Assembly: GCA_947475245.1 (NCBI GenBank) | Contig: CANJLW010000025.1 | Location: 1 to 61,055, forward strand | Direction: 5' to 3' | Length of the DNA stretch: 61,055 nt | DNA from: Acetobacteraceae bacterium | GTDB taxonomy: Bacteria > Pseudomonadota > Alphaproteobacteria > Acetobacterales > Acetobacteraceae | Part shown: piece by piece, positions 1 through 61,055 of the stretch | Layout: each line of letters starts with the position of its first letter | Numbering within the stretch: position 1 is the stretch's first letter | Program-made: the position numbers and the translations under genes | The notes under the pieces: generated by a model | The model's input: only the letters and a program-made list of their open reading frames with translations | Told to the model about the DNA's origin: nothing | The model's database searches: none

Positions 1-103
1 CCTGACTTCCCTCGTGCGTTCGGGGGAACGACGGGATGGCGACGGTGCATGGTGTCGCGGCGCGCCGCGTGACCCCGGGTGTCGATCCGGCGTCAATACG
101 ACG

Positions 104-607
104 TTACGGCGGCGATTTCGGCGCGCGCGGCCATTGGCTGTCGATGGCGAGGATGACGACGCCGCAGACGATGGCGGCGTCGGCGACATTGAAGACGTAC
201 CAGGACAGATCGCCCCAGATCGTATCGACATGGGCGTGCAGGAAATCGACGACCGCGCCGAAGCGCAGCCGATCGATGACATTGCCGACCGCCCCGCCGG
301 CGATCGCGCCGATCGACAGCGCGACGAGGGTTGATTCCGAGCGGCGCAGCCAGACGCCGAGGGCGACGACGACGGCCATGGCGATGGCGGCGAGGATGAA
401 ATGGCTCCACTGGCCCAGGCCGTTGAGCAGGCCGAAGGTGACGCCGTGGTTCCAGACCATGGTGAGGTTGAAATACCGGTTGACCTCGATCTGCCGCAGC
501 GTGGGCAGATCGAGGACCGAGAGTATCCACCATTTGCTGGCCTGATCCGCGCCGAGAACGACCAGCGCGGCCAGCACTCCGAACAGGGTCAGGCGGTTGC
601 GGTTCAC
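104..607 (-). CDS. lspA: Lipoprotein signal peptidase (signal peptidase II)
   Basis: Inner-membrane aspartic peptidase that removes the signal peptide of diacylglyceryl-modified prolipoproteins. With a GTG start at 607 the protein is 167 aa, normal for LspA. Four hydrophobic segments are visible. The family motifs are present: NHGVTFG at about residues 53-59, and the two catalytic aspartates D121 (in GAVVDFL) and D143 (in FNVADA). A longer open frame exists upstream, but the GTG overlaps the ileS stop as GTGA and matches family length, so translation is probably coupled to ileS. The ileS-lspA order is common in Proteobacteria. Confidence 0.95.
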   Translation of the reverse strand: MNRNRLTLFGVLAALVVLGADQASKWWILSVLDLPTLRQIEVNRYFNLTMVWNHGVTFGLLNGLGQWSHFILAAIAMAVVVALGVWLRRSESTLVALSIGAIAGGAVGNVIDRLRFGAVVDFLHAHVDTIWGDLSWYVFNVADAAIVCGVVILAIDSQWPRAPKSPP

Positions 608-3417
608 GCGCAGACCAGACCGGAGTCGACGGCGTCGGCGCAGCGCAGGCACAGCCCGGGATGCGTCGCGTGGCTGCCGACTTCCGGCAGGACTTTCCAG
701 CAGCGGAGGCACTTGGCCCCCGGCGCGGGTTCCACGCTCGCCATTTCGTCACCCTCTCCGGCGACGGCGCGCAGGGACGACACGATGGCGATTTCGGCCC
801 ATTCGGCGGCGTTCAGCAGCGTCGCTTCATCCGGGGCGAGGCGCAGGGTGACGGCGGCCTGCAGTGAGGCGCCGATGGTCTTGGCGGCGCGGGCTTCCTC
901 GATCGGGATGGTGACGCGGCGGCGGATGGCGCGGATGGTTTCCCACTTCGCGGCCAGCGCGTCGTCCCGCCAGGCGTGCGGCAGGGTCGGGAACTGTTCC
1001 AGATGGACGCTGGACTCCTCCCCAAACCGCGCGGTCCAGGCTTCCTCTGCGGTGAAGCACAGCACGGGCGCGAGCCAGATCGTCAGGCAGCGGTGCAGAT
1101 GGTCCAGCACGGTGCGCGCGGCGCGCCGACGCAGGCTGTCGGGCCGGTCGCAATAGAGCGCGTCCTTGCGGATGTCGAAATAGAAGGCGCTGAGGTCGGT
1201 GGAACAGAAATTGTGCAACTCGGGGTAGACCCCGGCCCAGTCGTAGCTTTCGACGCCGGCGCGCAGGCGGGCGTCGAATTCCGTCAGGCGGTGCAGGATC
1301 CATCGTTCGAGTTCCGGCATCTCCTCGTAGGACACCGCCTCGGCGTCGGTGTAGCCGTCGAGGCTGCCCAGCACCCAGCGCAGCGTGTTGCGCAGGCGGC
1401 GGTAGAGTTCGGATTGCTGCTTGAGGATTTCCGGGCCGATGCGCAGATCGTCGCTGGTGTCGGACGACATGACCCACAGGCGCAGAATGTCGGCGCCGTA
1501 GACCTTGGCGACTTCCTCGGGCGCGGTGACGTTGCCCAGGGATTTCGACATCTTGCGGCCTTTTTCGTCCATGACGAAGCCGTGCGTCAGCACCGCCTTG
1601 AACGGTGCCCTGCCGCGGGTGCCGACGGATTCCAGCAGCGAGGAATGGAACCAGCCGCGATGCTGGTCGGAGCCTTCCAGATACAGATCGGCCGGCCAGG
1701 GCAGGCCGCGGCCTTCGAGAACGAAGGCATGGGTGGAGCCGGATTCGAACCAGACGTCGACGATGTCGTTGACCTGCTCGTAGTCGTCGGGATCGCGGTC
1801 GTTGCCCAGGAAGCGGGACGGCGGAGACGAGTACCAGGCGTCGGCGCCCTCTGTCGTGAAGGCTTCGACGATGCGGGCGACGACATCGGGATCGCGCAAA
1901 GGTTCGCCGGTGCGCTTGTTGACGAAGACGGCGATCGGCACGCCCCAGGCCCGTTGGCGGCTGATGCACCAATCCGGGCGGGCGGCGACCATGGAGCCGA
2001 TGCGGTTGCGACCCTGATCGGGTACGAAGACCGTGTCGGCGATGGCTTGCAGCGCCTTTTCGCGGATGCGTTCCGGCCCGTCCATGCGGATGAACCATTG
2101 CGGCGTGGCGCGGAAGATGAGCGGCGCGCGGGAGCGCCAGGAATGCGGGTAGGAGTGCACCAGCTTGCCGCGCTGGACGAGCGTGCCGGCGGCGATCAGC
2201 GCCTCGCACACCGCGTCGGCGGCCTTATAGACGTGATTGCCGGCGAACAGCGGCACCCAGGGGTTGAACGTGCCGTCGTCGCCCACGGTTTCCGGGATAT
2301 CGAGGTTGTTGGCGCGCCCGAGATGGAAATCGTCCTCCCCATGGCCGGGGGCGATGTGGACGAAGCCGGTGCCGGCTTCGGTCGTGACGAACTCGGCGAG
2401 CAGCAGCGGGGTTTCCTGCTCGTAGCCGTAGCCGCGGAGGGGGTGGGCGCAGACGGTGCCGGCCAATGCCTCTCCCTTAAAGACATGCACCAGATGATGC
2501 GTGGCGATGCCGACATCGGCGCAGAATTGCGGCAGCAGCGCCAATGCGACCAGCAGCTTTTCGCCGGGGCGCGCCAGGGAGCCTTCGTTGACGCTGTCGA
2601 CGTGGAGCAGGGCGTAATCGAATTCCGCGCCGGCGGCGACGGCGCGGTTGCCGGGCATCGTCCAGGGAGTCGTGGTCCAGATCACGATCGCCGCGCCGTC
2701 GAGTTCGCGGGAGGGGGCGCGCAGGATCGGGAAGCGCACCCAGATCGTCGCGCTGGTGTGATCGTGGTACTCGATTTCGGCTTCCGCCAGGGCGGTCTTT
2801 TCCACCGGCGACCACATGACCGGGCGCAGGCCGCGATTAAGCGCGCCGTTCAGCAGGAATTTCAGGATTTCGTGGGCGATCGCGCCTTCGGACGGAAGGT
2901 CCATCGTGGCATAGCGTTGCTTCCAGTCGCCCTCAACGCCGAGGCGGCGGAATTCCGTCGCCTGCACATCCATCCAATGTTGCGCGTAGGATCGGCATTC
3001 CGCGCGGAAATCCAGGATGGGGACGGTGTCCTTGTCCTTCTTTTTCGCGCGGTACTCTTCCTCGATCTTCCATTCGATCGGCAGGCCGTGGCAGTCCCAG
3101 CCCGGGATGTAATTGGCGTCGAAGCCCGACATCTGTCGGGTGCGGTTGATGACGTCCTTAAGGATTTTGTTCAGCGCGTGGCCGATATGCAGATGACCGT
3201 TCGCGTAGGGCGGGCCGTCATGCAGGATGAACAGCGGCCGGTCCTTGGACTGCGCGCGCAGCTTGTCCCAGAGATTGGCCCGATCCCAGCGCGCGAGGAT
3301 GGCGGGTTCCTTCTTCGGCAGGTCGCCGCGCATGGGGAAGCTGGTTTTCGGCAGAAAGACGGTGTCGCGATAGTCGCGTTGCGCGTCGCCGGCGGCGTCG
3401 TTTGAAGCGTCGTTCAT
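604..3417 (-). CDS. ileS: Isoleucyl-tRNA synthetase
   Basis: Class I aminoacyl-tRNA synthetase charging tRNA-Ile, 937 aa, the usual bacterial length. The HIGH signature lies at residues 77-80 inside PYANGHLHIGH, and the KMSKS loop at residues 622-626. A C-terminal zinc-finger pair of Cys-x2-Cys (C903/C906 and C923/C926) marks the bacterial form that keeps the zinc domain. The ATG at 3417 has only a weak upstream GGAT. The gene is cotranscribed with lspA through a 4-nt overlap and reads away from the regulator genes at 3.7-6.7 kb. The long open frame on the opposite strand over this gene is a codon-bias shadow. Confidence 0.98.
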   Translation of the reverse strand: MNDASNDAAGDAQRDYRDTVFLPKTSFPMRGDLPKKEPAILARWDRANLWDKLRAQSKDRPLFILHDGPPYANGHLHIGHALNKILKDVINRTRQMSGFDANYIPGWDCHGLPIEWKIEEEYRAKKKDKDTVPILDFRAECRSYAQHWMDVQATEFRRLGVEGDWKQRYATMDLPSEGAIAHEILKFLLNGALNRGLRPVMWSPVEKTALAEAEIEYHDHTSATIWVRFPILRAPSRELDGAAIVIWTTTPWTMPGNRAVAAGAEFDYALLHVDSVNEGSLARPGEKLLVALALLPQFCADVGIATHHLVHVFKGEALAGTVCAHPLRGYGYEQETPLLLAEFVTTEAGTGFVHIAPGHGEDDFHLGRANNLDIPETVGDDGTFNPWVPLFAGNHVYKAADAVCEALIAAGTLVQRGKLVHSYPHSWRSRAPLIFRATPQWFIRMDGPERIREKALQAIADTVFVPDQGRNRIGSMVAARPDWCISRQRAWGVPIAVFVNKRTGEPLRDPDVVARIVEAFTTEGADAWYSSPPSRFLGNDRDPDDYEQVNDIVDVWFESGSTHAFVLEGRGLPWPADLYLEGSDQHRGWFHSSLLESVGTRGRAPFKAVLTHGFVMDEKGRKMSKSLGNVTAPEEVAKVYGADILRLWVMSSDTSDDLRIGPEILKQQSELYRRLRNTLRWVLGSLDGYTDAEAVSYEEMPELERWILHRLTEFDARLRAGVESYDWAGVYPELHNFCSTDLSAFYFDIRKDALYCDRPDSLRRRAARTVLDHLHRCLTIWLAPVLCFTAEEAWTARFGEESSVHLEQFPTLPHAWRDDALAAKWETIRAIRRRVTIPIEEARAAKTIGASLQAAVTLRLAPDEATLLNAAEWAEIAIVSSLRAVAGEGDEMASVEPAPGAKCLRCWKVLPEVGSHATHPGLCLRCADAVDSGLVCA

Positions 3418-3765
3418 GGTGTATCCGTGCGGCGCAGGCCGCGTTCAGGTGAGTGCGCGTGTCGTGACCCGGGGCTCAGTAAGCCACCGGGACGATAATT
3501 CGAGCGCGCGTATACACCGGACCCATGCGCCACACTATGCTGAGCGTGACCGTCGCGGGTCAAGTTCGGTCGGGCGAACCGCCCGTCCCGCCGCTTTTCC
3601 GGCGCGACCTGGCGCGCGGGCCGTCAAAATCAAGGGGCCGGACGGCGGTGGCGTCAAAAGATGCGTCAAAAAGCCGACGGGCCCCTAACCCCCTCTGGTT
3701 CCTCGACATTCGCTCGAAGAAGGTCCTCCCAACGCACGGATCGACCGGGGTTTTTCGCCTGATTT
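3418..3765. other. Intergenic region between ileS and the regulator pair
   Basis: About 350 bp without a convincing gene. It must hold the ileS promoter (reading left) and the promoter of the downstream regulator fragment (reading right). Short open frames here show no recognisable protein. The only clear structure is a set of GTCAAAA heptamers at 3623, 3653 and 3665. Confidence 0.6.
3653..3671 (+). promoter_or_regulatory. Direct repeat GTCAAAA-N5-GTCAAAA, candidate operator
   Basis: Two identical heptamers start 12 bp apart at 3653 and 3665; a third copy is at 3623. The same pair with the same spacing lies in front of the full-length regulator at 4604-4622. Direct repeats about one helical turn apart are typical targets of OmpR/PhoB- and SARP-type winged-helix activators. 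Use as an operator is inferred. Confidence 0.45.
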
Positions 3766-4566
3766 TTGGGCGAAAAACATCCGGGAACGGTCCGCGATTC
3801 GGGAAAGGATTTGGCTTTGCGGACAGATTCGGCTGTTCATTTCCGGCCGCCGCCGGTTCCGGCGGCGTTGGGCGTACAAAGCGAGGCTGCGCAGGCGCCG
3901 ATCGATCGGGACATGCTGATCGATCCGCCGTTGTCGCTGGCCGTACTGCCCTTTCGAGCGGCGGCACACGACCGGTTGGCGGTGTATTTCGCGGAACGGT
4001 TGCGCGAGAGCCTGATCGCGGCGATGCGCGCGACCCGGGAAGCGGCGATCGTCGCGCCGCCGCATCGGGGCGACATGCGGACTGTCGCGACGATGTACGG
4101 CGCGCGCTATGCAATTACCGGATCGGTGCGCGGCAGCGGGGCCGCTCTGCGGGTTTTTGTCGAGTTGTCCCATGCCGGAAGCGGGGTTCTGATCTGGTCG
4201 TCGGTGCTGGAAACGCGCGATCTGATGCTGTTCGACGCGCAGGATCAGATCGCCGGACAGATCGTGACCGCGCTGACCCCACGCGTTCATTTCGCCGAAC
4301 TGGCGCGTATCCGCGGCAAGCATCCCGCGCATATGTCCGCCTATGACTGTGTTTTGCAGGCGCGGGCGTTGATGTATCGCTTTTCGGACCCGTCCTTCCG
4401 AGAGGCGGGCGTGCTGTTGCGCCAGGCACTGGCGATGGAGCCGACCCATCCCGTGGCGCGCCGCTTGTATGGGGACTGGCAGCGGCTGTGGGCGGATCCT
4501 CCGCGTGTGTCCGACGTCGATCCGGTTGTCTCGGAACCAAGGGCGGAGGCGATGGCGCGGGCGTAA
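3766..4566 (+). CDS. Truncated paralogue of the adjacent BTAD/SARP regulator (FlgO/TolB-like domain only)
   Basis: Open frame of 266 aa. From about residue 50 it aligns by eye with the middle of the protein at 4671: both have LAVLPF, then a GARYxI-G segment, DQDxIxxQ, a conserved L-xRIRGK-P stretch, and a first TPR-like helix pair. It has no N-terminal winged helix or BTAD region. The C-terminus stops after one TPR-like unit, so it lacks the long repeat tail of its neighbour. The start is uncertain: ATG 3766 gives a 50-aa unrelated head, and ATG 3913 (starting MLIDPP) gives a compact domain. It could be a decaying duplicate or a working sensor fragment that modulates the full-length protein. 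Moderately sure it is a real gene, unsure it is functional. Confidence 0.6.
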   Translation: MGEKHPGTVRDSGKDLALRTDSAVHFRPPPVPAALGVQSEAAQAPIDRDMLIDPPLSLAVLPFRAAAHDRLAVYFAERLRESLIAAMRATREAAIVAPPHRGDMRTVATMYGARYAITGSVRGSGAALRVFVELSHAGSGVLIWSSVLETRDLMLFDAQDQIAGQIVTALTPRVHFAELARIRGKHPAHMSAYDCVLQARALMYRFSDPSFREAGVLLRQALAMEPTHPVARRLYGDWQRLWADPPRVSDVDPVVSEPRAEAMARA

Positions 4567-4603
4567 AGCGACAGTTTCTTTATCAACGACCCGACGCGAC
4601 GGC

Positions 4604-4622
4604 GTCAAAAAAACCGTCAAAA
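4604..4622 (+). promoter_or_regulatory. Direct repeat GTCAAAA-N5-GTCAAAA upstream of the regulator
   Basis: Identical heptamers start at 4604 and 4616, 12 bp apart, ending 48 bp before ATG 4671. They match the pair at 3653-3671. Likely a binding site for the regulator itself, giving autoregulation (inference). Confidence 0.5.
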
Positions 4623-4670
4623 CGCCTTGCGCCGTATCGGCATGGGTGGTTTCTTTGCGCCCTATCGGCA

Positions 4671-6671
4671 ATGTTTGGAAATCATCCCTCGTCCTCCGCC
4701 CTGTCCCTGAGCCTGCTTGGCGGCTTTGCGCTGCGCGTCGCGGGGGCCGATGGCCCGGCGATTCCGCGCAAGGGCCGAGCGTTGTTGGCCTATCTGGTCA
4801 TGCAGGACGGCAAGCCCGTGCCGCGGGATACCGTTGCCGAGTTGCTCTGGCGGCGCAGCGGCATGGATCAGGCTCGCCATAGTCTGCGCCAGATGATGCT
4901 GGTGCTGCGCCGCGACATTCCCGCGATCGGCGGGCCGGCCTTGATCAGCGACGATGGGTCGATCCGTCTGGCGGCCGGGGCGATTGACTCCGACATGCAG
5001 CGCTTTCGCTTTCTGGCTGTGTCGGATGCGAAGGCGGACATGATCGAGGCCCTGGATTTGTTTCAAGGTCCGTTTCTGGCCGATTTCAAGGATGTATCGC
5101 TGGAGTTCGACCGCTGGGCGCGCAAGGTCCGCGACGATACGACCGCGATCGCGGTGGCGGTTTGCGAGCAGTTGGCGGCGCTGTGCGCGCGGACGAACGT
5201 GCCGAACGAAGAGATCGCGGCGTTGGAGCGCATGGTGCGGTTGGCGCCGGTGCGCGAAGACGTGCATCGGCGTCTGATCGCGGCCTATGACCGCGCCGGG
5301 CGACGTGGGGACGCGCTGGGTCAATACGAATCCTGCGTGGAGCATTTGCGGAAAGCGTTGAACCTGGGCCCTTCGGCCGAGACGGAGGCGCTGATCGCGG
5401 CGATCAAGGGCGAGCCGGTACCAGTGCAAAACCCCGCCGAGGGGGATCGACGTCGTTTGTCGCCGACCCCGTCCGGCGGGCCGCCGCGCCTGGCGGTGCT
5501 GCCGTTCGACCATTTCGGCGAGGCGGCCTTGCCGCGTCACGTCAGCGACGGATTGGTCGCGGATATCGTCTGTCAGTTGGCGGGCTTGCGCGAATTGCAT
5601 GTGATCTCGCACGGCTCCACGCTGAGTCTGCGGGAGCGCAACCTCGACGTTCGCGAGGTCGGACGGATGTTGGGCGCGCGCTACCTGATTCGCGGCGGGG
5701 CGCGGCGGGGCGAGCAGGCGCTGCGGCTGAACACCGAACTGGTCGACACGGAAACCGGCGATGTGATCTGGGCGCGGGCGACCGAGACGGGCGGGACGCT
5801 GTCGTTCGCCGATCAGGATCGCATCGTGGCGCAGGTGGTGAACACGCTCGCGCCGCGGGTGGTGGAAGCCGAGTTGCGGCGCATTCGCGGCAAGCGGCCG
5901 GAGAGTCTGAACGTCTACGACAAGGCGCTGTTGGCGCGCGAGCACATGCTGGCGTTGAACCGGGAGAGTTTTCAGGCGGCGAAGCCGTTGTTGGACGATG
6001 TGCTGGCGGTGGAGCCGAGCTGGGGCGAGGGGCAGGCGCTGGCGGCGGATTGGTATGGGCTGGTGGTCGCGCAGGGCTGGTCGGTGCACCGCGCCCGGGA
6101 CATTGAGATCATCGAGCGTCTGGCGCGCAAGGCGTTGTCGCTCGACGGCGACAACATTCGCGCTTTGGTCTTTTACGGGCATCGCAAATCGCTGCTGCAT
6201 CGCGATTTCCCGGCGGCGTTGGAGTTGTTTCGGCGCGCGTTGGATGTCGCGCCGAGTTCGGTGCCGGCGTGGTTGTGGAGCAGCTACACGTTCTCCTATC
6301 TCGGCGACGCGGCGGAGGCGGTGAAGCGGGCGGAGCGGGCATTGGCGCTGTCGCCGGTGGATCGGGAGGCGCATCGTTTCCTGGGCGCGTTGTGCATCGC
6401 CCATTACACGGCCGGCGATTACGATACGGCGGCGCATTGGGGTTTGCGCGCTCTGGCGGAGCCGAGCGTGGGAAGAACGACGGGTGGGTGGACGGCGGCG
6501 GCGTTGGCGGCGGCGGATCGGATCGACGAGGCGCACGCGGTGGCGGAGCGAACGATGGCGCGTTGGCCGGAGCGTCGGGTTAGCGCGATCGTCGCCAATC
6601 ACCCGTATCAGGATCCGGAACGGCGCAGAATCTATGGATTGCATCTGTTGAATGCTGGATTCCCGGCCTGA
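4671..6671 (+). CDS. BTAD/SARP-type transcriptional regulator with FlgO/TolB-like and TPR domains
   Basis: Cytoplasmic regulator of 666 aa from ATG 4671. The N-terminal 100 residues look like an OmpR-type winged helix (LLGGFALRV, then RKGRALLAYLV and ELLWRR). A bacterial transcriptional activation domain follows at about 105-245 (DLFQGPFLADF; RMVRLAPVREDVHRRLI). After a Pro-rich linker, residues about 270-400 form the LAVLPF domain often fused to adenylate-cyclase or SARP-like regulators. Residues about 420-650 are TPR-like repeats. The start was chosen because homology-like sequence begins there and the frame upstream reads through the direct-repeat region. No biosynthetic cluster is next door, so the target genes are unknown. 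Confidence 0.8.
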   Translation: MFGNHPSSSALSLSLLGGFALRVAGADGPAIPRKGRALLAYLVMQDGKPVPRDTVAELLWRRSGMDQARHSLRQMMLVLRRDIPAIGGPALISDDGSIRLAAGAIDSDMQRFRFLAVSDAKADMIEALDLFQGPFLADFKDVSLEFDRWARKVRDDTTAIAVAVCEQLAALCARTNVPNEEIAALERMVRLAPVREDVHRRLIAAYDRAGRRGDALGQYESCVEHLRKALNLGPSAETEALIAAIKGEPVPVQNPAEGDRRRLSPTPSGGPPRLAVLPFDHFGEAALPRHVSDGLVADIVCQLAGLRELHVISHGSTLSLRERNLDVREVGRMLGARYLIRGGARRGEQALRLNTELVDTETGDVIWARATETGGTLSFADQDRIVAQVVNTLAPRVVEAELRRIRGKRPESLNVYDKALLAREHMLALNRESFQAAKPLLDDVLAVEPSWGEGQALAADWYGLVVAQGWSVHRARDIEIIERLARKALSLDGDNIRALVFYGHRKSLLHRDFPAALELFRRALDVAPSSVPAWLWSSYTFSYLGDAAEAVKRAERALALSPVDREAHRFLGALCIAHYTAGDYDTAAHWGLRALAEPSVGRTTGGWTAAALAAADRIDEAHAVAERTMARWPERRVSAIVANHPYQDPERRRIYGLHLLNAGFPA

Positions 6672-6731
6672 CGTAAGACATAATGACGCTTCGTCCGAGT
6701 ACTGAAATCGTATTCCACGGGAGTGTTAAAC

Positions 6732-7826
6732 ATGTCGGGCACGAGACGGAGCACGAAAGCGCAGGGCCAATCGCTGGCCGCCGGTCAGGATGGCGGCCAA
6801 GACGGTGGGCAAGACGGGGGCCAGGATGGCGGTCAGGACGGCGGCCAGGATGGCGGTCAGGATGGCGGCCAGGACGGTGGTCAGGATGGGGGCCAGGATG
6901 GCGGCTCCGGCAGCGGCGGTTGGTTGTTTGTCCAGAACAGCGGCGGTCGTTCCTCCGGTCTCAATCTGATCGGTCCCTTGCTGCCGGGCTGGGATGAAAC
7001 CTTCACCGATGCCGACCCCAAGGCGGTTATTCCGTCGGTGCAGCTGCCGTCCAATAAGCCGCCGCTGATCGCGGGCAGTTCGTTTCCCGACGGCGGGTGG
7101 GACCCGCTGCTGAAGGCCGGTGCCATCGCCGGAGCGTTCTCCGCCGAGCCGAACTGGAAGGCGGATACCGATCCGGGGCCGTGGTGTAAGGAAGCCTTCG
7201 ACCGGATGCCGAAGGACAAGCAGAAGCTGTTCCCGGGCCTGCGCGCGAAGCTGCCGGCCGAGGACGATGTGCTGCTGGCGGACATGAAGGTCCTCTATAA
7301 CTATATGCTCAACGATCGGGCGACGCGCGGGGACGAGATCAAGTCGCAGTCGATCGGCATCACGCCGTATTGGGTGAACCTGATGGCGTGCTCGATGCGG
7401 TCCCGCCCGGCGACGTACAGCCTGGTGCTGATCGGGTTGCAGGTCGCGGGGTTGGTCGCGGCGAGTCATAAGCTCGATTACATGCGTGCGCGTCCCGGGC
7501 AGGTGTGGCCGTCGATCGCCCCCGTGATCGCGACGCCGCCGCACCCGTCTTATCCCAGCGGGCACGGGTTGCAGGGGCTGTTGATCGCGGAATGCCTGAA
7601 GCTGGTGGCCCCGGCGATGGCAAACGCGATCGATCGTCTGGGCGCTCGGATCGGCGTCAATCGAGAGATTGCCGGCGTGCATTTCCCAAGCGATACGGCC
7701 GCGAGCAAGTCGATCACGCCGAAGGTGATGGCGGTGCTGAAGAAGGTGCCGCAGTTCGACGAAGTGTTGCAGGCCGCCAAGGCGGAATGGCCGGCGAGCG
7801 TGCGCTCGGTGGCGATTCCGAAGTAG
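6732..7826 (+). CDS. PAP2 / vanadium-dependent haloperoxidase-fold protein with GQDG-repeat N-terminus
   Basis: Protein of 364 aa; ATG 6732 has a GGGAG Shine-Dalgarno 8 nt upstream, better than the in-frame GTG 6723. Residues about 18-57 are ten GQDG tetrapeptides. The rest carries the full three-part signature of acid phosphatases and vanadate haloperoxidases: K247-x6-R254-P255, P275-S-G-H278 and R311-x5-H317-x3-D321. It has no signal peptide and no membrane span, which fits soluble vanadium chloro/bromoperoxidase relatives better than membrane PAP2 lipid phosphatases. Whether it halogenates or dephosphorylates cannot be told from sequence. It ends at a strong terminator shared with the convergent cysteine peptidase gene. 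Confidence 0.8.
   Translation: MSGTRRSTKAQGQSLAAGQDGGQDGGQDGGQDGGQDGGQDGGQDGGQDGGQDGGQDGGSGSGGWLFVQNSGGRSSGLNLIGPLLPGWDETFTDADPKAVIPSVQLPSNKPPLIAGSSFPDGGWDPLLKAGAIAGAFSAEPNWKADTDPGPWCKEAFDRMPKDKQKLFPGLRAKLPAEDDVLLADMKVLYNYMLNDRATRGDEIKSQSIGITPYWVNLMACSMRSRPATYSLVLIGLQVAGLVAASHKLDYMRARPGQVWPSIAPVIATPPHPSYPSGHGLQGLLIAECLKLVAPAMANAIDRLGARIGVNREIAGVHFPSDTAASKSITPKVMAVLKKVPQFDEVLQAAKAEWPASVRSVAIPK
6783..6902 (+). repeat. Ten tandem 12-bp repeats encoding GQDG
   Basis: Perfectly in-frame 12-bp units (consensus GGYCARGAYGGB) encode ten GQDG tetrapeptides at the N-terminus of the PAP2-fold protein. Third-position variation shows the array is not wholly recent. Copy number could vary without shifting the frame. 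Confidence 0.9.
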
Positions 7827-7834
7827 TCTCGAAG

Positions 7835-7860
7835 GCCTCTCCCGCCACGGCGGGAGAGGC
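7835..7860. terminator. Bidirectional hairpin terminator
   Basis: Inverted repeat with arms GCCTCTCCCGCC (7835-7846) and GGCGGGAGAGGC (7849-7860) between two convergent genes. There is no long U-tract on either side, so efficiency is uncertain. Confidence 0.7.
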
Positions 7861-7869
7861 GCTTTCGGG

Positions 7870-8520
7870 CTATGCCGCCAGCAGGCAGGTTTTCTTCGGT
7901 TCGGTCAGAACGGTATGGGTCCAGGCACCGAAATGCCGGGTCACGCCGTTGTAGCTGAGGCGGGTTTCCCCGCGCGCGGGGTCCCAGATCAGCAGGCCGG
8001 GGACGGCGTCGCTGAAGCCGATGACGATGACCAGATGCGGCGCGAGGTTGGTGCGGTTGACGCGGATCGCGACCGGCCGGCCGGCGGCGATTTCTTTGCG
8101 GAGGATCGCATAGGGCGTGGCGAAGGCCACTACCTGGTTCAGGTGATCGTTCATGGGATCGTCAAGCGCGAGGTTGACGAAGCCGATGTCCTGACCGTCC
8201 TGAATGGCGCAACCGTTCTTGGAACAATCCCCGTCAAGGCGATCGAGCTTACAGGCCTTGCGGTGCAGGAATTTGCGCACGAATTCGCACTGGGACCGCG
8301 GCGGCTCGGTCTGTCCGCCGGGATCGGTGGGGAAATCGTGGTAGCGCAGGGCGTACCAACCCTCGATGGAGGAGGCGACGGCGGCCCAACACCAGGTGCG
8401 CGCGGCCTGTCGCTGGCCGACGAAGCCGTTCAGGCGGGTGTAGCCGCCGATGTCGATTGTCAGGGGAACCGGCTTGTATGGGGCCGGGGACGGCTGGGAC
8501 CCAGATGATGCTTGCGGCAT
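7870..8520 (-). CDS. Papain-like (C39/C70-type) cysteine peptidase
   Basis: Protein of 216 aa. Near residue 44 is the segment RTWCWAAVASS, the usual nucleophile-helix motif of papain-like C39/C70 peptidases. Downstream are the expected His (APHLVIVIGF) and an acidic partner in LLIWDP. A Cys-rich middle (QCEF, KACKLD, GDCSKNGC) may be structural. No signal peptide is visible, so it is either cytosolic or exported by another route. It converges on the PAP2-fold gene with a shared terminator. The substrate is unknown; AvrRpt2-like effector peptidases and bacteriocin-leader peptidases share this fold. Confidence 0.75.
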   Translation of the reverse strand: MPQASSGSQPSPAPYKPVPLTIDIGGYTRLNGFVGQRQAARTWCWAAVASSIEGWYALRYHDFPTDPGGQTEPPRSQCEFVRKFLHRKACKLDRLDGDCSKNGCAIQDGQDIGFVNLALDDPMNDHLNQVVAFATPYAILRKEIAAGRPVAIRVNRTNLAPHLVIVIGFSDAVPGLLIWDPARGETRLSYNGVTRHFGAWTHTVLTEPKKTCLLAA

Positions 8521-8592
8521 GGCGGGACCTGTTTGTTACTGGGAAGCGATGTCCCAGCCTAGGCGATCCCGCGCCCCCTGACAATTAGATAC

Positions 8593-9180
8593 CTAGCCAA
8601 AACGCGGATCGGCGTAATCCATGATCTGGACTTCGTCGGTCGTGGTATCCAGCACGGCGCAGCTCAGCTTGCGGTCGTTGCGGCTGTCGCGGCCGTCGCC
8701 GGCCGATCCCGGATTGATCACCAGGACGCTGCCGACGCGCTTGACCACCTGCGCATGGGTGTGGCCGTAGAGCACGAAATCGGCGTCTGCCTCGGCGAAG
8801 CGCGCCAGCTTGGCGCTGTGCGGGTGGACGTATTCCCCTGTCGGTTGCCACGGCGTGGAATGCACCATCAGCAGACGCTTGTTGCCGAAGGTCAGCAGCT
8901 TGCGCGACGGCTGTTCGGCCATGAAGGCCAGCAGGTCGGGGTCGATACCCGGGCGTTCGCGCGCGCGCGAACCCGCCGCGGACAGAAAGACTTCCTCGTG
9001 ATTGCCCTGGATGATGTGGGCGCCGCGTTCCTTCAGCAGCGCGACGACGCCGTTGGAAAACTGATACTCGAAGATGGCGTCGCCGAGACACAGAAGCTCA
9101 TCGACATCGCCGATGGCTTCCAGCGCGAGTTCCAGGCCGCGGACATTGCAGTGGATGTCCGAAACGATGCCGACCTTCAT
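8593..9180 (-). CDS. Metallophosphoesterase (YfcE/MJ0936 type)
   Basis: Calcineurin-like phosphoesterase of 195 aa starting at ATG 9180. The metal-binding motifs appear in order: D8-x-H10 (SDIHCN), LGD, GNHE, then H in MVHST and GHTH. Small enzymes of this family hydrolyse phosphodiesters such as bis-pNPP in vitro, and true substrates are rarely known. Its start codon overlaps the stop of the upstream alpha/beta hydrolase (ATGA, 9177-9180), making it the last gene of the 9-11.8 kb minus operon. A longer open frame upstream is the hydrolase read in another frame. Confidence 0.9.
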   Translation of the reverse strand: MKVGIVSDIHCNVRGLELALEAIGDVDELLCLGDAIFEYQFSNGVVALLKERGAHIIQGNHEEVFLSAAGSRARERPGIDPDLLAFMAEQPSRKLLTFGNKRLLMVHSTPWQPTGEYVHPHSAKLARFAEADADFVLYGHTHAQVVKRVGSVLVINPGSAGDGRDSRNDRKLSCAVLDTTTDEVQIMDYADPRFG

Positions 9181-9920
9181 GGTGTGTGCCGATCCAGGAA
9201 GGCCAGAACGCGTTGCAATTGTTGGTCCATATGGTCGGGGCCGCGCCAATCGGTCAGCACGTCCACCCCCGGCAGCAGGGCGGCGAGTTCGGCGCTGGTG
9301 GCGGCGGGGTGGGGGATGTCGGTGCCGGGCAGCAGCATGGTCGGCACCGGACAGCGGCGGGCGAAGTCGCGATCGACGCAGAAGACGAAGTCGCCGCCCC
9401 ACATGTTGCGCCCGAAGGATTCCATCTTCGCCTGATCGAGTTCCGGACGGACGGCGCGCTTTTCCTTGATCCACTCGGCGTGGCTGTCGGGGAAATAGTT
9501 GGGGTGATCGGGGTGCAGGCCGATCGGGTTCTGCAACACGGCCGAGGCCACGCGATCCGGCGCCATCTGGACGATCTTGAGACAGAAGCTGCCGCCGATG
9601 CAGCCGCCCAGGGTGTGGAACCGACGATGCCCCAGATGATCCATCAGCGCCAGATGGTCGGCGCCATAGGTATGCCAGCCGTGATCGGCCTCGATCGCGG
9701 TGACGGATTGCCCGGCGTTGCGCTGGTCCATGGCGATGACGCGATACTTATGCGCCAGCACATCGGTCCAGTCGTTCCAGTTCCGCCGCGGGCCGTCCGC
9801 GGGGTGATGCCACATGTCCAGCCGAGAGCGCAGCCCGCCGGGGGCGAACAGCAGGATGGGGAAACCCTGACCGAACTCTTCGTAGTAAATCTGCCCGTCG
9901 GGGCGTTGCAGCATCGGCAC
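9177..9920 (-). CDS. Alpha/beta hydrolase with a Cys nucleophile elbow
   Basis: Alpha/beta-hydrolase fold of 247 aa. GTG 9920 is preferred because AGGAG lies 9 nt upstream; ATG 9914 is the alternative. The oxyanion region is LLFAPGGL, the strand-loop MDQRNAGQS is typical, and the nucleophile elbow reads G-G-C107-I-G-G rather than G-x-S-x-G. The likely catalytic His is in GPDHMDQ near the C-terminus. A Cys nucleophile is known in dienelactone hydrolases, but the overall pattern resembles carboxylesterase/C-C hydrolase relatives, so it may be a hydrolase with altered chemistry or an inactive member. It overlaps the phosphoesterase gene and follows the dioxygenase by 23 nt. Confidence 0.8.
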   Translation of the reverse strand: MPMLQRPDGQIYYEEFGQGFPILLFAPGGLRSRLDMWHHPADGPRRNWNDWTDVLAHKYRVIAMDQRNAGQSVTAIEADHGWHTYGADHLALMDHLGHRRFHTLGGCIGGSFCLKIVQMAPDRVASAVLQNPIGLHPDHPNYFPDSHAEWIKEKRAVRPELDQAKMESFGRNMWGGDFVFCVDRDFARRCPVPTMLLPGTDIPHPAATSAELAALLPGVDVLTDWRGPDHMDQQLQRVLAFLDRHTP

Positions 9921-9943
9921 GGTCTGGGTCTCCTGCTTGTCGA

Positions 9944-10825
9944 TCAGGCGGCGAGGGCGGCGTAGTCCAGCGTTGCCATGACCTGCAGTCGGCGCATATA
10001 GCGCGGCTCGTCCATGGTGTAGTCGGCGACGGCGTTATGGACAGTGCCGATATTGTCCCACATCAGCACGTCGCCGACCGCCCAGCGATGGGCATAGAAG
10101 AAATCGGCGCGTGTCTGGTGGCGGAACAGATAATCGACGATCAGGTCGCTTTCGGCGCGGTCCATGCCGTCGATGCTGACGGTGTAGCCGGGATTGGCAT
10201 ACAGCACCTTGCGCCCGGTGATCGGGTGAACGCGGATGATGGGCTGGGAGACCGGCGGCTTCTTCGCGCGCTGTTCGGGGGTCAGCGGCTTGCGGCTGGT
10301 GCCCGGACGGGACAGTGCGATTTCCCAGTATTTGTTGAAATCATGCGTCGCCGTGCGGCCTTCGAGCTTGGTTTTCAGCTCATCCGGCAATTCTTCATAG
10401 GCGGCGTGCATGTTGCGGAACTGGGTTTCGCCCAGCGGCTTGCCGTTGCGCATCGGCACGTGGCGGGCGTGCAGGATGTTGGCCAGCGCGATGTCCTTGG
10501 AATAGGACATGTCGGTGTGCCAATCCTGCCCGGCGTCGTGCAGACCCAGCGGGCGTCCATCCTGCTTCATGTTCGACAGGATCATCATCTCGGGGAAATC
10601 GGGCTCGTGGTATAGGCTGGCGGCAACGTTGACCTCCAACTCTCCGAAGCGCTTGCCGAACGCCGCCTGCGCGGGGATCGCCACGTCCTGGCCGGGGAAG
10701 CACAGCACGCCGTGTTCGCCCAGGGCGCGCAGGATTTGGCGGAAATCGGCATCGCTCATCGGTTGGTTCAGGTCGATATTGACGATATCGGCGCCCAATG
10801 CCTGGCCGGTCGGAACGATTTTCAT
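9944..10825 (-). CDS. TauD/TfdA-family Fe(II)/2-oxoglutarate dioxygenase
   Basis: Non-haem iron dioxygenase of 293 aa. The HxD iron motif is H103-T-D105 (DWHTDMS), the distal His lies in GTVHNAVADY, and the 2-oxoglutarate-binding Arg is in the following YMRRLQV. Members hydroxylate sulfonates, phenoxyacetates or similar small acids; the particular substrate cannot be read from sequence. The start codon overlaps the ribF stop (ATGA, 10822-10825), so it is cotranscribed with ribF, the hydrolase and the phosphoesterase. Confidence 0.9.
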   Translation of the reverse strand: MKIVPTGQALGADIVNIDLNQPMSDADFRQILRALGEHGVLCFPGQDVAIPAQAAFGKRFGELEVNVAASLYHEPDFPEMMILSNMKQDGRPLGLHDAGQDWHTDMSYSKDIALANILHARHVPMRNGKPLGETQFRNMHAAYEELPDELKTKLEGRTATHDFNKYWEIALSRPGTSRKPLTPEQRAKKPPVSQPIIRVHPITGRKVLYANPGYTVSIDGMDRAESDLIVDYLFRHQTRADFFYAHRWAVGDVLMWDNIGTVHNAVADYTMDEPRYMRRLQVMATLDYAALAA

Positions 10826-11757
10826 GCCTGGTCTACCTTCAGCAGGCGGCGGGCCTCGGCGGCATCCGTCGCGATTTGCGCCTTCAGCGCGTCAATGCCG
10901 GAGAATTTGACCTCCGGGCGGATATAAGCGTGCAGGGCGACGGTGATCTCGGTGCCGTAAATGTCGCCCTGGAAATTGAACAGATTGACCTCCAGCCGGC
11001 TTTCCGGCCCGGCGTTCACCGTTGGGCGGCGGCCGATATTGGCGACGCCGGGATGGGTGTCGCCGTTCGCGAGGCGAATGGTCACCGCATAAACGCCGCG
11101 AGCGGGTTCCAGATGCCGGCCCAACGCGACGTTTGCGGTGGGGAAGCCGATGGTGCGGCCGCGCTTGTCGCCGTGCGCGACCTCTCCGCGGATGGCCCAG
11201 GGCCGTCCCAGATCGGCGGTCGCGCGTTCCGGATAGCCGTCCTGCAGGGATCGACGGATGCGGGTGGAGGAGATCGGGCCGTGCGCGTCGGTGACCGGCG
11301 GCACCAGGGTCAGGCCAATGCCGAAACGCTCCGCGCTGGCGGACAGGTAGCCGACACCGCCGCCGCGCCGGTGGCCGAACGCGAAATCCTGCCCGGACAC
11401 CAGATGACGCGCGCCGAGACCGGCATGCAGCACGTCCGCGACAAAGGATTCCGCCGGGGTCAGGCTGAATTCGTGGCTGAAGGGGATTTCATACAGCAGA
11501 TCGACCCCGAGTTCGGCCAGCGCGGCGGCCCGTTCGGCGGCCAGGGTCAGGCGAAACGGCGGATCGTCGGGACGGAAAACCTCCCTCGGGTGCGGCTCAA
11601 ACGTCAGCACCGCGAGCGGCGCGTCGGGGCGGGCGGCATGGGCGGCGCGGATCAGGCTGGCGTGACCCAGATGCACGCCGTCAAAATTGCCCAGCGCGAC
11701 GGTGGCGCCGCGGGCATCGTCGGGCAGGCCCCGCCAATCGTGGAAAACGCGCATCAT
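10822..11757 (-). CDS. ribF: Bifunctional riboflavin kinase / FAD synthetase
   Basis: Protein of 311 aa that phosphorylates riboflavin and adenylates FMN. The N-terminal nucleotidyltransferase has GNFDGVHLGH at 23-32. The C-terminal flavokinase has the GRTIGFPTANV segment and a final FQGDIYG / ALHAYIRPE region. Start may be ATG 11757 or the adjacent ATG 11754. It heads a four-gene minus operon with a dioxygenase and hydrolase, an uncommon setting for this housekeeping gene, and is divergent from a flavin-dependent monooxygenase gene. Confidence 0.95.
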   Translation of the reverse strand: MMRVFHDWRGLPDDARGATVALGNFDGVHLGHASLIRAAHAARPDAPLAVLTFEPHPREVFRPDDPPFRLTLAAERAAALAELGVDLLYEIPFSHEFSLTPAESFVADVLHAGLGARHLVSGQDFAFGHRRGGGVGYLSASAERFGIGLTLVPPVTDAHGPISSTRIRRSLQDGYPERATADLGRPWAIRGEVAHGDKRGRTIGFPTANVALGRHLEPARGVYAVTIRLANGDTHPGVANIGRRPTVNAGPESRLEVNLFNFQGDIYGTEITVALHAYIRPEVKFSGIDALKAQIATDAAEARRLLKVDQA

Positions 11758-11951
11758 ACGCCCGGGACAAGCCGGTGGGGGATCCGGGCGCGGGGTTCGG
11801 CTGGCATGGCTACCTCGGGTTATCGTCGCTGCCCGCTTAATTGCGGGATGACGGCCCGCAAATCAACCGCGCGCGGCCTTCCGCTCCATCGTCGGCGTTG
11901 CCGGGGCGGCGGCGGCATGAAATGATCGCGGGGAAAAATCGGGAGGACGAT

Positions 11952-13046
11952 ATGGAAGTCGGCTTGCAAATGGTGTTCGCCAGCTACGGCTGGGACAATG
12001 TCTCCGACAAGCAGGTCTGGGACGAGGAACTGCGCCTTGCTCGGCTTGCCGCGGATCTCGGCTTTGACGTTCTGTGGTCGGTGGAACACCACTTCAACGA
12101 CTACTCCTTCTGCCCCGACAACATCCAACTGATGTCCTGGCTCGCCGCGACCTGCCCCAATGTCGGTCTCGGCACCGCCGCCGTGATCCTGCCCTGGCAC
12201 GATCCGCTGCGCGTCGCCGAACAGGTATCGATGCTGGATTACCTCTCAAACGGCCGCTTCCGCCTGGGTGTCGGGCGTGGCCTGGCTCGTCGGGAGTTCG
12301 AGGCTTTCCGCGGCACCATGGACGAATCGCGGGAGCGCTTCGACGAGGCGGCGGCGATGATCGTCGAGACGCTGAAGACCGGGTTCATGGAGGGCAACGG
12401 CAAGCATTATAAGCAGCCGAGGATCGAAATCCGCCCGCGCCCGACCCGTTCGTTCGACGGCAAGGTCTATGCGGTGGCGTCGAGCGACGATTCCGTCGTG
12501 TCGGCGGCCAAGCTGAACGCGCGCATGGTCATGTTCGCCGACCGTCCCTGGCCGATGCGCATGCCGGCGATCCAGAAGCATCGCGATCTGATCCGCCAGA
12601 TGCACGGCGTGGAGGCAATGCCGCCGTTGCTGGCCGACTTCTGCATCTGCACGCCCACGCTGGACGGCACCGAAGACAAAGCCCGTCAGTACATGGGCAA
12701 GTTCGTGGAGAGCAATTTCTATCACTACGAATTGCTGGGCGAGCATTTCGCCAGCGTGAAGGGCTACGACGCCTATGCGCAGAAGATCGCGTTGACGCGG
12801 GAAATCGGCATGGACGGCATCATCTCCGCCTTTATGGAAGCCGCCGTCTGGGGCACGCCCGATCGTATCCTGCGCATGTTCGAGGAGCGCCGCCGCGTCG
12901 TCGGCGATTTCGAACTGGCGACGTCCTTCCGCTTCGGCGGCACGCCGTATGCCCTGGCCGAGGACGGCCTGAAACTGTACTGCAAGGAGGTCCTGCCGGT
13001 GCTGAAGTCCTGGAAGAACGACGCCGTCGCCAAGGCCGCGGAGTAA
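11952..13046 (+). CDS. Luciferase-like flavin-dependent monooxygenase
   Basis: LLM-class oxidoreductase of 364 aa; ATG 11952 follows GGGAGGAC. Typical TIM-barrel landmarks are WSVEHHF near residue 40, then a conserved GTAAVILPWHDP, and RFRLGVGRGLARREFEAF near 105-120. These enzymes use reduced FMN supplied by a separate reductase to oxygenate small organics. It is followed after 4 nt by the isopenicillin-N-synthase-like oxygenase, so the two are probably cotranscribed and act on related substrates (inference). It is divergent from ribF across 194 bp. Confidence 0.9.
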   Translation: MEVGLQMVFASYGWDNVSDKQVWDEELRLARLAADLGFDVLWSVEHHFNDYSFCPDNIQLMSWLAATCPNVGLGTAAVILPWHDPLRVAEQVSMLDYLSNGRFRLGVGRGLARREFEAFRGTMDESRERFDEAAAMIVETLKTGFMEGNGKHYKQPRIEIRPRPTRSFDGKVYAVASSDDSVVSAAKLNARMVMFADRPWPMRMPAIQKHRDLIRQMHGVEAMPPLLADFCICTPTLDGTEDKARQYMGKFVESNFYHYELLGEHFASVKGYDAYAQKIALTREIGMDGIISAFMEAAVWGTPDRILRMFEERRRVVGDFELATSFRFGGTPYALAEDGLKLYCKEVLPVLKSWKNDAVAKAAE

Positions 13047-13050
13047 GCCG

Positions 13051-14025
13051 ATGACCGCCGAGACCGTCATGCCGATCCTCGATGTCTCCCGCTATCTGGC
13101 GGGGGATGTGGGGGAACTTGACCGCCTCGGGCGGGAATTGCGCCATGCGTTCGAGCATGTCGGCTTCTGGTATCTGCGCGGCCACGGCGTGCCGTTCGAC
13201 CTGATCGACGCGGCGTTTCGCGAGTGCGAACGGTTTCACGCCCAGCCGATGGACGACAAGCTGGCGCTGCGCATCAACGAGCACAACATCGGCTATATGC
13301 CGATGGGCGGCAGTATCGCGCGCAGTTCCAAGGTCAATAACAACACGCGGCCCAGTGTGAACGAGGCGTTTTTTCTGCGCCGCGACCGCACGCCCGACGA
13401 TCCCGATGTGATCGCGGGCAAGCGGCTGCGTGGGCTGAACCAGTGGCCGCCCAACCTGCCGGGGTTCAAGGAGGTCGCGCTGGCCTATATGGGCGCGTTG
13501 GAAAACCTCGGTCGCCGGCTGGTGCCCATCTATGCCGTGGCGCTGGATTTACCGGCGGATTATTTCGACGCGATGTTCGCGCAGCCGAACATGATCCAGC
13601 GGTTTTCGCATTACGAGCCTCGACCGGAGTATGAGGACAACGAGTTCAGCATCGCGCCGCATACCGATTCCGGGTTCATGACGCTGCTGGCGCCGTCGGC
13701 CGTGCCGGGGCTGTCGATCCGGCTGCCGGACGGGACCTGGTTCGACGCGCCGGCGTTGCCCGACTGTTTCATCGTCAATGGCGGGGATATTCTGCGGCGC
13801 TGGACCAACGATCGGTTTTTGTCGACGCCGCATCGGGTGATCAACACGTCCGGCAAGCATCGTTATGCAATCCCGTTTTTCTTCGACACGCACCCGGATA
13901 CGCTGATCGAGTGTCTGCCGAGCTGCCGGACGGCGGAGAGTCCGGCGCGGTATGAGCCGATTACGTATGATGAGTACGCGATTTGGTATGCGTCGCGGAA
14001 TTACGTGCATCAGGGGAAGGATTGA
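13051..14025 (+). CDS. Isopenicillin-N-synthase-family Fe(II)/2OG oxygenase
   Basis: Protein of 324 aa in the DIOX_N / 2OG-FeII_Oxy family. Iron ligands are visible as H204-T-D206 (APHTDSG) and H261 (STPHRV); R271 in RYAIPFF is the co-substrate Arg. The N-terminus has the family phrase GFWYLRGHGVP near 38-48. Bacterial homologues outside beta-lactam pathways oxidise assorted small molecules, so the name gives the fold and not the product. It lies 4 nt after the luciferase-like gene. Confidence 0.9.
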   Translation: MTAETVMPILDVSRYLAGDVGELDRLGRELRHAFEHVGFWYLRGHGVPFDLIDAAFRECERFHAQPMDDKLALRINEHNIGYMPMGGSIARSSKVNNNTRPSVNEAFFLRRDRTPDDPDVIAGKRLRGLNQWPPNLPGFKEVALAYMGALENLGRRLVPIYAVALDLPADYFDAMFAQPNMIQRFSHYEPRPEYEDNEFSIAPHTDSGFMTLLAPSAVPGLSIRLPDGTWFDAPALPDCFIVNGGDILRRWTNDRFLSTPHRVINTSGKHRYAIPFFFDTHPDTLIECLPSCRTAESPARYEPITYDEYAIWYASRNYVHQGKD

Positions 14026-14108
14026 GGTTGGGGGGGCGTTGCTGCGCGGCTGACCCCCGCCCGGCAACGGACGGTATAATCTAACGTATTGAAAAATACC
14101 GGGAAAAG

Positions 14109-14183
<75 letters not shown>

Positions 14184-14318
14184 CACCGTCGGAGCGCAGC
14201 TTCTAGCCGCACCCGATCCATCCCGCAAGACCGGCTGTCACGCTTTTTCCACATCTCCGCCCGACCATGTTGCGCCAACCCACGCCTCCGCCCAAACTCC
14301 GGCGCAGGAGGCAACGCC

Positions 14319-15479
14319 ATGGACTTCAACCTGACCAGCGAGCAACGCTCGATCCGCGACAATATCGCGCGGATTTGCGCCAAATTCGACGACGCCTACT
14401 GGTATCGCAAGGACCTCGACCACGCGTTCCCGCACGAATTCGCCAAGGCCTTCGCCGATGCCGGCTGGTTCGGCGCCATCTTCCCCGAATCCTGCGGCGG
14501 CGCGGGACTCGGCATGACCGAAGCCGCCATCATCATGCAGGAAGTCGGTCGCCTCGGGTTCAACGCCTGCTCCGCCCTGCATATGAACATGTTCGGCTGC
14601 ATGCCCGTGGTGAAATTCGGCAGCGACGAGCAGCAAAAGCGCCACCTGCCGCGCATCATCGACGGCACCGACCGTGCCTGCTTCGGTGTGACGGAGCCCG
14701 ACGCGGGCCTCGACACCACCCACATCACCACCTTTGCTCGGCGCGACGGCGATCGCTACATCGTCAACGGTCGCAAGGTCTGGACCTCCACCGCGCAGGT
14801 CGCCAACAAGATCCTGCTGTTGACCCGCACCACGTCGTTCGCCGACAGCAAACGCCCCAGCCACGGCATGACGTTGTTTTACACCGACCTCGACCGCAGC
14901 CGCGTCGAAGTGCGCCAGATCGAGAAAATGGGCCGCAACGCCGTCGATTCCAACGCGCTGTTCATCGAAAACCTGGAAGTCCCGATCGAGGACCGCATCG
15001 GAGAGGAAGGGCGCGGCTTCCACTACCTCCTCTCCGGCCTGAACTCCGAACGCATCATCGTCGCCGCCGGCGTTCTGGGCGCGACGCGCTATGTGATGGA
15101 CAAGGCGGTGGCTTATGCCAAGGATCGCGTCGTGTTCGGCCGCCCGATCGGGCAGAACCAGGCCATCCAGCACCCGCTCGCCGAATTATGGATCCACCAG
15201 ATGGCCGGGGAGCTGATGCTCTACAAAAGCGCCGCGCTGTATGACGCGGGCGAGGAATGCGGGGCGGAGGTCAACGCCGCCAAGTATTTCTGCGCCGATC
15301 TGTTCTTCCGCGCCGCCACCCGCGCCGTGCGCACCCATGGCGGCTTCGGCTATGCCAAGGAATTCCACGTCGAACGCTATTTCCGCGAGTCCATCCTGCC
15401 GCTGGTCGCCCCCGTCAGCCAGGAACTCGCCCTCTCCTACGTCGCCGAACGCGCGCTCGGCCTGCCGAAATCGTACTGA
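14319..15479 (+). CDS. Acyl-CoA dehydrogenase
   Basis: FAD-dependent acyl-CoA dehydrogenase of 386 aa; ATG 14319 follows GCAGGAGG. The middle domain has FGVTEPDAGLDTTH and a following KVWTSTAQVA. The C-terminal domain has an RVVFGRPIGQNQAIQ phrase and THGGFGYAKE, matching full-length family members. It introduces the alpha-beta double bond in a CoA thioester. It heads a same-strand run with a CitE-like lyase (15 nt later) and an enoyl-CoA hydratase, which suggests a short catabolic pathway for a branched acid. Confidence 0.93.
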   Translation: MDFNLTSEQRSIRDNIARICAKFDDAYWYRKDLDHAFPHEFAKAFADAGWFGAIFPESCGGAGLGMTEAAIIMQEVGRLGFNACSALHMNMFGCMPVVKFGSDEQQKRHLPRIIDGTDRACFGVTEPDAGLDTTHITTFARRDGDRYIVNGRKVWTSTAQVANKILLLTRTTSFADSKRPSHGMTLFYTDLDRSRVEVRQIEKMGRNAVDSNALFIENLEVPIEDRIGEEGRGFHYLLSGLNSERIIVAAGVLGATRYVMDKAVAYAKDRVVFGRPIGQNQAIQHPLAELWIHQMAGELMLYKSAALYDAGEECGAEVNAAKYFCADLFFRAATRAVRTHGGFGYAKEFHVERYFRESILPLVAPVSQELALSYVAERALGLPKSY

Positions 15480-15494
15480 AAGGACAACACCCCC

Positions 15495-16388
15495 ATGTGG
15501 CCCATTCGATCCGCCCTGTTCGTGCCCGCGCATCGTCGCGACTGGGTCGCCAAGGCGATCCGCGTCTCGCCAGGCGCGGCCATCCTCGATATCGAGGACT
15601 CAGTCCCGCCGCAGTTCAAGCCGCAGGCGATGGAATACCTGAAAAGCGAAATCGCCGAACTGAAGGCCGCCGGCGTCGGTGCCTTTGTGCGGGTGCAGCC
15701 GCTGTATGACGGCACCGAAGCGGAAATCGCCGCCGCCGTCACCGACGGGCTGACCGCCATCGTCCTGCCGAAAGTGTCCAGCCCCGCGGAGATCACCCGC
15801 CTCGCGGACATGCTGAGCTACGCGGAAGGCCGAGCGGGCGTGGCGCATGGGGCCGTGGGGATCGTGCCGCTGCCGGAAACGGCGGAGGGCATGTATTGCG
15901 CCCGTGACCTGTGCAAGGCCAGTACCCGCGTGCGCGGCATTCACGGCGCGCTCAGTGGCCCCGTATCGGGCGACTTTGCCCGCGCCTTCGGCTTCCGCGC
16001 GACCACGGATGGGTCCGAACAGCTTTTCCTCGCGTCCAAAATGGTGCTCGACAGCCGGGCAGGGGGGGCGATGTATCCGTTGGCGGGCATTTTCGGCACG
16101 CCGCAGGACGATCTGGCCGCCGTCGAGCGGCTGATCCGCAAGGCCCGCGACATCGGCTACACCGGTGTTGCCGTCATGCATCCGTCGCACGTCGCCGTCG
16201 CCAACGCCGTGTTCCGCCCGACGGAGGAAGAAGTCGCCTACTTCAAAGGCCTGCTCGCGGCGTTCGAGGCGGCGGAGAAAGCCGGTCTGGGCGCCGTCAG
16301 CTATCAAGGCGCGATGGTGGATTATGCCATGTTGCCGTTGGCCAACGAAGTGCTGGCCGAAGCGGCCCGTTATCAATCGAAATCATAA
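15495..16388 (+). CDS. HpcH/HpaI aldolase / citrate-lyase beta-type (CitE-like) enzyme
   Basis: TIM-barrel lyase of 297 aa of the CitE/malyl-CoA-lyase family. Landmarks are RSALFVPAHRRDW at the N-terminus, ILDIEDSVPP with the conserved acidic pair near 36-39, an Arg in FVRVQP, PLPETAEG near 120, and MHPSHVAVAN near the C-terminus. These enzymes cleave or form 3-hydroxyacyl-CoA or malyl-CoA-type bonds, or hydrolyse them. Placement between an acyl-CoA dehydrogenase and an enoyl-CoA hydratase suggests a CoA-dependent catabolic role. The exact substrate is unknown. Confidence 0.88.
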   Translation: MWPIRSALFVPAHRRDWVAKAIRVSPGAAILDIEDSVPPQFKPQAMEYLKSEIAELKAAGVGAFVRVQPLYDGTEAEIAAAVTDGLTAIVLPKVSSPAEITRLADMLSYAEGRAGVAHGAVGIVPLPETAEGMYCARDLCKASTRVRGIHGALSGPVSGDFARAFGFRATTDGSEQLFLASKMVLDSRAGGAMYPLAGIFGTPQDDLAAVERLIRKARDIGYTGVAVMHPSHVAVANAVFRPTEEEVAYFKGLLAAFEAAEKAGLGAVSYQGAMVDYAMLPLANEVLAEAARYQSKS

Positions 16389-16399
16389 GGACCCAGCCC

Positions 16400-17317
16400 G
16401 TGCCCCTGGATTACGAAAAGCGCGACGGTGTCGCCTATATCACGCTGAACAACCCCGAGAAGGCCAACATTCTGGATAAGCAGATGTCGGACGCGATCTC
16501 GGAAGCCTGGATCGACCTGTGGGAAGACCGCGACATTCGTTGCGCCATCCTGACCGGCAAGGGCGATCGCCATTTCTGCGGCGGCCATAATCTTGCGCCG
16601 CGCCCCGGCGTAACCGCCGAGGAACGGGAATATCTGCGCACCCAGCGCATCTTCTGGCCCCTGGCCGGGACGGTGCACGGGCAGAAGACCGGCGTCGACG
16701 GTCGGATGGGCGATCATTACCCGCGCGTCTGGAAGCCGGTGATCGCCGCCGTGAACGGTTGGGCGGCCGGCGCGGGGCTGTATATCCTGCTGTCGTCCAC
16801 CGACATCCGTATCGCCAGCGCCGAGAACGCGAAGTTCAAATTCGCCCTGACGACCCAGGGCTGGCTCGGCAACGGACCGGGCGCGAGCCTGCTCGCCAAG
16901 CAGCTTCGCTACATCGACGCGATGAAAATCATGCTGACCGACGAACCGTTCGACGCGGCGGAAGCCTTGCGCATCGGCGTGGTGAACGAGGTCGTGCCGC
17001 ACGATCAGTTGCTGGCCCGCGCCGAACGCTATGCCCGCCACATCTGCAAGCTGCCCCCGGTGGCGGTGCGGATGATGAAGGAGTTCATGGTGCGCTTCGG
17101 CGATCTGCCCACCGATCAGGCCTGGCACATCCAGAACATCATCAACTCCCTGCTGATCCAGACCACGATCGACGGGGAAGAAGGCCGCACGGCGTTTAAC
17201 GAAAAGCGCCCGCCCAACTTCACCGGCGCCCTGCGTCGGCGTGGGGAGGCCTGGGACACGCTGTCGGAAGAAGACGCTGCTCGGCTGGATGAAATTTACC
17301 GCAGCGGAGAGTTCTGA
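16400..17317 (+). CDS. Enoyl-CoA hydratase/isomerase family protein
   Basis: Crotonase-fold protein of 305 aa. GTG 16400 is chosen because AAGGA lies 9 nt upstream and the family start VAYITLNNPEKAN follows at once; the frame stays open much further upstream only as a shadow of the lyase gene. The oxyanion loop regions are CGGHNLAP and NGWAAGAGLYILL. An insert of about 30 residues (around 70-100) makes it longer than a typical 260-aa hydratase. Third gene of the 14.3-17.3 kb run. Confidence 0.87.
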   Translation: MPLDYEKRDGVAYITLNNPEKANILDKQMSDAISEAWIDLWEDRDIRCAILTGKGDRHFCGGHNLAPRPGVTAEEREYLRTQRIFWPLAGTVHGQKTGVDGRMGDHYPRVWKPVIAAVNGWAAGAGLYILLSSTDIRIASAENAKFKFALTTQGWLGNGPGASLLAKQLRYIDAMKIMLTDEPFDAAEALRIGVVNEVVPHDQLLARAERYARHICKLPPVAVRMMKEFMVRFGDLPTDQAWHIQNIINSLLIQTTIDGEEGRTAFNEKRPPNFTGALRRRGEAWDTLSEEDAARLDEIYRSGEF

Positions 17318-17353
17318 CCGCGAGGCAGATGATAGACTTTGCCACCCATTTGT

Positions 17354-17392
17354 GACATTACTGTCGACCTCGTTGGGGACGACAGTAATGTC
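17354..17392 (+). promoter_or_regulatory. 13-bp inverted repeat enclosing a Shine-Dalgarno and start codon
   Basis: Perfect arms GACATTACTGTCG (17354-17366) and CGACAGTAATGTC (17380-17392) with a 13-nt loop. The loop contains GGGGA, the likely ribosome-binding site, and the right arm contains ATG 17388 of the next gene. Two readings are possible: a terminator for the upstream run (no U-tract), or an RNA or protein-binding element that controls translation of the small membrane protein. Confidence 0.7.
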
Positions 17393-17894
17393 TGATATGG
17401 GTGCCTCGCTCGCGCCGTTCGCCACCCCTCTTATCGCCGCCACAGGCGCAATCCTTGTCGCTATCATCGCCGCTTTAAGCGCTATAGCCGTTGCTGCAAT
17501 CACTTATTGGACGACCAAAAAGCGGGAACGCGAGGCTGAGCTCCGCCGGGAAAAATTGGAACACTACAAGGATTTTGTGGCTACCCTCGCCGACGTTATT
17601 TCTGGCAATCGTACATTGGAGAACCAACAAGCGTTTGCGCGCGCGTGCAACAAGCTCAATCTGGTGGCGCCGTTATCGGTCATCGATGCATTCCGGGCGT
17701 TTCAAGACGAGGGCGACGGGGAGGAAGGTGAACAGGCAGAAACCAGACGCAACGCCCTGATGTCACACTTATTCTATGCCATGCGCGACGATTTAAGCGT
17801 GGGGAACAGGCGTGATGACCAGACGATATTGATCCGGTTTTGGACCGCAGGCACGGCGCAAACGCCGGAACATACGCGGTCTATGGGAGATTAA
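17388..17894 (+). CDS. Small membrane-anchored protein of unknown function
   Basis: 168 aa. Residues about 8-42 form one long hydrophobic segment rich in Ala and Ile, followed by a charged helix (TKKREREAELRREKLEHYKDF) that looks coiled-coil. A soluble region ends in an acidic patch (EDGxEE-like, about 105-120). No known enzyme motif is seen. Codon use is less GC-biased than in the flanking genes, with many A- and T-ending codons, hinting at later acquisition. Translation starts inside the stem of a perfect inverted repeat. It interrupts a run of CoA-metabolism genes. Confidence 0.7.
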   Translation: MSDMGASLAPFATPLIAATGAILVAIIAALSAIAVAAITYWTTKKREREAELRREKLEHYKDFVATLADVISGNRTLENQQAFARACNKLNLVAPLSVIDAFRAFQDEGDGEEGEQAETRRNALMSHLFYAMRDDLSVGNRRDDQTILIRFWTAGTAQTPEHTRSMGD

Positions 17895-17986
17895 TGCCGG
17901 ATAGACGCCGTATCGCGCACAGCACCCTTGACCGCGTCCGCCAAAGCCCCAAACTCCGCCGCAACAGACGCCCGAGGAAGCCTTCC

Positions 17987-19177
17987 ATGACCGACCTGAC
18001 CCTGTTTCGCCGGGAAACCCGCGTTTGGCTCGAAGCCAACTGCCCGCCCGTCATGCGCACCCGTATGCCGGAGGAGGAGCAGGTCGCCGGCGGCAAGCGC
18101 GCATCCTATGTCCGTCCCGAGCAAAAAATCTGGCTCGACCGCATGGCGGAAAAGGGCTGGACCGCGCCGACATGGCCGAAACAATACGGCGGCGGCGGCC
18201 TGTCCCCGGATGAGGCGATCGTGCTGGAAGAGGAAATGCAGGACCTCGGCTGCCGAGCACCATTGCGTGGTATGGGGCTGTCGATGCTGGGGCCAACTTT
18301 GTTGGAGTATGGCACCGAAGAACAGCGCCGGACGCATATTCCCAAGATCGTGTCGGGGGAAATCCGCTGGTGCCAGGGCTATAGCGAGCCGGGCGCGGGT
18401 TCCGACCTCGCCAGCCTCTCCACGCGCGCCGTTTTGCAGGGCGAACATTTCCTGGTCAACGGGCATAAGATCTGGACATCGAACGCGCATCTGTCCGACT
18501 GGATTTTCTGCCTCGTCCGCACCGATCCGACGGTGAAAAAGCATGACGGCATCAGCTTTCTGCTGATCGACATGGACGATCCCGGCGTGCGTCCGAACCC
18601 GATCAAGCTGATCAGCGGCAAGTCGGTGTTCTGCGAGACCTTCTTCGACAACGTGCGGGTGCCGGCCGGTCATCTGGTGGGGCATTTGAACAAGGGCTGG
18701 ACCATCGCCAAGCGGCTGTTGGAACACGAACGCAAGGGCATCGGCGGCATCGGCGCGCGCAACGCGGCGAAGTTCGAAGTGACTCCGGAAGCCATGGCGA
18801 AGGCCTATGCGGGCGAAGAAAACGGCCGCATCGCCGATCCGGTGCTGCGCGACCACATCGCAGCCTACTCGATGGATGCGCATGCGTTCCAATTGACCCG
18901 CCGCCGAGCGGCGGAGGAGGCGGAAGCCGGGACTCCGCCGGGGCCGTTGTCGGCGATGTTTAAATACTACGCCACCGAACTGAACAAGCGCCGCTACGAG
19001 ATGATGCTGGAAAGCGAGGGCGTGCAGGCGCTGGGCTGGGAGGGTGAGGGCTTCACCGACGACGAGTTGCGGATCACGCGGGAATGGCTGCGATCGAAGG
19101 CCAACACGATCGAGGGCGGCACGTCGGAAGTGCAGTTGAACATCATCGCCAAGCGCGTGCTGGCGCTGCCGGACTAG
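17987..19177 (+). CDS. Acyl-CoA dehydrogenase (large partner)
   Basis: Acyl-CoA dehydrogenase of 396 aa; ATG 17987 follows GAGGAAG. It has YSEPGAGSDLASL, the VNGHKIWTS phrase, and a C-terminal TIEGGTSEVQLNIIAKRVL typical of the family. It is followed 107 nt later by a second, smaller acyl-CoA dehydrogenase. Such adjacent pairs often form alpha2beta2 heterotetramers that oxidise bulky side chains (the FadE28/FadE29 arrangement known from steroid degraders); that assembly is inferred here. Confidence 0.92.
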   Translation: MTDLTLFRRETRVWLEANCPPVMRTRMPEEEQVAGGKRASYVRPEQKIWLDRMAEKGWTAPTWPKQYGGGGLSPDEAIVLEEEMQDLGCRAPLRGMGLSMLGPTLLEYGTEEQRRTHIPKIVSGEIRWCQGYSEPGAGSDLASLSTRAVLQGEHFLVNGHKIWTSNAHLSDWIFCLVRTDPTVKKHDGISFLLIDMDDPGVRPNPIKLISGKSVFCETFFDNVRVPAGHLVGHLNKGWTIAKRLLEHERKGIGGIGARNAAKFEVTPEAMAKAYAGEENGRIADPVLRDHIAAYSMDAHAFQLTRRRAAEEAEAGTPPGPLSAMFKYYATELNKRRYEMMLESEGVQALGWEGEGFTDDELRITREWLRSKANTIEGGTSEVQLNIIAKRVLALPD

Positions 19178-19219
19178 CCTCATGCGCCAGGGCGGGCAGT
19201 GCGTGCCGGACCCTCACCC

Positions 19220-19258
19220 GAAGCGCTGACGCGCTTCGACCTCTCCCGGTGGGAGGGG
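19220..19258. repeat. Double hairpin intergenic element
   Basis: Two adjacent inverted repeats between paired acyl-CoA dehydrogenase genes: GAAGCGC/GCGCTTC (19220-19237) and CCTCTCCC/GGGAGGGG (19240-19258, one wobble). The second resembles the 7835-7860 hairpin, so this may be a dispersed intergenic repeat of the genome or an intra-operon attenuating structure. Confidence 0.5.
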
Positions 19259-19284
19259 TGTTTCGACAGACAGGACCGATTGCG

Positions 19285-20397
19285 ATGCCGATGATTCTCA
19301 GCTCCGAAGCCCAGATGGTCCGCGATACCGCGCTGGACTTCTTCCGGGAGCGTAGCCCCGTGCTGGCGCTGCGCAAGCTGCGCGACAGCAACGACCCCGA
19401 CGGATTTTCCCGCGCGTTGTGGCGCGAGATGGCGGAACTCGGCTGGACCGGGTTTTTGGTGCCCGAAGACCATGGCGGGTCGGATTTCGGCGTGACCGGT
19501 CTGGCGCAGGTGATGGAAGCCGCCGGGCGCACGCTTGCCGCGACGCCGCTGCTGTCGACCGCGCTGCTGGGCGCGTCGTTGATCGCGCTGGGCGGGAACG
19601 AGGATCAGAAGGCGGAGCATCTGCCGCCGCTGGTCGCCGGGGAGCGTTTGTTTGCCCTGGCGTTGGAGGAAGGGCCGCGCCACGCGCCGGCGAAGATCGC
19701 CGCGACGGCGACGGTGGAAGCCGGGGGCTATCGACTGAACGGGTCCAAGCGGTTTGTGCTGGATGGGCATATCGCCGATGTGCTGATCGTGGTGGCGCAA
19801 AGCCCGAACGGCATCGCGCTGTTCCTTGTGCCCGGCGACGCGCCGGGGGTGACGCGCACGCGCACGACCATGGTCGACAGCCGCAACGCCGCGCTGGTTC
19901 GGCTGGAAAACGTCCATGTCGGCAAGGAAGCGCTGCTGCGCGGCGGGCCGGATTTGCTGGAAACCGTGCTGGATCGTGCTCGCGTCGCGTTGGCGGCGGA
20001 AATGCTGGGTTCGGCGTCCGAAGCGTTCGAGCGTACCGTGCAATATCTGAAGGATCGCAAGCAGTTCGGCGTGCAGATCGGCACATTCCAGGCGCTGAAG
20101 CACCGTGCCGCGCAGATGTTCTGCGAGATTGAGGTCACACGCTCCGCCACCATCGCCGCGTGTTCGGCTTTGGACGAAGGCGGCAACGAGGCCGCTGCTT
20201 TGGCGGCCCTGGCGAAGGGCAAGGCGAACGACACGCTGTTTTTGTGCGGGAACGAGGGTGTGCAGATGCATGGCGGCATCGGCATGACGGACGAGCACGA
20301 GATTGGGTTTTTCATGAAGCGCGCCCGGGCCGCGCAGGCGACGTTCGGCGATTCGACCTTTTGCAAGGACCGTTACGCCCACCTGATGGGCTACTGA
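19285..20397 (+). CDS. Acyl-CoA dehydrogenase (small partner)
   Basis: Acyl-CoA dehydrogenase-like protein of 370 aa from ATG 19285. The fold is recognisable: LVPEDHGGSDFG near 55, a GYRLNGSKRFVLDG segment, the RKQFGVQIGTFQALKH arginine region, and MHGGIGMTDEHEIGFF. The segment that normally reads TEPGxGSD is degraded to LEEGPRHAP, common in the small subunit of heteromeric pairs. It probably works with the 17987 gene product. Its stop overlaps the convergent FlgL-like gene by 7 nt. Confidence 0.88.
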   Translation: MPMILSSEAQMVRDTALDFFRERSPVLALRKLRDSNDPDGFSRALWREMAELGWTGFLVPEDHGGSDFGVTGLAQVMEAAGRTLAATPLLSTALLGASLIALGGNEDQKAEHLPPLVAGERLFALALEEGPRHAPAKIAATATVEAGGYRLNGSKRFVLDGHIADVLIVVAQSPNGIALFLVPGDAPGVTRTRTTMVDSRNAALVRLENVHVGKEALLRGGPDLLETVLDRARVALAAEMLGSASEAFERTVQYLKDRKQFGVQIGTFQALKHRAAQMFCEIEVTRSATIAACSALDEGGNEAAALAALAKGKANDTLFLCGNEGVQMHGGIGMTDEHEIGFFMKRARAAQATFGDSTFCKDRYAHLMGY

Positions 20398-21467
20398 AGC
20401 AGTTTCACCAGCGACAGACTGTTGGTATCGATCAGCAGGCGATACGAAGTCTGTAGCTGGGTCTGCACCAGAGAGATCTTCGACAGGATCGTGGCCATGT
20501 CGACCTCCTGCGCTTCGGCCAGTTGGGTCGATACGGCCGTGGACAGATCGCCCAGGCGGGCGCGCGTGTCCGCCATGCGGGCCTGCCGATCGCCGAAGAC
20601 GCCGACATCGATTGCCATCGCGCCGATAGACTCCGTCAGCCCCGCGCGGGTGTCGTCGATCAGGGCGGCGAAGCCGGGGTCGGTGGCCTGGGTGTCGCGC
20701 AGGGAGCCGATGGTCGCGAGCGCGCGCATGAGGTCGCGCATGTAGGAGCCGGTGGAGGACGGGCCGTCCGACACCGCGGCGCTGTTGGCGCCGGCCAGCA
20801 GGCCGGTCGGGATGGTTTCATTCGGGCCGACCTGGGTGACGGGCGTTTTCAGTTCGGAAGCGTCGCGCGACAGCCAGGCGGAAAAGGGGCTGATGCCGTC
20901 GGCGTTCGACGCGGCGATACCCAGAGTGGCGGCGGTCGTGGCGGCGGCGCCGTTGGCCGTCAGGCCCTGGATCGCGGTTGCGATCGCGCTGTAGAAGCCG
21001 GACGCCGTGATGTCCTCGGCTTCCGGGATCGGGGGATTGTCGGAATCCTGACCGGCGAAGACGTAGCCGGTCGCGTCGCGGGCGTTCAGCAGGTTGGCGA
21101 CCTGTCCCAAGGCGGCGCGCGCGTTGGCGGCGATGGGGTCGATGCCGCCCTGGTTGAAGCTGGTCAGCGCATTCAGTTGGGCGCGGAAGTCGGCGGCGAT
21201 CTGCTGGATTTGTTTCATGGACGCCTGGATGGTTTCCATCCGTCCGGTGGCGGCGTCGATATTGGCCTGCCATACGCCGATGGTCTCGATCCGCGGTTTC
21301 AACGACAGCGATTGTGCCAGGCCCTGGCCCAGCCCGGCATAGGTTTCGGCGACCATGCCGGAGCTTGCCTGCCCGGTCAGCGTGGTCAGCCGATCGCGCG
21401 TTTGCGACCCTTGCTGGATCAGTTGCGCCAGCATTCCATAGCCCATTGGTCCGACAGTGCCGCTCAT
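20391..21467 (-). CDS. Flagellin/FlgL-like hook-filament junction protein
   Basis: 358 aa with flagellin-type ends: an N-terminal helix region (QQGSQTRDRLTTLTGQASSG) and a C-terminal coiled segment with AQEVDMATILSKISLVQTQLQTSYRLL, both typical of FlgL or flagellin D0/D1 domains. The middle has DATGYVFAGQDSDNPPI, a FlgL hallmark. No other flagellar structural gene is in the window, so this copy is detached from the main flagellar cluster. It could be FlgL itself or an accessory flagellin-like protein. Confidence 0.82.
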   Translation of the reverse strand: MSGTVGPMGYGMLAQLIQQGSQTRDRLTTLTGQASSGMVAETYAGLGQGLAQSLSLKPRIETIGVWQANIDAATGRMETIQASMKQIQQIAADFRAQLNALTSFNQGGIDPIAANARAALGQVANLLNARDATGYVFAGQDSDNPPIPEAEDITASGFYSAIATAIQGLTANGAAATTAATLGIAASNADGISPFSAWLSRDASELKTPVTQVGPNETIPTGLLAGANSAAVSDGPSSTGSYMRDLMRALATIGSLRDTQATDPGFAALIDDTRAGLTESIGAMAIDVGVFGDRQARMADTRARLGDLSTAVSTQLAEAQEVDMATILSKISLVQTQLQTSYRLLIDTNSLSLVKLLQ

Positions 21468-21578
21468 ACCCTGTGCAGGGCAAGGTTCGGGCCAAGGTGA
21501 ACATCGCAGTATTTCACTGCGGGTTTGCGTCGAAGCGCCGGCGCGGGTGGGCGGTCGATCCGACCCACCCGGCAGGTT

Positions 21579-22373
21579 TTACCGGCCCTTAAAGGCCGGG
21601 GGGCGCTTGGCGACGAAGGCGTTGGCGGCTTCGGCGTGGTCTTCGGTCTCTCGCGTGCGGAGCATGCCGTAGGCCTCGGAATCCAGCGTGTCCGACAGGG
21701 AACCGTCCTCGGCGGCCTTCATGTTGCGCTTGATGTAGCGCCAGGCCATCAGCGGGCCGGAGGCGAAGGTGCGTGCCTGCGCCATGGTTTCAGCCGACAG
21801 ATCGGCGTCGGGCACGACGCGGCTGACCAGGCGCAGATCGGCCAGTCGTTGCGCGTTCATGATTTCGGCGGTGAAGTAAAGCTCCCGCGCCAAAGCGGGG
21901 CCGACGATGCGGGTCAGGAAGTAGCTGCCGCCGTAATCGCCGGACAGGCCGATCCGGGCGAAAGCGGTGGTCATGCGGGCGGAGGCGGCGGCGATGCGCA
22001 TGTCGCAGGCGAGTGCCAGTGACATCCCGGCACCGGCGGCGACGCCGTTCAGCATGGCGATCGTGGGTTTCGGCATGTCGTGCAGCAGGCGCGATGCCTC
22101 CATCCCCACGCGCAGGGTGTCGGCGCGCAACTCGGGGGACAGCGTGGTTTTGCCGGCCGCGGCGGCCTGCGCGGCGACGTCGCCGCCGGAACAGAAGGCG
22201 CGTCCGGCGCCGGTCAGCACCACGCAGCCGATGGCGGGATCGACGGCATAGTCGGCGAGCAGCGCGCGCAGCCCGGCGATCATTCCGCCGGTCAGCGCGT
22301 TCAGTCGTTCCGGTCGGTTCAGCGTGATGACGGCCAGGCCGTTATCGACCTGCGCGATGATTTCGTCGCTCAT
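21579..22373 (-). CDS. Enoyl-CoA hydratase/isomerase family protein
   Basis: Crotonase-fold protein of 264 aa from ATG 22373. It has VITLNRPERLNALT, the oxyanion loop FCSGGDVAAQ, and GVAAGAGMSLALACD. Active-site acidic residues lie near IGLSGDYGGSYFL. Its start overlaps the stop of the ThDP-dependent enzyme gene (ATGA), so the two are translated together. A GC-rich imperfect hairpin at about 21545-21570 downstream could terminate the pair. Confidence 0.9.
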   Translation of the reverse strand: MSDEIIAQVDNGLAVITLNRPERLNALTGGMIAGLRALLADYAVDPAIGCVVLTGAGRAFCSGGDVAAQAAAAGKTTLSPELRADTLRVGMEASRLLHDMPKPTIAMLNGVAAGAGMSLALACDMRIAAASARMTTAFARIGLSGDYGGSYFLTRIVGPALARELYFTAEIMNAQRLADLRLVSRVVPDADLSAETMAQARTFASGPLMAWRYIKRNMKAAEDGSLSDTLDSEAYGMLRTRETEDHAEAANAFVAKRPPAFKGR

Positions 22374-24022
22374 TCCGCTTTCCCTCCGCGATGCGAGAAT
22401 GCTGTCTCCGCACTGGTGATGAATTCCAGCAGGCAGGTGTGGCCTTCTTCCGTCGCGCGTTTGGCGCGCAGGATGGCATTGCCGACATCGTTCGGGTCCG
22501 ACACACGCTCGCTCCATCCGCCGAGTTCGCGGGCGAGGTTGGCATAGTTGCCGCCGAGATCGCGGGCCTTGTGCAACTCGTGCGACAGTTTCATGTGCGG
22601 AATTTCGATCGCCATGGTCGAGTTGTTCAGCACGATGGTGCAATGGGGGATGCCGCAGCGCACGGCGGTTTCGAAGTCGAGACCGGTCATGCCAAAGGCG
22701 GCGTCGCCCATGAAGTTGACGCAGAACTTGTCGGGCGCGGCGACTTTTGCGCCCATGGCGAAGCCGAGACCGGTGCCCAGCTGGTGCGACTTGCCCCAGC
22801 CCAGATAGCCGCGCGGCGTGGTGGCGCGATAGAACGGCAGCAACTGGTCGCGCGGGCTGCCGGAATCGTGCGTGACGATCGCCTGCGCCGGGTCGATGAC
22901 GCGGATGAACTCGTTCATCACGTGGTACGGCGTGATCGGCGATTCTTTCGAATTCAGCTTCGCCGCCCAGCGCGCCAGCCAGATCGCGCGTTCGGCCGCG
23001 ATTTCCGCCGCCGGAGATCGGTTGGGCAGCTTGCCGCCGAGCCGATCCTTCACCGCCGCGATCACGGCGGCCAGGGTCAGCTTGGCGTCGCCCAGCAGTG
23101 CGATCTCGGTGTTATAGGATTTGTGGAGGTCGCGGGTGTCGTTGGTGGCGTGGATGATCGGCACGCCCTTGGGCAAAGGCGGCGTGGTCAGCGGATGGCG
23201 GTTCAAGCCGGTGCCGATGCCGAAGATCAGATCGGCCTTGGTATAGAGAAACAAGCGGCCGGGACCGGTGAAGGTATTACCGCCGGAGCCGAGGGCGAGG
23301 GCGTGATCCTCGGGGAAGGCGCTTTTGCCGTCGACGGTGGTCATGACCGGCGCTTGCAGCAGTTCGGCGAGTTCGACCAACTCGTCCGACGCTTCGGCAT
23401 AGAGCACGCCCTGACCGGCCAGGATCACCGGGCAATTCGCCGCCAGCAGCATTTTCGCCGCGTCGTCGGCGTCGCGCGGATCGGGGGCGGAGATGGTCTG
23501 GCGCATCGGCGTGTAATCCAGCACGTCGGAGCCGATATCGAGATCGACGAGATCGCGCGGCACCTCCACCATCACCGGTCCCATCCGCCCGTTCTTCAGC
23601 GCATTAAACGCTCGGCGCATCACCGCTGGTGTCGATTCCGGCAGGCGGATTTCCTCGACCTGCTTGGTGACCGACGCATAGGTGCGGTGCGACTGGAAGG
23701 TCGGGAAGATTTGCGAGGAGTCACGTGCCTGCGCCAAGGGCAGGAACAGCACCGGCGCGGAGTCGGAATAGGCGGTGGCGATGCCGGGGAAGGCGTTTTC
23801 GGAGCCTGGGCCATACTGCATCGCGAAGACGCCGGCGGGTTTGCCGTTGGTGACGCGGGCATACCCGTCGGCCATATCGACACCGACGCGTTCCTGCCGG
23901 CAGATGATCGGGCGAATCCCCGCCGCGACGGCGTTTTCGATGATGGATGTGGTGGGGAAGCAGAACAGCGTCGTAACGCCTTCTCGCTTCAGGATTTCTG
24001 CGATTGCATCGGCGGCTCGCAT
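22370..24022 (-). CDS. Thiamine-diphosphate-dependent enzyme (acetolactate synthase/benzoylformate decarboxylase type)
   Basis: 550 aa from ATG 24022, with the three domains of the ThDP decarboxylase family: an N-terminal Pyr domain with the activating Glu in CRQERVGVDMADGYAR, a central domain (VILAGQGVLYAEASDEL), and a C-terminal PP domain with GDAAFGMTGLDFETAVR and the distal NN. The ThDP motif starts GDA instead of GDG, which is tolerated in parts of the family. It may decarboxylate or ligate a 2-oxo acid or cleave an acyl-CoA (oxalyl-CoA decarboxylase-like); coupling to a hydratase favours a CoA pathway. Upstream is a divergent solute-binding protein gene 137 nt away. Confidence 0.85.
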   Translation of the reverse strand: MRAADAIAEILKREGVTTLFCFPTTSIIENAVAAGIRPIICRQERVGVDMADGYARVTNGKPAGVFAMQYGPGSENAFPGIATAYSDSAPVLFLPLAQARDSSQIFPTFQSHRTYASVTKQVEEIRLPESTPAVMRRAFNALKNGRMGPVMVEVPRDLVDLDIGSDVLDYTPMRQTISAPDPRDADDAAKMLLAANCPVILAGQGVLYAEASDELVELAELLQAPVMTTVDGKSAFPEDHALALGSGGNTFTGPGRLFLYTKADLIFGIGTGLNRHPLTTPPLPKGVPIIHATNDTRDLHKSYNTEIALLGDAKLTLAAVIAAVKDRLGGKLPNRSPAAEIAAERAIWLARWAAKLNSKESPITPYHVMNEFIRVIDPAQAIVTHDSGSPRDQLLPFYRATTPRGYLGWGKSHQLGTGLGFAMGAKVAAPDKFCVNFMGDAAFGMTGLDFETAVRCGIPHCTIVLNNSTMAIEIPHMKLSHELHKARDLGGNYANLARELGGWSERVSDPNDVGNAILRAKRATEEGHTCLLEFITSAETAFSHRGGKAE

Positions 24023-24159
24023 GGGGACGCTCCCGGTTTGTTTGATCGGTGCGAAACTAAGCGGTGGGCGAAGGCGCGGCAATGGCGCGGGTGGCGGTGG
24101 TTGCGGTCGGCGCGGATCGCGGCGAACATCCGGGCAAAACGACGTGTTGGGGAAATGCC

Positions 24160-25740
24160 ATGAAACGACGCCGGTTTCTTCAGGGTTCCGCCGCGATCGC
24201 GGCGACGGGATCGCGGGTTGCCATCGCGCAGCCGGAACGCGCGCGCACGCTGCGCTTCGTGCCGCATGCGAACCTGACGCTGCTCGATCCGCACTTCACC
24301 ACCGCCCTGGTGACCACGAACCACGGCTGGACGATCTATGACACGCTGTTCTCGCTGAATCGCGCGCAGGAGGTCCGCCCGCAGATGGCGGCGGGCTATA
24401 CGATCGAGGACGAGGGGCGGACCTGTCTGATCACCCTGCGCGACGGGCTGCGGTTCCATAACGGCGAACCGGTGCTGGCGCGCGACTGCGCGCAAAGCCT
24501 GGCCAGGTGGTCGGCGCGCGAGACGATGGGCCAAAGCATCGCCCGCTTCGTCGATCAGTGGGGCGTTCGGGACGATCGCACCATCCGGATCGCGCTGAAG
24601 CGCCCCTTACCGGCGCTGATGCCGATCCTGGCGCGCGGCGGGGCGAGCATTCCCTTCATCATGCCGGAGCACATCGCGAAGACCGACCCGTTCAAGCAGG
24701 TGACGGAGACCATTGGCTCCGGCCCATACCGCTTCGTGAAGGACGAGTTCGTCGCGGGCTCTCGCGTGGTCTATGCCCGCAACGCCGATTACGTGCCGCG
24801 GCAGGAAGCGGCGGAGTGGACGTCGGGCGGCAAGGTCGCGCATTTCGATCGGGTCGAATGGAAAGTCATTCCGGACTCCGCGACGGCGGCACTGGCCCTG
24901 CAATCCGGGGAGATCGACTGGTACGAACAGGTGCAGCCGGATTTGCTGCCGCTGCTGCGCGCGCATCCCGGCATTGCGATCGGAAGCGCCAATCCCACCG
25001 GCTATAATGCCATCCTGCGCTTCAACCATCTGCAACCGCCGTTCAATAACGTCGCGATCCGGCGGGCCGTCATGATGGCCGTGGACCAAAGCGATTATAT
25101 GGCGTCGATCACCGCCAACGATCCGACCGCCTGGCGGGTCTGCAAATCGCTGTTGCCCTGCGGCACCGCCGACGGGCGGGAGATCGGTGCCTCCGCGATG
25201 CCGGGTAATCTGGAACGTGCCCGAGCGGCATTGAAGGAAGCCGGCTACAACAACGAAAAGATCGTCATCATCAGCCCGACAGACTTCGTCACCATCGGTC
25301 CCCTCGGCGACGTATCGTTCGACCTGTTCCGCCGGTTGGGCATGAATGTGGAGATCGTGCAGACCGACTGGGGCACCGTCTCGCAACGTCGCCTGAACCG
25401 GGAGGGCGTGGAGAAGGGCGGTTGGTCGGCGCTGCATACCTGGGGATCGTCCACCACGATCGGTAATCCGATCAGCCAGTTCTTCATGCGGGGATTGGGG
25501 GACAGCGGCTGGTCCGGCTGGTTCAAGGACGAGACGATCGAGCAGTTGACGGATCAGTGGCTGCTGGCGGGCAGCGACGCCGAACGCGCGTCGGTCGCCG
25601 ATGCGATCCAGCGCCAGGCGTTCGACCGGGTGCCGTCGGTGCCGCTGGGGCAGTTCCACATCCGCACCGCATACAGCAGGACGCTGACCGGATTGGTGGA
25701 GGCGCCTGGGGCGATGCCGTGGAATATAAAGCGGATATAG
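24160..25740 (+). CDS. ABC transporter substrate-binding protein, family 5, Tat-exported
   Basis: 526 aa from ATG 24160. The N-terminus MKRRRFLQGSAAIAATGSR is a twin-arginine signal. The body matches SBP_bac_5 (dipeptide/nickel/opine-type): LRDGLRFHNGEPVLARD near 100, then a GSGPYRFVKDE segment and a long second lobe. No permease or ATPase genes are adjacent, so it either works with transporter parts elsewhere or is an orphan binding protein. It ends at a strong hairpin shared with the convergent monooxygenase gene. Confidence 0.9.
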   Translation: MKRRRFLQGSAAIAATGSRVAIAQPERARTLRFVPHANLTLLDPHFTTALVTTNHGWTIYDTLFSLNRAQEVRPQMAAGYTIEDEGRTCLITLRDGLRFHNGEPVLARDCAQSLARWSARETMGQSIARFVDQWGVRDDRTIRIALKRPLPALMPILARGGASIPFIMPEHIAKTDPFKQVTETIGSGPYRFVKDEFVAGSRVVYARNADYVPRQEAAEWTSGGKVAHFDRVEWKVIPDSATAALALQSGEIDWYEQVQPDLLPLLRAHPGIAIGSANPTGYNAILRFNHLQPPFNNVAIRRAVMMAVDQSDYMASITANDPTAWRVCKSLLPCGTADGREIGASAMPGNLERARAALKEAGYNNEKIVIISPTDFVTIGPLGDVSFDLFRRLGMNVEIVQTDWGTVSQRRLNREGVEKGGWSALHTWGSSTTIGNPISQFFMRGLGDSGWSGWFKDETIEQLTDQWLLAGSDAERASVADAIQRQAFDRVPSVPLGQFHIRTAYSRTLTGLVEAPGAMPWNIKRI

Positions 25741-25751
25741 TCGAACCGGTT

Positions 25752-25780
25752 GGCCGGCTCCGCCATCGGCGGAGCCGGCC
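25752..25780. terminator. Bidirectional hairpin terminator
   Basis: Perfect 13-bp inverted repeat, GGCCGGCTCCGCC (25752-25764) and GGCGGAGCCGGCC (25768-25780), loop ATC, between convergent genes. Only short T runs flank it. Confidence 0.75.
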
Positions 25781-25788
25781 TTCAGTCG

Positions 25789-27435
25789 TCAGCGCGACAG
25801 CGTGAAGCCTTCGTAGTCGTTCGCCGCTACCGCGTCGCACTTCTTGCGATAGCCGGCGAAGCCGCCGACATAGGGCATGAAGACGCGCGGCTTGCCCGGA
25901 ATATTCGAACCCAGGTACCAGGAGTTCGCCAGCGGATACAGGGTGCTGTCCGCGACGTCGTTCACATGCTGCACCCAGTCCCGTTCGGCCTCCGGCTTCG
26001 GCTCGATCCGGGTCATGCCCTTGGCGCGCATCGCGGTCAGGCAGTCGCCGATCCAGTCCATGTGCTGCTCGATCGCCACGATCATCTGCGTCTTCACGGA
26101 TGGGCTGCCCGGACCGGTGATTGTGAACATATTGGGGAAGCCCGACACCATCAGACCCAGATAGGTCAGCGGCCCACCGGCCCATTTCTCCGCCAAGGTC
26201 GGACCGTTGCCGACACGGATGTCGATTTCGCGCAGCGCGCCGGTCATCGCGTCGAAGCCTGTGGCAAAGACGATGGCGTCGAGTTCGTAGTCGCCGTTGG
26301 CCGTCCGCACGCCGGTTTCGGTGATCTCCTGGATCGGCGCGCTGCGCACGTCAACCAGAGTGACGTTCTCGCGGTTATAGGTCTCGTAATAGTTGGTATC
26401 GAGACACAGGCGCTTGGTGCCGATCGGGTGATCTTTCGGCGCCAGCAGTTCGGCTACTGCCTGATCCTTGACGATGGAGCGGATTTTGTTGCGGACGAAC
26501 TCCGACGCCGTATCGTTCGACGCCTTGTTCACCAGCAGGTCGGTATAGGCGTACAGGAAGCTGATGCTGCCGCCTTCGGCCCATTTCGCCTCGTACGCCG
26601 CGTTGCGTTCTTCCTCGCTCACGTCCAGCGCGGATTTCGTCGGGGCGGGGTGGCCGGCAATGCCGAACGGCGTGTCATAGGCCGCAATGCGACGGGCGGT
26701 GTATTCCGACTTGTGCGTGCGCTCTTTCTCCAGGTCCATCGGCGCGTTGCGGGCCGGCAGGCTGTAATTCGCGGTGCGCTGGAACACATGCAGGTGCTTC
26801 GCCTGTTGCGCGATCAGCGGGATCATCTGCACGCCCGACGAACCGGTGCCGATCACGCCGACGCGCAGGCCGGTGAAGTCCACACCCTCGTGCGGGTACA
26901 TGCCGGTGTGGTACCACTTGCCCTTGAAGGACTGGATGCCCTTGAAGTCGGGCACTCGAGGCGTGGACAGATTGCCGGTCGCCATGATGCAGAACGGCGC
27001 GGACACTTCCTCGCCCTTTTCGGTGCGCACGGTCCAGCGATGGGTGGCCGGATCGAATTCCGCCGATTTAATGCGGGTATTCAGCCGCACATCCTTCCGC
27101 AGATCGAACCGATCCGCGACATGGTTGATGTAGCGCAGGATTTCCGGCTGCGTGCCGTAACGCTCCGGCCAGTGCCATTCCTGCTGCAGGCCGTCGTCGA
27201 AGGCGTAGGAGTATTCCAGGCTTTCCACGTCGCAGCGCGCGCCGGGATAGCGGTTCCAGAACCAGGTGCCGCCGACACCGGAGCCCGCTTCGAAGGCGAT
27301 GGCCTTCAGGCCCAGCTTGCGCAACCGATGCAGCGCATACAGCCCGCCGAGACCGCCGCCGACGACGATGGCATCGAGTTGCGCCGTTTGATCCGCGCCC
27401 GCGGCAGAGACTGCCCGTTCCTTGACGTCCGACAT
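25789..27435 (-). CDS. Flavin-containing monooxygenase, Baeyer-Villiger type
   Basis: 548 aa. Two Rossmann motifs are visible: VVGGGLGGLYALHRLR for FAD near residue 25 and GVIGTGSSGVQMIPLI for NADPH near 190. Between them is FKGKWYHTGMYP, the Baeyer-Villiger fingerprint FxGxxxHTxxWP with Tyr in place of Trp. It likely turns cyclic or linear ketones into lactones or esters. The downstream neighbour in the same direction is the solute-binding region's terminator, and upstream is a luciferase-like monooxygenase on the same strand, which fits oxidative attack on a terpenoid- or steroid-like ring (inference). Confidence 0.9.
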   Translation of the reverse strand: MSDVKERAVSAAGADQTAQLDAIVVGGGLGGLYALHRLRKLGLKAIAFEAGSGVGGTWFWNRYPGARCDVESLEYSYAFDDGLQQEWHWPERYGTQPEILRYINHVADRFDLRKDVRLNTRIKSAEFDPATHRWTVRTEKGEEVSAPFCIMATGNLSTPRVPDFKGIQSFKGKWYHTGMYPHEGVDFTGLRVGVIGTGSSGVQMIPLIAQQAKHLHVFQRTANYSLPARNAPMDLEKERTHKSEYTARRIAAYDTPFGIAGHPAPTKSALDVSEEERNAAYEAKWAEGGSISFLYAYTDLLVNKASNDTASEFVRNKIRSIVKDQAVAELLAPKDHPIGTKRLCLDTNYYETYNRENVTLVDVRSAPIQEITETGVRTANGDYELDAIVFATGFDAMTGALREIDIRVGNGPTLAEKWAGGPLTYLGLMVSGFPNMFTITGPGSPSVKTQMIVAIEQHMDWIGDCLTAMRAKGMTRIEPKPEAERDWVQHVNDVADSTLYPLANSWYLGSNIPGKPRVFMPYVGGFAGYRKKCDAVAANDYEGFTLSR

Positions 27436-27509
27436 GAGTGTTCTGTTCCCCGCTTATCGAAAACTACGGCTCTTCAAAGCACGCTTCATCCCGCGCGCCA
27501 ACCCGAAGG

Positions 27510-28595
27510 CTACGCCGGCATCAGATGGCGTACCTTCGGTTGCACTTCCTCGGCCAACAGACGCAACGAGTTTTGCCAGACATCCGGCTTGTCCGCGTAG
27601 TCGAAGCCGAAGACCAGCAGGTTGCCGAAGCCGCCGACGTCGTTATAGACCCGTTCCAGTTTCTCGGCGACCGTCGACGGCGAACCGATCAGCCAGTTGT
27701 GCTTCGCGCAGTATTCGGGGGTAACGTCGGAATCCGGCACGTCGGGATGGTGCTTCAGATATTGGAGGAAGCCGAAGTTACCCAGCAGCGGCAGGAAGTA
27801 TTCGCGCATCATGCGCCCCATCATGCCGCCGACCGACAGAGTCCAGGCTTCCTCGTCGGTGTCGGCGACGAAGACTTCGCGCACCATGCGCCAGTCCGAC
27901 CGCTTCGGCGTGCGCCCGGTCCGCTTCGCGCCTTCTTCCACCGCCGCCCAATGGGTGCCGACATAGGCGGGGTTCAGGTTCAGGCTCAGCGGCAGAAACC
28001 CATGCTCCCCGGCCATTTTCAGCGTGTCGGAGTTGGTCGACAGCCCGGCGACCCCGATCGGCGGATGCGGCTGTTGCAGCGGCTTGATGTGCGGCTTCAG
28101 GAAGCCGTACATCAGCTCGGGCTTCGCGACGTTCCAATACTTGCCCTTGTGCTCGAACGACGGCTCATCGCTCCACAGGCGCAGGATGATGTCCAGGGCT
28201 TCACGAGTCATTTCGCGATTGGCGCCCGACATGCCGTCTACCCCGAACATCGCCCAGTCGCTGGGCAATCCCGACGCGGCGACGCCGAACATCAGCCGTC
28301 CTTCCGACAGATGGTCCAGCATCGCGACGCGGTTCGCGAGTTCGGCGGGATGATGATACGGCAGCAGGAACCCGCCCGGTGCCAGCCGGATACGCTTCGT
28401 CTGCAACAACGCCTGCGCGATCAGCAGATCCGGCGCGGGATGCGGCTCCCACGGGGCGGTGTGGTGTTCGCCGATCCAGGCCTCGGCATAGCCAAGCTCG
28501 TCGAGCCAGCGAAGGGTTTGCAGGTCCCAGTCATGGCCGGCCTTCAGGCCGCGCTCCGGCGGGTGGGACGGCATGGTGAAATAACCGAGCTGCAT
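27510..28595 (-). CDS. Luciferase-like flavin-dependent monooxygenase
   Basis: LLM-class oxidoreductase of 361 aa from ATG 28595, with an AGGAG upstream. Features are YAEAWIGEHHTAPWEPHP near residue 32, a FLLPYHHPAELANRVAMLD segment, and GRLMFGVAASGLPSD. It uses FMNH2 and oxygen. The divergent gene 67 nt away is an acyl-CoA dehydrogenase-like protein; the Baeyer-Villiger enzyme lies 74 nt downstream on the same strand. Confidence 0.9.
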   Translation of the reverse strand: MQLGYFTMPSHPPERGLKAGHDWDLQTLRWLDELGYAEAWIGEHHTAPWEPHPAPDLLIAQALLQTKRIRLAPGGFLLPYHHPAELANRVAMLDHLSEGRLMFGVAASGLPSDWAMFGVDGMSGANREMTREALDIILRLWSDEPSFEHKGKYWNVAKPELMYGFLKPHIKPLQQPHPPIGVAGLSTNSDTLKMAGEHGFLPLSLNLNPAYVGTHWAAVEEGAKRTGRTPKRSDWRMVREVFVADTDEEAWTLSVGGMMGRMMREYFLPLLGNFGFLQYLKHHPDVPDSDVTPEYCAKHNWLIGSPSTVAEKLERVYNDVGGFGNLLVFGFDYADKPDVWQNSLRLLAEEVQPKVRHLMPA

Positions 28596-28662
28596 GGCGG
28601 TCCTCCTGGTTTCTGCTATTGCCGGGACGCTACACCGGAAAACGGCACCAAGGAACAGCGCC

Positions 28663-29721
28663 ATGAGGCAGACAGACCCCCGGATCGACATCTGGCTGGC
28701 AGGCAATGCCGATCCCGTTGCCGATCCCTTACTGGGCATGGAGGCGGCCGGACTCTTCGCGCCGGAGAGCAGCTATGGCGCGATCGCCCGCATCAAGTCC
28801 GACCTGGTGGAGCGTACCGGCCTGATCGGGCTGGCCGGCGTCTGGGGCGGGCGGCAGATGGTGTCGCGCTTCTTCCTGGAACGCTTCGGCACCCCGGCGC
28901 AGATCGCCGCCTGGGGCGGTAAGGGCCTGTCGGTCGCGATCTCCGAACCCGGCGTCGGCGCGCATCCGAAGCTGCTGACCACGCGCGCCGTCGCGCAGGG
29001 CGACGCTGTGCGGATCGACGGCAAAAAGGCCTGGGTCAGCGGCGGCCCGACGGCGGATGCCGTCATCGTCTTCGCCATCACGGCGGAGGATGCCGGCCGC
29101 AAGCGCTACGGCGCATTCCTGGTGCCGACGACGACGCCGGGGTTGAGCATGGCGGAAATGCCGGGCTTCCACGCGCTGCGCCCGTCGCGGCACTGCGCCA
29201 TGACGTTGGATGGGTGCATTGTGCCGCGTTCGGCGCAACTCGGCCCCGACGGCAGTGCCTATGACCGCATGGCGCTCCCGTTCCGCGATGAAGAAGACGC
29301 CGTCGGCACGTTTGGGCTTTTGGGCGCGTTTCGCTATCTCGCGCGTCGGTTGGGCCAAGGGGGAGATAAGGCGGGGGATAAGGGGGGAGATAAGGCGGGG
29401 GATAAGGCGGAGGAGGCGGCGCTGTCGTTGGGCGGGATCGCGGCGCTGATCGCGGTGTTTGCCGCCGGGGCGGAGGCCGTGGTGGCGCAACTGGACGCGG
29501 GGGCGCTGGAAACCGGCTCCCCCGTTCTGGTCGGGCTGCGCGTATTGGCGACCGATCTTCTGGCGCGATGCCGGGGCCATATCGACGCGCATGGCGCGCC
29601 GGCGAATGCCGACGCGGTCGCGACCATGCTGTCGGATATCGAGGCCGTGCTGGGCGTCGCGCGCGGTCCCAGGCTGGCACGTCAGGCGCGGCTGGGCACC
29701 GCGCTGTTCAGGGGACGGTAA
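28663..29721 (+). CDS. Divergent acyl-CoA dehydrogenase-like protein with GDK-repeat insert
   Basis: 352 aa from ATG 28663. The middle-domain motif SEPGVGAHPKLLTTRAVAQ and the following KKAWVSGGPTADAV identify the acyl-CoA dehydrogenase fold, but the protein is short. The N-terminal helical domain is trimmed, and the C-terminal GGxG segment is not recognisable. At residues 234-249, where the C-terminal helical domain begins, a run of four GDK[AG] repeats is inserted. It may be a non-canonical or inactive family member. It converges, 3 nt apart, on a lipoprotein gene. Confidence 0.75.
   Translation: MRQTDPRIDIWLAGNADPVADPLLGMEAAGLFAPESSYGAIARIKSDLVERTGLIGLAGVWGGRQMVSRFFLERFGTPAQIAAWGGKGLSVAISEPGVGAHPKLLTTRAVAQGDAVRIDGKKAWVSGGPTADAVIVFAITAEDAGRKRYGAFLVPTTTPGLSMAEMPGFHALRPSRHCAMTLDGCIVPRSAQLGPDGSAYDRMALPFRDEEDAVGTFGLLGAFRYLARRLGQGGDKAGDKGGDKAGDKAEEAALSLGGIAALIAVFAAGAEAVVAQLDAGALETGSPVLVGLRVLATDLLARCRGHIDAHGAPANADAVATMLSDIEAVLGVARGPRLARQARLGTALFRGR
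29362..29409 (+). repeat. Four tandem 12-bp repeats encoding GDK[AG]
   Basis: In-frame 12-bp units alternate GGAGATAAGGCG and GGGGATAAGGSG, encoding a Lys/Asp-rich loop within the acyl-CoA dehydrogenase-like protein. The array looks prone to length change without frame loss. Confidence 0.85.
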
Positions 29722-29724
29722 CTA

Positions 29725-30165
29725 TCAGGGACCGGTAACCGTCACCGCCACGCGCACGACGCCGTCGCCGGGGATCAGTTTCACCGCGAAGCTGTCGGCA
29801 CCGACGAAGCCGCGGAACGGCGTATAGTCGATCCGGGTGGCGTCGCCGACCTGGTGCACAAAGACCTTCCCATGGTTCGGGCGACCCGTCAGCAGGGCGG
29901 AGGCGAAGGGCCGGCCGCGCTGGTCGACGCTGACCGCGCACCAGCCGCCGTCGTTGCCCAGCTTGATCGCGGCATCGACGGCCTGGCCATCGGTCACCGC
30001 CGGCTTGGCGCCCTGGCAGGTTTTCGCGCCGCCGGTCTGATCCGCGGCGAAGATCCGCAACGTCGAGTTCGGCTGTGCCTGCTTGGTCTCCGCGCAGCCT
30101 TGCAGCAGAACGGGGGCGGAAGCCAGGGCGAGCAGAGTGGCAACGCGGGATAAAGCGGTCGTCAT
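29725..30165 (-). CDS. Small lipoprotein of unknown function
   Basis: 146 aa from ATG 30165, with AGGAG 10 nt upstream. Residues 1-23 are a signal peptide ending in the lipobox LLQG-C24. The mature part has two further Cys (KTCQGAKP and GGWCAVSV) and a short beta-rich domain ending in RVAVTVT. The pattern resembles a surface Ig-like or cadherin-like fold, but no family is recognised with certainty. It is convergent with the upstream dehydrogenase-like gene and divergent from an aldo/keto reductase. Confidence 0.8.
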   Translation of the reverse strand: MTTALSRVATLLALASAPVLLQGCAETKQAQPNSTLRIFAADQTGGAKTCQGAKPAVTDGQAVDAAIKLGNDGGWCAVSVDQRGRPFASALLTGRPNHGKVFVHQVGDATRIDYTPFRGFVGADSFAVKLIPGDGVVRVAVTVTGP

Positions 30166-30352
30166 GGCGTGCGAATCTCCTGTGCGCCGGGTCGCCGCGT
30201 GATTCGGCATCGCGGTGGATCGGCGGGCGGATACATACCGCTTATCCCGCCAATTGAAAGCCGGAACCCGTCTCGTCCCCCCAAACCATGCCCCTGTCGC
30301 TTGCCGTTCACCTGACGCAGAGTATCGCCTGGGCAAGGCAAGGAGCACTTCG

Positions 30353-31294
30353 ATGGATATTCGCAATCTCGGCCATTCCGGTCTGCGCGTTTCGACGATC
30401 GGACTTGGCTGCAACAATTTCGGCGGGCGCATCGATAAGGAGGCGACCCGCGCCGTTATCCACAAGGCGCTGGATCTCGGCATCACCCTGTTCGACACGG
30501 CCGATACCTACGGTAATCGCGGCGGCTCGGAAACGCTGATGGGTGAAATCCTGGGCGACGATCGCAAGCGCATCGTGCTGGCGACCAAGTTCGCGATGCC
30601 GATGGACGACGTGGGCGTGAAGATCGGCGGTTCGCGTCGTTATATCATGAACGCGGTGGAAGACAGTCTGCGCCGCCTGCGCACCGACTGGATCGACCTG
30701 TATCAGATGCACCAGACCGACCCGCGCACCCCGATCGAGGAGACGCTGCGGGCGCTCGACGATCTGGTACGGCAGGGCAAGGTGCGCTACATCGGCTGTT
30801 CCAACTTCGCGGGGTGGCAGTTGGTGGAGGCGGCCTGGACCGCGCGCGCCAATGGCCTGAACGCCTTTGTATCGCATCAGGACGAGTATTCCCTGGTCTT
30901 CCGCCGTCCCGAGGCCGAACTGATGCCCGCCGCGCGCAAGTACGGGCTTGGGATGTTGCCGTATTTCCCGCTGGCGAGCGGATTGCTGACCGGCAAGTAC
31001 CGCCGCAATGCCACGCTGCCGGCCGGCACGCGCCTGGCCAACGCGCAAAACCTCGCGGATCGCTATCTGACCGAGCGGAACTGGCAAATCTCGGAAAAAC
31101 TGGGTGATTTTGTCGAGGCGCGCGGCCGCACGATGCTGGAACTCGCGTTTTCCTGGCTGCTGGCGCAAAGCCCGGTATCGAGCGTGATCGCCGGCGCGAC
31201 GAAGCCGGAACAGCTGGAACAGAACGTCAAGGCCGGAAGCTGGGTGCTGACGGCGGATGAACTGGCGGAGATTGATCGGATCACGACCGGCTAG
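30353..31294 (+). CDS. Aldo/keto reductase
   Basis: NADPH-dependent reductase of 313 aa from ATG 30353 (AAGGAG upstream). The catalytic tetrad is visible: D48 and Y53 in FDTADTYG, K79 in LATKFA, and His in YQMHQTD. The C-terminal coenzyme-binding part has SSVIAGATKPEQLEQN. It belongs to the YghZ/Tas-like branch that reduces aldehydes and ketones. It stands alone between a lipoprotein gene and tRNA-Phe. Confidence 0.92.
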   Translation: MDIRNLGHSGLRVSTIGLGCNNFGGRIDKEATRAVIHKALDLGITLFDTADTYGNRGGSETLMGEILGDDRKRIVLATKFAMPMDDVGVKIGGSRRYIMNAVEDSLRRLRTDWIDLYQMHQTDPRTPIEETLRALDDLVRQGKVRYIGCSNFAGWQLVEAAWTARANGLNAFVSHQDEYSLVFRRPEAELMPAARKYGLGMLPYFPLASGLLTGKYRRNATLPAGTRLANAQNLADRYLTERNWQISEKLGDFVEARGRTMLELAFSWLLAQSPVSSVIAGATKPEQLEQNVKAGSWVLTADELAEIDRITTG

Positions 31295-31313
31295 CGGAAG
31301 GACGAGCGGAAAA

Positions 31314-31389
31314 TGGTGCCCAGGGGCGGAATCGAACCACCGACACTGCGATTTTCAGTCGCATGCTCTACCAACTGAGCTACCTGGGC
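31314..31389 (-). tRNA. tRNA-Phe (anticodon GAA)
   Basis: Complete cloverleaf on the minus strand: acceptor GCCCAGG/CCTGGGC, D arm GCTC...GAGC, anticodon stem TGCGA/TCGCA around loop CTGAAAA, and a T arm with TTCGATT. CCA is encoded (31314-31316). Confidence 0.97.
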
Positions 31390-31448
31390 ACTGCGCGTCA
31401 CGTCTCAGCGCGTTGGAGGCGCGTCATTAGACCAACACAGAACGGGGA

Positions 31449-31637
31449 TCAAGTCGGTTCCGACAAAGAAGGTGCATCCTCGTCCAATTCGACCGGCGGG
31501 CCGGGAATGCGGTACTGCCCGGTCAGCCAGCGCCCCAGATCGACGTTTGCGCAGCGAACGGAGCAGAAAGGGCGGGATTTCTCGGTCGGCGGTTTGCCGC
31601 AGATCGGGCAGGGCGTTGCCGAGGGCTTAAGGCTCAT
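31449..31637 (-). CDS. yacG: DNA gyrase inhibitor YacG
   Basis: 62-aa zinc-binding protein that binds GyrB and blocks DNA binding by gyrase. The Cys4 zinc site C10-x2-C13 and C25-x3-C29 is intact, followed by a family-typical VDLGRWLTGQYRIPG. Its start overlaps the end of the ribonuclease gene by 11 nt. The order infA-maf-rne/rng-yacG is conserved in Alphaproteobacteria. Confidence 0.93.
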   Translation of the reverse strand: MSLKPSATPCPICGKPPTEKSRPFCSVRCANVDLGRWLTGQYRIPGPPVELDEDAPSLSEPT

Positions 31638-32730
31638 GCGGGGTCTCCAGGCTCCAACCCATCAGACTCGGGTCGTCGCGCAGCATCAAAATACGTCCCG
31701 TCCGTCGCGTGAAGTCCTCCTGCGCCGACGAGTCGCGCCGTAGAGCCGTCACGATCGCCGGCTCGGCGCGCAGCGTGGCGGGACCCGAGCCGGTATCCCG
31801 GCAGAGCGCGCGCAGCGCGGCCAGCCCGGCGGCATGGGGGCCGGCCAGCACCTCGTGCAACGGCGGGCGGCGGCGGGCGCGCACGATTTCGGCCAGGCCA
31901 AGCGCGGAGAAGCCCAAAAACCGAGGCCGCAGTGGATCGTCGGCCAAGGCCGCCGCGAAAGAGGGGCCGAGTGCGGCACGCTTTTTGACGGAGAGTCCGG
32001 CCAGATCGACGACGATGGCGCCGGACAGATTGCGCAGCCTGATCTGGGCGGCGATCGCGCCCAGCATGGCTTCGTTCATCGCCAGATGCCGATCGATCTT
32101 CCCGCGTCGTTCGGCGACCATGCGCCCGCCGTCGACATCGATCGCCACCAGCGCCGGGGTGGGGTAGATCGACAGGCGACCGCCGAAGGGCAGTTCGACC
32201 TCGGCTTGTTCCAGCGCGTCGATCGCGGTTGCCAAGGCGTCGCCGAACACACCCGTCTGAACCGATACCCGCGCGCCGAACGGCCCGCGCAGTTGGGCGG
32301 CAAGCGACAGATCGTCCACCAGGATCGGCGCGTCGGGATAGCGTTCGGCCAGTTCCACCAGCGGCGACGGACCGCGGCGCACCAGCCCTACCGGACCTTC
32401 GGGTGGGGGTGGAGCGACCTTGGCGGTCAGGCGCGGGCCTTTGCCGCCCTGCGCGGCGCGCGCGATGCCAACCGCGACGATCATGCCCTCGCTCAGCCCC
32501 TTGGCGCCCTCGCTGTCCGGCAGGAAGCCCTCGGCATCGCCCAGGGTCACGAACGCGCCGGCCATCGCGGGGACCACGGAGACCACGCGCCCCCGATACA
32601 CGTCGCCGATGCCGTCCGGCGCGTTCGGCCGCCAGATCGCGAAATCCAGCAAGGTATCGTCCCGCGCCGCCGCGATCCGGATTTCCCCGGGGCCGGCGCT
32701 GGCGCGGAGTTCAATCACGGGATCGACCAT
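31627..32730 (-). CDS. Short ribonuclease E/G family protein
   Basis: 367 aa, shorter than RNase G (about 490) and far shorter than RNase E. The S1-type RNA-binding segment is at about 45-75 (YRGRVVSVVPAMAGAFVTLG). The catalytic-core strand AIVVDLAGLSVKKRAAL contains the expected Asp, and a FSALGLAEIVRARRRPPL stretch replaces the usual LGL-E-T-R-K. No zinc-link CPxC motif is seen, so tetramer formation as in RNase E is unlikely. This short form beside maf and yacG is widespread in Alphaproteobacteria. It overlaps maf by 16 nt. Confidence 0.87.
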   Translation of the reverse strand: MVDPVIELRASAGPGEIRIAAARDDTLLDFAIWRPNAPDGIGDVYRGRVVSVVPAMAGAFVTLGDAEGFLPDSEGAKGLSEGMIVAVGIARAAQGGKGPRLTAKVAPPPPEGPVGLVRRGPSPLVELAERYPDAPILVDDLSLAAQLRGPFGARVSVQTGVFGDALATAIDALEQAEVELPFGGRLSIYPTPALVAIDVDGGRMVAERRGKIDRHLAMNEAMLGAIAAQIRLRNLSGAIVVDLAGLSVKKRAALGPSFAAALADDPLRPRFLGFSALGLAEIVRARRRPPLHEVLAGPHAAGLAALRALCRDTGSGPATLRAEPAIVTALRRDSSAQEDFTRRTGRILMLRDDPSLMGWSLETPHEP

Positions 32731-33299
32731 CCCGCGCCGCGCAGCATCTGCGCGGTTTCGAACAACGGCAGTCCGACGACGCCGGAATAGCTGCCGGACA
32801 GAAAGCGCACGAAGCTCGCGGCCTGTCCGTTAATTGCATAGCCGCCGGCTTTGCCCTCGCCTTCACCGGTGGCGAGGTAGGCGTCGATCTGCGCCGGGGA
32901 TAGTCGCACGAAGGCCACAACGGTTTCGCACAGGCGTTCGACCCGTCGACCGTCCGGGGTCATCAGCGCAACGGCGGTCAGCACGCGATGGCGGCGGCCG
33001 GACAGCAGGGTCAGGCAGTCCCGCACCTGCTTTGTGTTCTCTGCTTTCGGCAGGATGCGGCGACCGACGGCGACGACGGTATCGGCGGCCAGCACGAAAC
33101 AGTCGGGTTCGGGGGATGCGGCCAGCTTTTCCCGCGCCATGCGTTCGGCGTAGGGGCGCGGCAGCTCCAGCCGAGCGGGCGCTTCATCGATGTCGGGGGA
33201 GGTGACGCGATCCGGCACGATGCCGATCTGCGCCAGTAAGGTCAGGCGGCGCGGACTCGAAGACGCCAGGACCAGCCTGGCTGGGCCTGTTGCCATCAT
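32715..33299 (-). CDS. maf: Maf-like nucleoside triphosphate pyrophosphatase
   Basis: 194-aa house-cleaning pyrophosphatase acting on non-canonical or methylated nucleotides (dTTP/UTP or m7GTP type). It has the phosphate-loop LASSSPRR near residue 11, the catalytic-base motif VLAADTVV, and GGYAINGQAASFVRFLSGSY. The start is ATG 33299 or the second codon. It lies 16 nt downstream of infA. Confidence 0.92.
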   Translation of the reverse strand: MMATGPARLVLASSSPRRLTLLAQIGIVPDRVTSPDIDEAPARLELPRPYAERMAREKLAASPEPDCFVLAADTVVAVGRRILPKAENTKQVRDCLTLLSGRRHRVLTAVALMTPDGRRVERLCETVVAFVRLSPAQIDAYLATGEGEGKAGGYAINGQAASFVRFLSGSYSGVVGLPLFETAQMLRGAGWSIP

Positions 33300-33315
33300 G
33301 GGGCCTCGCGCGCGG

Positions 33316-33534
33316 CTATTTGAAGCGGAAGGTGATGCGGCCCTTCGACAGGTCGTATGGCGTCATTTCGACGTTGACCCGGTCACCGGCCAACACGCGG
33401 ATGCGGTTCTTGCGCATCTTGCCGCTGGTATGGGCAAGGATTGAATGCTCGTTATCGAGCTTCACGCGGAACATGGCATTGGGCAAAAGCTCCATCACGG
33501 TGCCGCTGAATTCGATCATATCTTCTTTGGACAT
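33316..33534 (-). CDS. infA: Translation initiation factor IF-1
   Basis: 72-aa S1-fold protein, exact family length, with the typical start [13 protein letters not shown] and end [18 protein letters not shown] lies 5 nt before the start. First gene of the conserved infA-maf-rne-yacG block on the minus strand. Confidence 0.98.
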
Positions 33535-33611
33535 CAGGCCTCTTGATACGGTTGATTTCGCGGCGGAACATGATGTCCGTCGCGTCGCAGGTCAAGCAGC
33601 ACGTATCCGTC

Positions 33612-33639
33612 CAGTTGGGGACGGCACAGTTGGGGACGG
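33612..33639. repeat. Two copies of CAGTTGGGGACGG
   Basis: The 13-mer CAGTTGGGGACGG occurs at 33612 and 33627 (15-bp period) in the 122-bp gap between hisD and infA. It may be a fragment of a dispersed repeat or a binding site for a regulator of infA. Nothing else is seen in the gap. Confidence 0.5.
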
Positions 33640-33656
33640 TATCGGGGGAAATGGCT

Positions 33657-34946
33657 TCATTGGCCCAGGCGAAGGGCGATGCTGCGCGCATGGGCCTGCA
33701 AGCCCTCGGCCTCCGCCAGGGCAACGGCGGCGGGGCCTACCTTGGCCAGGGCCGAACGATCCGCCCCGACGAACGTCGTGCGCTTCAGGAAGTCGAACAC
33801 CGACAGGCCCGAAGCGAACCGGGCGGAGCGGCCGGTCGGCAGCACATGGTTCGGGCCGGCAATGTAGTCGCCGACGGCTTCCGGCGCGTAGGCACCCAGG
33901 AACACCGCGCCGGCGTGGCGAATGCGGGCGAATACCGCTTCGGGATCGCGCAGCATCAGTTGCAGATGCTCCGGCGCCAGCCGATCCGACAGAGCTGCCG
34001 CTTCTTCCCAGTCGCGCACCAGGATGATCGCGCCGTGCGCCTGCCAGCTTGCCCCGGCGATGGCCGAACGGGGCAGGGTGGGAATTTCGGCGGCGACGGC
34101 GTCGGCGACGGCGTCGGCGAACGCCGCGCTGTCCGTGATTAAAATCGCCTGCGCAGCCTCGTCATGTTCGGCCTGTGCCAACAGATCGACGGCCACGCGT
34201 CTGGGGTCGTTGTCGGCGTCGGCCAGGATGACGACTTCCGACGGACCGGCGATGGAATCGATGCCGACATGGCCGAACACCTGTCGCTTGGCTTCCGCGA
34301 CATAGGCGTTGCCGGGCCCGACGATCCGATCGACCGGAGCGATGGTCGCGGTGCCATAGGCCAGGGCGGCGACGGCCTGCGCGCCGCCGATGCGGTAGAC
34401 TTCCGTCACCCCCGCCCGTCGCGCCGCCGCCAGCACCAGCGGGTTCAGCACGCCGTCGGGGCTTGGCACGCACATCGCGATGCGACCCACACCCGCCGCG
34501 CGCGCGGGAATCGCGTTCATCAGCACCGATGACGGATAGGCAGCCTTGCCGCCCGGCACATAAATCCCAACCGCGTCCAGCGCCGTCCAGCGCATACCCA
34601 GGGTCAGACCGGCGTCATCCGTCACGCGCAGGTCGGCGGGCAGTTGCGCCCGGTGGAATGCTTCGATCCGCGTCGCCGCCAGGTCCAGCGCGGCGGCGAG
34701 GTCGGTGGGAATGGACGCCGTCGCGGCATCGATTTCCGCCGTCGTCACCCGCAGCCGATCGACGGTCAGCGATTGCCGGTCGAACCGGTTGGTGTAATCG
34801 ATCACGGCGGCATCGCCGTCCTCTCGGACCTTGGCGATGATCGCGGATACCACGTCGTCGACGGTTTTCGTCGTTTCCCGCGCCTGCGACAGCAGAATTT
34901 TGAACGCGGCCTCGAACCCCGTATCGGCGGTCGAAAGTCGAATCAT
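33657..34946 (-). CDS. hisD: Histidinol dehydrogenase
   Basis: 429-aa zinc enzyme for the last two steps of histidine synthesis (histidinol to histidine). It contains the dinucleotide-fold region AVAALAYGTATIAPVDRIVGPGN (about 200-222), then DSIAGPSEVVILADAD and, later, a zinc-site region with QAEHDEAAQ and APEHLQL. The start ATG 34946 overlaps the hisG stop (ATGA), so the two genes are translationally coupled. The longer open frame upstream is hisG in another frame. Confidence 0.97.
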   Translation of the reverse strand: MIRLSTADTGFEAAFKILLSQARETTKTVDDVVSAIIAKVREDGDAAVIDYTNRFDRQSLTVDRLRVTTAEIDAATASIPTDLAAALDLAATRIEAFHRAQLPADLRVTDDAGLTLGMRWTALDAVGIYVPGGKAAYPSSVLMNAIPARAAGVGRIAMCVPSPDGVLNPLVLAAARRAGVTEVYRIGGAQAVAALAYGTATIAPVDRIVGPGNAYVAEAKRQVFGHVGIDSIAGPSEVVILADADNDPRRVAVDLLAQAEHDEAAQAILITDSAAFADAVADAVAAEIPTLPRSAIAGASWQAHGAIILVRDWEEAAALSDRLAPEHLQLMLRDPEAVFARIRHAGAVFLGAYAPEAVGDYIAGPNHVLPTGRSARFASGLSVFDFLKRTTFVGADRSALAKVGPAAVALAEAEGLQAHARSIALRLGQ

Positions 34947-35638
34947 TGTTGTTCGAGCGCCGAGCGGAATTTGGCGATCCATGCGCCCACCGCTTCGGGC
35001 TGCGTTTTCAGCGCCGAACGGTTCACGATCAGCCGGCTGGTGACATCGGCGATGGTTTCGGTTTCCACCAGCCCGTTGGCCTTCAGCGTCGATCCGGTCT
35101 GCACGAGGTCGACGATCAGTCGGCACAGCCCCAGCCCGGGTGCCAGTTCCATCGCGCCGTTCAGATGCACAACCTCGGCATGCACGCCGCGGTTTGCGAA
35201 GTGGCGGCGCGCGATATTGGGATATTTCGACGCCACGCGGACCATCGACCAGCGAGACGCATCGTCGCTGCCGGCGGTTTCGCGCGGCTCCGCCACCGCC
35301 ACCCGGCACTTGCCGATACCCAGATCAAGCGGCGCGTAAACCTCGGGATAATCGAACTCCATCAGCACGTCGGCGCCGCAAATCCCGATATGCGCCGCGC
35401 CGAACGCCACGAAAGTCGCGACATCGAACGGACGTACCCGCACCACGTCCAGCATCGGATCGTCGGTCGGGAAGCGCAGGCGGCGGCTGTCCTCGTCCAT
35501 GTAGTCCGGTGCCGGAACAATACCGGCGCGCGCCAGCAGCGGCGCGCACTCCTTGAGGATGCGACCCTTTGGCAAGGCCAGGATCAGCGGCGAGGCCGCG
35601 TCAGGCTCGAGCGCGGAAGCGAGAAAGGGGGCGGTCAT
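34943..35638 (-). CDS. hisG: ATP phosphoribosyltransferase, short form
   Basis: 231-aa enzyme for the first committed step of histidine synthesis. It has ALPKGRILKEC near residue 20, an IGICGADVLME segment, and the PRPP-binding DLVQTGSTLKANGL. It lacks the C-terminal regulatory domain of the long form, so it should need HisZ as a regulatory partner; hisZ is not in the window. Cotranscribed with hisD, which overlaps its stop by 4 nt. Confidence 0.95.
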   Translation of the reverse strand: MTAPFLASALEPDAASPLILALPKGRILKECAPLLARAGIVPAPDYMDEDSRRLRFPTDDPMLDVVRVRPFDVATFVAFGAAHIGICGADVLMEFDYPEVYAPLDLGIGKCRVAVAEPRETAGSDDASRWSMVRVASKYPNIARRHFANRGVHAEVVHLNGAMELAPGLGLCRLIVDLVQTGSTLKANGLVETETIADVTSRLIVNRSALKTQPEAVGAWIAKFRSALEQQ

Positions 35639-35696
35639 GGGTTCTCCGGGGCGGGATTGGGCGCGGTCTACACCAGGGGCGAACCCAAGGGCAAAC

Positions 35697-36206
35697 CTAA
35701 CCCAGCAGGCGACGGTTGCGGGCGACGGATTCGGTGGTGGGATGATCCGCGCCGTATTCCTTCATGAAGATCGACAGCGCCCAATCCAGCGCTTCCTTGG
35801 CGGAAAATCCGTCGCCCATGTCGCGCAGCACGCCCGCCAGATTATTGGCGTCGCGCGCCACGGCGATATGCTCCCGCCCCAGCGCGGCCTCGTCTATCGC
35901 CAGGGCGCGCTCGAACGCCGCGTAGGCGCCGTCGAAGTCGCCGATATCGTGCAGCACCAGGCCCAGATGGTTGATATCCGTCGCCGCTTCCGGATGTTCC
36001 GCCCCGAACCGTTCCGTATGCAACGCCAGCGCTCGGCTCAACAGCGCCTGGGCGTCCATCATGTCGCCGAGTTCGTGCGCGAGGCGGCCGAGGGCGCGCA
36101 GATCGTCGGCGAGGTCGGGATGGTCGGCGCCGAGCTCCCGCTGGCGGACCTCGATCGTTTGTTCGAGCGCGGCGCGCTGCGTGCGTAGGTCGTGGAGGCT
36201 AGCCAT
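35697..36206 (-). CDS. Kinesin-light-chain-type TPR protein
   Basis: 169 aa from ATG 36206; an upstream in-frame ATG at 36269 gives 21 more residues of low complexity. Three to four TPR_12-type repeats of about 42 residues are visible, each with LGxxHP / A-x-D-xNNLA-like cores. No catalytic domain. It probably acts as a protein-binding scaffold; the partner is unknown. It ends 58 nt before hisG and is divergent from the chemoreceptor gene. Confidence 0.85.
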   Translation of the reverse strand: MASLHDLRTQRAALEQTIEVRQRELGADHPDLADDLRALGRLAHELGDMMDAQALLSRALALHTERFGAEHPEAATDINHLGLVLHDIGDFDGAYAAFERALAIDEAALGREHIAVARDANNLAGVLRDMGDGFSAKEALDWALSIFMKEYGADHPTTESVARNRRLLG

Positions 36207-36398
36207 GGGTCGGGTCCGTGCTGCGGGTTGATCGGGCGCAGGGATAAGCGCTCGCGCGGCAATAGTCACCCCGCTGGAATCCGTGTGAGAGATTTACGGT
36301 TTGTTCACTTTTTGCGGGCATACCGGACAAACGCGGCGCGTCTCGTTCGGTAACGGGTCGGGTCGATACGCAACCGGCTGCCTGACAGGGATTCCCAC

Positions 36399-38123
36399 AT
36401 GCTTTTGATACGCTCCCTCGACAATCTGCGCATCGCGGCGAAAATAGGATTGATTGTCGCGGCCTTTGCGATGGTTTCGGCCGGTGCGATCGGCTTCGCC
36501 GCTTTTCGCATGCAAAGTATCGATACCGCATACTCCGACCTGATCGACCACGTTGCCAAACCCGCCGCCCTTGGCGCTCGCGGCAATGTGTTCGCCGCGA
36601 GTTATTTGGCGGCTGCGTTTGAAGCGGTGGTGGAACCCAGTCAGGCGGGGCGCGATCGGCTGGAAGCGGAAATGAAGGAGGCGCATCACCAGGCCGAGGC
36701 GCGGTGGACCGAAGCAAAGAAGGGCCTGACCGCCGTGGGCGAGGTCGCGCTTGCGTCACGGTTCGAAGAAGGCATCAACCGTTTTCGCAAGGCCGTTGGG
36801 GCGTGCGAGCCGAGCATCAAAGACGCGGTGACGTCGGCGACGCCGGAGGGACGCGGTAAGGCCGGGGAGCGCATGACGAAGGAATGCCGACCCGTCATGA
36901 CCGAGGCGGTCGAATATACCCGGAAATCGGTCATCGATATGGTCGCGTACCTCGACAAAACCTCCGACGAAGTGACGGAACTCTCGCATGGCACGATCCG
37001 AACGACGGTGGCGATCGCCGGCGGCGGTATGGCGGCCATGATCGCGCTTGCACTGTGGATCGGGATCAGCCGCATTTCCAGTCCGATCGGGCGCCTGAAC
37101 GGCACCATGACCGCGCTGGCGAACAACGACCTGACCGTGACCCTTACCGATCTGGCGCGCCGCGACGAACTCGGCAGCATGGCGCGCACGGTGGAGGTGT
37201 TTAAGACCAACGCGCTGGAAGTCGAACGGATGCGGGCGGAGCAGGAAACGCTGAAGGCCGAAAGCGATGCGCGCCAGAAAGCGAAAATGATTGAAACCGC
37301 CAATGCGTTCGAGGCCAAGGTGGGCGCGCTGGTGTCGCAGGTATCGGCGTCCGCGTCGGAACTGCATGTGACCGCGCAATCGATGTCGGCGATGGCGACG
37401 CAGGCCAACCAACAGGCATCCACCGTCGCCGCGGCGGCGGAAGAAGCCAGCGCCGGCGTGCAGACGGTCGCCAGCGCGGCGGAGGAACTCAGTGCCTCGA
37501 TCGGCGAGATCACGCGCCAGGTCACGGAATCCGCGAAGATCAGCAATCAGGCGGTGGACGACGCGCGCCGGACCGACGGGATTGTTCGGACGCTGGCGGA
37601 CAACGCGCAAAAGATCGGCCAGGTCGTCGATCTGATCTCCAACATCGCCGGGCAGACCAATCTTCTGGCGCTGAACGCGACGATCGAGGCGGCCCGGGCG
37701 GGCGATGCCGGCAAAGGGTTCGCGGTGGTCGCGTCGGAGGTCAAGAGTCTGGCGGCGCAAACGACCAAGGCGACGCAGGAGATCGGATCGCAGATCAACG
37801 AGATTCAGTCGGCGACCGGAGAGGCGGTGGCCGCGATCAAACAGATCGGCACGACGATCGAAAAGGTCAGCACCATCGCGACCGCGATCGCGACATCGGT
37901 GGAGCAGCAGGCGAACGCGACCAACGAAATCGCCCGGAACGTGCAGCAGACGGCCGAGAGCACGCAGGAAGTCGGATCGAACATCGCAGGCGTCACGCAG
38001 GCGGCGAATGAGACGGGGGCCGCCGCGGCGCAGGTCTTGAGCGCGGCCGGGGAACTGTCGAAACAGGCCGAAACGGTCGCGGCGGAAGTCGGGCTGTTCG
38101 TAGAGAACGTGCGCGCGGCGTGA
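36399..38123 (+). CDS. Methyl-accepting chemotaxis protein
   Basis: 574-aa inner-membrane receptor. TM1 is at about 9-33, a periplasmic sensor of about 165 residues with a 4-helix-bundle look follows, and TM2 is at about 204-227. A HAMP segment ([20 protein letters not shown]) and a long signalling coiled coil end in [25 protein letters not shown], the invariant hairpin tip. No C-terminal NWETF-type CheR/CheB tether is seen. The ligand is unknown; the sensor has one Cys-containing stretch (VGACEPS, KECRP) that may be structural. Confidence 0.95.
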
Positions 38124-38141
38124 AGGCGGCGCGCCGAACTA

Positions 38142-38168
38142 CTCCGGACGGGTAAGACCCGTCCGGAG
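38142..38168. terminator. Bidirectional hairpin terminator
   Basis: Perfect 11-bp inverted repeat, CTCCGGACGGG (38142-38152) and CCCGTCCGGAG (38158-38168), loop TAAGA, between the convergent chemoreceptor and sodB genes. Confidence 0.78.
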
Positions 38169-38182
38169 GCGTGTCGAAGAGC

Positions 38183-38776
38183 TTAGAGCTGCGCTTCGGC
38201 GTATTCGTAGTTCGCCAGGTTATCCACCCAGTTTTGCAGGTAGTTCGGGCGGACATTGCGGAAGTCGAGGTAGTAGGCGTGTTCCCAAACGTCGCAGCCC
38301 AGCAGGACCTTGCCCTGGTTCTCGGCGAGCGGGTTGGAACCGTTGGCGGTCTTGGTCACCTTCAGCTTGCCGTCGGAACCCAGCACCAGCCAGGCCCAGC
38401 CCGAGCCGAACTGGCTGACGCCGGCGGCCTTGAACGCGTCCTTGAACGCGGCGACGCTGCCGAAATCGGCATTCAGCTTGGCTTCCAGCTTGCCCGGAAT
38501 GCCGCCGCCCGTCGGGCTCATGCAGTTCCAGAACACGATGTGGTTCCAATGCTGACCGGCATTGTTGAACACCGGGCCACCGGCGGCGGCGGTCGAGGTC
38601 ACGATCTCGTCCAGCGACTTGCCGGCGAGCGAGGCGTCGGCGGCGACGAAGCCGTTCAGCGCCGTGATATAGGCCTGATGATGTTTGCCATGGTGCAGGT
38701 CGAGGGTTTCCTCGCACATGCCCTTCGCTCCGAGAGCGGTCTTCGCGTAGTTCAGGGTCGGCAGTTCGAAAGCCAT
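38183..38776 (-). CDS. sodB: Superoxide dismutase, Fe/Mn family (probably Fe)
   Basis: 197 aa from ATG 38776 (GGAGG upstream). Metal ligands are in LHHGKHHQAY, AGQHWNHIVFW and DVWEHAYYLDF (Asp and His), all intact. The start MAFELPTLNYA is typical of alphaproteobacterial cytosolic enzymes with no signal peptide. Iron rather than manganese use is inferred from overall resemblance and is not proven. It is divergent from the phytoene-synthase-fold gene. Confidence 0.95.
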   Translation of the reverse strand: MAFELPTLNYAKTALGAKGMCEETLDLHHGKHHQAYITALNGFVAADASLAGKSLDEIVTSTAAAGGPVFNNAGQHWNHIVFWNCMSPTGGGIPGKLEAKLNADFGSVAAFKDAFKAAGVSQFGSGWAWLVLGSDGKLKVTKTANGSNPLAENQGKVLLGCDVWEHAYYLDFRNVRPNYLQNWVDNLANYEYAEAQL

Positions 38777-38895
38777 GAAATCCTCCGTTGGTTGCGGTGC
38801 TTCAGCACGGTTGCGACGGGTGCCAGCGGTCACTATGGCCCAGCCGACCACAGGTCAAGCTTGCATGCCGTGACGAACCGCGCCACTTCATTTGC

Positions 38896-39684
38896 GTGAC
38901 GTCCTATCTCACCCTTGCGGACATGCTGCGCCGCCACGATCCTGACCGGTTTCTGACCGCGTTGTTCGCCCCGCCCGACCGGCGGCATGCGTTGCTGACG
39001 CTGTATGCCTTCAACCACGAACTGGCCCGCGCGCGCGACGTCACGTCGGAACCCACGCTGGCATTGATCCGGCTGCAATGGTGGCGAGAGGTGGTGGAGG
39101 GCGAAAATCGCCGCCACGAAGTTGCCTCTCCGCTCAGCGCGGCCCTGCGTGCCGGCCTGTTGGACGCCGCCGATCTGCTGGCCATCGTCGATGCGCGAGA
39201 GGCGGAGACGGAGCCGGCGATCGAAACCCTGGACGAATGGCGCGCCTATGTCGCCGGCGGGCCGGGCGGCCTGTCGGTCGCCGCCGCTCGGCTGCTTGGC
39301 GCGCCCGATCCCGAAGCCTTTCGTCCATTCGGCGCGGCTTACGGTGTGGCGGGCATTCTGCGCGGCTTTGGCCCGCTGGCGGCGCGCGGGCGCTGTCTGC
39401 TGCCGACGGAGTTGCTGGAGCGCCACGGCCTGACGCTGGAAGAGGCCATCGCCGATCCCGACCAGGCCGCTCTGCGTCCGGTCCGGGACGCCGTGATCGC
39501 GGAGGGGCGCGCCTGGTTGGCGCGGGGGCGGTCGGCGCGCGTGCCCCGTTCCGCCATCGCCGCCGCGCTGCCGGCCGTGCTGGCCCGGCGCGATCTGGCC
39601 CGCGCGCGTCTGGACGCCGCGCCGCGCGGCCTGGGCGACCGTCTGGCCGTGACATGGTCGGGACTGACCGGCCGGCACCCCTGA
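38896..39684 (+). CDS. Squalene/phytoene-synthase-fold protein, NDUFAF6-like
   Basis: 262 aa from GTG 38896; ATG 38923 is an alternative. The sequence LTALFAPPDRRHALLTLYAFNHELARARD, split across residues about 17-45, and IRLQWWREVVEG match the family. The Asp-rich DxxxD motifs needed for prenyl-diphosphate ionisation are replaced (RARDVTSE), as in the complex I assembly factor NDUFAF6 and its alphaproteobacterial relatives. It is therefore more likely an assembly or unknown-function protein than a carotenoid or hopanoid enzyme. The redox operon follows 42 nt later on the same strand. Confidence 0.8.
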   Translation: MTSYLTLADMLRRHDPDRFLTALFAPPDRRHALLTLYAFNHELARARDVTSEPTLALIRLQWWREVVEGENRRHEVASPLSAALRAGLLDAADLLAIVDAREAETEPAIETLDEWRAYVAGGPGGLSVAAARLLGAPDPEAFRPFGAAYGVAGILRGFGPLAARGRCLLPTELLERHGLTLEEAIADPDQAALRPVRDAVIAEGRAWLARGRSARVPRSAIAAALPAVLARRDLARARLDAAPRGLGDRLAVTWSGLTGRHP

Positions 39685-39726
39685 ATTTGCTTTACGGCGG
39701 AGAGGTCTGACCACAAAATACCGGCC

Positions 39727-39930
39727 ATGGCGGACATAATCGTGCAGTCGGCGACCCTTTATGGCTGGATTGGCGCGATCGTCGGTCTGGCCTTCATCCT
39801 GTGGGGGATCGACCGGGTCGATCCGTCGGCGCGCGGGGCCTATGCCTTCCGCCCGGTCCTGCTGCCCGGCCTGATCCTGTTGTGGCCCTTCGTCGTTCTG
39901 CGCTGGCTGTGGCTGGAGCGGCGGCGATGA
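39727..39930 (+). CDS. Small two-span membrane protein, first gene of the redox operon
   Basis: 67 aa with two hydrophobic segments (about 8-28 and 42-60) and a basic tail ending WLERRR. No family is recognised. Its stop overlaps the next start (ATGA, 39927-39930). The arrangement implies it is a subunit or assembly helper of the membrane redox complex encoded downstream. Confidence 0.75.
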   Translation: MADIIVQSATLYGWIGAIVGLAFILWGIDRVDPSARGAYAFRPVLLPGLILLWPFVVLRWLWLERRR

Positions 39931-40070
39931 GAGCCTGCCACCGCGCCGCGCATCGGGCGATCTGGCTGGTTCTGGCCGTCGCGCTGCCCGCCGCCCTGCT
40001 GCTGCCGCCGGTACTCCGCCCAAGTGGGCCGATCGAAGCGCCGGCGGTGCGCCTGGAAGCCCCGAAATGA
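39927..40070 (+). CDS. 47-residue single-span membrane protein
   Basis: 47 aa: basic N-terminus MRACHRAAHRA, one hydrophobic span at about 12-30, then a short Pro-rich tail that would face the periplasm. It overlaps its neighbours by 4 nt at both ends, which is the main evidence it is real. It resembles small c-subunit-like or CcoS-like assembly peptides only in general shape; no homologue is recognised. Confidence 0.65.
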   Translation: MRACHRAAHRAIWLVLAVALPAALLLPPVLRPSGPIEAPAVRLEAPK

Positions 40071-41131
40071 GCGCGCGCTACGCCCCGGTCGGCTGGAATG
40101 TCAGCAAGATCGTCTACGACCTGGTGCTGCTGGGACTGATCGCGCTGTATGTCGGTCTGTTCCTGTGGATCGCGCCGATGTTGCAACGCGTCACCGCGCC
40201 GCTGGACCCCTGGTCCATCCGCATGGCGGCATACGGCACCTGCGCATTCCTGCTGCTGACCCTGATCCTGTGCATCGGACCGCTCGCTCGGCTGGATCGG
40301 CGCTTCATGCCGCTGCTGTACAACCGGCGACATTTCGGCGTGCTGACCTGCGCGGTGGCGTTAACCCATGCGGCCTACGCGTTCGACTGGTATTTCATGT
40401 ACAGCCCGACGGACCCGTATGTGGCGTTGTTGAGCGGCAATACCAGCTTCGGTCAGGTCCAGGGTTTCCCGTTCGAGGTCTTCGGCATCGCCGCGTTGCT
40501 GGTGCTGACGCTGCTGGCGGCCACCAGCCACGATTTCTGGCTGGGTTTCCTGACCCCGCCGGTCTGGAAGGCGCTGCATATGTCGCTTTACGGCGCCTAT
40601 GCCGCGATCGTGCTGCATGTCGCCTTCGGGGCGCTTCAGGCCGCGCGTAACCCGTTACTGGCGCTGACCGTGCTCGCCGGCCTCACCACCGTGACCACGC
40701 TGCATTTGCTGGCGGCGCGACGCCAACGGGCGGCGGATGGCGCCCGCGCGCTGCCGTCGAACGACCCGGCATGGCTGATCGTCGGGCCGGTCGACGCGAT
40801 CGAGGAAGATCGCGGCATCGTCGTGCCGATCGCGGGGGCGGAGTCGGTGGCGATCTTCCGCCATGCCGGTCGCCTCTCGGCGGTCACCAACCTGTGCGCG
40901 CACCAGAATGGACCCTTGGGGGAGGGCAGGGTGATCGACGGCTGCATCACCTGCCCCTGGCACGGGTTTCAGTATCGGTTCGAGGATGGGCAGGCCCCGG
41001 CCCCGTTTACCGAGAAACTGGCGCTCTATCGGCTGCGGATCGAGAATGGCCAGATCCTGCTCGATCCTCGGCCCCAGCCGCCGGGAAGCGCGATCGAACC
41101 CACGCACGTTGACCGAGCGAGGATGCCATGA
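40067..41131 (+). CDS. Ferric-reductase-like membrane domain fused to a Rieske 2Fe-2S domain
   Basis: 354 aa. Residues about 12-220 hold six hydrophobic spans with histidines H89, H101, H171 and H184 placed as b-haem ligands of the ferric-reductase/MsrQ fold. A linker leads to a soluble Rieske domain at about 235-335, with its cluster ligands intact as C277-x-H279 and C296-x2-H299. The last 20 residues are Pro-rich. The protein should pass electrons between membrane haem and a 2Fe-2S cluster. No flavin domain, oxygenase partner or molybdopterin enzyme is adjacent, so donor and acceptor are unknown. ATGA overlaps join it to the genes on both sides. Confidence 0.85.
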   Translation: MSARYAPVGWNVSKIVYDLVLLGLIALYVGLFLWIAPMLQRVTAPLDPWSIRMAAYGTCAFLLLTLILCIGPLARLDRRFMPLLYNRRHFGVLTCAVALTHAAYAFDWYFMYSPTDPYVALLSGNTSFGQVQGFPFEVFGIAALLVLTLLAATSHDFWLGFLTPPVWKALHMSLYGAYAAIVLHVAFGALQAARNPLLALTVLAGLTTVTTLHLLAARRQRAADGARALPSNDPAWLIVGPVDAIEEDRGIVVPIAGAESVAIFRHAGRLSAVTNLCAHQNGPLGEGRVIDGCITCPWHGFQYRFEDGQAPAPFTEKLALYRLRIENGQILLDPRPQPPGSAIEPTHVDRARMP

Positions 41132-41859
41132 AGCGCGATGTGTTCTTCGTCGGTTGGTCTCCGCGCAGCGCCTTGCCGATGATCTGGTTCCTGGGGGCGA
41201 TGCTGCTGGTTCTGGCCGGCGCTTCCGCCGGGCTGGCCTTGGCTTTGGGATCGGCGGTGAACGATCCCGGCGGCGGAGATTTCACCGGCGACAAGGTGGT
41301 TATCGGCGTGATGGTGACCGCGCCCTATCCGGTGATTGTGACCGATCCCAGCCCCGCGTTCCCCGCCGGCCACACTGTGCTGCTGTCGGGCGGCGGCAAG
41401 CGCGGGGTGCAGGACCAGGCCGCGCCGCTGGCCGGGCAACGCGTGCGCGCGACCGGCGCGGGGGTCAAGCGCGGGGAAATCGACATGTTGTTGGTCGATA
41501 CCCTCGCCGCCGAACCCGGCAACGCGCCGGTGCCGGCGGAGCGCGACCTGGGCGTCTGGCGGCTGAGCGGAGAGATTTGCGACGGCAAATGCGTGCTGGG
41601 CGTCATGCGGCCCGGCGACGGTCCCACCCATAAGGCATGCGCCAATGTGTGCCTGACCGGCGGGGTGCCGCCCGTTTTCGTTGCGACGTCGCCCGTGCAG
41701 GGCACGCGCTATATGCTGATGGGAGACGCCAAGGGCGGGCGGTTGCCCGACGCTCTGCGAGACGGCACCGGTGTCATCCGCCGCTATGACGGCAGTGTGA
41801 GGACGCTTGGCGACGTGCTGGTCTTCCGCGCCGATGTCGCCGCCGCGGTCGGCCGATGA
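41128..41859 (+). CDS. Membrane-anchored protein with a conserved-looking Cys cluster
   Basis: 243 aa. One membrane span at about 18-42, then a soluble domain that would face the periplasm. Residues about 150-180 carry four Cys in the order EICDGKC and KACANVC, followed by LTGGVPPVFV. This could bind metal or form disulfides. The domain between looks beta-rich with an OB-like pattern (LAGQRVRATGAGVKRG). No named family is recognised. Overlaps on both sides place it firmly in the redox operon. Confidence 0.8.
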   Translation: MKRDVFFVGWSPRSALPMIWFLGAMLLVLAGASAGLALALGSAVNDPGGGDFTGDKVVIGVMVTAPYPVIVTDPSPAFPAGHTVLLSGGGKRGVQDQAAPLAGQRVRATGAGVKRGEIDMLLVDTLAAEPGNAPVPAERDLGVWRLSGEICDGKCVLGVMRPGDGPTHKACANVCLTGGVPPVFVATSPVQGTRYMLMGDAKGGRLPDALRDGTGVIRRYDGSVRTLGDVLVFRADVAAAVGR

Positions 41860-42068
41860 AAGCGCCCCCCGCAGCGGCAGTCCCATTGCTCGCAACCGCG
41901 ATCGCGTTGCTGGTTGCCGGCTTGGCCTGGTTTGTGTCGCCGCAGGTGCTGAGCGTGTTGCACCTGGGCGATTTCGAATTGGTAGGGCGGCTGGGCTGCG
42001 TGATCCTGGCGCTGACCGCCGCGGAACACGCTGCCCAAACCGTTCTGCGCCGAGTGGTTAGCGGGTAA
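41856..42068 (+). CDS. Small two-span membrane protein, last gene of the redox operon
   Basis: 70 aa with two hydrophobic segments (about 8-28 and 42-60). A single His lies in EHAAQTVL near the second span. It starts within the stop of the previous gene (ATGA) and ends 11 nt into the convergent solute-binding protein gene. Function unknown; a complex subunit by context. Confidence 0.72.
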   Translation: MKAPPAAAVPLLATAIALLVAGLAWFVSPQVLSVLHLGDFELVGRLGCVILALTAAEHAAQTVLRRVVSG

Positions 42069-43401
42069 AGCCTTCCAACTCGTTCTTCGCCCAGGCGATC
42101 GCCTGCGGGATGGTCGAACCGCTGTGCAGCTTTGCCAGCAGCGTGGCGTGGGTGCCGCGATTATACATCTGCACGGCGATATCGCGCGGGGCGGGATACG
42201 CGGTGATGTTCGGCTGCGCGTTATGCCAGGGACGCAGCGGGTAGTTGTAGACCGTGCCGAGCGGCGGGCCGACTTCTTCCCATACTTTGAAGTCTGACAT
42301 GCTGGTCAGCGGCGGAATATCGTAGCCGGCGGAGGCAATGCAGCGTGCTTCTACCTGCGGACGCGATTGCAGGTACTGGGTCAGTTCCTTCGCCGCGGTC
42401 TTGTTCTTGCCGAACGACCACGTGCCGTAGAAAGAGTAGTTGTACGGGATAAACCGACCCTTGGGGCCAACCGGGCAGGGGAAATGCCAGGTATCGGCCG
42501 CGATGTCGGGTGCGTCGCGCTTGGCGACCGCCCAGGCCGACGGCGGGTTCATGATCAACGCGCTTTTGCCTGAAATCAGCGCGCGGTTGTTGGACGCGTC
42601 GTCGTAGCTGACGGTATCCGACGGCAGGAACTTCACCAGCTTCTGGCAATATTCCAGCATCTGCCGAACGTTCGCCGAGTCGATGGTGATCTCGCCCTTG
42701 GCGTTCACCAGTTCCGCCCCGAAGGCCGAGTAAATCACGCCGACGTTGTTCACGGAGTCAGTGGTCGTGCCCAGGCCCAGGCCAAACGGCACGCCGGCTT
42801 TGTGGCATGCTTCGGCGGCTGTCAGGAACGTGTCGTAGTTCCAGCTTGCCGATGTTTTCGGGTCGGTCGGTCCGGCCGGGAACATCTCCTTGATGTCGAT
42901 CCCGGCGTGCTTCTTCAGCAGGCTGATCCGCCCGCAGTTCGTCAGGTTCAACGTTCCGGTGCTGCTCGGCACCGCCCACCACTTGCCCTCGGACTTCGCG
43001 AGATACTCGCTGATCGCGCCGTAGCCGCCATACTGCGAGGACAAGGCCTTGATGACGTCGTCTACCGGTTCCAACTTGTTGGAAAAATTGCCGATGTCCC
43101 AGTTATACATCTGCATGACATCGTGGCCGCTGCCGGCCTGATGTTCGGCGGCGGCGGTGATCAGAATTTTGTTGCCGGAGGAGGTGATGAAGTCGACGCT
43201 CACATCGACCTTGTTGGCCGCGGCCCAGGTATCGACCTGCTTCTTCATGACGTCGTTGGCGCCGGGTACCCAGTGGTCCCACAGGCCGAGCGCCAATTTT
43301 CCGGCGGCACCGGCGGTTCTGATGTGAACCAAGGGCAGGGCTGTTGCCGCCGCTCCGATCTTCAAGGCACTGCGACGCGTTACCCGGCGCGGTTTGCTCA
43401 T
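42058..43401 (-). CDS. Extracellular solute-binding protein, family 1, Tat-exported
   Basis: 447 aa from ATG 43401. The N-terminus has a twin-arginine-like signal (RRVTRRSALKIGAAATALPL). The mature part is sugar/polyol-type SBP_bac_1: GLWDHWVPGANDVMKKQV at the start, an alpha/beta two-lobe pattern, and a C-terminal RPWHNAQPNITAYP. No cognate permease genes are present. An inverted repeat lies in the 210-bp region separating it from the divergent dehalogenase-like gene. Confidence 0.88.
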   Translation of the reverse strand: MSKPRRVTRRSALKIGAAATALPLVHIRTAGAAGKLALGLWDHWVPGANDVMKKQVDTWAAANKVDVSVDFITSSGNKILITAAAEHQAGSGHDVMQMYNWDIGNFSNKLEPVDDVIKALSSQYGGYGAISEYLAKSEGKWWAVPSSTGTLNLTNCGRISLLKKHAGIDIKEMFPAGPTDPKTSASWNYDTFLTAAEACHKAGVPFGLGLGTTTDSVNNVGVIYSAFGAELVNAKGEITIDSANVRQMLEYCQKLVKFLPSDTVSYDDASNNRALISGKSALIMNPPSAWAVAKRDAPDIAADTWHFPCPVGPKGRFIPYNYSFYGTWSFGKNKTAAKELTQYLQSRPQVEARCIASAGYDIPPLTSMSDFKVWEEVGPPLGTVYNYPLRPWHNAQPNITAYPAPRDIAVQMYNRGTHATLLAKLHSGSTIPQAIAWAKNELEGFTR

Positions 43402-43549
43402 GGCGAATACACTCCCTTGGCGGCTGTCGGGTGTTCCAACGCCGCACATTTATATCAGGACGTCGCGGGTAATCCCCGCGTTCAGACCACCAGCGGCAAC
43501 GACTTCCGTCGGTCGGCCATTCGTCAACCGCATGCGTGTGAATGGAGTA

Positions 43550-43568
43550 TTAGATGCGTGCAATCTAA
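43550..43568. promoter_or_regulatory. Inverted repeat TTAGAT-N7-ATCTAA, candidate operator
   Basis: Perfect 6-bp arms in an AT-richer stretch of the divergent region, 44 bp before the dehalogenase-like start. The symmetry and spacing suit a dimeric repressor such as a GntR or TetR protein; none is encoded nearby. Confidence 0.4.
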
Positions 43569-43611
43569 AATCGAGTAAAAAATTGCCGATCCTAACCCCG
43601 GGGTATCGCCG

Positions 43612-44535
43612 ATGGTGCCGTTAAACGACGATTTCGATGGAACCTGGCCCTTCGCGCCGAGATTTTGCGACGCGCCGGGCTTTCGCATGCACTATATCGA
43701 CGAAGGCGCGGGTCGCCCGGTGCTGCTGCTGCACGGTCAACCGACCTGGGGCTATATCTGGCGACGTTTCGTTACCCCTCTATCGACGGGGCATCGTGTT
43801 ATCGTCCCCGATCACATGGGTTTCGGCAAAAGCGAAACGCCGCCGGACCGCGTGTACACACTCCAAACCCATGTGGAGAATTTGGCGGCGCTGATCGACG
43901 CACTCGATCTCCGCGACATCACGCTGGTCATGCAGGATTGGGGCGGGCCGATCGGCATCGGCTATGCGGTCCGCAACCACGGGCGCATTCACAGCCTGGT
44001 CCTGATGAATACGGTCTGCGGCTATGGCGCCGGCGGCCGACGCGATCTGCCAAACCCCGTCGAAACCCCCTGGTTTCGCTGGGTCGCCGAAGGGCTGACC
44101 ACCGGGCGAACGGAGGCCGTGTTGTCGCACCTTGGCTCCACCATCCTGTCGGTCATGCAGATCGTGGGGTTGGAGCGGTTGGACCGCGTCGATCCCACCA
44201 TGATCCGCGCCTATGCGGCGCCGTTTCCAACCCCGGAATCCTGCAAGGGCGCGATTGAGTTTCCACTCGATGTCGCGCTGGGGCGGATCAAGGACTTCGT
44301 CCGCGCCGGGGCGGCGGGCGTGCCGGCGCTGCGCGACAAGCCGGCTATTCTGATCGAAGGGATGCTCGATCGCGCCATTCCCTCCGCGCTTGCGCTGGCC
44401 GATTTCCGCGGCATCTGGCCGAACGCGCCGGTGATCGAGGTGCCGACCGCCGGCCATTATATTCAGGAGGACGCGCCGGAAACCGTCGTGCCGCTGGTGC
44501 AGGCCTTCCTGGCAATGGCGGCGAACCCGGCCTGA
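43612..44535 (+). CDS. Haloalkane-dehalogenase-type alpha/beta hydrolase
   Basis: 307 aa. The fold landmarks are LLLHGQPTWGYIW near 38-50, the nucleophile elbow VMQD109-W110-GGPIG, where Asp replaces Ser and Trp follows as in haloalkane dehalogenases and fluoroacetate dehalogenase relatives, and the catalytic His in GHYIQEDAPE. Substrate could be a haloalkane, haloacid or epoxide; the DWGG motif favours dehalogenation. It precedes the GlcD-type oxidase by 71 nt on the same strand. Confidence 0.8.
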   Translation: MVPLNDDFDGTWPFAPRFCDAPGFRMHYIDEGAGRPVLLLHGQPTWGYIWRRFVTPLSTGHRVIVPDHMGFGKSETPPDRVYTLQTHVENLAALIDALDLRDITLVMQDWGGPIGIGYAVRNHGRIHSLVLMNTVCGYGAGGRRDLPNPVETPWFRWVAEGLTTGRTEAVLSHLGSTILSVMQIVGLERLDRVDPTMIRAYAAPFPTPESCKGAIEFPLDVALGRIKDFVRAGAAGVPALRDKPAILIEGMLDRAIPSALALADFRGIWPNAPVIEVPTAGHYIQEDAPETVVPLVQAFLAMAANPA

Positions 44536-44606
44536 CCGTCTTGCCAGAGCCTGATCGGCGGTCCAATCCTGTCCGCCGCTCCGTCATCTCCCCGAGGGGA
44601 ACGCCC

Positions 44607-45983
44607 ATGCCAGTCGAAACCGTCATCCAAGCCGCGCGCGCCTTTTTGGGCGATCGGATCACCACCAACGCCGCCCTGCGGGAGCATCATTCGCACGGTC
44701 AGGACACCCAGATACCGGTGCTGCCCGACGCGGTCGCCTTCGTCGAAACCACGGAAGAGGCGGCGCGCTTGCTGGCGCTGTGCAATGGCGAGCATGTGCC
44801 GGTTGTCGCGTGGGGGGGAGGGACGTCGCTGGAGGGTCATGTCACGCCGGTACGTGGCGGCATTACGCTCGATCTGTCGCGCATGACCAATGTGCTGGCC
44901 GTCAGCCAGCCGGACATGGACTGCCGGGTGCAGGCGGGTGTTACGCGGGAGCAGTTGAACACCTATCTGCGCGATTCCGGTCTGTTCTTCCCGGTCGATC
45001 CCGGCACCGCGGCCTGCACCATCGGTGGCATGTGCGCGACGCGGGCTTCCGGCACCAACGCCGTGCGCTATGGCACGATGCGCGAAAACGTCATGGGCCT
45101 GACGGTTGCGATGGCCGATGGGCGCATCATCAAAACCGGTGGGCGGGTGCGGAAATCGTCCACCGGCTATGACCTGACCAGGCTGTTCGTCGGCTCCGAG
45201 GGGACGCTGGGCGTCATCACCGAAATCCAGTTGCGCCTGTTTGGGATACCGGAGGCCATGTCATCCGCCACCTGTCAGTTCCCGACGCTGAAGGACGCGG
45301 TCGAAACGGTGATCGCGATCATGCAACTCGGCGTCCCCGTCGCGCGCATGGAGTTACTGGACGAAGTACAGGTTGCCGCCTGCATCGCGTATTCGAAGCT
45401 GGACGGGCTGGCCCCGCTGCCGACGCTGTTTTTCGAATTCCACGGCACCCCGGCCGGGGTGAAGGAGCAGGCAGAGCAGGCGCAGGAGATTGCGGGCGGG
45501 TTTGATGGCAGCGGGTTTCGCTGGGCCACCGATACCGCCGAACGCAATAAGCTTTGGCAGGCGCGTCACGACGCGCTTTGGGCCTGTCTGGCGTTGAAAC
45601 CGGGGCATCAGGGCATCGCCACCGATGTCATTGTGCCGATCTCATTGCTGAACGACGCGATTCTGGGGGCCAAGGAGGATATCGCGGCGTCCGGCCTGAC
45701 CGCGCCGATCGTCGGTCATGTCGGTGACGGCAATTTCCATACCGTTATTCTGGTCCCGCCCGAACCCGATGGACTGGCTCGGGCCTGGGAACTGGACAAG
45801 AAAATCGTCGCCCGCGCGCTGGCGTTGGGCGGGTCGTGCAGCGGCGAACATGGCGTCGGCATCGGCAAGCGGGAGTTTTTGGAACGCGAACACGGCGCGG
45901 AGGCCCTCGCCGTGATGCGTTCCGTCAAGACGGCCTTCGATCCCAAGGGCATTCTGAACCCCGGGAAGATCTTTCTGAACTGA
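44607..45983 (+). CDS. FAD-linked oxidase, GlcD / D-lactate dehydrogenase type
   Basis: 458-aa flavoprotein from ATG 44607 (GAGGGGA upstream). The PCMH-type FAD domain has VVAWGGGTSLEGHV near 70 and DPGTAACTIGGMCATRASG near 130. The C-terminal cap ends with GHVGDGNFHTV (metal/substrate region) and CSGEHGVGIGKREFL. It oxidises a 2-hydroxy acid such as glycolate or D-lactate. With the upstream hydrolase it could take the hydroxy acid released by dehalogenation of a 2-haloacid (inference). Its stop codon abuts the stop of the convergent protease gene, the two sharing a TGATCA palindrome. Confidence 0.92.
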   Translation: MPVETVIQAARAFLGDRITTNAALREHHSHGQDTQIPVLPDAVAFVETTEEAARLLALCNGEHVPVVAWGGGTSLEGHVTPVRGGITLDLSRMTNVLAVSQPDMDCRVQAGVTREQLNTYLRDSGLFFPVDPGTAACTIGGMCATRASGTNAVRYGTMRENVMGLTVAMADGRIIKTGGRVRKSSTGYDLTRLFVGSEGTLGVITEIQLRLFGIPEAMSSATCQFPTLKDAVETVIAIMQLGVPVARMELLDEVQVAACIAYSKLDGLAPLPTLFFEFHGTPAGVKEQAEQAQEIAGGFDGSGFRWATDTAERNKLWQARHDALWACLALKPGHQGIATDVIVPISLLNDAILGAKEDIAASGLTAPIVGHVGDGNFHTVILVPPEPDGLARAWELDKKIVARALALGGSCSGEHGVGIGKREFLEREHGAEALAVMRSVKTAFDPKGILNPGKIFLN

Positions 45984-48647
45984 TCAGGCGAAGAAGTTGC
46001 TGGTGACCTTGCCGATCCCCAGCAGATCAACGCGGTAATTGGTGGACAGGGTCAGCCAGGTGCCGCCCTTGCCATCCGATGCCTGCGTCGCCAGCGCCGT
46101 GGACACGGTGTTCGCCCCGAAGCCGACGAGTTGGAAGCTGTCGATTCCGACGCGGAAGCCGCTGATCGTATCGATGCCGCCGATCTTGGCGGATTGCACC
46201 TGGATCACGTCGGACTTGCCGCCGATGGTGACGATGTCGCTGCCGGTACCGAGGACGAACGTGGTTTTGCCCGCCCCCGCGACCATCGTCGTGGTCCCGG
46301 TTCCGCCCATCAGCGTGATGATGCCGGTTGCCGTTCCGCCCAGCAACTGTTCCGAGCCTCCGCCGGCGATCAGCACATGGTTGGCATTGCCGCCGGCGGT
46401 CAGAACGTCGCCATTGGTCTGACCATAGAAGGTGGCAAGACCTGTGCCGGCGGTCAGTCGGCTGTTGCCGCCCGTGCCGGCGTAGTACGTGCCGCCGCCG
46501 ATGCCGGATTCAATCAGCACCGTGCCGGTACCGGCATAGACGACGGACGATCCGCTGCCGTTGATGAAGGTCAGTTTGGATCCCTGGGCATACACTGTAT
46601 CGCCGACGGTGCCTGTCGCGGTGATCGTCGCGGTTGCCAGGCCTGCCCAAATCGTATCGCCGCCGCCGGAAGCGATCGTCGCCGTGGAGGCCGCGACGCT
46701 CGACAGCGTCACCTGACTGGCTCCCTTGCCGGTGGAGATCGTGCTGCTGCCCAACCCGCCGAAAATCTTATCGGCGCCGGAGCCTTTCAGGACGGAAACA
46801 CCGTCGCCGCCGGTCAGGGTGCTTCCGCCGGACGTCAGACCGGTCAAGGTCACGGTGCCGGTCGATCCATTGGCGTGCGCGTTGCGCAGGCCGGTGCCGA
46901 CGGTGACGGCCACGCCGTCAATCATCCCGGCGCCGCCGTTCAGGTTGATGGTTGTGGCGAACGGCATTGCGATCAGGTCGATCGTGGTCGCGCCGTTCGG
47001 CGTCACCATCGTCCGCGCGGCGTTGGCCGCGGCCAGGGCGGCGAATTCCGGCGTATAGATTAGCGGCTGCACGACGTTGGCGGCGTCGCCGTAGACCGAA
47101 AGGGTCCAGCTTTTGACGGTGCCCACGGCCTTGCCGTTGATGTCCTGCACCTGCAACGTCCAATTGCCGGCCGACGTCATGCCCCAGAACGCGTTGGACG
47201 TGATCAGGTCGCCCGATACATCCAACCCCCCAGTCAGGTCGCGCCCGTTCACCAGCCCGGTCTGGTTCAGCAGCACCGATTGCGTGCCGTTCGGCGCGAT
47301 CAGGACGATCCTGGAATAGGCGACCGGCAGATAGGTGTCGGTGATCGACACCTGCACATGTTCGATCCGCAGATTGGTTCCCAGCGTCAGCGTGCTGGAT
47401 GCCGTGGCGTTGATGCCGACATTGAACGCGGTGCTTTTGGTGGCACTCGCGCTCATCATGTTTTTGCTGGTGGATTGCAGCGTCCAGGCGCGCGCCAGAT
47501 TGACCGCGACGTTGGCGTCCACGACCCCAAAGCCCAGGTCGTTGGAAAAATGCATCCCCCCGCCGTTCCAGGTCTTCGCGCCGTTGGTTACGAACCCGCT
47601 CGCGCTGGGTGCCGGCGCATAGGCCGAGGCGGCCAGAATTTCCTGTACGTCGCGCCAGCCGAGGGCCGGGTTCACGCTCAGCATCAGCGCCGCGATGGCC
47701 GACACCGTCGGCGCGGAGTACGACGTGCCGCTTTGCGTCCCGGCACCCGATCCACCGGTCAGCGGCACGGCGACGTTGTTGCCGATCGCCGATACCAACA
47801 GCCCGGCACCCCTGGTGGAGTAATACGCCACGGTGCCGTTTACGTCGGTCGCACCGACCGCGATCACGCGGTAATCGGCGGTTATCGGCTGCACCGCCAG
47901 ATCGTTGGCGTTCGTGCGGTCATTCCCGGCCGAGAACACCAGTACGTCGCCCAGCCCGGCCCGACCGTTCTGCACCGCCCATTGGACCGATGCGTACCAG
48001 CTCGCAAAGCTGCTGTTGGTCGGCTGGCCAGAGCCGTAGCCGGTATAGCCCCAGGAGTTATTGACCACCCCGGCGACGGACGCGGCGTATTGTTCGGCCT
48101 GCGCAAAGCTCGCGGTCGTGCCGCTGCCGAAGCTTACCTTGACGCCGACGATCGTCGCATTCGGCGCAATGCCCATGGGGGTGCCATTCGCCCCGGACGC
48201 GCCGATCATTCCTGTTGTCGTGGTGCCGTGAAAGCCGCCCGTCGGCTCTCCGATCGCCGTCGCCGCTCCGCCGGCGAAGCTACGCGACAAGGCGGTGGAG
48301 AAATTCGCATAGGTCGCCGTCGTCGCCGGATCGAACCCGTCGTCGACCACCGCGACGGTGACCCCGGTGCCCGTGGCATATTTCCAGGCCGTCGCGATGT
48401 TACTGCCGTAGATCCGCGTCGTGCCGTAATTATACCCGCTCAACTGCACTTCACTGATCGTACCAGGCACGCTCGGCACGATCACCGCGAGCGGTGCCGT
48501 GGTCGGTTCCTGGGGCGCGACGACGCCAATCGGGGCTTGTACGTTCGGGCGAGCGGTCCATTGGTCCAACAACAGGAACTCGGAGGGGGTGAACACCTCC
48601 AAGGTCGGAATGTCGTCGATACCTGAAATACGCTTAAGCTGAACCAT
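45984..48647 (-). CDS. Kexin-like subtilase with P-domain and repeat-rich C-terminus
   Basis: 887 aa, no signal peptide. The subtilase domain spans about 65-390 with catalytic D102 (VVDDGFD), H140 (GFHGTTTTG), oxyanion N242 (FSAGND) and S309 (GTSYSAP); the DDG motif is kexin-type (S8B). A proprotein-convertase P-domain follows at about 410-515 (IVLIAPNGTQSVLL). Residues about 545-850 are Gly/Thr/Ala-rich beta-roll-like repeats related to RTX or hedgehog-type beta strands, and the C-terminus resembles type I secretion targets. It is therefore probably exported by an ABC-type type I system encoded elsewhere. The region before the start is AT-richer than average. Confidence 0.88.
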   Translation of the reverse strand: MVQLKRISGIDDIPTLEVFTPSEFLLLDQWTARPNVQAPIGVVAPQEPTTAPLAVIVPSVPGTISEVQLSGYNYGTTRIYGSNIATAWKYATGTGVTVAVVDDGFDPATTATYANFSTALSRSFAGGAATAIGEPTGGFHGTTTTGMIGASGANGTPMGIAPNATIVGVKVSFGSGTTASFAQAEQYAASVAGVVNNSWGYTGYGSGQPTNSSFASWYASVQWAVQNGRAGLGDVLVFSAGNDRTNANDLAVQPITADYRVIAVGATDVNGTVAYYSTRGAGLLVSAIGNNVAVPLTGGSGAGTQSGTSYSAPTVSAIAALMLSVNPALGWRDVQEILAASAYAPAPSASGFVTNGAKTWNGGGMHFSNDLGFGVVDANVAVNLARAWTLQSTSKNMMSASATKSTAFNVGINATASSTLTLGTNLRIEHVQVSITDTYLPVAYSRIVLIAPNGTQSVLLNQTGLVNGRDLTGGLDVSGDLITSNAFWGMTSAGNWTLQVQDINGKAVGTVKSWTLSVYGDAANVVQPLIYTPEFAALAAANAARTMVTPNGATTIDLIAMPFATTINLNGGAGMIDGVAVTVGTGLRNAHANGSTGTVTLTGLTSGGSTLTGGDGVSVLKGSGADKIFGGLGSSTISTGKGASQVTLSSVAASTATIASGGGDTIWAGLATATITATGTVGDTVYAQGSKLTFINGSGSSVVYAGTGTVLIESGIGGGTYYAGTGGNSRLTAGTGLATFYGQTNGDVLTAGGNANHVLIAGGGSEQLLGGTATGIITLMGGTGTTTMVAGAGKTTFVLGTGSDIVTIGGKSDVIQVQSAKIGGIDTISGFRVGIDSFQLVGFGANTVSTALATQASDGKGGTWLTLSTNYRVDLLGIGKVTSNFFA

Positions 48648-48821
48648 GTCCGGCGTCCTTACCCGAGATCGATCTCAGGATTACGCGCAGAGTATGAATC
48701 AAAGGTTAAAGAGTCGAGCCGAGGCGTGAACAAAACACACACAGGATACGCTTTGACATCTCCTGTATCGCCAAACGGACAAACGCATTCTTAACTTTGT
48801 TTATTGTCAATCATAATGGAA

Positions 48822-48852
48822 TGCCCGGGCAGGCGACGGCTCCACCCGGGCA
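48822..48852 (-). terminator. Possible terminator after the HMG-CoA-lyase gene
   Basis: Inverted repeat TGCCCGGG (48822-48829) and CCCGGGCA (48845-48852), 10 nt beyond the stop of the minus-strand lyase gene. The loop is about 15 nt, and no strong U-tract follows. Confidence 0.5.
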
Positions 48853-48861
48853 AACCGATTG

Positions 48862-49785
48862 TCAGGCCGCCTTGCGGAAGGTCGGCGGCAGGCCCGCCTT
48901 CGGCATCTGGCCGTGCATCGCTTCGTCGGGCAGGCCGGCGTGCAGCACATCGCGCGATGCCAGCAGCTTCGGGATGTCGATCCCCGTCGTGAAGCCCATG
49001 CTTTCCAGCATGAACACCAAATCCTCGGTCACCACGTTGCCCGACGCGCCGGGCGCATAGGGGCAGCCGCCCAATCCGGCGAGGCAGGAATCGAAGGCGC
49101 GAATGCCTTCTTCCAACCCTGCCAAGGCATTGGCGATCCCCAGGCCGCAGGTGTCATGCAGGTGCAGGCCGTACAAGGCCGAGCCGATTTCCTCCCGCAC
49201 CGCGCGGACGACTTCGCGCACCTGGGCCGGATGGGCATAACCGACCGTGTCGGCCAGCATGATGTGTTCCACGCCGGCACCGACCAGGCCCTTACACATC
49301 GCCACAGTCTGCGCCGTCGTCACCACGCCGTCGATCGAGCACCCAAACGCCGTCGATCCGCCGACGATGATCGGCACATGCCGGTCCTGCGCCTTCATCC
49401 AGTCCATCACGGCGCGCATCACCTCGATCGAATCCGCCGTGGAGCGGTTCAGATTGGCTTTGCTGTGCCCTTCGCTGATGGAAATCGGCATGCTGATCTT
49501 GTGCACCCCGGCATGATACGCGTTCTGCGCCCCGCGCAGATTGGGCGCCAACGCCTGAACGACCAGGCCGGGCACTTCCGCCAGCACGCGCGACACGATT
49601 TCGGGCGTGTCCGACAACTGCGGAATGACGCGCGCCGGGACGTAGCTGCCGACCTCGATCTCCGGCAGGCCCGCGGCCGCCAGCGATTTGATCCAGGCGA
49701 CCTTGTCGTCGGTGCTCATGCGGGTTTTCGCGATTTGCAGCCCGTCGCGCGGACCGACCTCGCAGATGGAAACGAATTCGCTCAT
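48862..49785 (-). CDS. HMG-CoA-lyase-family enzyme
   Basis: 307-aa TIM-barrel lyase. The N-terminal EVGPRDGLQ, the metal-site HLHDTCGLGIANALAG, and the active-site Cys loop GLGGCPYAPGASGNVVTED are all intact. It cleaves 3-hydroxy-3-methylglutaryl-CoA or a close analogue to acetoacetate/acetyl-CoA-type products, the end step of leucine and isoprenoid-acid breakdown. It is last in a four-gene minus operon (dehydrogenase, hydratase, SMP-30 protein, lyase); the start overlaps the SMP-30 stop as ATGA. Confidence 0.93.
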   Translation of the reverse strand: MSEFVSICEVGPRDGLQIAKTRMSTDDKVAWIKSLAAAGLPEIEVGSYVPARVIPQLSDTPEIVSRVLAEVPGLVVQALAPNLRGAQNAYHAGVHKISMPISISEGHSKANLNRSTADSIEVMRAVMDWMKAQDRHVPIIVGGSTAFGCSIDGVVTTAQTVAMCKGLVGAGVEHIMLADTVGYAHPAQVREVVRAVREEIGSALYGLHLHDTCGLGIANALAGLEEGIRAFDSCLAGLGGCPYAPGASGNVVTEDLVFMLESMGFTTGIDIPKLLASRDVLHAGLPDEAMHGQMPKAGLPPTFRKAA

Positions 49786-50669
49786 GGTTGTGGGATCTCC
49801 GCGATCAGAATGCTGCCGGTTTCGGATTCAGTGATGACAAGGCCGCGCCCATCCGGCGTCAGGGCGCAGTTCGTGGTCATGCGTCCCGCGCATGATTGCA
49901 CGCGATACAGCGGCACGCCGAACGGATCGACGATCCAGACACAGCCATGGCCGGGGTTGGAGATATACAGGCGGTCGTGCCGATCCATCGCCAGCCCGTC
50001 CGGCCCGGACTGCCCGGCGGGCACGCGGGCGAAGCACTGCGCTTTCGCGACCACCGCGTCGGGGCGCAACAGAAACCGCCAGACCTCGCACGAACGGGTC
50101 ATCGCCACGTACAGATGAGTCTGCGCCGTATTCAGTACCAACCCGTTCGGGCTCGGTCCCGTGGAGATCAGCCGATCGAGCCGCCCATCCTTATGCAGCC
50201 GCCAAACCCGCCCGCTGGGGTCCTGTAACCCGGTCTGGCCCTGATCGGTAAAGATAACGGACTCATCGGCATGCAGGGTCAGGTCATTCAACCCCTTGAA
50301 GCTCTCGCTCATCACCGTCTGGATAACGGCGGTGATCGCCCCGCTGCCCGGATCGATCCGCACGAGCCCATGACGGTAATCCGCCGCCAGCAACATCCCG
50401 TCGGGCTGCACCTTCAGCCCGTTTGGCCAGCCCGGATACTCCGCGACCTGAGTCCAGGCGCCATCCTCGATCCGGAAAATCCGACCATAGGGGATGTCGA
50501 CAACGTAAAGCCGGCCCAGCGAGTCAAAGCACGGGCCTTCCAGGAAGCAATCCACCGGCTGTCCGGCGCGGTTGGCGTCGGCCCATTCCGAGTGTTCCAA
50601 TCGGCGCAGATGGTCGGGAACCCGCGTCAGTACGCGGGTGGGGATCTCTTGGGGAGGGTTGAACCACAT
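49782..50669 (-). CDS. SMP-30/gluconolactonase-family lactone hydrolase
   Basis: 295 aa from ATG 50669, chosen because a longer frame would run into the upstream gene region and the family start MWFNPPQE is here. A six-bladed propeller with metal ligands in FLEGPCFD, GPSPNGLVLN and GPDGLAMD. It hydrolyses lactones; a lactone made by a Baeyer-Villiger enzyme or dehydrogenase is a possible substrate (inference). Translationally coupled to the lyase gene. Confidence 0.9.
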   Translation of the reverse strand: MWFNPPQEIPTRVLTRVPDHLRRLEHSEWADANRAGQPVDCFLEGPCFDSLGRLYVVDIPYGRIFRIEDGAWTQVAEYPGWPNGLKVQPDGMLLAADYRHGLVRIDPGSGAITAVIQTVMSESFKGLNDLTLHADESVIFTDQGQTGLQDPSGRVWRLHKDGRLDRLISTGPSPNGLVLNTAQTHLYVAMTRSCEVWRFLLRPDAVVAKAQCFARVPAGQSGPDGLAMDRHDRLYISNPGHGCVWIVDPFGVPLYRVQSCAGRMTTNCALTPDGRGLVITESETGSILIAEIPQP

Positions 50670-50731
50670 CGGCGAAAACTGCGGCGAGGCCGACGGAAAC
50701 GCAAGACTCGCTTGCGTTCCGTCGTCGCGGC

Positions 50732-51535
50732 TCAGGATTTCGGCGTGTCGAGGGTCGGCATCCGATAGCGATCGGCCGGATCGTTCCATCCCTTGAACAC
50801 CGGCGCGCGCTTTTCGGCGAACGCCGCGCGCGATTCCATCAGATCGCTTTTCGCGCCGTGATCGTGCAGCAGCGCGGCCAGCTTTTCGTGCTCCGGCCCG
50901 ACCTTCGGCCGCATCTGGCGCATCATGTGCACCGTGTTCACGCGCGATGCCGGCGGCAGGGTCAGCAGGTGACGCGCCATTTCCAGCGCGGTGGGCATCA
51001 GTGCGGCGTCGTCGACGACCTTGTTCAGGAAGCCGATTTCGTAGAAGCGCTGAGCGGAAAACCGGAAGCCCAGCGCCATTTCCATCGCCACGGGATACGA
51101 GACGTTGGCGATATGGCCGTGGTTATAGCCGCCCAGCAGCCAGCGCTTGGCTTCCGACACTTCGAAGATCGCCCCATGCGTTGCCACGCGCAGATCGGTG
51201 CGCTCCACCAGCATGAAGCCTCCGCCCATGGCGAATCCGTTGATCGCCGCGATCACCGGCTTTTCCAGCGCGCCGGTCATGAACGGGTCTTCGCGCGACG
51301 GCCGCCGCCCGCCGGGCGCGCCGTCAACCAGCGATTCCTTCATATCCTCGCCGGCGCAGAACGCCCGCCCGGCACCGGTGAAGATCGCCACTTCCAGAGC
51401 GGCGCTGGTGCGGAAGTCGTTCCAGATGTCCGACAGAGCCGAACGCAATTCGTGGTTCAGCGCGTTCAGGCGTTCCGGGCGGTTCATCCGCACAACCAGA
51501 ATCTGGCCGTGGGTTTCGGTTTCTACGACAGCCAT
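50732..51535 (-). CDS. Enoyl-CoA hydratase/isomerase family protein
   Basis: Crotonase-fold protein of 267 aa from ATG 51535 (AGGAG upstream). It has VVRMNRPERLNALN, the oxyanion loop FCAGEDMKES, and GFAMGGGFMLVERTD. GAGRAFCAGED resembles carnitinyl-CoA dehydratase-like members more than classical crotonase. It sits 16 nt after the acyl-CoA dehydrogenase gene in the same operon. Confidence 0.9.
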   Translation of the reverse strand: MAVVETETHGQILVVRMNRPERLNALNHELRSALSDIWNDFRTSAALEVAIFTGAGRAFCAGEDMKESLVDGAPGGRRPSREDPFMTGALEKPVIAAINGFAMGGGFMLVERTDLRVATHGAIFEVSEAKRWLLGGYNHGHIANVSYPVAMEMALGFRFSAQRFYEIGFLNKVVDDAALMPTALEMARHLLTLPPASRVNTVHMMRQMRPKVGPEHEKLAALLHDHGAKSDLMESRAAFAEKRAPVFKGWNDPADRYRMPTLDTPKS

Positions 51536-51551
51536 GGGCTGCTCCTTTTGT

Positions 51552-52751
51552 TCATGCCGGGCGCATCGTGGGCAAAATTGCCGCCGGGTCCAGGCCCAGT
51601 TCGAAAATTGCCAATTGCGACAGGCAAAAATCCGCCTGCGGCGGTTGAATCGGGGCCAGCGAGCCGTCGCGGAACAATTGCTCGATGCGGGAGCCTTTGA
51701 AGATACCGTGTGCTCCGCCAAGTGTCAGGGCGGTTCGGGTGATCCGGCTGACGGCCTCCCCCACCATATACTTCGCGCGATACAAGGCTGCGTTGGATTC
51801 CGCGGTCGGGCCATGCGTGTCCAGCAGCCAGGCGGATCGATAGGTGGCGAGGCGCGCGGCTTCCAGGTCGGTGTTCATGATCGCGACCTGACGGCGGATG
51901 TCGGGGTGATAGGCGATCGGCTGCGCGTAGCCCGCGGGTTGGCGCCCGTGCACCAGTTTGATCGTCTCGGCATAGGCCGCCGAGGCGACGCCCAGATAGA
52001 CGGCGGTGTAGGACGCCCAGAACCAGCTTCCATAAGCGAACCGCAACGGGCGGATGTCGTCGGTGCGGAACACCATCGCCGAGTCAGGCACCCAACAGGA
52101 ATCCAGCGTCATCGAATCGCTGCGCGTTGCCCGCATGCCGATGGTGTCCCAGTCGCTCGCGACACTGCGACCCGTCGCCCCGCGCGGCACCAGCAGCAGG
52201 GCGGCGGCGAGGGGCGACGTCGCGCCCTCCGGATAGGCCAGCACGCCGGTATAGTCCGCGGCCTCGGCCATGGAGGCGAACATCTTGCGCCCGGTGATCC
52301 GATACCCGTCGCCGTCGCGGACGGCCCGCGTGCCCAACGGGCGTTCCCCGATCAGCGACGTGGTGCTGGGTTCGGAGAAATTGCCCGACATCATCTTCCC
52401 CTGACCGACCACCAGATCGGCGACATGGCGTTTTGTGGCCTCCGTCACCTCGGAGCTGTCGAGCAGGGGATTGACGATCGAACAATGCATGTTGAACGCC
52501 AGCGCGGTGGAAGGGCAGCCCTGTCCCAACGCTTCATAGGCGATTGTGTGTCCCAGCAGGCCCTCCCCCTGGCCGCCCCAGGCGCGCGGGATTGTCAGCG
52601 ACAGGAAGCCTTCGGCGCGGAGGATGTCGTAATTTTCGTTCGGGTGCGACGCGTCGCGGTCGTGCGCCTGGGCGCGGGTCGCGAAGGCCGCCGCGAGTTC
52701 CAGGCAGCGATCGCGTAGACGCGCATGTTCGGCGCTGAGTTGGAAATCCAT
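51552..52751 (-). CDS. Acyl-CoA dehydrogenase
   Basis: 399 aa from ATG 52751. The N-terminal domain has LTIPRAWGGQGEGLLG; the middle domain has FSEPSTTSLIGERPLG, a degenerate TEPGxGS. The C-terminal domain keeps TLGGAHGIFKGSRIEQLFRDG. It resembles the DszC/HpaB-like acyl-CoA dehydrogenase subgroup as well as true dehydrogenases, so flavin-dependent monooxygenation is a possible alternative. First gene of the 48.9-52.8 kb operon and divergent from the TNT gene. Confidence 0.87.
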   Translation of the reverse strand: MDFQLSAEHARLRDRCLELAAAFATRAQAHDRDASHPNENYDILRAEGFLSLTIPRAWGGQGEGLLGHTIAYEALGQGCPSTALAFNMHCSIVNPLLDSSEVTEATKRHVADLVVGQGKMMSGNFSEPSTTSLIGERPLGTRAVRDGDGYRITGRKMFASMAEAADYTGVLAYPEGATSPLAAALLLVPRGATGRSVASDWDTIGMRATRSDSMTLDSCWVPDSAMVFRTDDIRPLRFAYGSWFWASYTAVYLGVASAAYAETIKLVHGRQPAGYAQPIAYHPDIRRQVAIMNTDLEAARLATYRSAWLLDTHGPTAESNAALYRAKYMVGEAVSRITRTALTLGGAHGIFKGSRIEQLFRDGSLAPIQPPQADFCLSQLAIFELGLDPAAILPTMRPA

Positions 52752-52902
52752 GCCCCCGGCCCTTGTCCCTGTCGATGCCCGCATCTTGCGGGCACCGGGC
52801 GGAGGTGTCGAGGCGCGCCGGTCACGCATTATTAACAGTCGTTGCTCTTATCGAGCCGGGTTTGTTGCTGGTATTACGCGCGTATTGAAAAAAGGGGAGG
52901 CG

Positions 52903-53421
52903 ATGTTGCGACACCATATTCGGTCAGGTCTTTCGATGGCGCTGGTGTTGGCGCTTGCATTGCCCGGCGTGGCCGTGGCCCAACAGGCGGCGCCCACGAT
53001 CCCGTCCTATCTTCGCGCCGACCTGTATCCGGAATGGCTCGATGCTTCCGGAAAGGTCAAGAAATGGCCGGAGAACAACGGCTGCGCCGCGGTGCCGGTG
53101 TCGGAAACGCTGCCGGAAGGTAAGTTGATCGACCGCTTCGGCAGCGAAAACGGAACGTTCTTCAGCCCAAAGGGCGAAAGCTACGCAGGGCGGGCGGTGC
53201 CTTATGTGTGCAGCCAAATGGTCTATACGGTCTATAAAGTGACCAAGCCGCTGACCGTCAGCGCCTGCAAGGCCGCGCCCTGGTTCGGAGAGCCCGGCGG
53301 CGCGACTCAATACCAAACCACGGACTCCGCGCTGAAACTGCGCGAAGCCGGAATCATAGAGGTCGCGGCGAATGACAATACAGCAAATGGCGGCGCTGCT
53401 TCGCCGTGCGGGCGCCCCTGA
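52903..53421 (+). CDS. Secreted TNT-fold NAD+ glycohydrolase (toxin-like)
   Basis: 172 aa from ATG 52903 with AGGGGAGG upstream. Residues 1-26 are a Sec signal peptide cut after AVA. The mature protein is a compact TNT domain: DRFGS at 78-82, FFSPKG at 86-91, VYKVTKP at 110-116, and APWFGEPGGATQYQ at 125-138. These match the Mycobacterium tuberculosis tuberculosis-necrotizing-toxin and fungal surface-NADase families; Q136 corresponds to their catalytic Gln. Four Cys (61, 103, 122, 169) could form disulfides in the periplasm or outside. It probably hydrolyses NAD+ in a competitor or host. Its last 50 nt overlap the next gene in another frame. Confidence 0.85.
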   Translation: MLRHHIRSGLSMALVLALALPGVAVAQQAAPTIPSYLRADLYPEWLDASGKVKKWPENNGCAAVPVSETLPEGKLIDRFGSENGTFFSPKGESYAGRAVPYVCSQMVYTVYKVTKPLTVSACKAAPWFGEPGGATQYQTTDSALKLREAGIIEVAANDNTANGGAASPCGRP

Positions 53422-53638
53422 TTGGTTCTACGTCACCGATGGCGGACTCGGGGGCGGGGAGTGTGTCGGTGTGGAGCCGCGGGCGAACGGCTGGGTGGTT
53501 TATTACAGCGAACGCGGCGGCAAATCGCCTTTGGAGACCTGCGCGGATGAGGACGGCGCCTGCCGCAGCCTGATCCGTCACGTCGATCAGATGATGCGCC
53601 ATGCCGGTCTGGGGGGGCTGAGGGTCGAAAGCCCGTAG
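53372..53638 (+). CDS. Probable immunity protein for the TNT-type NADase
   Basis: 88-aa soluble cytoplasmic protein from ATG 53372, with GAGG 9 nt upstream inside the toxin gene. The core (an N-terminal helix TIQQMAALLRRAG, then WVVYYSERGGKS and an acidic-helical end) has the look of small immunity proteins found beside TNT toxins. The +1 overlap of 50 nt ties its translation to toxin translation. No catalytic residues are seen. Immunity is inferred from position and general resemblance, not proven. Confidence 0.7.
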   Translation: MTIQQMAALLRRAGAPDWFYVTDGGLGGGECVGVEPRANGWVVYYSERGGKSPLETCADEDGACRSLIRHVDQMMRHAGLGGLRVESP

Positions 53639-53692
53639 CGATCTTGCGGCACCGATCTTCCGGCCACCCGCGCTTTCGCCCATACTGGCGGC

Positions 53693-54703
53693 ATGATCCC
53701 TTTATCCATTCTGGACCTGTCACCCATCCCCGAGGGCAGCGACGCCGGTCAGGCCTTGCGCAACTCTCTGTCCCTCGCCAGACACGCGGAAGCGCTGGGC
53801 TTCACGCGCTATTGGATGGCCGAACACCATAATATGCCGGGTATCGCCAGCGCGGCGACCTCGGTGGCGCTGGCGCATGTCGCGGGCGGCACCAGCACGA
53901 TTCGCGTCGGCGCCGGGGGCATCATGCTGCCCAACCACGCGCCGCTGCTGATCGCCGAACAATTCGGCACCCTCGCGGCACTGCATCCCGGACGCATCGA
54001 ACTCGCGCTGGGCCGAGCGCCTGGGTCCGATCAGATCACCGCGCGGGCGATGCGGCGTACTCTGGGCGGCGGCGACGATTTTCCCCGCGATGTCGTGGAG
54101 TTGATGGGGTATTTCCAGCCCGTGCAACCCGGTCAGGCCGTGCAGGCGGTGCCGGGCGGCGGGCTTGACGTTCCCGTCTGGATCCTGGGTTCCAGCACAT
54201 ATGGCGCGCAACTCGCCGCCATGCTTGGACTGCCCTATGGATTTGCCTCACACTTTGCGCCGCAGCAGATGATGGAAGCGATCACCATCTATCGCGAACG
54301 CTTCCGCCCCTCCGAACAATCCGCCACGCCGCACGTCATGCTCGGCATTACCATCTGCGCCGCGGATACGGACGAAGAGGCTCGGCGGCTGTTTTCGTCG
54401 CACCAGCAATCCTTTTTGAACCTGCGCCGCGGTCAGCCGGGCAAGCTGCCGGCCCCGGTCGACGACATGGACTCCCGCATCGATCCCTATGCGCGGGCGA
54501 TGCTCGACAGTTCGCTGTCCTGCGCGATCGTCGGCGGGCCGGAAACGGTGCGTAAGGGGCTGGAGGCCTTTGTGGCGCGCACCGGCGCGGACGAGTTGAT
54601 GGTCACGGCCCAGATCTGGGATCACTCGGCGCGTCTGCGATCCTACGAAATCCTGGCGCGTGCCCACGGTGGTATGACGCCGCCGGTCGCTACACCCCGG
54701 TAA
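53693..54703 (+). CDS. Luciferase-like oxidoreductase, MsnO8 type
   Basis: 336-aa flavin oxidoreductase. It begins [18 protein letters not shown], typical of the MsnO8-like LLM group, and has [15 protein letters not shown] near 40, [14 protein letters not shown] near 78, and [13 protein letters not shown]. The substrate is unknown. It follows the TNT pair by 54 nt on the same strand but has no obvious functional link. The last 14 nt overlap the convergent glycosyltransferase-like gene. Confidence 0.9.
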
Positions 54704-55703
54704 AGAAGAACGAGCGTACTTCGAGGTCGAACCGCTCGTACTCGTGCAGGATCGCATCGCGGTAGAACCGTTGGGCCGCATGGTGCGTGCCGATATCCGC
54801 CAGGATCGTGTCGATGCGGGTGTGCAGTCGGCCGGAGTCGAGGTCTTCCTCGGTGAACAGATACTCCGCCGGCAAAGGGTGATCGGCGTAATGCCGAGCG
54901 GCGCCGGCGACGTGGAGGAGGAGGACGGCGCCGGCGATGGCGGCTTCGCGCGGCACGCGGTCCTTGCCGGGATGATGGCCGAAATCGATGTAGATTTGCG
55001 CGCCGAATAACGTGTCGCGGACCTGGGCCTTGGTCATGTCGCGGATTGGCACGAATTCCACGGCATGGTTCAGCGCGGCCTGCCCTTCGATAAAGCGCTC
55101 GGCGCGTCCGGCCCCTTTGTTCGGGAAAAAGCATACGATGGCGCGTCGCTCCGCGATCGGCGGGTTTTCCGAGGCGATCTGGCTGCGATGCACGAAGTCT
55201 GGGTCGGTATAGTCCGACAGCGCGTGAAACCGCGCGGCGGCGGCCCCTTGCACGAAGGCGCGCGTGTAATCGCTCTGATAGAAGTGCACCAGGCCGGTAT
55301 CGGCGAAGAAGTCACGCCGATAGGCTTCGTTCAACAGGTCCGGATTTTGCGGCAGTGCATTGTCCAGCGACAACCACCACAAGCCCCGCCGATAGCGCGC
55401 ATCCCGCGCCCCGGCGAGGCGCGACAGCGGCTCCGGCATAACGATCATGGTGTCGGGGCCCAGGCGTGCTTCCTTCAGCACACGCGGCTTGTATTGCGCG
55501 AAATGCGCGGGCATGGGGGAGTCATCGGCATGGCAACGCAGGATGTCGCCATCGACTTCGGTGCGGGAGAATGGCGCGTAGTAGACCATGTGCGCGTTGC
55601 CGCCGTGCCGCGCGATCTGGCGACCAAGCTGGTGCAGCGCCTCCGGCCCGCCGGTTTTGGCCTCGGGGCAGAAGATCAGAACGTCCTCGAACACCGGCTG
55701 CAT
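54690..55703 (-). CDS. Candidate glycosyltransferase-like protein
   Basis: 337 aa, no signal peptide. The N-terminus ([20 protein letters not shown]) and the C-terminal [27 protein letters not shown] half, with its D-x-G-x-HPGKDR-x-PREA pattern, look like a GT-B nucleotide-sugar site. No known family is clearly matched. Divergent from the OGT-like gene by 140 bp, which suggests a shared glycosylation role. It could also be a capsule or surface-sugar transferase. Confidence 0.65.
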
Positions 55704-55815
55704 CGTCGTTTTTCCTTTCGCTTGAATGCGGGCTGCGAACGGAGACGGTAAGGCCAGGTCGTTAACGAACTATGAATACGCGCGCGTTCAAATAATTTTT
55801 CGTGGCGGACCCGGA

Positions 55816-55830
55816 TTAACCTCGCGTTAA
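55816..55830 (+). promoter_or_regulatory. CtrA-type box TTAA-N7-TTAA
   Basis: TTAACCTCGCGTTAA matches the CtrA consensus TTAA-N7-TTAA (with the preferred TTAACC half). It ends 13 nt before ATG 55844. At that position a bound regulator would more likely repress the OGT-like gene, or mark a leaderless promoter. Function inferred. Confidence 0.5.
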
Positions 55831-55843
55831 GCAAGGCGATTGT

Positions 55844-57649
55844 ATGGATCGGGGCAATTCATCGCCGGAGGCCACCGTGACCGCACTCGCCGACCTTTCT
55901 CACGACGCATCGTTCGGACACATCGTCGCATCGGTCGAGCGGATCGGCGCCAATCAGGGATTGCCGTCCGTCATTGCGCTGTATCGCGGTTGGATCGATG
56001 CCCAGCCCGACCACCAGCCGCTGCTGCACGCGGCCTGGTTCAACCTGGGCGTCGAGTTGTCCCGCGCCAAACAGGGCGTGGACGCGGCGGAGGCCTATCG
56101 CGCCAGCCTGCGCCTGAAGCCCGACTTCCACCCCGCCGCGATCAATCTCGGCCTGTTGTTGGAACAGCACGGCCAGACCGACAGCGCGCTGAGCGTTTGG
56201 CGCGGCGCCACCCAGTCCGACGAGGCCCGCACCGGCCTGCTGAACCATCAGGCGCGTCTGATGGAGCGGATGGGGCGGCTGGCGGAAGCAGAACGTCTGC
56301 TGCGCGCGAGCCTGGCGACCGATCCCGTGCAGCCCGACGCGGTGCAGCACTGGGTGCATCTGCGGCAGAAACTGTGCATCTGGCCCGTCCTGGCACCCGT
56401 TATTCCGGGATTGGCGGCCGCCGACATGCTGCGCCAGGCAGGACCGCTGGCGGTGCTGGCGCTGACCGATCGGGTCGAACAGCAGAAAGCCATTTCCGCC
56501 GACTGGATCGCGCGCAAGACCTCGGCGACGCCGGAACGGCTGAGTCCCCTCGGCGGTTACCGGCATGATCGCATTCGGATTGGCTATATCTCGTCGGATT
56601 TCTGCCGCCATGCGATGAGCTACCTGATCGCGGAATTGTTCGAGCGGCACGATCGCGCGCGGTTCGAAATCTTCGGATATTGCTCCAGCCCGGACGACGG
56701 CAGCGATCTGCGACGCCGCGTGATCGGCGCGTTCGACTGCCACCGCGCGATCCGCGATCTGCCGGACGAAGCCGCCGCGCGTCTGATCCGGGCGGACGAA
56801 ATCGATATCCTGATCGATCTGAACGGGCTGACGGCGGGCGCGCGGCTTCAGGTGCTGCGCTGGCATCCGGCCCCGGTGCAGGCGACCTATCTGGGCTTCA
56901 TCGGCCCGGTGCCGCTGCCGGAACTGGACTATCTGCTCTGCGACGGGTTCGTCGTGCCGCCGGCATTGGACGCCGCCTATGCCCCCAAACCGCTGCGCAT
57001 TGTCGGCAACTATCAGGCGAACGACAGTAAGCGGGTGATCGGCGCGCCGATGACGCGCGCGATGGCCGATCTGCCGGCGGATCGGTTCGTGTTCTGCTGC
57101 TTCTCCAACCACTACAAGATCACGCAGCCCATGTTCGCCGCCTGGATGGACATCCTGCGGCAGACCGGGGACTCCGTGCTGTGGTTGGTCGCGGACAATC
57201 CCTGGTCCTGCGAGAATTTGCGTCGCGCCGCCCAGGCCGCCGGTGTCGACCCCGGGAGGCTGCTGTTCGCGGATCGCACCGATCCCGCGCATTACATGGC
57301 GCGATTGAGCCTGCCCGATCTGTTCCTCGACACCTTTCCCTATAATGCCGGTACGATCGCCAGCGACGCCATTCGCATGGGGTTGCCGCTGTTGACCCTG
57401 TGCGGGGAGTCCTATGCCTCCCGCATGGCGGCGTCGCTGTTGAACACCCTGGGCGCGTCGGGGGGTATCGCGCATGAGGTTGCGGAGTACACGCGCCTGG
57501 CCGTCGATCTGGCGAACGATCCCGCGGCCATGGCCACGTTCCGTCAGGCATTCACGCCCGAACGCTGGGCGGCGACGATCGGCGATATCGCCGCCTTCGC
57601 CTCGGCATACGAAGCCGCGTTGCTCAGCGTGTCACGGACCCCCGCCTGA
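55844..57649 (+). CDS. O-GlcNAc-transferase (OGT/SPINDLY)-like glycosyltransferase with TPRs
   Basis: 601 aa from ATG 55844 (AAGG 7 nt upstream). Residues about 25-190 are TPR repeats (HAAWFNLGVELSRAKQGVDAAEAYRASL is one, broken here after 20). Residues about 240-590 form the OGT catalytic GT-B domain: RIGYISSDFCRHAMSYL, an LIDLNGLTAGARLQVLRWHP-APVQ segment, FCCFSNHYKI, and DLFLDTFPYNAGTIASDA. Bacterial relatives O-glycosylate Ser/Thr of flagellins, autotransporters or repeat proteins in the cytosol. A Thr/Ser-rich repeat gene and a flagellin-like gene are in this window. It ends 18 nt into the convergent Sel1 gene. Confidence 0.88.
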   Translation: MDRGNSSPEATVTALADLSHDASFGHIVASVERIGANQGLPSVIALYRGWIDAQPDHQPLLHAAWFNLGVELSRAKQGVDAAEAYRASLRLKPDFHPAAINLGLLLEQHGQTDSALSVWRGATQSDEARTGLLNHQARLMERMGRLAEAERLLRASLATDPVQPDAVQHWVHLRQKLCIWPVLAPVIPGLAAADMLRQAGPLAVLALTDRVEQQKAISADWIARKTSATPERLSPLGGYRHDRIRIGYISSDFCRHAMSYLIAELFERHDRARFEIFGYCSSPDDGSDLRRRVIGAFDCHRAIRDLPDEAAARLIRADEIDILIDLNGLTAGARLQVLRWHPAPVQATYLGFIGPVPLPELDYLLCDGFVVPPALDAAYAPKPLRIVGNYQANDSKRVIGAPMTRAMADLPADRFVFCCFSNHYKITQPMFAAWMDILRQTGDSVLWLVADNPWSCENLRRAAQAAGVDPGRLLFADRTDPAHYMARLSLPDLFLDTFPYNAGTIASDAIRMGLPLLTLCGESYASRMAASLLNTLGASGGIAHEVAEYTRLAVDLANDPAAMATFRQAFTPERWAATIGDIAAFASAYEAALLSVSRTPA

Positions 57650-59143
57650 AGCCGTTGCCGCCAGGATGTTCAGTGCGTAAATGGCGGCCGGGTGCCCGGC
57701 TGCTTTTGCGCGCTGGAACAAAGCCATGGCCGCGACGGGGTCGGCCGGTCCGCCGCGACCGTTGATCAGCATTTCTCCGGCCGCCACCGCCGCGTCGACG
57801 TCGCCGCCTTCGGCCGCCTTCAGGAACAGCAATCGCGCGGCGACGGGATCGGCGGGGCAACCGCGCCCTTCCGCGCGTAGGCGGCCGCTCCAGTACTGCG
57901 CCGCGGGCAGGGTCGCGGCGGCGATATCGAGCCATGCCAAAGCACCCACATCGTCCCGCGCCACGCCCACGCCGTTTGCCAGGCACAGGCCATAGTTGAA
58001 CGCCGCCGCCGGGTCGCCGTTTTGCGCGCAGTGTCGGAACCAGGCGCTGGTGTCGCGACTGTCGGCCTCCGAGGCCACTCCGCGCAGCGCGAGACGAGCG
58101 ATATCGTCCCGCGCCGCGTTGTCGCCCCCGTGCGCCGCGATGCGCAGCCAATGCGCGGCTTCCCGCGGGTCTTCTTCTTGCCGCCCCAGGTCTCGCGCCG
58201 ATCCCACGTGTCCGGCTTCGGCTGCTCGTCGCAGCCAGATAGCGGCTTCGGCTGGGTTGGGGGGCGTGTCGCCGGTCGATGCGTACAGCGTCGCCACGAG
58301 AGCGGCGGCGGATGCGTCCCCCGCCAGGGCGGCACGACGCAGCCAGGATTCAGCGGCGAATGGGTCGGGCGCGACTCCGCGACCGGCCAGCAGGGCCAGG
58401 CCGAGGCGATACTGCGCGTCACGATGGCCCAGCGTGGCCGCCGATCGGTACCAGGCGGCGGCGGTGGCAAAGTTGGGCGGCCCGGTCGCACCGCTTTCGT
58501 CAAGCACGCCCAGGCTGAACTGCGCCATCGGCAGGCCGGCGCTCGCCGCGTGTTCCAGCAGACCGCGCGCTTCGCGGATGGCGTTCGGCGCATTGTCGCG
58601 CAGCAGGTCCTGCGCCAGGCCGAGCGCGCCCTGGGGGCAACCGGCTTGGGCGGCTTTGCGGTAGTAGCGAACGCCCTCGGCGCGATCGAGCAGGCGATCC
58701 GGGCCGGCGGTCAGAATGTAGCCCATCAGTGCCCAGGCTTCGGGGCAGTTTTGCGCGCCGGCCTGGCTGGCCCAGTGATAGGCGACGTCGAAGTTGGGCG
58801 GGCGGTCGGCGGACGAAGCGGCCTCGAACAATCCGTCATGCGGGGTTTCGAGGAGGCCTTGCAGCGCCAGGGAGGCCAGCAATGTTTGCGCCTCGGCGTT
58901 ACCGTCGCGCGCGGCTCGGCCGATCCAACGCAGCGCGGTGGCGGGGGCGGAGGGTACGCCGTGGCCCAGCAGGTAGGCTCGTCCCAGGCGGTAGCAAGCG
59001 GTGGACAGCCCTGCCTCCGCCGCTTTGGCCAGCAGCGGCAGGGCTGCCTGATGCGCGCCTTGGCTGGTCAGCCGTTCGGCCAGGGTGACGCAGCTTTGCG
59101 GGGAGCCGCGGCGAAGAACACCAATGTATTTCAGGTAAAACAC
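57632..59143 (-). CDS. Sel1-repeat protein
   Basis: 503 aa made almost entirely of Sel1-like repeats of about 36 residues (A-x-LG-xY-x-G-xGV-x-D-x-A-A-x-W-x-R-A-A pattern), roughly a dozen copies. No signal peptide. Such proteins are scaffolds in signalling or envelope processes. It is divergent from the octad-repeat gene across 168 bp and convergent with the OGT gene, so it may belong to the same surface-protein locus. The partner is unknown. Confidence 0.88.
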   Translation of the reverse strand: MFYLKYIGVLRRGSPQSCVTLAERLTSQGAHQAALPLLAKAAEAGLSTACYRLGRAYLLGHGVPSAPATALRWIGRAARDGNAEAQTLLASLALQGLLETPHDGLFEAASSADRPPNFDVAYHWASQAGAQNCPEAWALMGYILTAGPDRLLDRAEGVRYYRKAAQAGCPQGALGLAQDLLRDNAPNAIREARGLLEHAASAGLPMAQFSLGVLDESGATGPPNFATAAAWYRSAATLGHRDAQYRLGLALLAGRGVAPDPFAAESWLRRAALAGDASAAALVATLYASTGDTPPNPAEAAIWLRRAAEAGHVGSARDLGRQEEDPREAAHWLRIAAHGGDNAARDDIARLALRGVASEADSRDTSAWFRHCAQNGDPAAAFNYGLCLANGVGVARDDVGALAWLDIAAATLPAAQYWSGRLRAEGRGCPADPVAARLLFLKAAEGGDVDAAVAAGEMLINGRGGPADPVAAMALFQRAKAAGHPAAIYALNILAATASGGGP

Positions 59144-59311
59144 TTGAGAATACCAAGATATGTCACTGTGGTTGAGTGTGATCTGTGTTTATTGATACTC
59201 GGTAAACGAGACGGCATTTGAAGAAATAATTCGCCGACTCCGTCGATATTTACGGTTCGTTAACCTCCATCGGGCAACCTCGGCGCACCTGGTATGGAAG
59301 AGGGTATTCCA

Positions 59312-61055
59312 ATGGCGTTTGCTGGTTACACAACGGCTCAGATCATCGCGCTTCCGACCAGCACGATTGCTGCCCTCTCGTCCTCTGATCTTCAAACGTT
59401 GACGACGACGCAGATGCGCGCGCTGACCAGCGCGCAGATCGCGGCGCTGACCACGGCGGCGTTGCTGGGGCTGACGACGGCCGAGGCGATGGCCATCAAT
59501 ACGGCTTCCATTCCAGGTCTGAGTTCCGCTCAGTTGGCTGCTATCCCCAGCGGCGACATCCTTGTCCTGACCTCGGCCCAGATTGCCGCGCTCGGCACCG
59601 CCGCGCTGGCGGGTCTGTCAACGGCCGAGGCGGCGGCGCTGACGACCGCGCAGGTGCGCGCGTTGACCAGCGCGCAGATTGCGGCCCTGAGCACGGCCGA
59701 TATTGCCGCATTGGGTACTGCGCAGATCGCGGTGCTTGGATCGGCGCAGGTTGCGGCCTTGACGACGGCGGGACTTGCCGCGCTGGGCACGGCGCAGGCG
59801 GCGGCGATCGGAACGGCGGGGATCGCGAAACTGACCTCGACCCAGATTGCTGCGCTGACCAGCGCGGACATCGTCGCGATGGGCAGCGCGCAACTGGCGG
59901 CGATCACCACGGCGGCGTTGGCCGGGATCGGCACGGCGGCGCTGGCGGGGCTTGCGACAGGCCAGATCGTCGGGCTGACGACCGGGCAGGTCGCGGCCCT
60001 GACCACGGCCCAGATCGGCGCGCTGACAACGGCGGAGGCCGCTGCGCTCACGACCGCTCAGGTCCGAGCGCTGACCACGGCGCAGATTGCCGCTCTGGGA
60101 ACGGCGGATATTGCGGCATTCGGCACTGCGCAGATTGCGGCGCTGGGATCGGCGCAGGTTGCGGCGCTGACGACGGCGGAGATTGCGGCCCTGGGCACGG
60201 GGCAGGCGGCTGCGATTGGAACGGCGGGGATTGCCGGGCTGAGTTCGGCGCAAACCGCCGCCCTACCCAGCGCGGACATCGTCGCGATGGGCAGCGCGCA
60301 ATTGGCGGCGATCACCACGGCGGCTTTGGCCGGGATCGGCACGGCGGCGCTGGCCGGGCTGGCGACCAGCCAGATCGTGGGGCTGACGACCGGGCAGGTC
60401 GCGGCGCTGACCACGGCCCAGATAGGCGCGCTGACAACCGCGGAGGCTGCCGCGCTCACGACCGCTCAGGTTCGCGCGCTGACCACGGCGCAGATTGCCG
60501 CTCTGGGCACGGCGGATATTGCGGCATTCGGCACGGCGCAGATTGCAGCACTTGGATCGGCGCAGGTTCGTGCGCTGACAACTGCGGGCCTCGCCGCGCT
60601 TGGCACGGCGCAGGCGGCTGCGATTGGAACGGCGGGGATTGCCGGGCTTACTTCGGCACAAACGGCGGCGTTGCCGAGTGCGGACATAGTCGCGATGGGC
60701 AGCGCACAATTGGCGGCGATCACCACGACGGCGCTCGCCGGGATAGGCACGGCGGCGTTGGCCGGCCTTGCCACAAGCCAGATCGTCGGGCTGACGACCG
60801 GTCAAGTCGCCGCGCTGACCACGGCCCAGATCGGTGCGCTGACGACGGCGGAGGCTGCTGCGCTGACCACCGCTCAGGTCCGCGCGCTGACCACGGCGCA
60901 GATTGCCGCTCTGGGCACGGCGGATATTGCGGCGTTCGGCACGGCCCAGATTGCGGCTCTGGGTTCGGCGCAGGTTGCGGCACTGACGACGGCGGAGATT
61001 GCGGCCCTGGGCACGGGGCAGGCGGCTGCGATTGGCACGGCGGGGATTGCCGGGC
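59312..61055 (+). CDS. Octad-repeat Thr/Ala-rich protein (partial, runs off the right edge)
   Basis: At least 581 aa with no stop before the window ends; ATG 59312 follows GGAAGAGGG, while an in-frame ATG 59294 lacks a good site. After MAFAGY almost every residue belongs to an 8-residue repeat with consensus L-[TG]-[TS]-A-Q-[IV]-A-A; about 72 octads are visible. Thr/Ser sit at positions 2-3, Leu/Ile at 1, and Gln/Asp/Glu at 5, fitting an N-capped short helix per repeat. From about residue 103 the octads group into 17-octad (136-aa) units of 408 bp. No Cys is seen. Likely a secreted or surface fibre and a possible OGT substrate; family not recognised. The apparent open frames on the minus strand here are shadows of the repeat. 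Confidence 0.85.
   Translation, partial: MAFAGYTTAQIIALPTSTIAALSSSDLQTLTTTQMRALTSAQIAALTTAALLGLTTAEAMAINTASIPGLSSAQLAAIPSGDILVLTSAQIAALGTAALAGLSTAEAAALTTAQVRALTSAQIAALSTADIAALGTAQIAVLGSAQVAALTTAGLAALGTAQAAAIGTAGIAKLTSTQIAALTSADIVAMGSAQLAAITTAALAGIGTAALAGLATGQIVGLTTGQVAALTTAQIGALTTAEAAALTTAQVRALTTAQIAALGTADIAAFGTAQIAALGSAQVAALTTAEIAALGTGQAAAIGTAGIAGLSSAQTAALPSADIVAMGSAQLAAITTAALAGIGTAALAGLATSQIVGLTTGQVAALTTAQIGALTTAEAAALTTAQVRALTTAQIAALGTADIAAFGTAQIAALGSAQVRALTTAGLAALGTAQAAAIGTAGIAGLTSAQTAALPSADIVAMGSAQLAAITTTALAGIGTAALAGLATSQIVGLTTGQVAALTTAQIGALTTAEAAALTTAQVRALTTAQIAALGTADIAAFGTAQIAALGSAQVAALTTAEIAALGTGQAAAIGTAGIAG
59618..61055 (+). repeat. 408-bp higher-order tandem repeats within the octad-repeat gene
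   Basis: Equivalent positions recur at 59618, 60026, 60434 and 60842, exactly 408 bp (17 octads) apart; the fourth copy is cut by the window edge. Units 1 and 3 share LTTAGLAA-LGTAQAAA at octads 7-8, while units 2 and 4 share LTTAEIAA-LGTGQAAA, so the true period may be 816 bp. Units 2, 3 and 4 are nearly identical in DNA, which points to recent unequal crossing-over. Confidence 0.92.

Follow-up and report, generated by a model that had tools for sequence, protein, structure and literature searches.

The window analysed here is a stretch of 61,055 nt from an Acetobacteraceae bacterium (assembly GCA_947475245.1, contig CANJLW010000025.1, forward strand, positions 1 to 61,055). It ends within a giant gene composed of octad repeats, and upstream of this gene lies one encoding a GT41 glycosyltransferase. 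The repeat family is already known; what is new here is the GT41 gene next to the octad gene. We consider it reasonably probable that the octads receive O-linked sugars from the GT41 enzyme in the cytosol, and that a type I system exports the product as a giant glycosylated helical fibre.

Organization of the octad gene

The features of the right end of the window are:

55844..57649, + strand: 601-aa GT41 glycosyltransferase carrying TPRs at its N-terminus (PF13844, E 1.3e-60; XcOGT 2jlb, E 7.8e-69)
57632..59143, - strand: Sel1-repeat protein of 503 aa, encoded divergently to the octad gene (PF08238, E 1.7e-46)
59297..59304, + strand: probable ribosome-binding site of ATG 59312, GAAGAGGG, assigned by visual inspection
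59312..61055, + strand: 5' part of the giant octad-repeat gene (PF20080, ALTTAQ), an open frame of octads (Pfam E 4.2e-152, 27 stretches)
59312..59617, + strand: divergent N-terminal part preceding the 408-bp units, residues 1-102, in which 12 octads start at residue 7
59618..60025, + strand: unit 1, 17 octads, 408 bp
60026..60433, + strand: unit 2, 17 octads, 408 bp
60434..60841, + strand: unit 3, 17 octads, 408 bp
60842..61055, + strand: unit 4, 214 bp, truncated by the contig end

The frame of the octad gene is free of stop codons until the contig end and has two candidate ATGs, at 59294 and 59312. The latter is preferred because GAAGAGGG is located upstream of it and because of the N-termini of relatives (for example M-S-S-I-T-x-L-T-x-A-Q-I-A-x-L-P-T). 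From ATG 59312 to the contig end the frame encodes 581 aa. Starting at residue 7 these form 71 complete octads of the type T-T-A-Q-I-A-A-L in a single register, plus 7 residues of a further octad, in agreement with the approximately 72 consecutive 8-residue repeats reported in the initial annotation. Position 8 is L, I, M or F in 71 of the 71 octads; the best-phase count for this position in 2000 shuffles had a mean of 23.5 and a maximum of 33. The tandem 8-residue period of PF20080 is thus present throughout, with all 71 octads in phase.

The DNA self-identity of the array was highest at a lag of 408 bp (0.78, top among lags of 24 to 1299 bp), followed by 816 bp (0.75). Identities between the units were 0.860 (1 versus 2), 0.831 (1 versus 3), 0.804 (1 versus 4), 0.875 (2 versus 3), 0.939 (2 versus 4) and 0.874 (3 versus 4). 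The initial annotation had described exact 17-octad units from position 59618 that alternate as an 816-bp A-B super-unit. The length of 17 octads is correct, but the units are not exact copies (DNA identity 0.80-0.94), and the super-unit is weakly supported. The 214 bp common to all four units contain 48 two-state sites, 6 of which follow the alternation of units 1 and 3 versus 2 and 4, all of them within a single 57-bp stretch, whereas 23 set unit 1 apart and 9 set unit 3 apart. The array is therefore a mosaic and not a clean series of 816-bp super-units; the 408-bp units are real, inexact and mosaic.

When the 89 contigs of the same genome were searched at E <= 0.001, the only two other octad matches fell on contig C27, at its left edge. 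Positions C27:3-953 encode 316 aa of octads followed by a stop codon. The first unit of this piece is 82-87% identical to units 1-3 of the window, and the piece scores 221.5 bits against PF20080. The octad gene probably resumes at C27:1-953 on the far side of a gap, the simplest reading being that of a single gene split into the window piece and the C27 piece by an assembly gap within the repeat. Octads extend up to the stop codon, and a Pfam scan of the C27 piece recognized no export or anchor domain. The initial annotation had proposed an extension to the right to obtain full length, copy number and a C-terminal export signal. Of these, a probable 3' end is now located on C27. It had also held that a frame closing shortly after the contig end with no export or anchor signal would speak against its interpretation. 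In all likelihood the frame extends by 316 aa or more on C27, which favours that interpretation; as to the signal, the absence of a recognized domain up to the C27 stop counts against it and the type I ABC genes found at 12 loci of relatives (see below) count for it.

Uninterrupted frames of 1120-2152 aa, consisting of octads nearly from start to stop, are present in five relatives of the same genus (loci L030, L031, L032, L036 and L037). These frames bear on the notion that the array is a repetitive genomic or assembly artefact, or a frame that is not translated. The contig does break within the repeat, and long antisense frames arise in arrays of this kind. Against this stand the uninterrupted relatives, a register without stops over 581 + 316 aa, the divergence of the units and a PF20080 score far above the cut-off, so that we regard an artefact as extremely improbable.

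Repeat family and predicted fold

The window piece matches the Pfam family PF20080, 'ALTTAQ repeat', with 494 bits at a cut-off of 26.4 (E 4.2e-152). Among 7996 candidates scored, 569 proteins match PF20080 at E <= 0.001. The 120 PF20080 proteins listed include fusions of octads to a calpain-type cysteine protease domain, PF00648 (P0056, P0054 and others), which perhaps constitute a different functional class of ALTTAQ protein. Many of those listed carry PF26745, a domain not reported by our local Pfam copy for the single such protein scanned. Whereas the window protein consists purely of octads, certain other members of the family add the PF00648 protease or a bacterial cadherin-like domain. 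Pfam gives just PF20080 and weak low-complexity matches for the octad protein, and no RTX calcium-binding repeats. Neither a published function for PF20080/ALTTAQ nor a paper on HeliScrew or on octad peptides was found in the full text of open-licence papers, and the family is apparently catalogued but unstudied. The initial annotation, which did not recognize a characterized family, thus missed the name PF20080; its view agrees with our finding no paper in open-licence full text that characterizes this family.

AlphaFold2 predicted about one short helix for nearly every octad, both for the window piece (mean pLDDT 90.9, pTM 0.73) and for the C27 piece (mean pLDDT 94.3, pTM 0.84). These models back the regular solenoid of short helices that had been predicted from the repeat pattern. 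The window protein also matches the sequence of PDB entry 9zem, HeliScrew4 (109 residues aligned, E 4.5e-13), which, judged by its name alone, is apparently a designed protein. HeliScrew4 is a 120-aa chain of octads and hence alike in repeat type; it differs in being short and more charged (LTPEQ-like) and in that Pro is common at position 2, as it is in genomes lacking GT41 (see below). For either AlphaFold2 model 9zem was absent from the best 50 rows of Foldseek / VIA, whose library (to April 2026) may lack this entry.

Genes neighbouring the octad gene

The most telling clue of this analysis is the GT41 gene located upstream of the octad gene, outside the coordinates considered in the initial annotation. 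The encoded protein aligned to XcOGT (2jlb) across residues 55-598, and its residues H256 and K425, placed opposite H218 and K388 of XcOGT, are conserved. We take H218 and K388, and hence by alignment H256 and K425, to be catalytic. The window GT41 is, judging from its sequence, a putative Ser/Thr transferase. The 3' end of its gene abuts that of the Sel1 gene (55844-57649, + strand, versus 57632-59143, - strand), and a Sel1 relative adjoins the octad gene in six other members of the genus (G005, G007, G010, G012, G025 and G027). About 7 kb from the GT41 gene the window encodes an 887-aa subtilase with a P-proprotein domain (45984-48647, - strand).

With the window GT41 as a query, seven loci were matched among the genomes searched: three in Acetobacteraceae/Rhodopila MAGs and one each in Acidisphaera sp. 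S103, an Acidobacteria MAG, Ciceribacter and a proteobacterial MAG. Octads were present at four of them, namely those of the three MAGs, whose GT41 is 64% identical, and that on the Acidobacteria contig, where the octad gene is located 65 bp from the GT41 gene. In Acidisphaera sp. S103, the remaining 64% GT41 match, the GT41 and octad genes are located on separate contigs.

GT41 genes are recurrently linked to octad genes

We scored a GT41 gene as linked when it was adjacent to, or within about 10 kb of, an octad gene. In the genus sample of 59 genomes, 18 carry PF20080, all belonging to the genus of the window and including its own genome, and GT41 is linked in 11 of these 18, again including the own genome (G000, G001, G004, G005, G008, G010, G011, G012, G022, G024 and G026). 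No GT41 was seen near the octad gene in the fetched stretches of G007, G025, G027 and G030; the first three have a 64-65% GT41 orthologue elsewhere in the genome, which we count in favour of a functional pairing of GT41 and octads. In G003, G009 and G015 the octad match sits at a contig end.

Beyond the genus, PF20080 was detected in 5 of 384 other genomes of the class sample (G209, G305 and G237 linked, G074 unlinked, G175 without GT41), in 27 of 397 others of the phylum sample (25 of 28, own genome included, above the family cut-off), and in 5 of 293 genomes of a second class sample. Four of these last five were new: G997 is linked, G886 and G943 have GT41 elsewhere, and G829 lacks it. GT41 is present in 18 of the 27 phylum-sample carriers and located within 10 kb in nine (G734, G752, G453, G479, G449, G444, G535, G507 and G482). 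Altogether, linkage was found in 13 of the 36 further carriers from these three samples and on the one Acidobacteria contig. GT41 occurs in 133 of the 398 phylum-sample genomes, and is enriched in PF20080 carriers (19/28 versus 114/370, own genome included and kinship uncorrected). In a hand-picked set of six genomes of at most 30 contigs that possess both families, five have them within 10 kb, with a rough chance of 1.4e-7, or 5e-6 after dropping one of two genomes of the same genus. Nine of the 27 phylum-sample carriers lack GT41, and glycosylation of octads therefore cannot be universal.

Some carriers stand out in other respects. Genomes of family f197, among them G449, G503, G492, G507 and G528, contain very many GT41 matches (47 in G449, 43 in G503 and 29 in G492). 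Open frames of 2279-3781 aa, each containing several GT41 matches, were found in G507, G492, G472, G489, G518, G528 and G542. On contig C1 of the one-contig genome G752 (loci L190 and L129) an octad-bearing frame of 5446 aa adjoins GT41 and ends in a C-terminal tail that is not composed of octads.

Ser/Thr content at octad position 2 correlates with GT41

If GT41 acts on the octads, the presence of Ser/Thr at one of their positions should depend on GT41. Octads were called without using Ser/Thr at positions 1-3, requiring a hydrophobic residue at position 8 and mostly at 5 and a small one at 7; frames also had to show Gln at position 4 in 20% or more of their octads. Frames with fewer than 14 octads or less than 20% Gln-4 were dropped (L143 of G464, L146 of G582 and the first long frame of L085), and the labels linked and unlinked were assigned by hand from the locus searches. 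The main test was done without G004, G015, G530 and G829, without the contig-end genes of G001 (C159), G003, G007, G009 and G027, and without G489, G492, G542 and G583. Locus L040 consists of two pieces of one gene with runs of N between them, and one row of L087 is cut by the end of the stretch.

The median Ser/Thr fraction at position 2 was 0.84 in linked genes (25 genes), 0.64 in unlinked genes (22) and 0.14 in genes of GT41-less genomes (7), where position 2 is mostly Pro, Ala, Gly or Asn. Linked genes exceeded unlinked ones (p 8e-4) as well as GT41-less ones (p 3e-7), and the effect persisted when kinship was reduced to 8 versus 13 groups (p 0.0013); for this collapse f174 was divided into its genera, and certain families counted in both groups. 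An extended test included 14 further loci; L089 (G004) and L091 (G015) gave none and the others one piece each. With these 12 contig-end or short pieces, the excess of linked over unlinked genes weakened to p 0.0099, and GT41-bearing exceeded GT41-less genes at p 3.2e-5. The GT41-less genes are few (7, of which 3 belong to one genus) and may represent other architectures, so that phylogeny could cause this difference.

At position 1, the predicted helix cap, the medians were 0.75 (linked), 0.63 (unlinked) and 0.74 (GT41-less). Linked and GT41-less genes did not differ here (p 0.51, collapsed p 0.40); linked genes were somewhat richer than unlinked ones (p 0.024), and part of the position-2 effect may thus be general. 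Position 3 differed between linked and GT41-less genes (p 0.0049), not between linked and unlinked ones (p 0.38). Its Ser/Thr fraction is 0.69-0.97 in f197, f51, f93, f63 and the group of G001, G011 and G026, versus 0.10-0.23 in the other linked genes, that of the window included.

Where one genome contains linked as well as unlinked octad genes, position 2 can be compared within it. The linked gene had the higher Ser/Thr fraction in G209 (0.95 versus 0.30), G022 (0.83 versus 0.48), G734 (0.35 versus 0.21) and G507 (0.78 versus 0.66 and 0.52), and the values were near equal in G237 (linked 0.70 and 0.64, unlinked 0.65). The fraction of just 0.35 in G734 in spite of linkage, and the high fractions of unlinked genes in G886 (0.99) and G025 (0.85 and 0.95), count against a dependence on GT41. 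The octad proteins of loci L082 and L085 are low in position-2 Ser/Thr (0.28 and 0.30, respectively).

These data have to be weighed against the possibility that the octad protein is exported or surface-bound in an unglycosylated form, that GT41 has another client such as flagellin, and that some subfamilies prefer Thr at position 2 for purely structural reasons. Genomes contain several GT41 genes, and in Caulobacter the TPR-glycosyltransferase FlmG modifies flagellins (PMC7591256, in part). In addition, octads lacking Ser/Thr at position 2 exist and keep the register, and position 1 also differs slightly between linked and unlinked genes. The effect at position 2 is far larger than that at position 1, however, and linkage recurs in separate families as well as on the Acidobacteria contig. 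We therefore judge another client for GT41 to be unlikely, and favour modification of the octads themselves.

Type I exporters at linked loci

A type I ABC gene is present at 12 of the 24 linked loci. HlyD was seen at 11 of these (G001, G011, G209, G305, G453, G479, G449, G444, G535, G482 and G997); at the twelfth, that of G026, the ABC gene was seen. In G209 and G305 the ABC exporter and HlyD genes are located between the GT41 and octad genes, and in G997 the order on one strand is octad, ABC, HlyD and GT41. A C39-like domain of the ABC exporter scored above the Pfam cut-off in G305 and below it in G209. HlyD of G209 scored above the TIGR01843 cut-off, and the best NCBIfam match of its ABC protein was TIGR01846 (HlyB), below cut-off. 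A search of 17 carriers at E <= 1e-60 gave linked ABC genes with at least 54% identity to the query, against at most 44% for all remaining copies; the linked ABC of G997 is 50% identical. Some carriers of the phylum sample have additional exporter copies of 46-57%, and 11 genomes in which PF20080 was not detected encode homologues of 46-64%. This exporter type is therefore not exclusive to octad loci. At locus L082 the octad gene is flanked by an NS-type endonuclease gene on one side and by HlyD-like and MFS genes on the other.

Neither the window nor C27 gave a HlyD match or an exporter of the linked type, the best match being one of 28-29% to an ABC ATPase on C27. An exporter was also absent from the fetched stretches of the Sel1-type relatives (the window clade, with a 64% GT41 and Sel1). 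The own genome does encode a type I ABC protein at C2:281614, 42% identical to the linked type and unlinked to the octad gene. It belongs to locus L202 (C2:272000-291900), in which genes for an ABC exporter, HlyD, a Sel1 protein and a GT2/GT4 fusion are co-oriented at 9450-17901. The Sel1 paralogue, which follows the ABC-HlyD pair and precedes the GT2/GT4 fusion, is 43% identical to the window Sel1 protein over 496 aa. L202 is a second type I plus glycosylation locus, and the tie that it provides between the Sel1 partner and both type I export and glycosylation is one of association only.

In most of the N-termini inspected, no more than about 10 residues separate the likely Met from the first octad, which leaves a Sec signal no room. 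At the other end, 12 C-termini aligned from families f1, f51 and f93 resemble one another in their last octads; f197 proteins do not share them. Since no signal peptide or export domain is seen, and no exporter of the linked type is nearby in the window clade, the octad protein might be cytosolic and never exported, the screw being glycosylated in place or serving as a binding platform for its Sel1 and TPR neighbours, which are scaffold types. The type I ABC gene at half of the linked loci (12/24) argues against this, and we hold a purely cytosolic protein to be quite unlikely. Export by a type I system is the reading that we retain.

A model for glycosylation and export

From the computed octads, their predicted fold, the recurrent neighbourhoods with GT41 and exporter genes and the position-2 correlation, we infer modification of the octad protein by GT41, the identity of its sugar, its export, its role at the surface and recombination of its units as follows. 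The giant, almost purely octad (ALTTAQ) protein would fold into an unbroken screw made up of very short helices, in which Thr, Ser or Gly at position 1 would cap every helix and positions 5 and 8 would form the core. The neighbouring TPR-GT41 would add a sugar in the cytosol to the turn Ser/Thr at position 2, in some lineages also at 3. The glycosylated chain, in which no Sec signal is seen, would then be exported by a type I (ABC-HlyD) system, in the window clade by an unlinked one. Outside the cell it may constitute a long glycan-coated fibre or coat, whose length would be set by unequal recombination between 408-bp units.

With chances that we put at slightly below even, these proteins represent a widespread, undescribed class: giant exoproteins glycosylated in the cytosol, built as all-helical octad screws, with the sugar placed at position 2 by a linked GT41 and export by a linked type I system. 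Such a class, if real, would be a mucin-like but rigid, helical bacterial surface fibre. To our knowledge, most bacterial GT41 enzymes are without a known substrate. The model, if true, would supply client proteins for these O-GlcNAc-transferase-like enzymes and a function for Pfam family PF20080, and repeat plus exporter would be a ready-made periodic scaffold for the display of glycans.

Comparison with known systems

A description of a GT41-octad-type I module was not found in open-licence full text. With regard to the enzyme, the window GT41 resembles XcOGT, to which it aligns, and FlmG in combining TPRs with a GT-B transferase in about 600 aa. HMW1C, which is related to GT41, acts in the cytosol. 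HMW1 and HMW1C form a pair of a large exoprotein and a partner glycosyltransferase; HMW1 differs in using two-partner secretion and Asn sites (PMC2877744, PMC3983070, both in part). FlmG differs from the proposed enzyme in that its clients are flagellins (PMC7591256, in part). The 71 octads of the octad protein contain a single Asn, which precedes T-A and does not form an N-X-S/T site; Pfam gives no HMW1-type two-partner-secretion domain, and relatives of the protein have type I exporters. Serine-rich repeat proteins use accessory Sec export and different transferases, and their repeats are less ordered. Repeats of these Gram-positive proteins are O-glycosylated on Ser/Thr and exported by a system of their own (PMC6973325, in part). 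The octad protein would be like them in having Ser/Thr-glycosylated repeats, and differ from them in its exporter. Because it has no two-partner domain and no Asn sites, and because its relatives have another exporter, we group the octad protein with neither HMW1 nor the serine-rich repeat proteins. By analogy with both, however, it would most likely work as they do, as a repeat exoprotein that receives its sugars in the cytosol before export.
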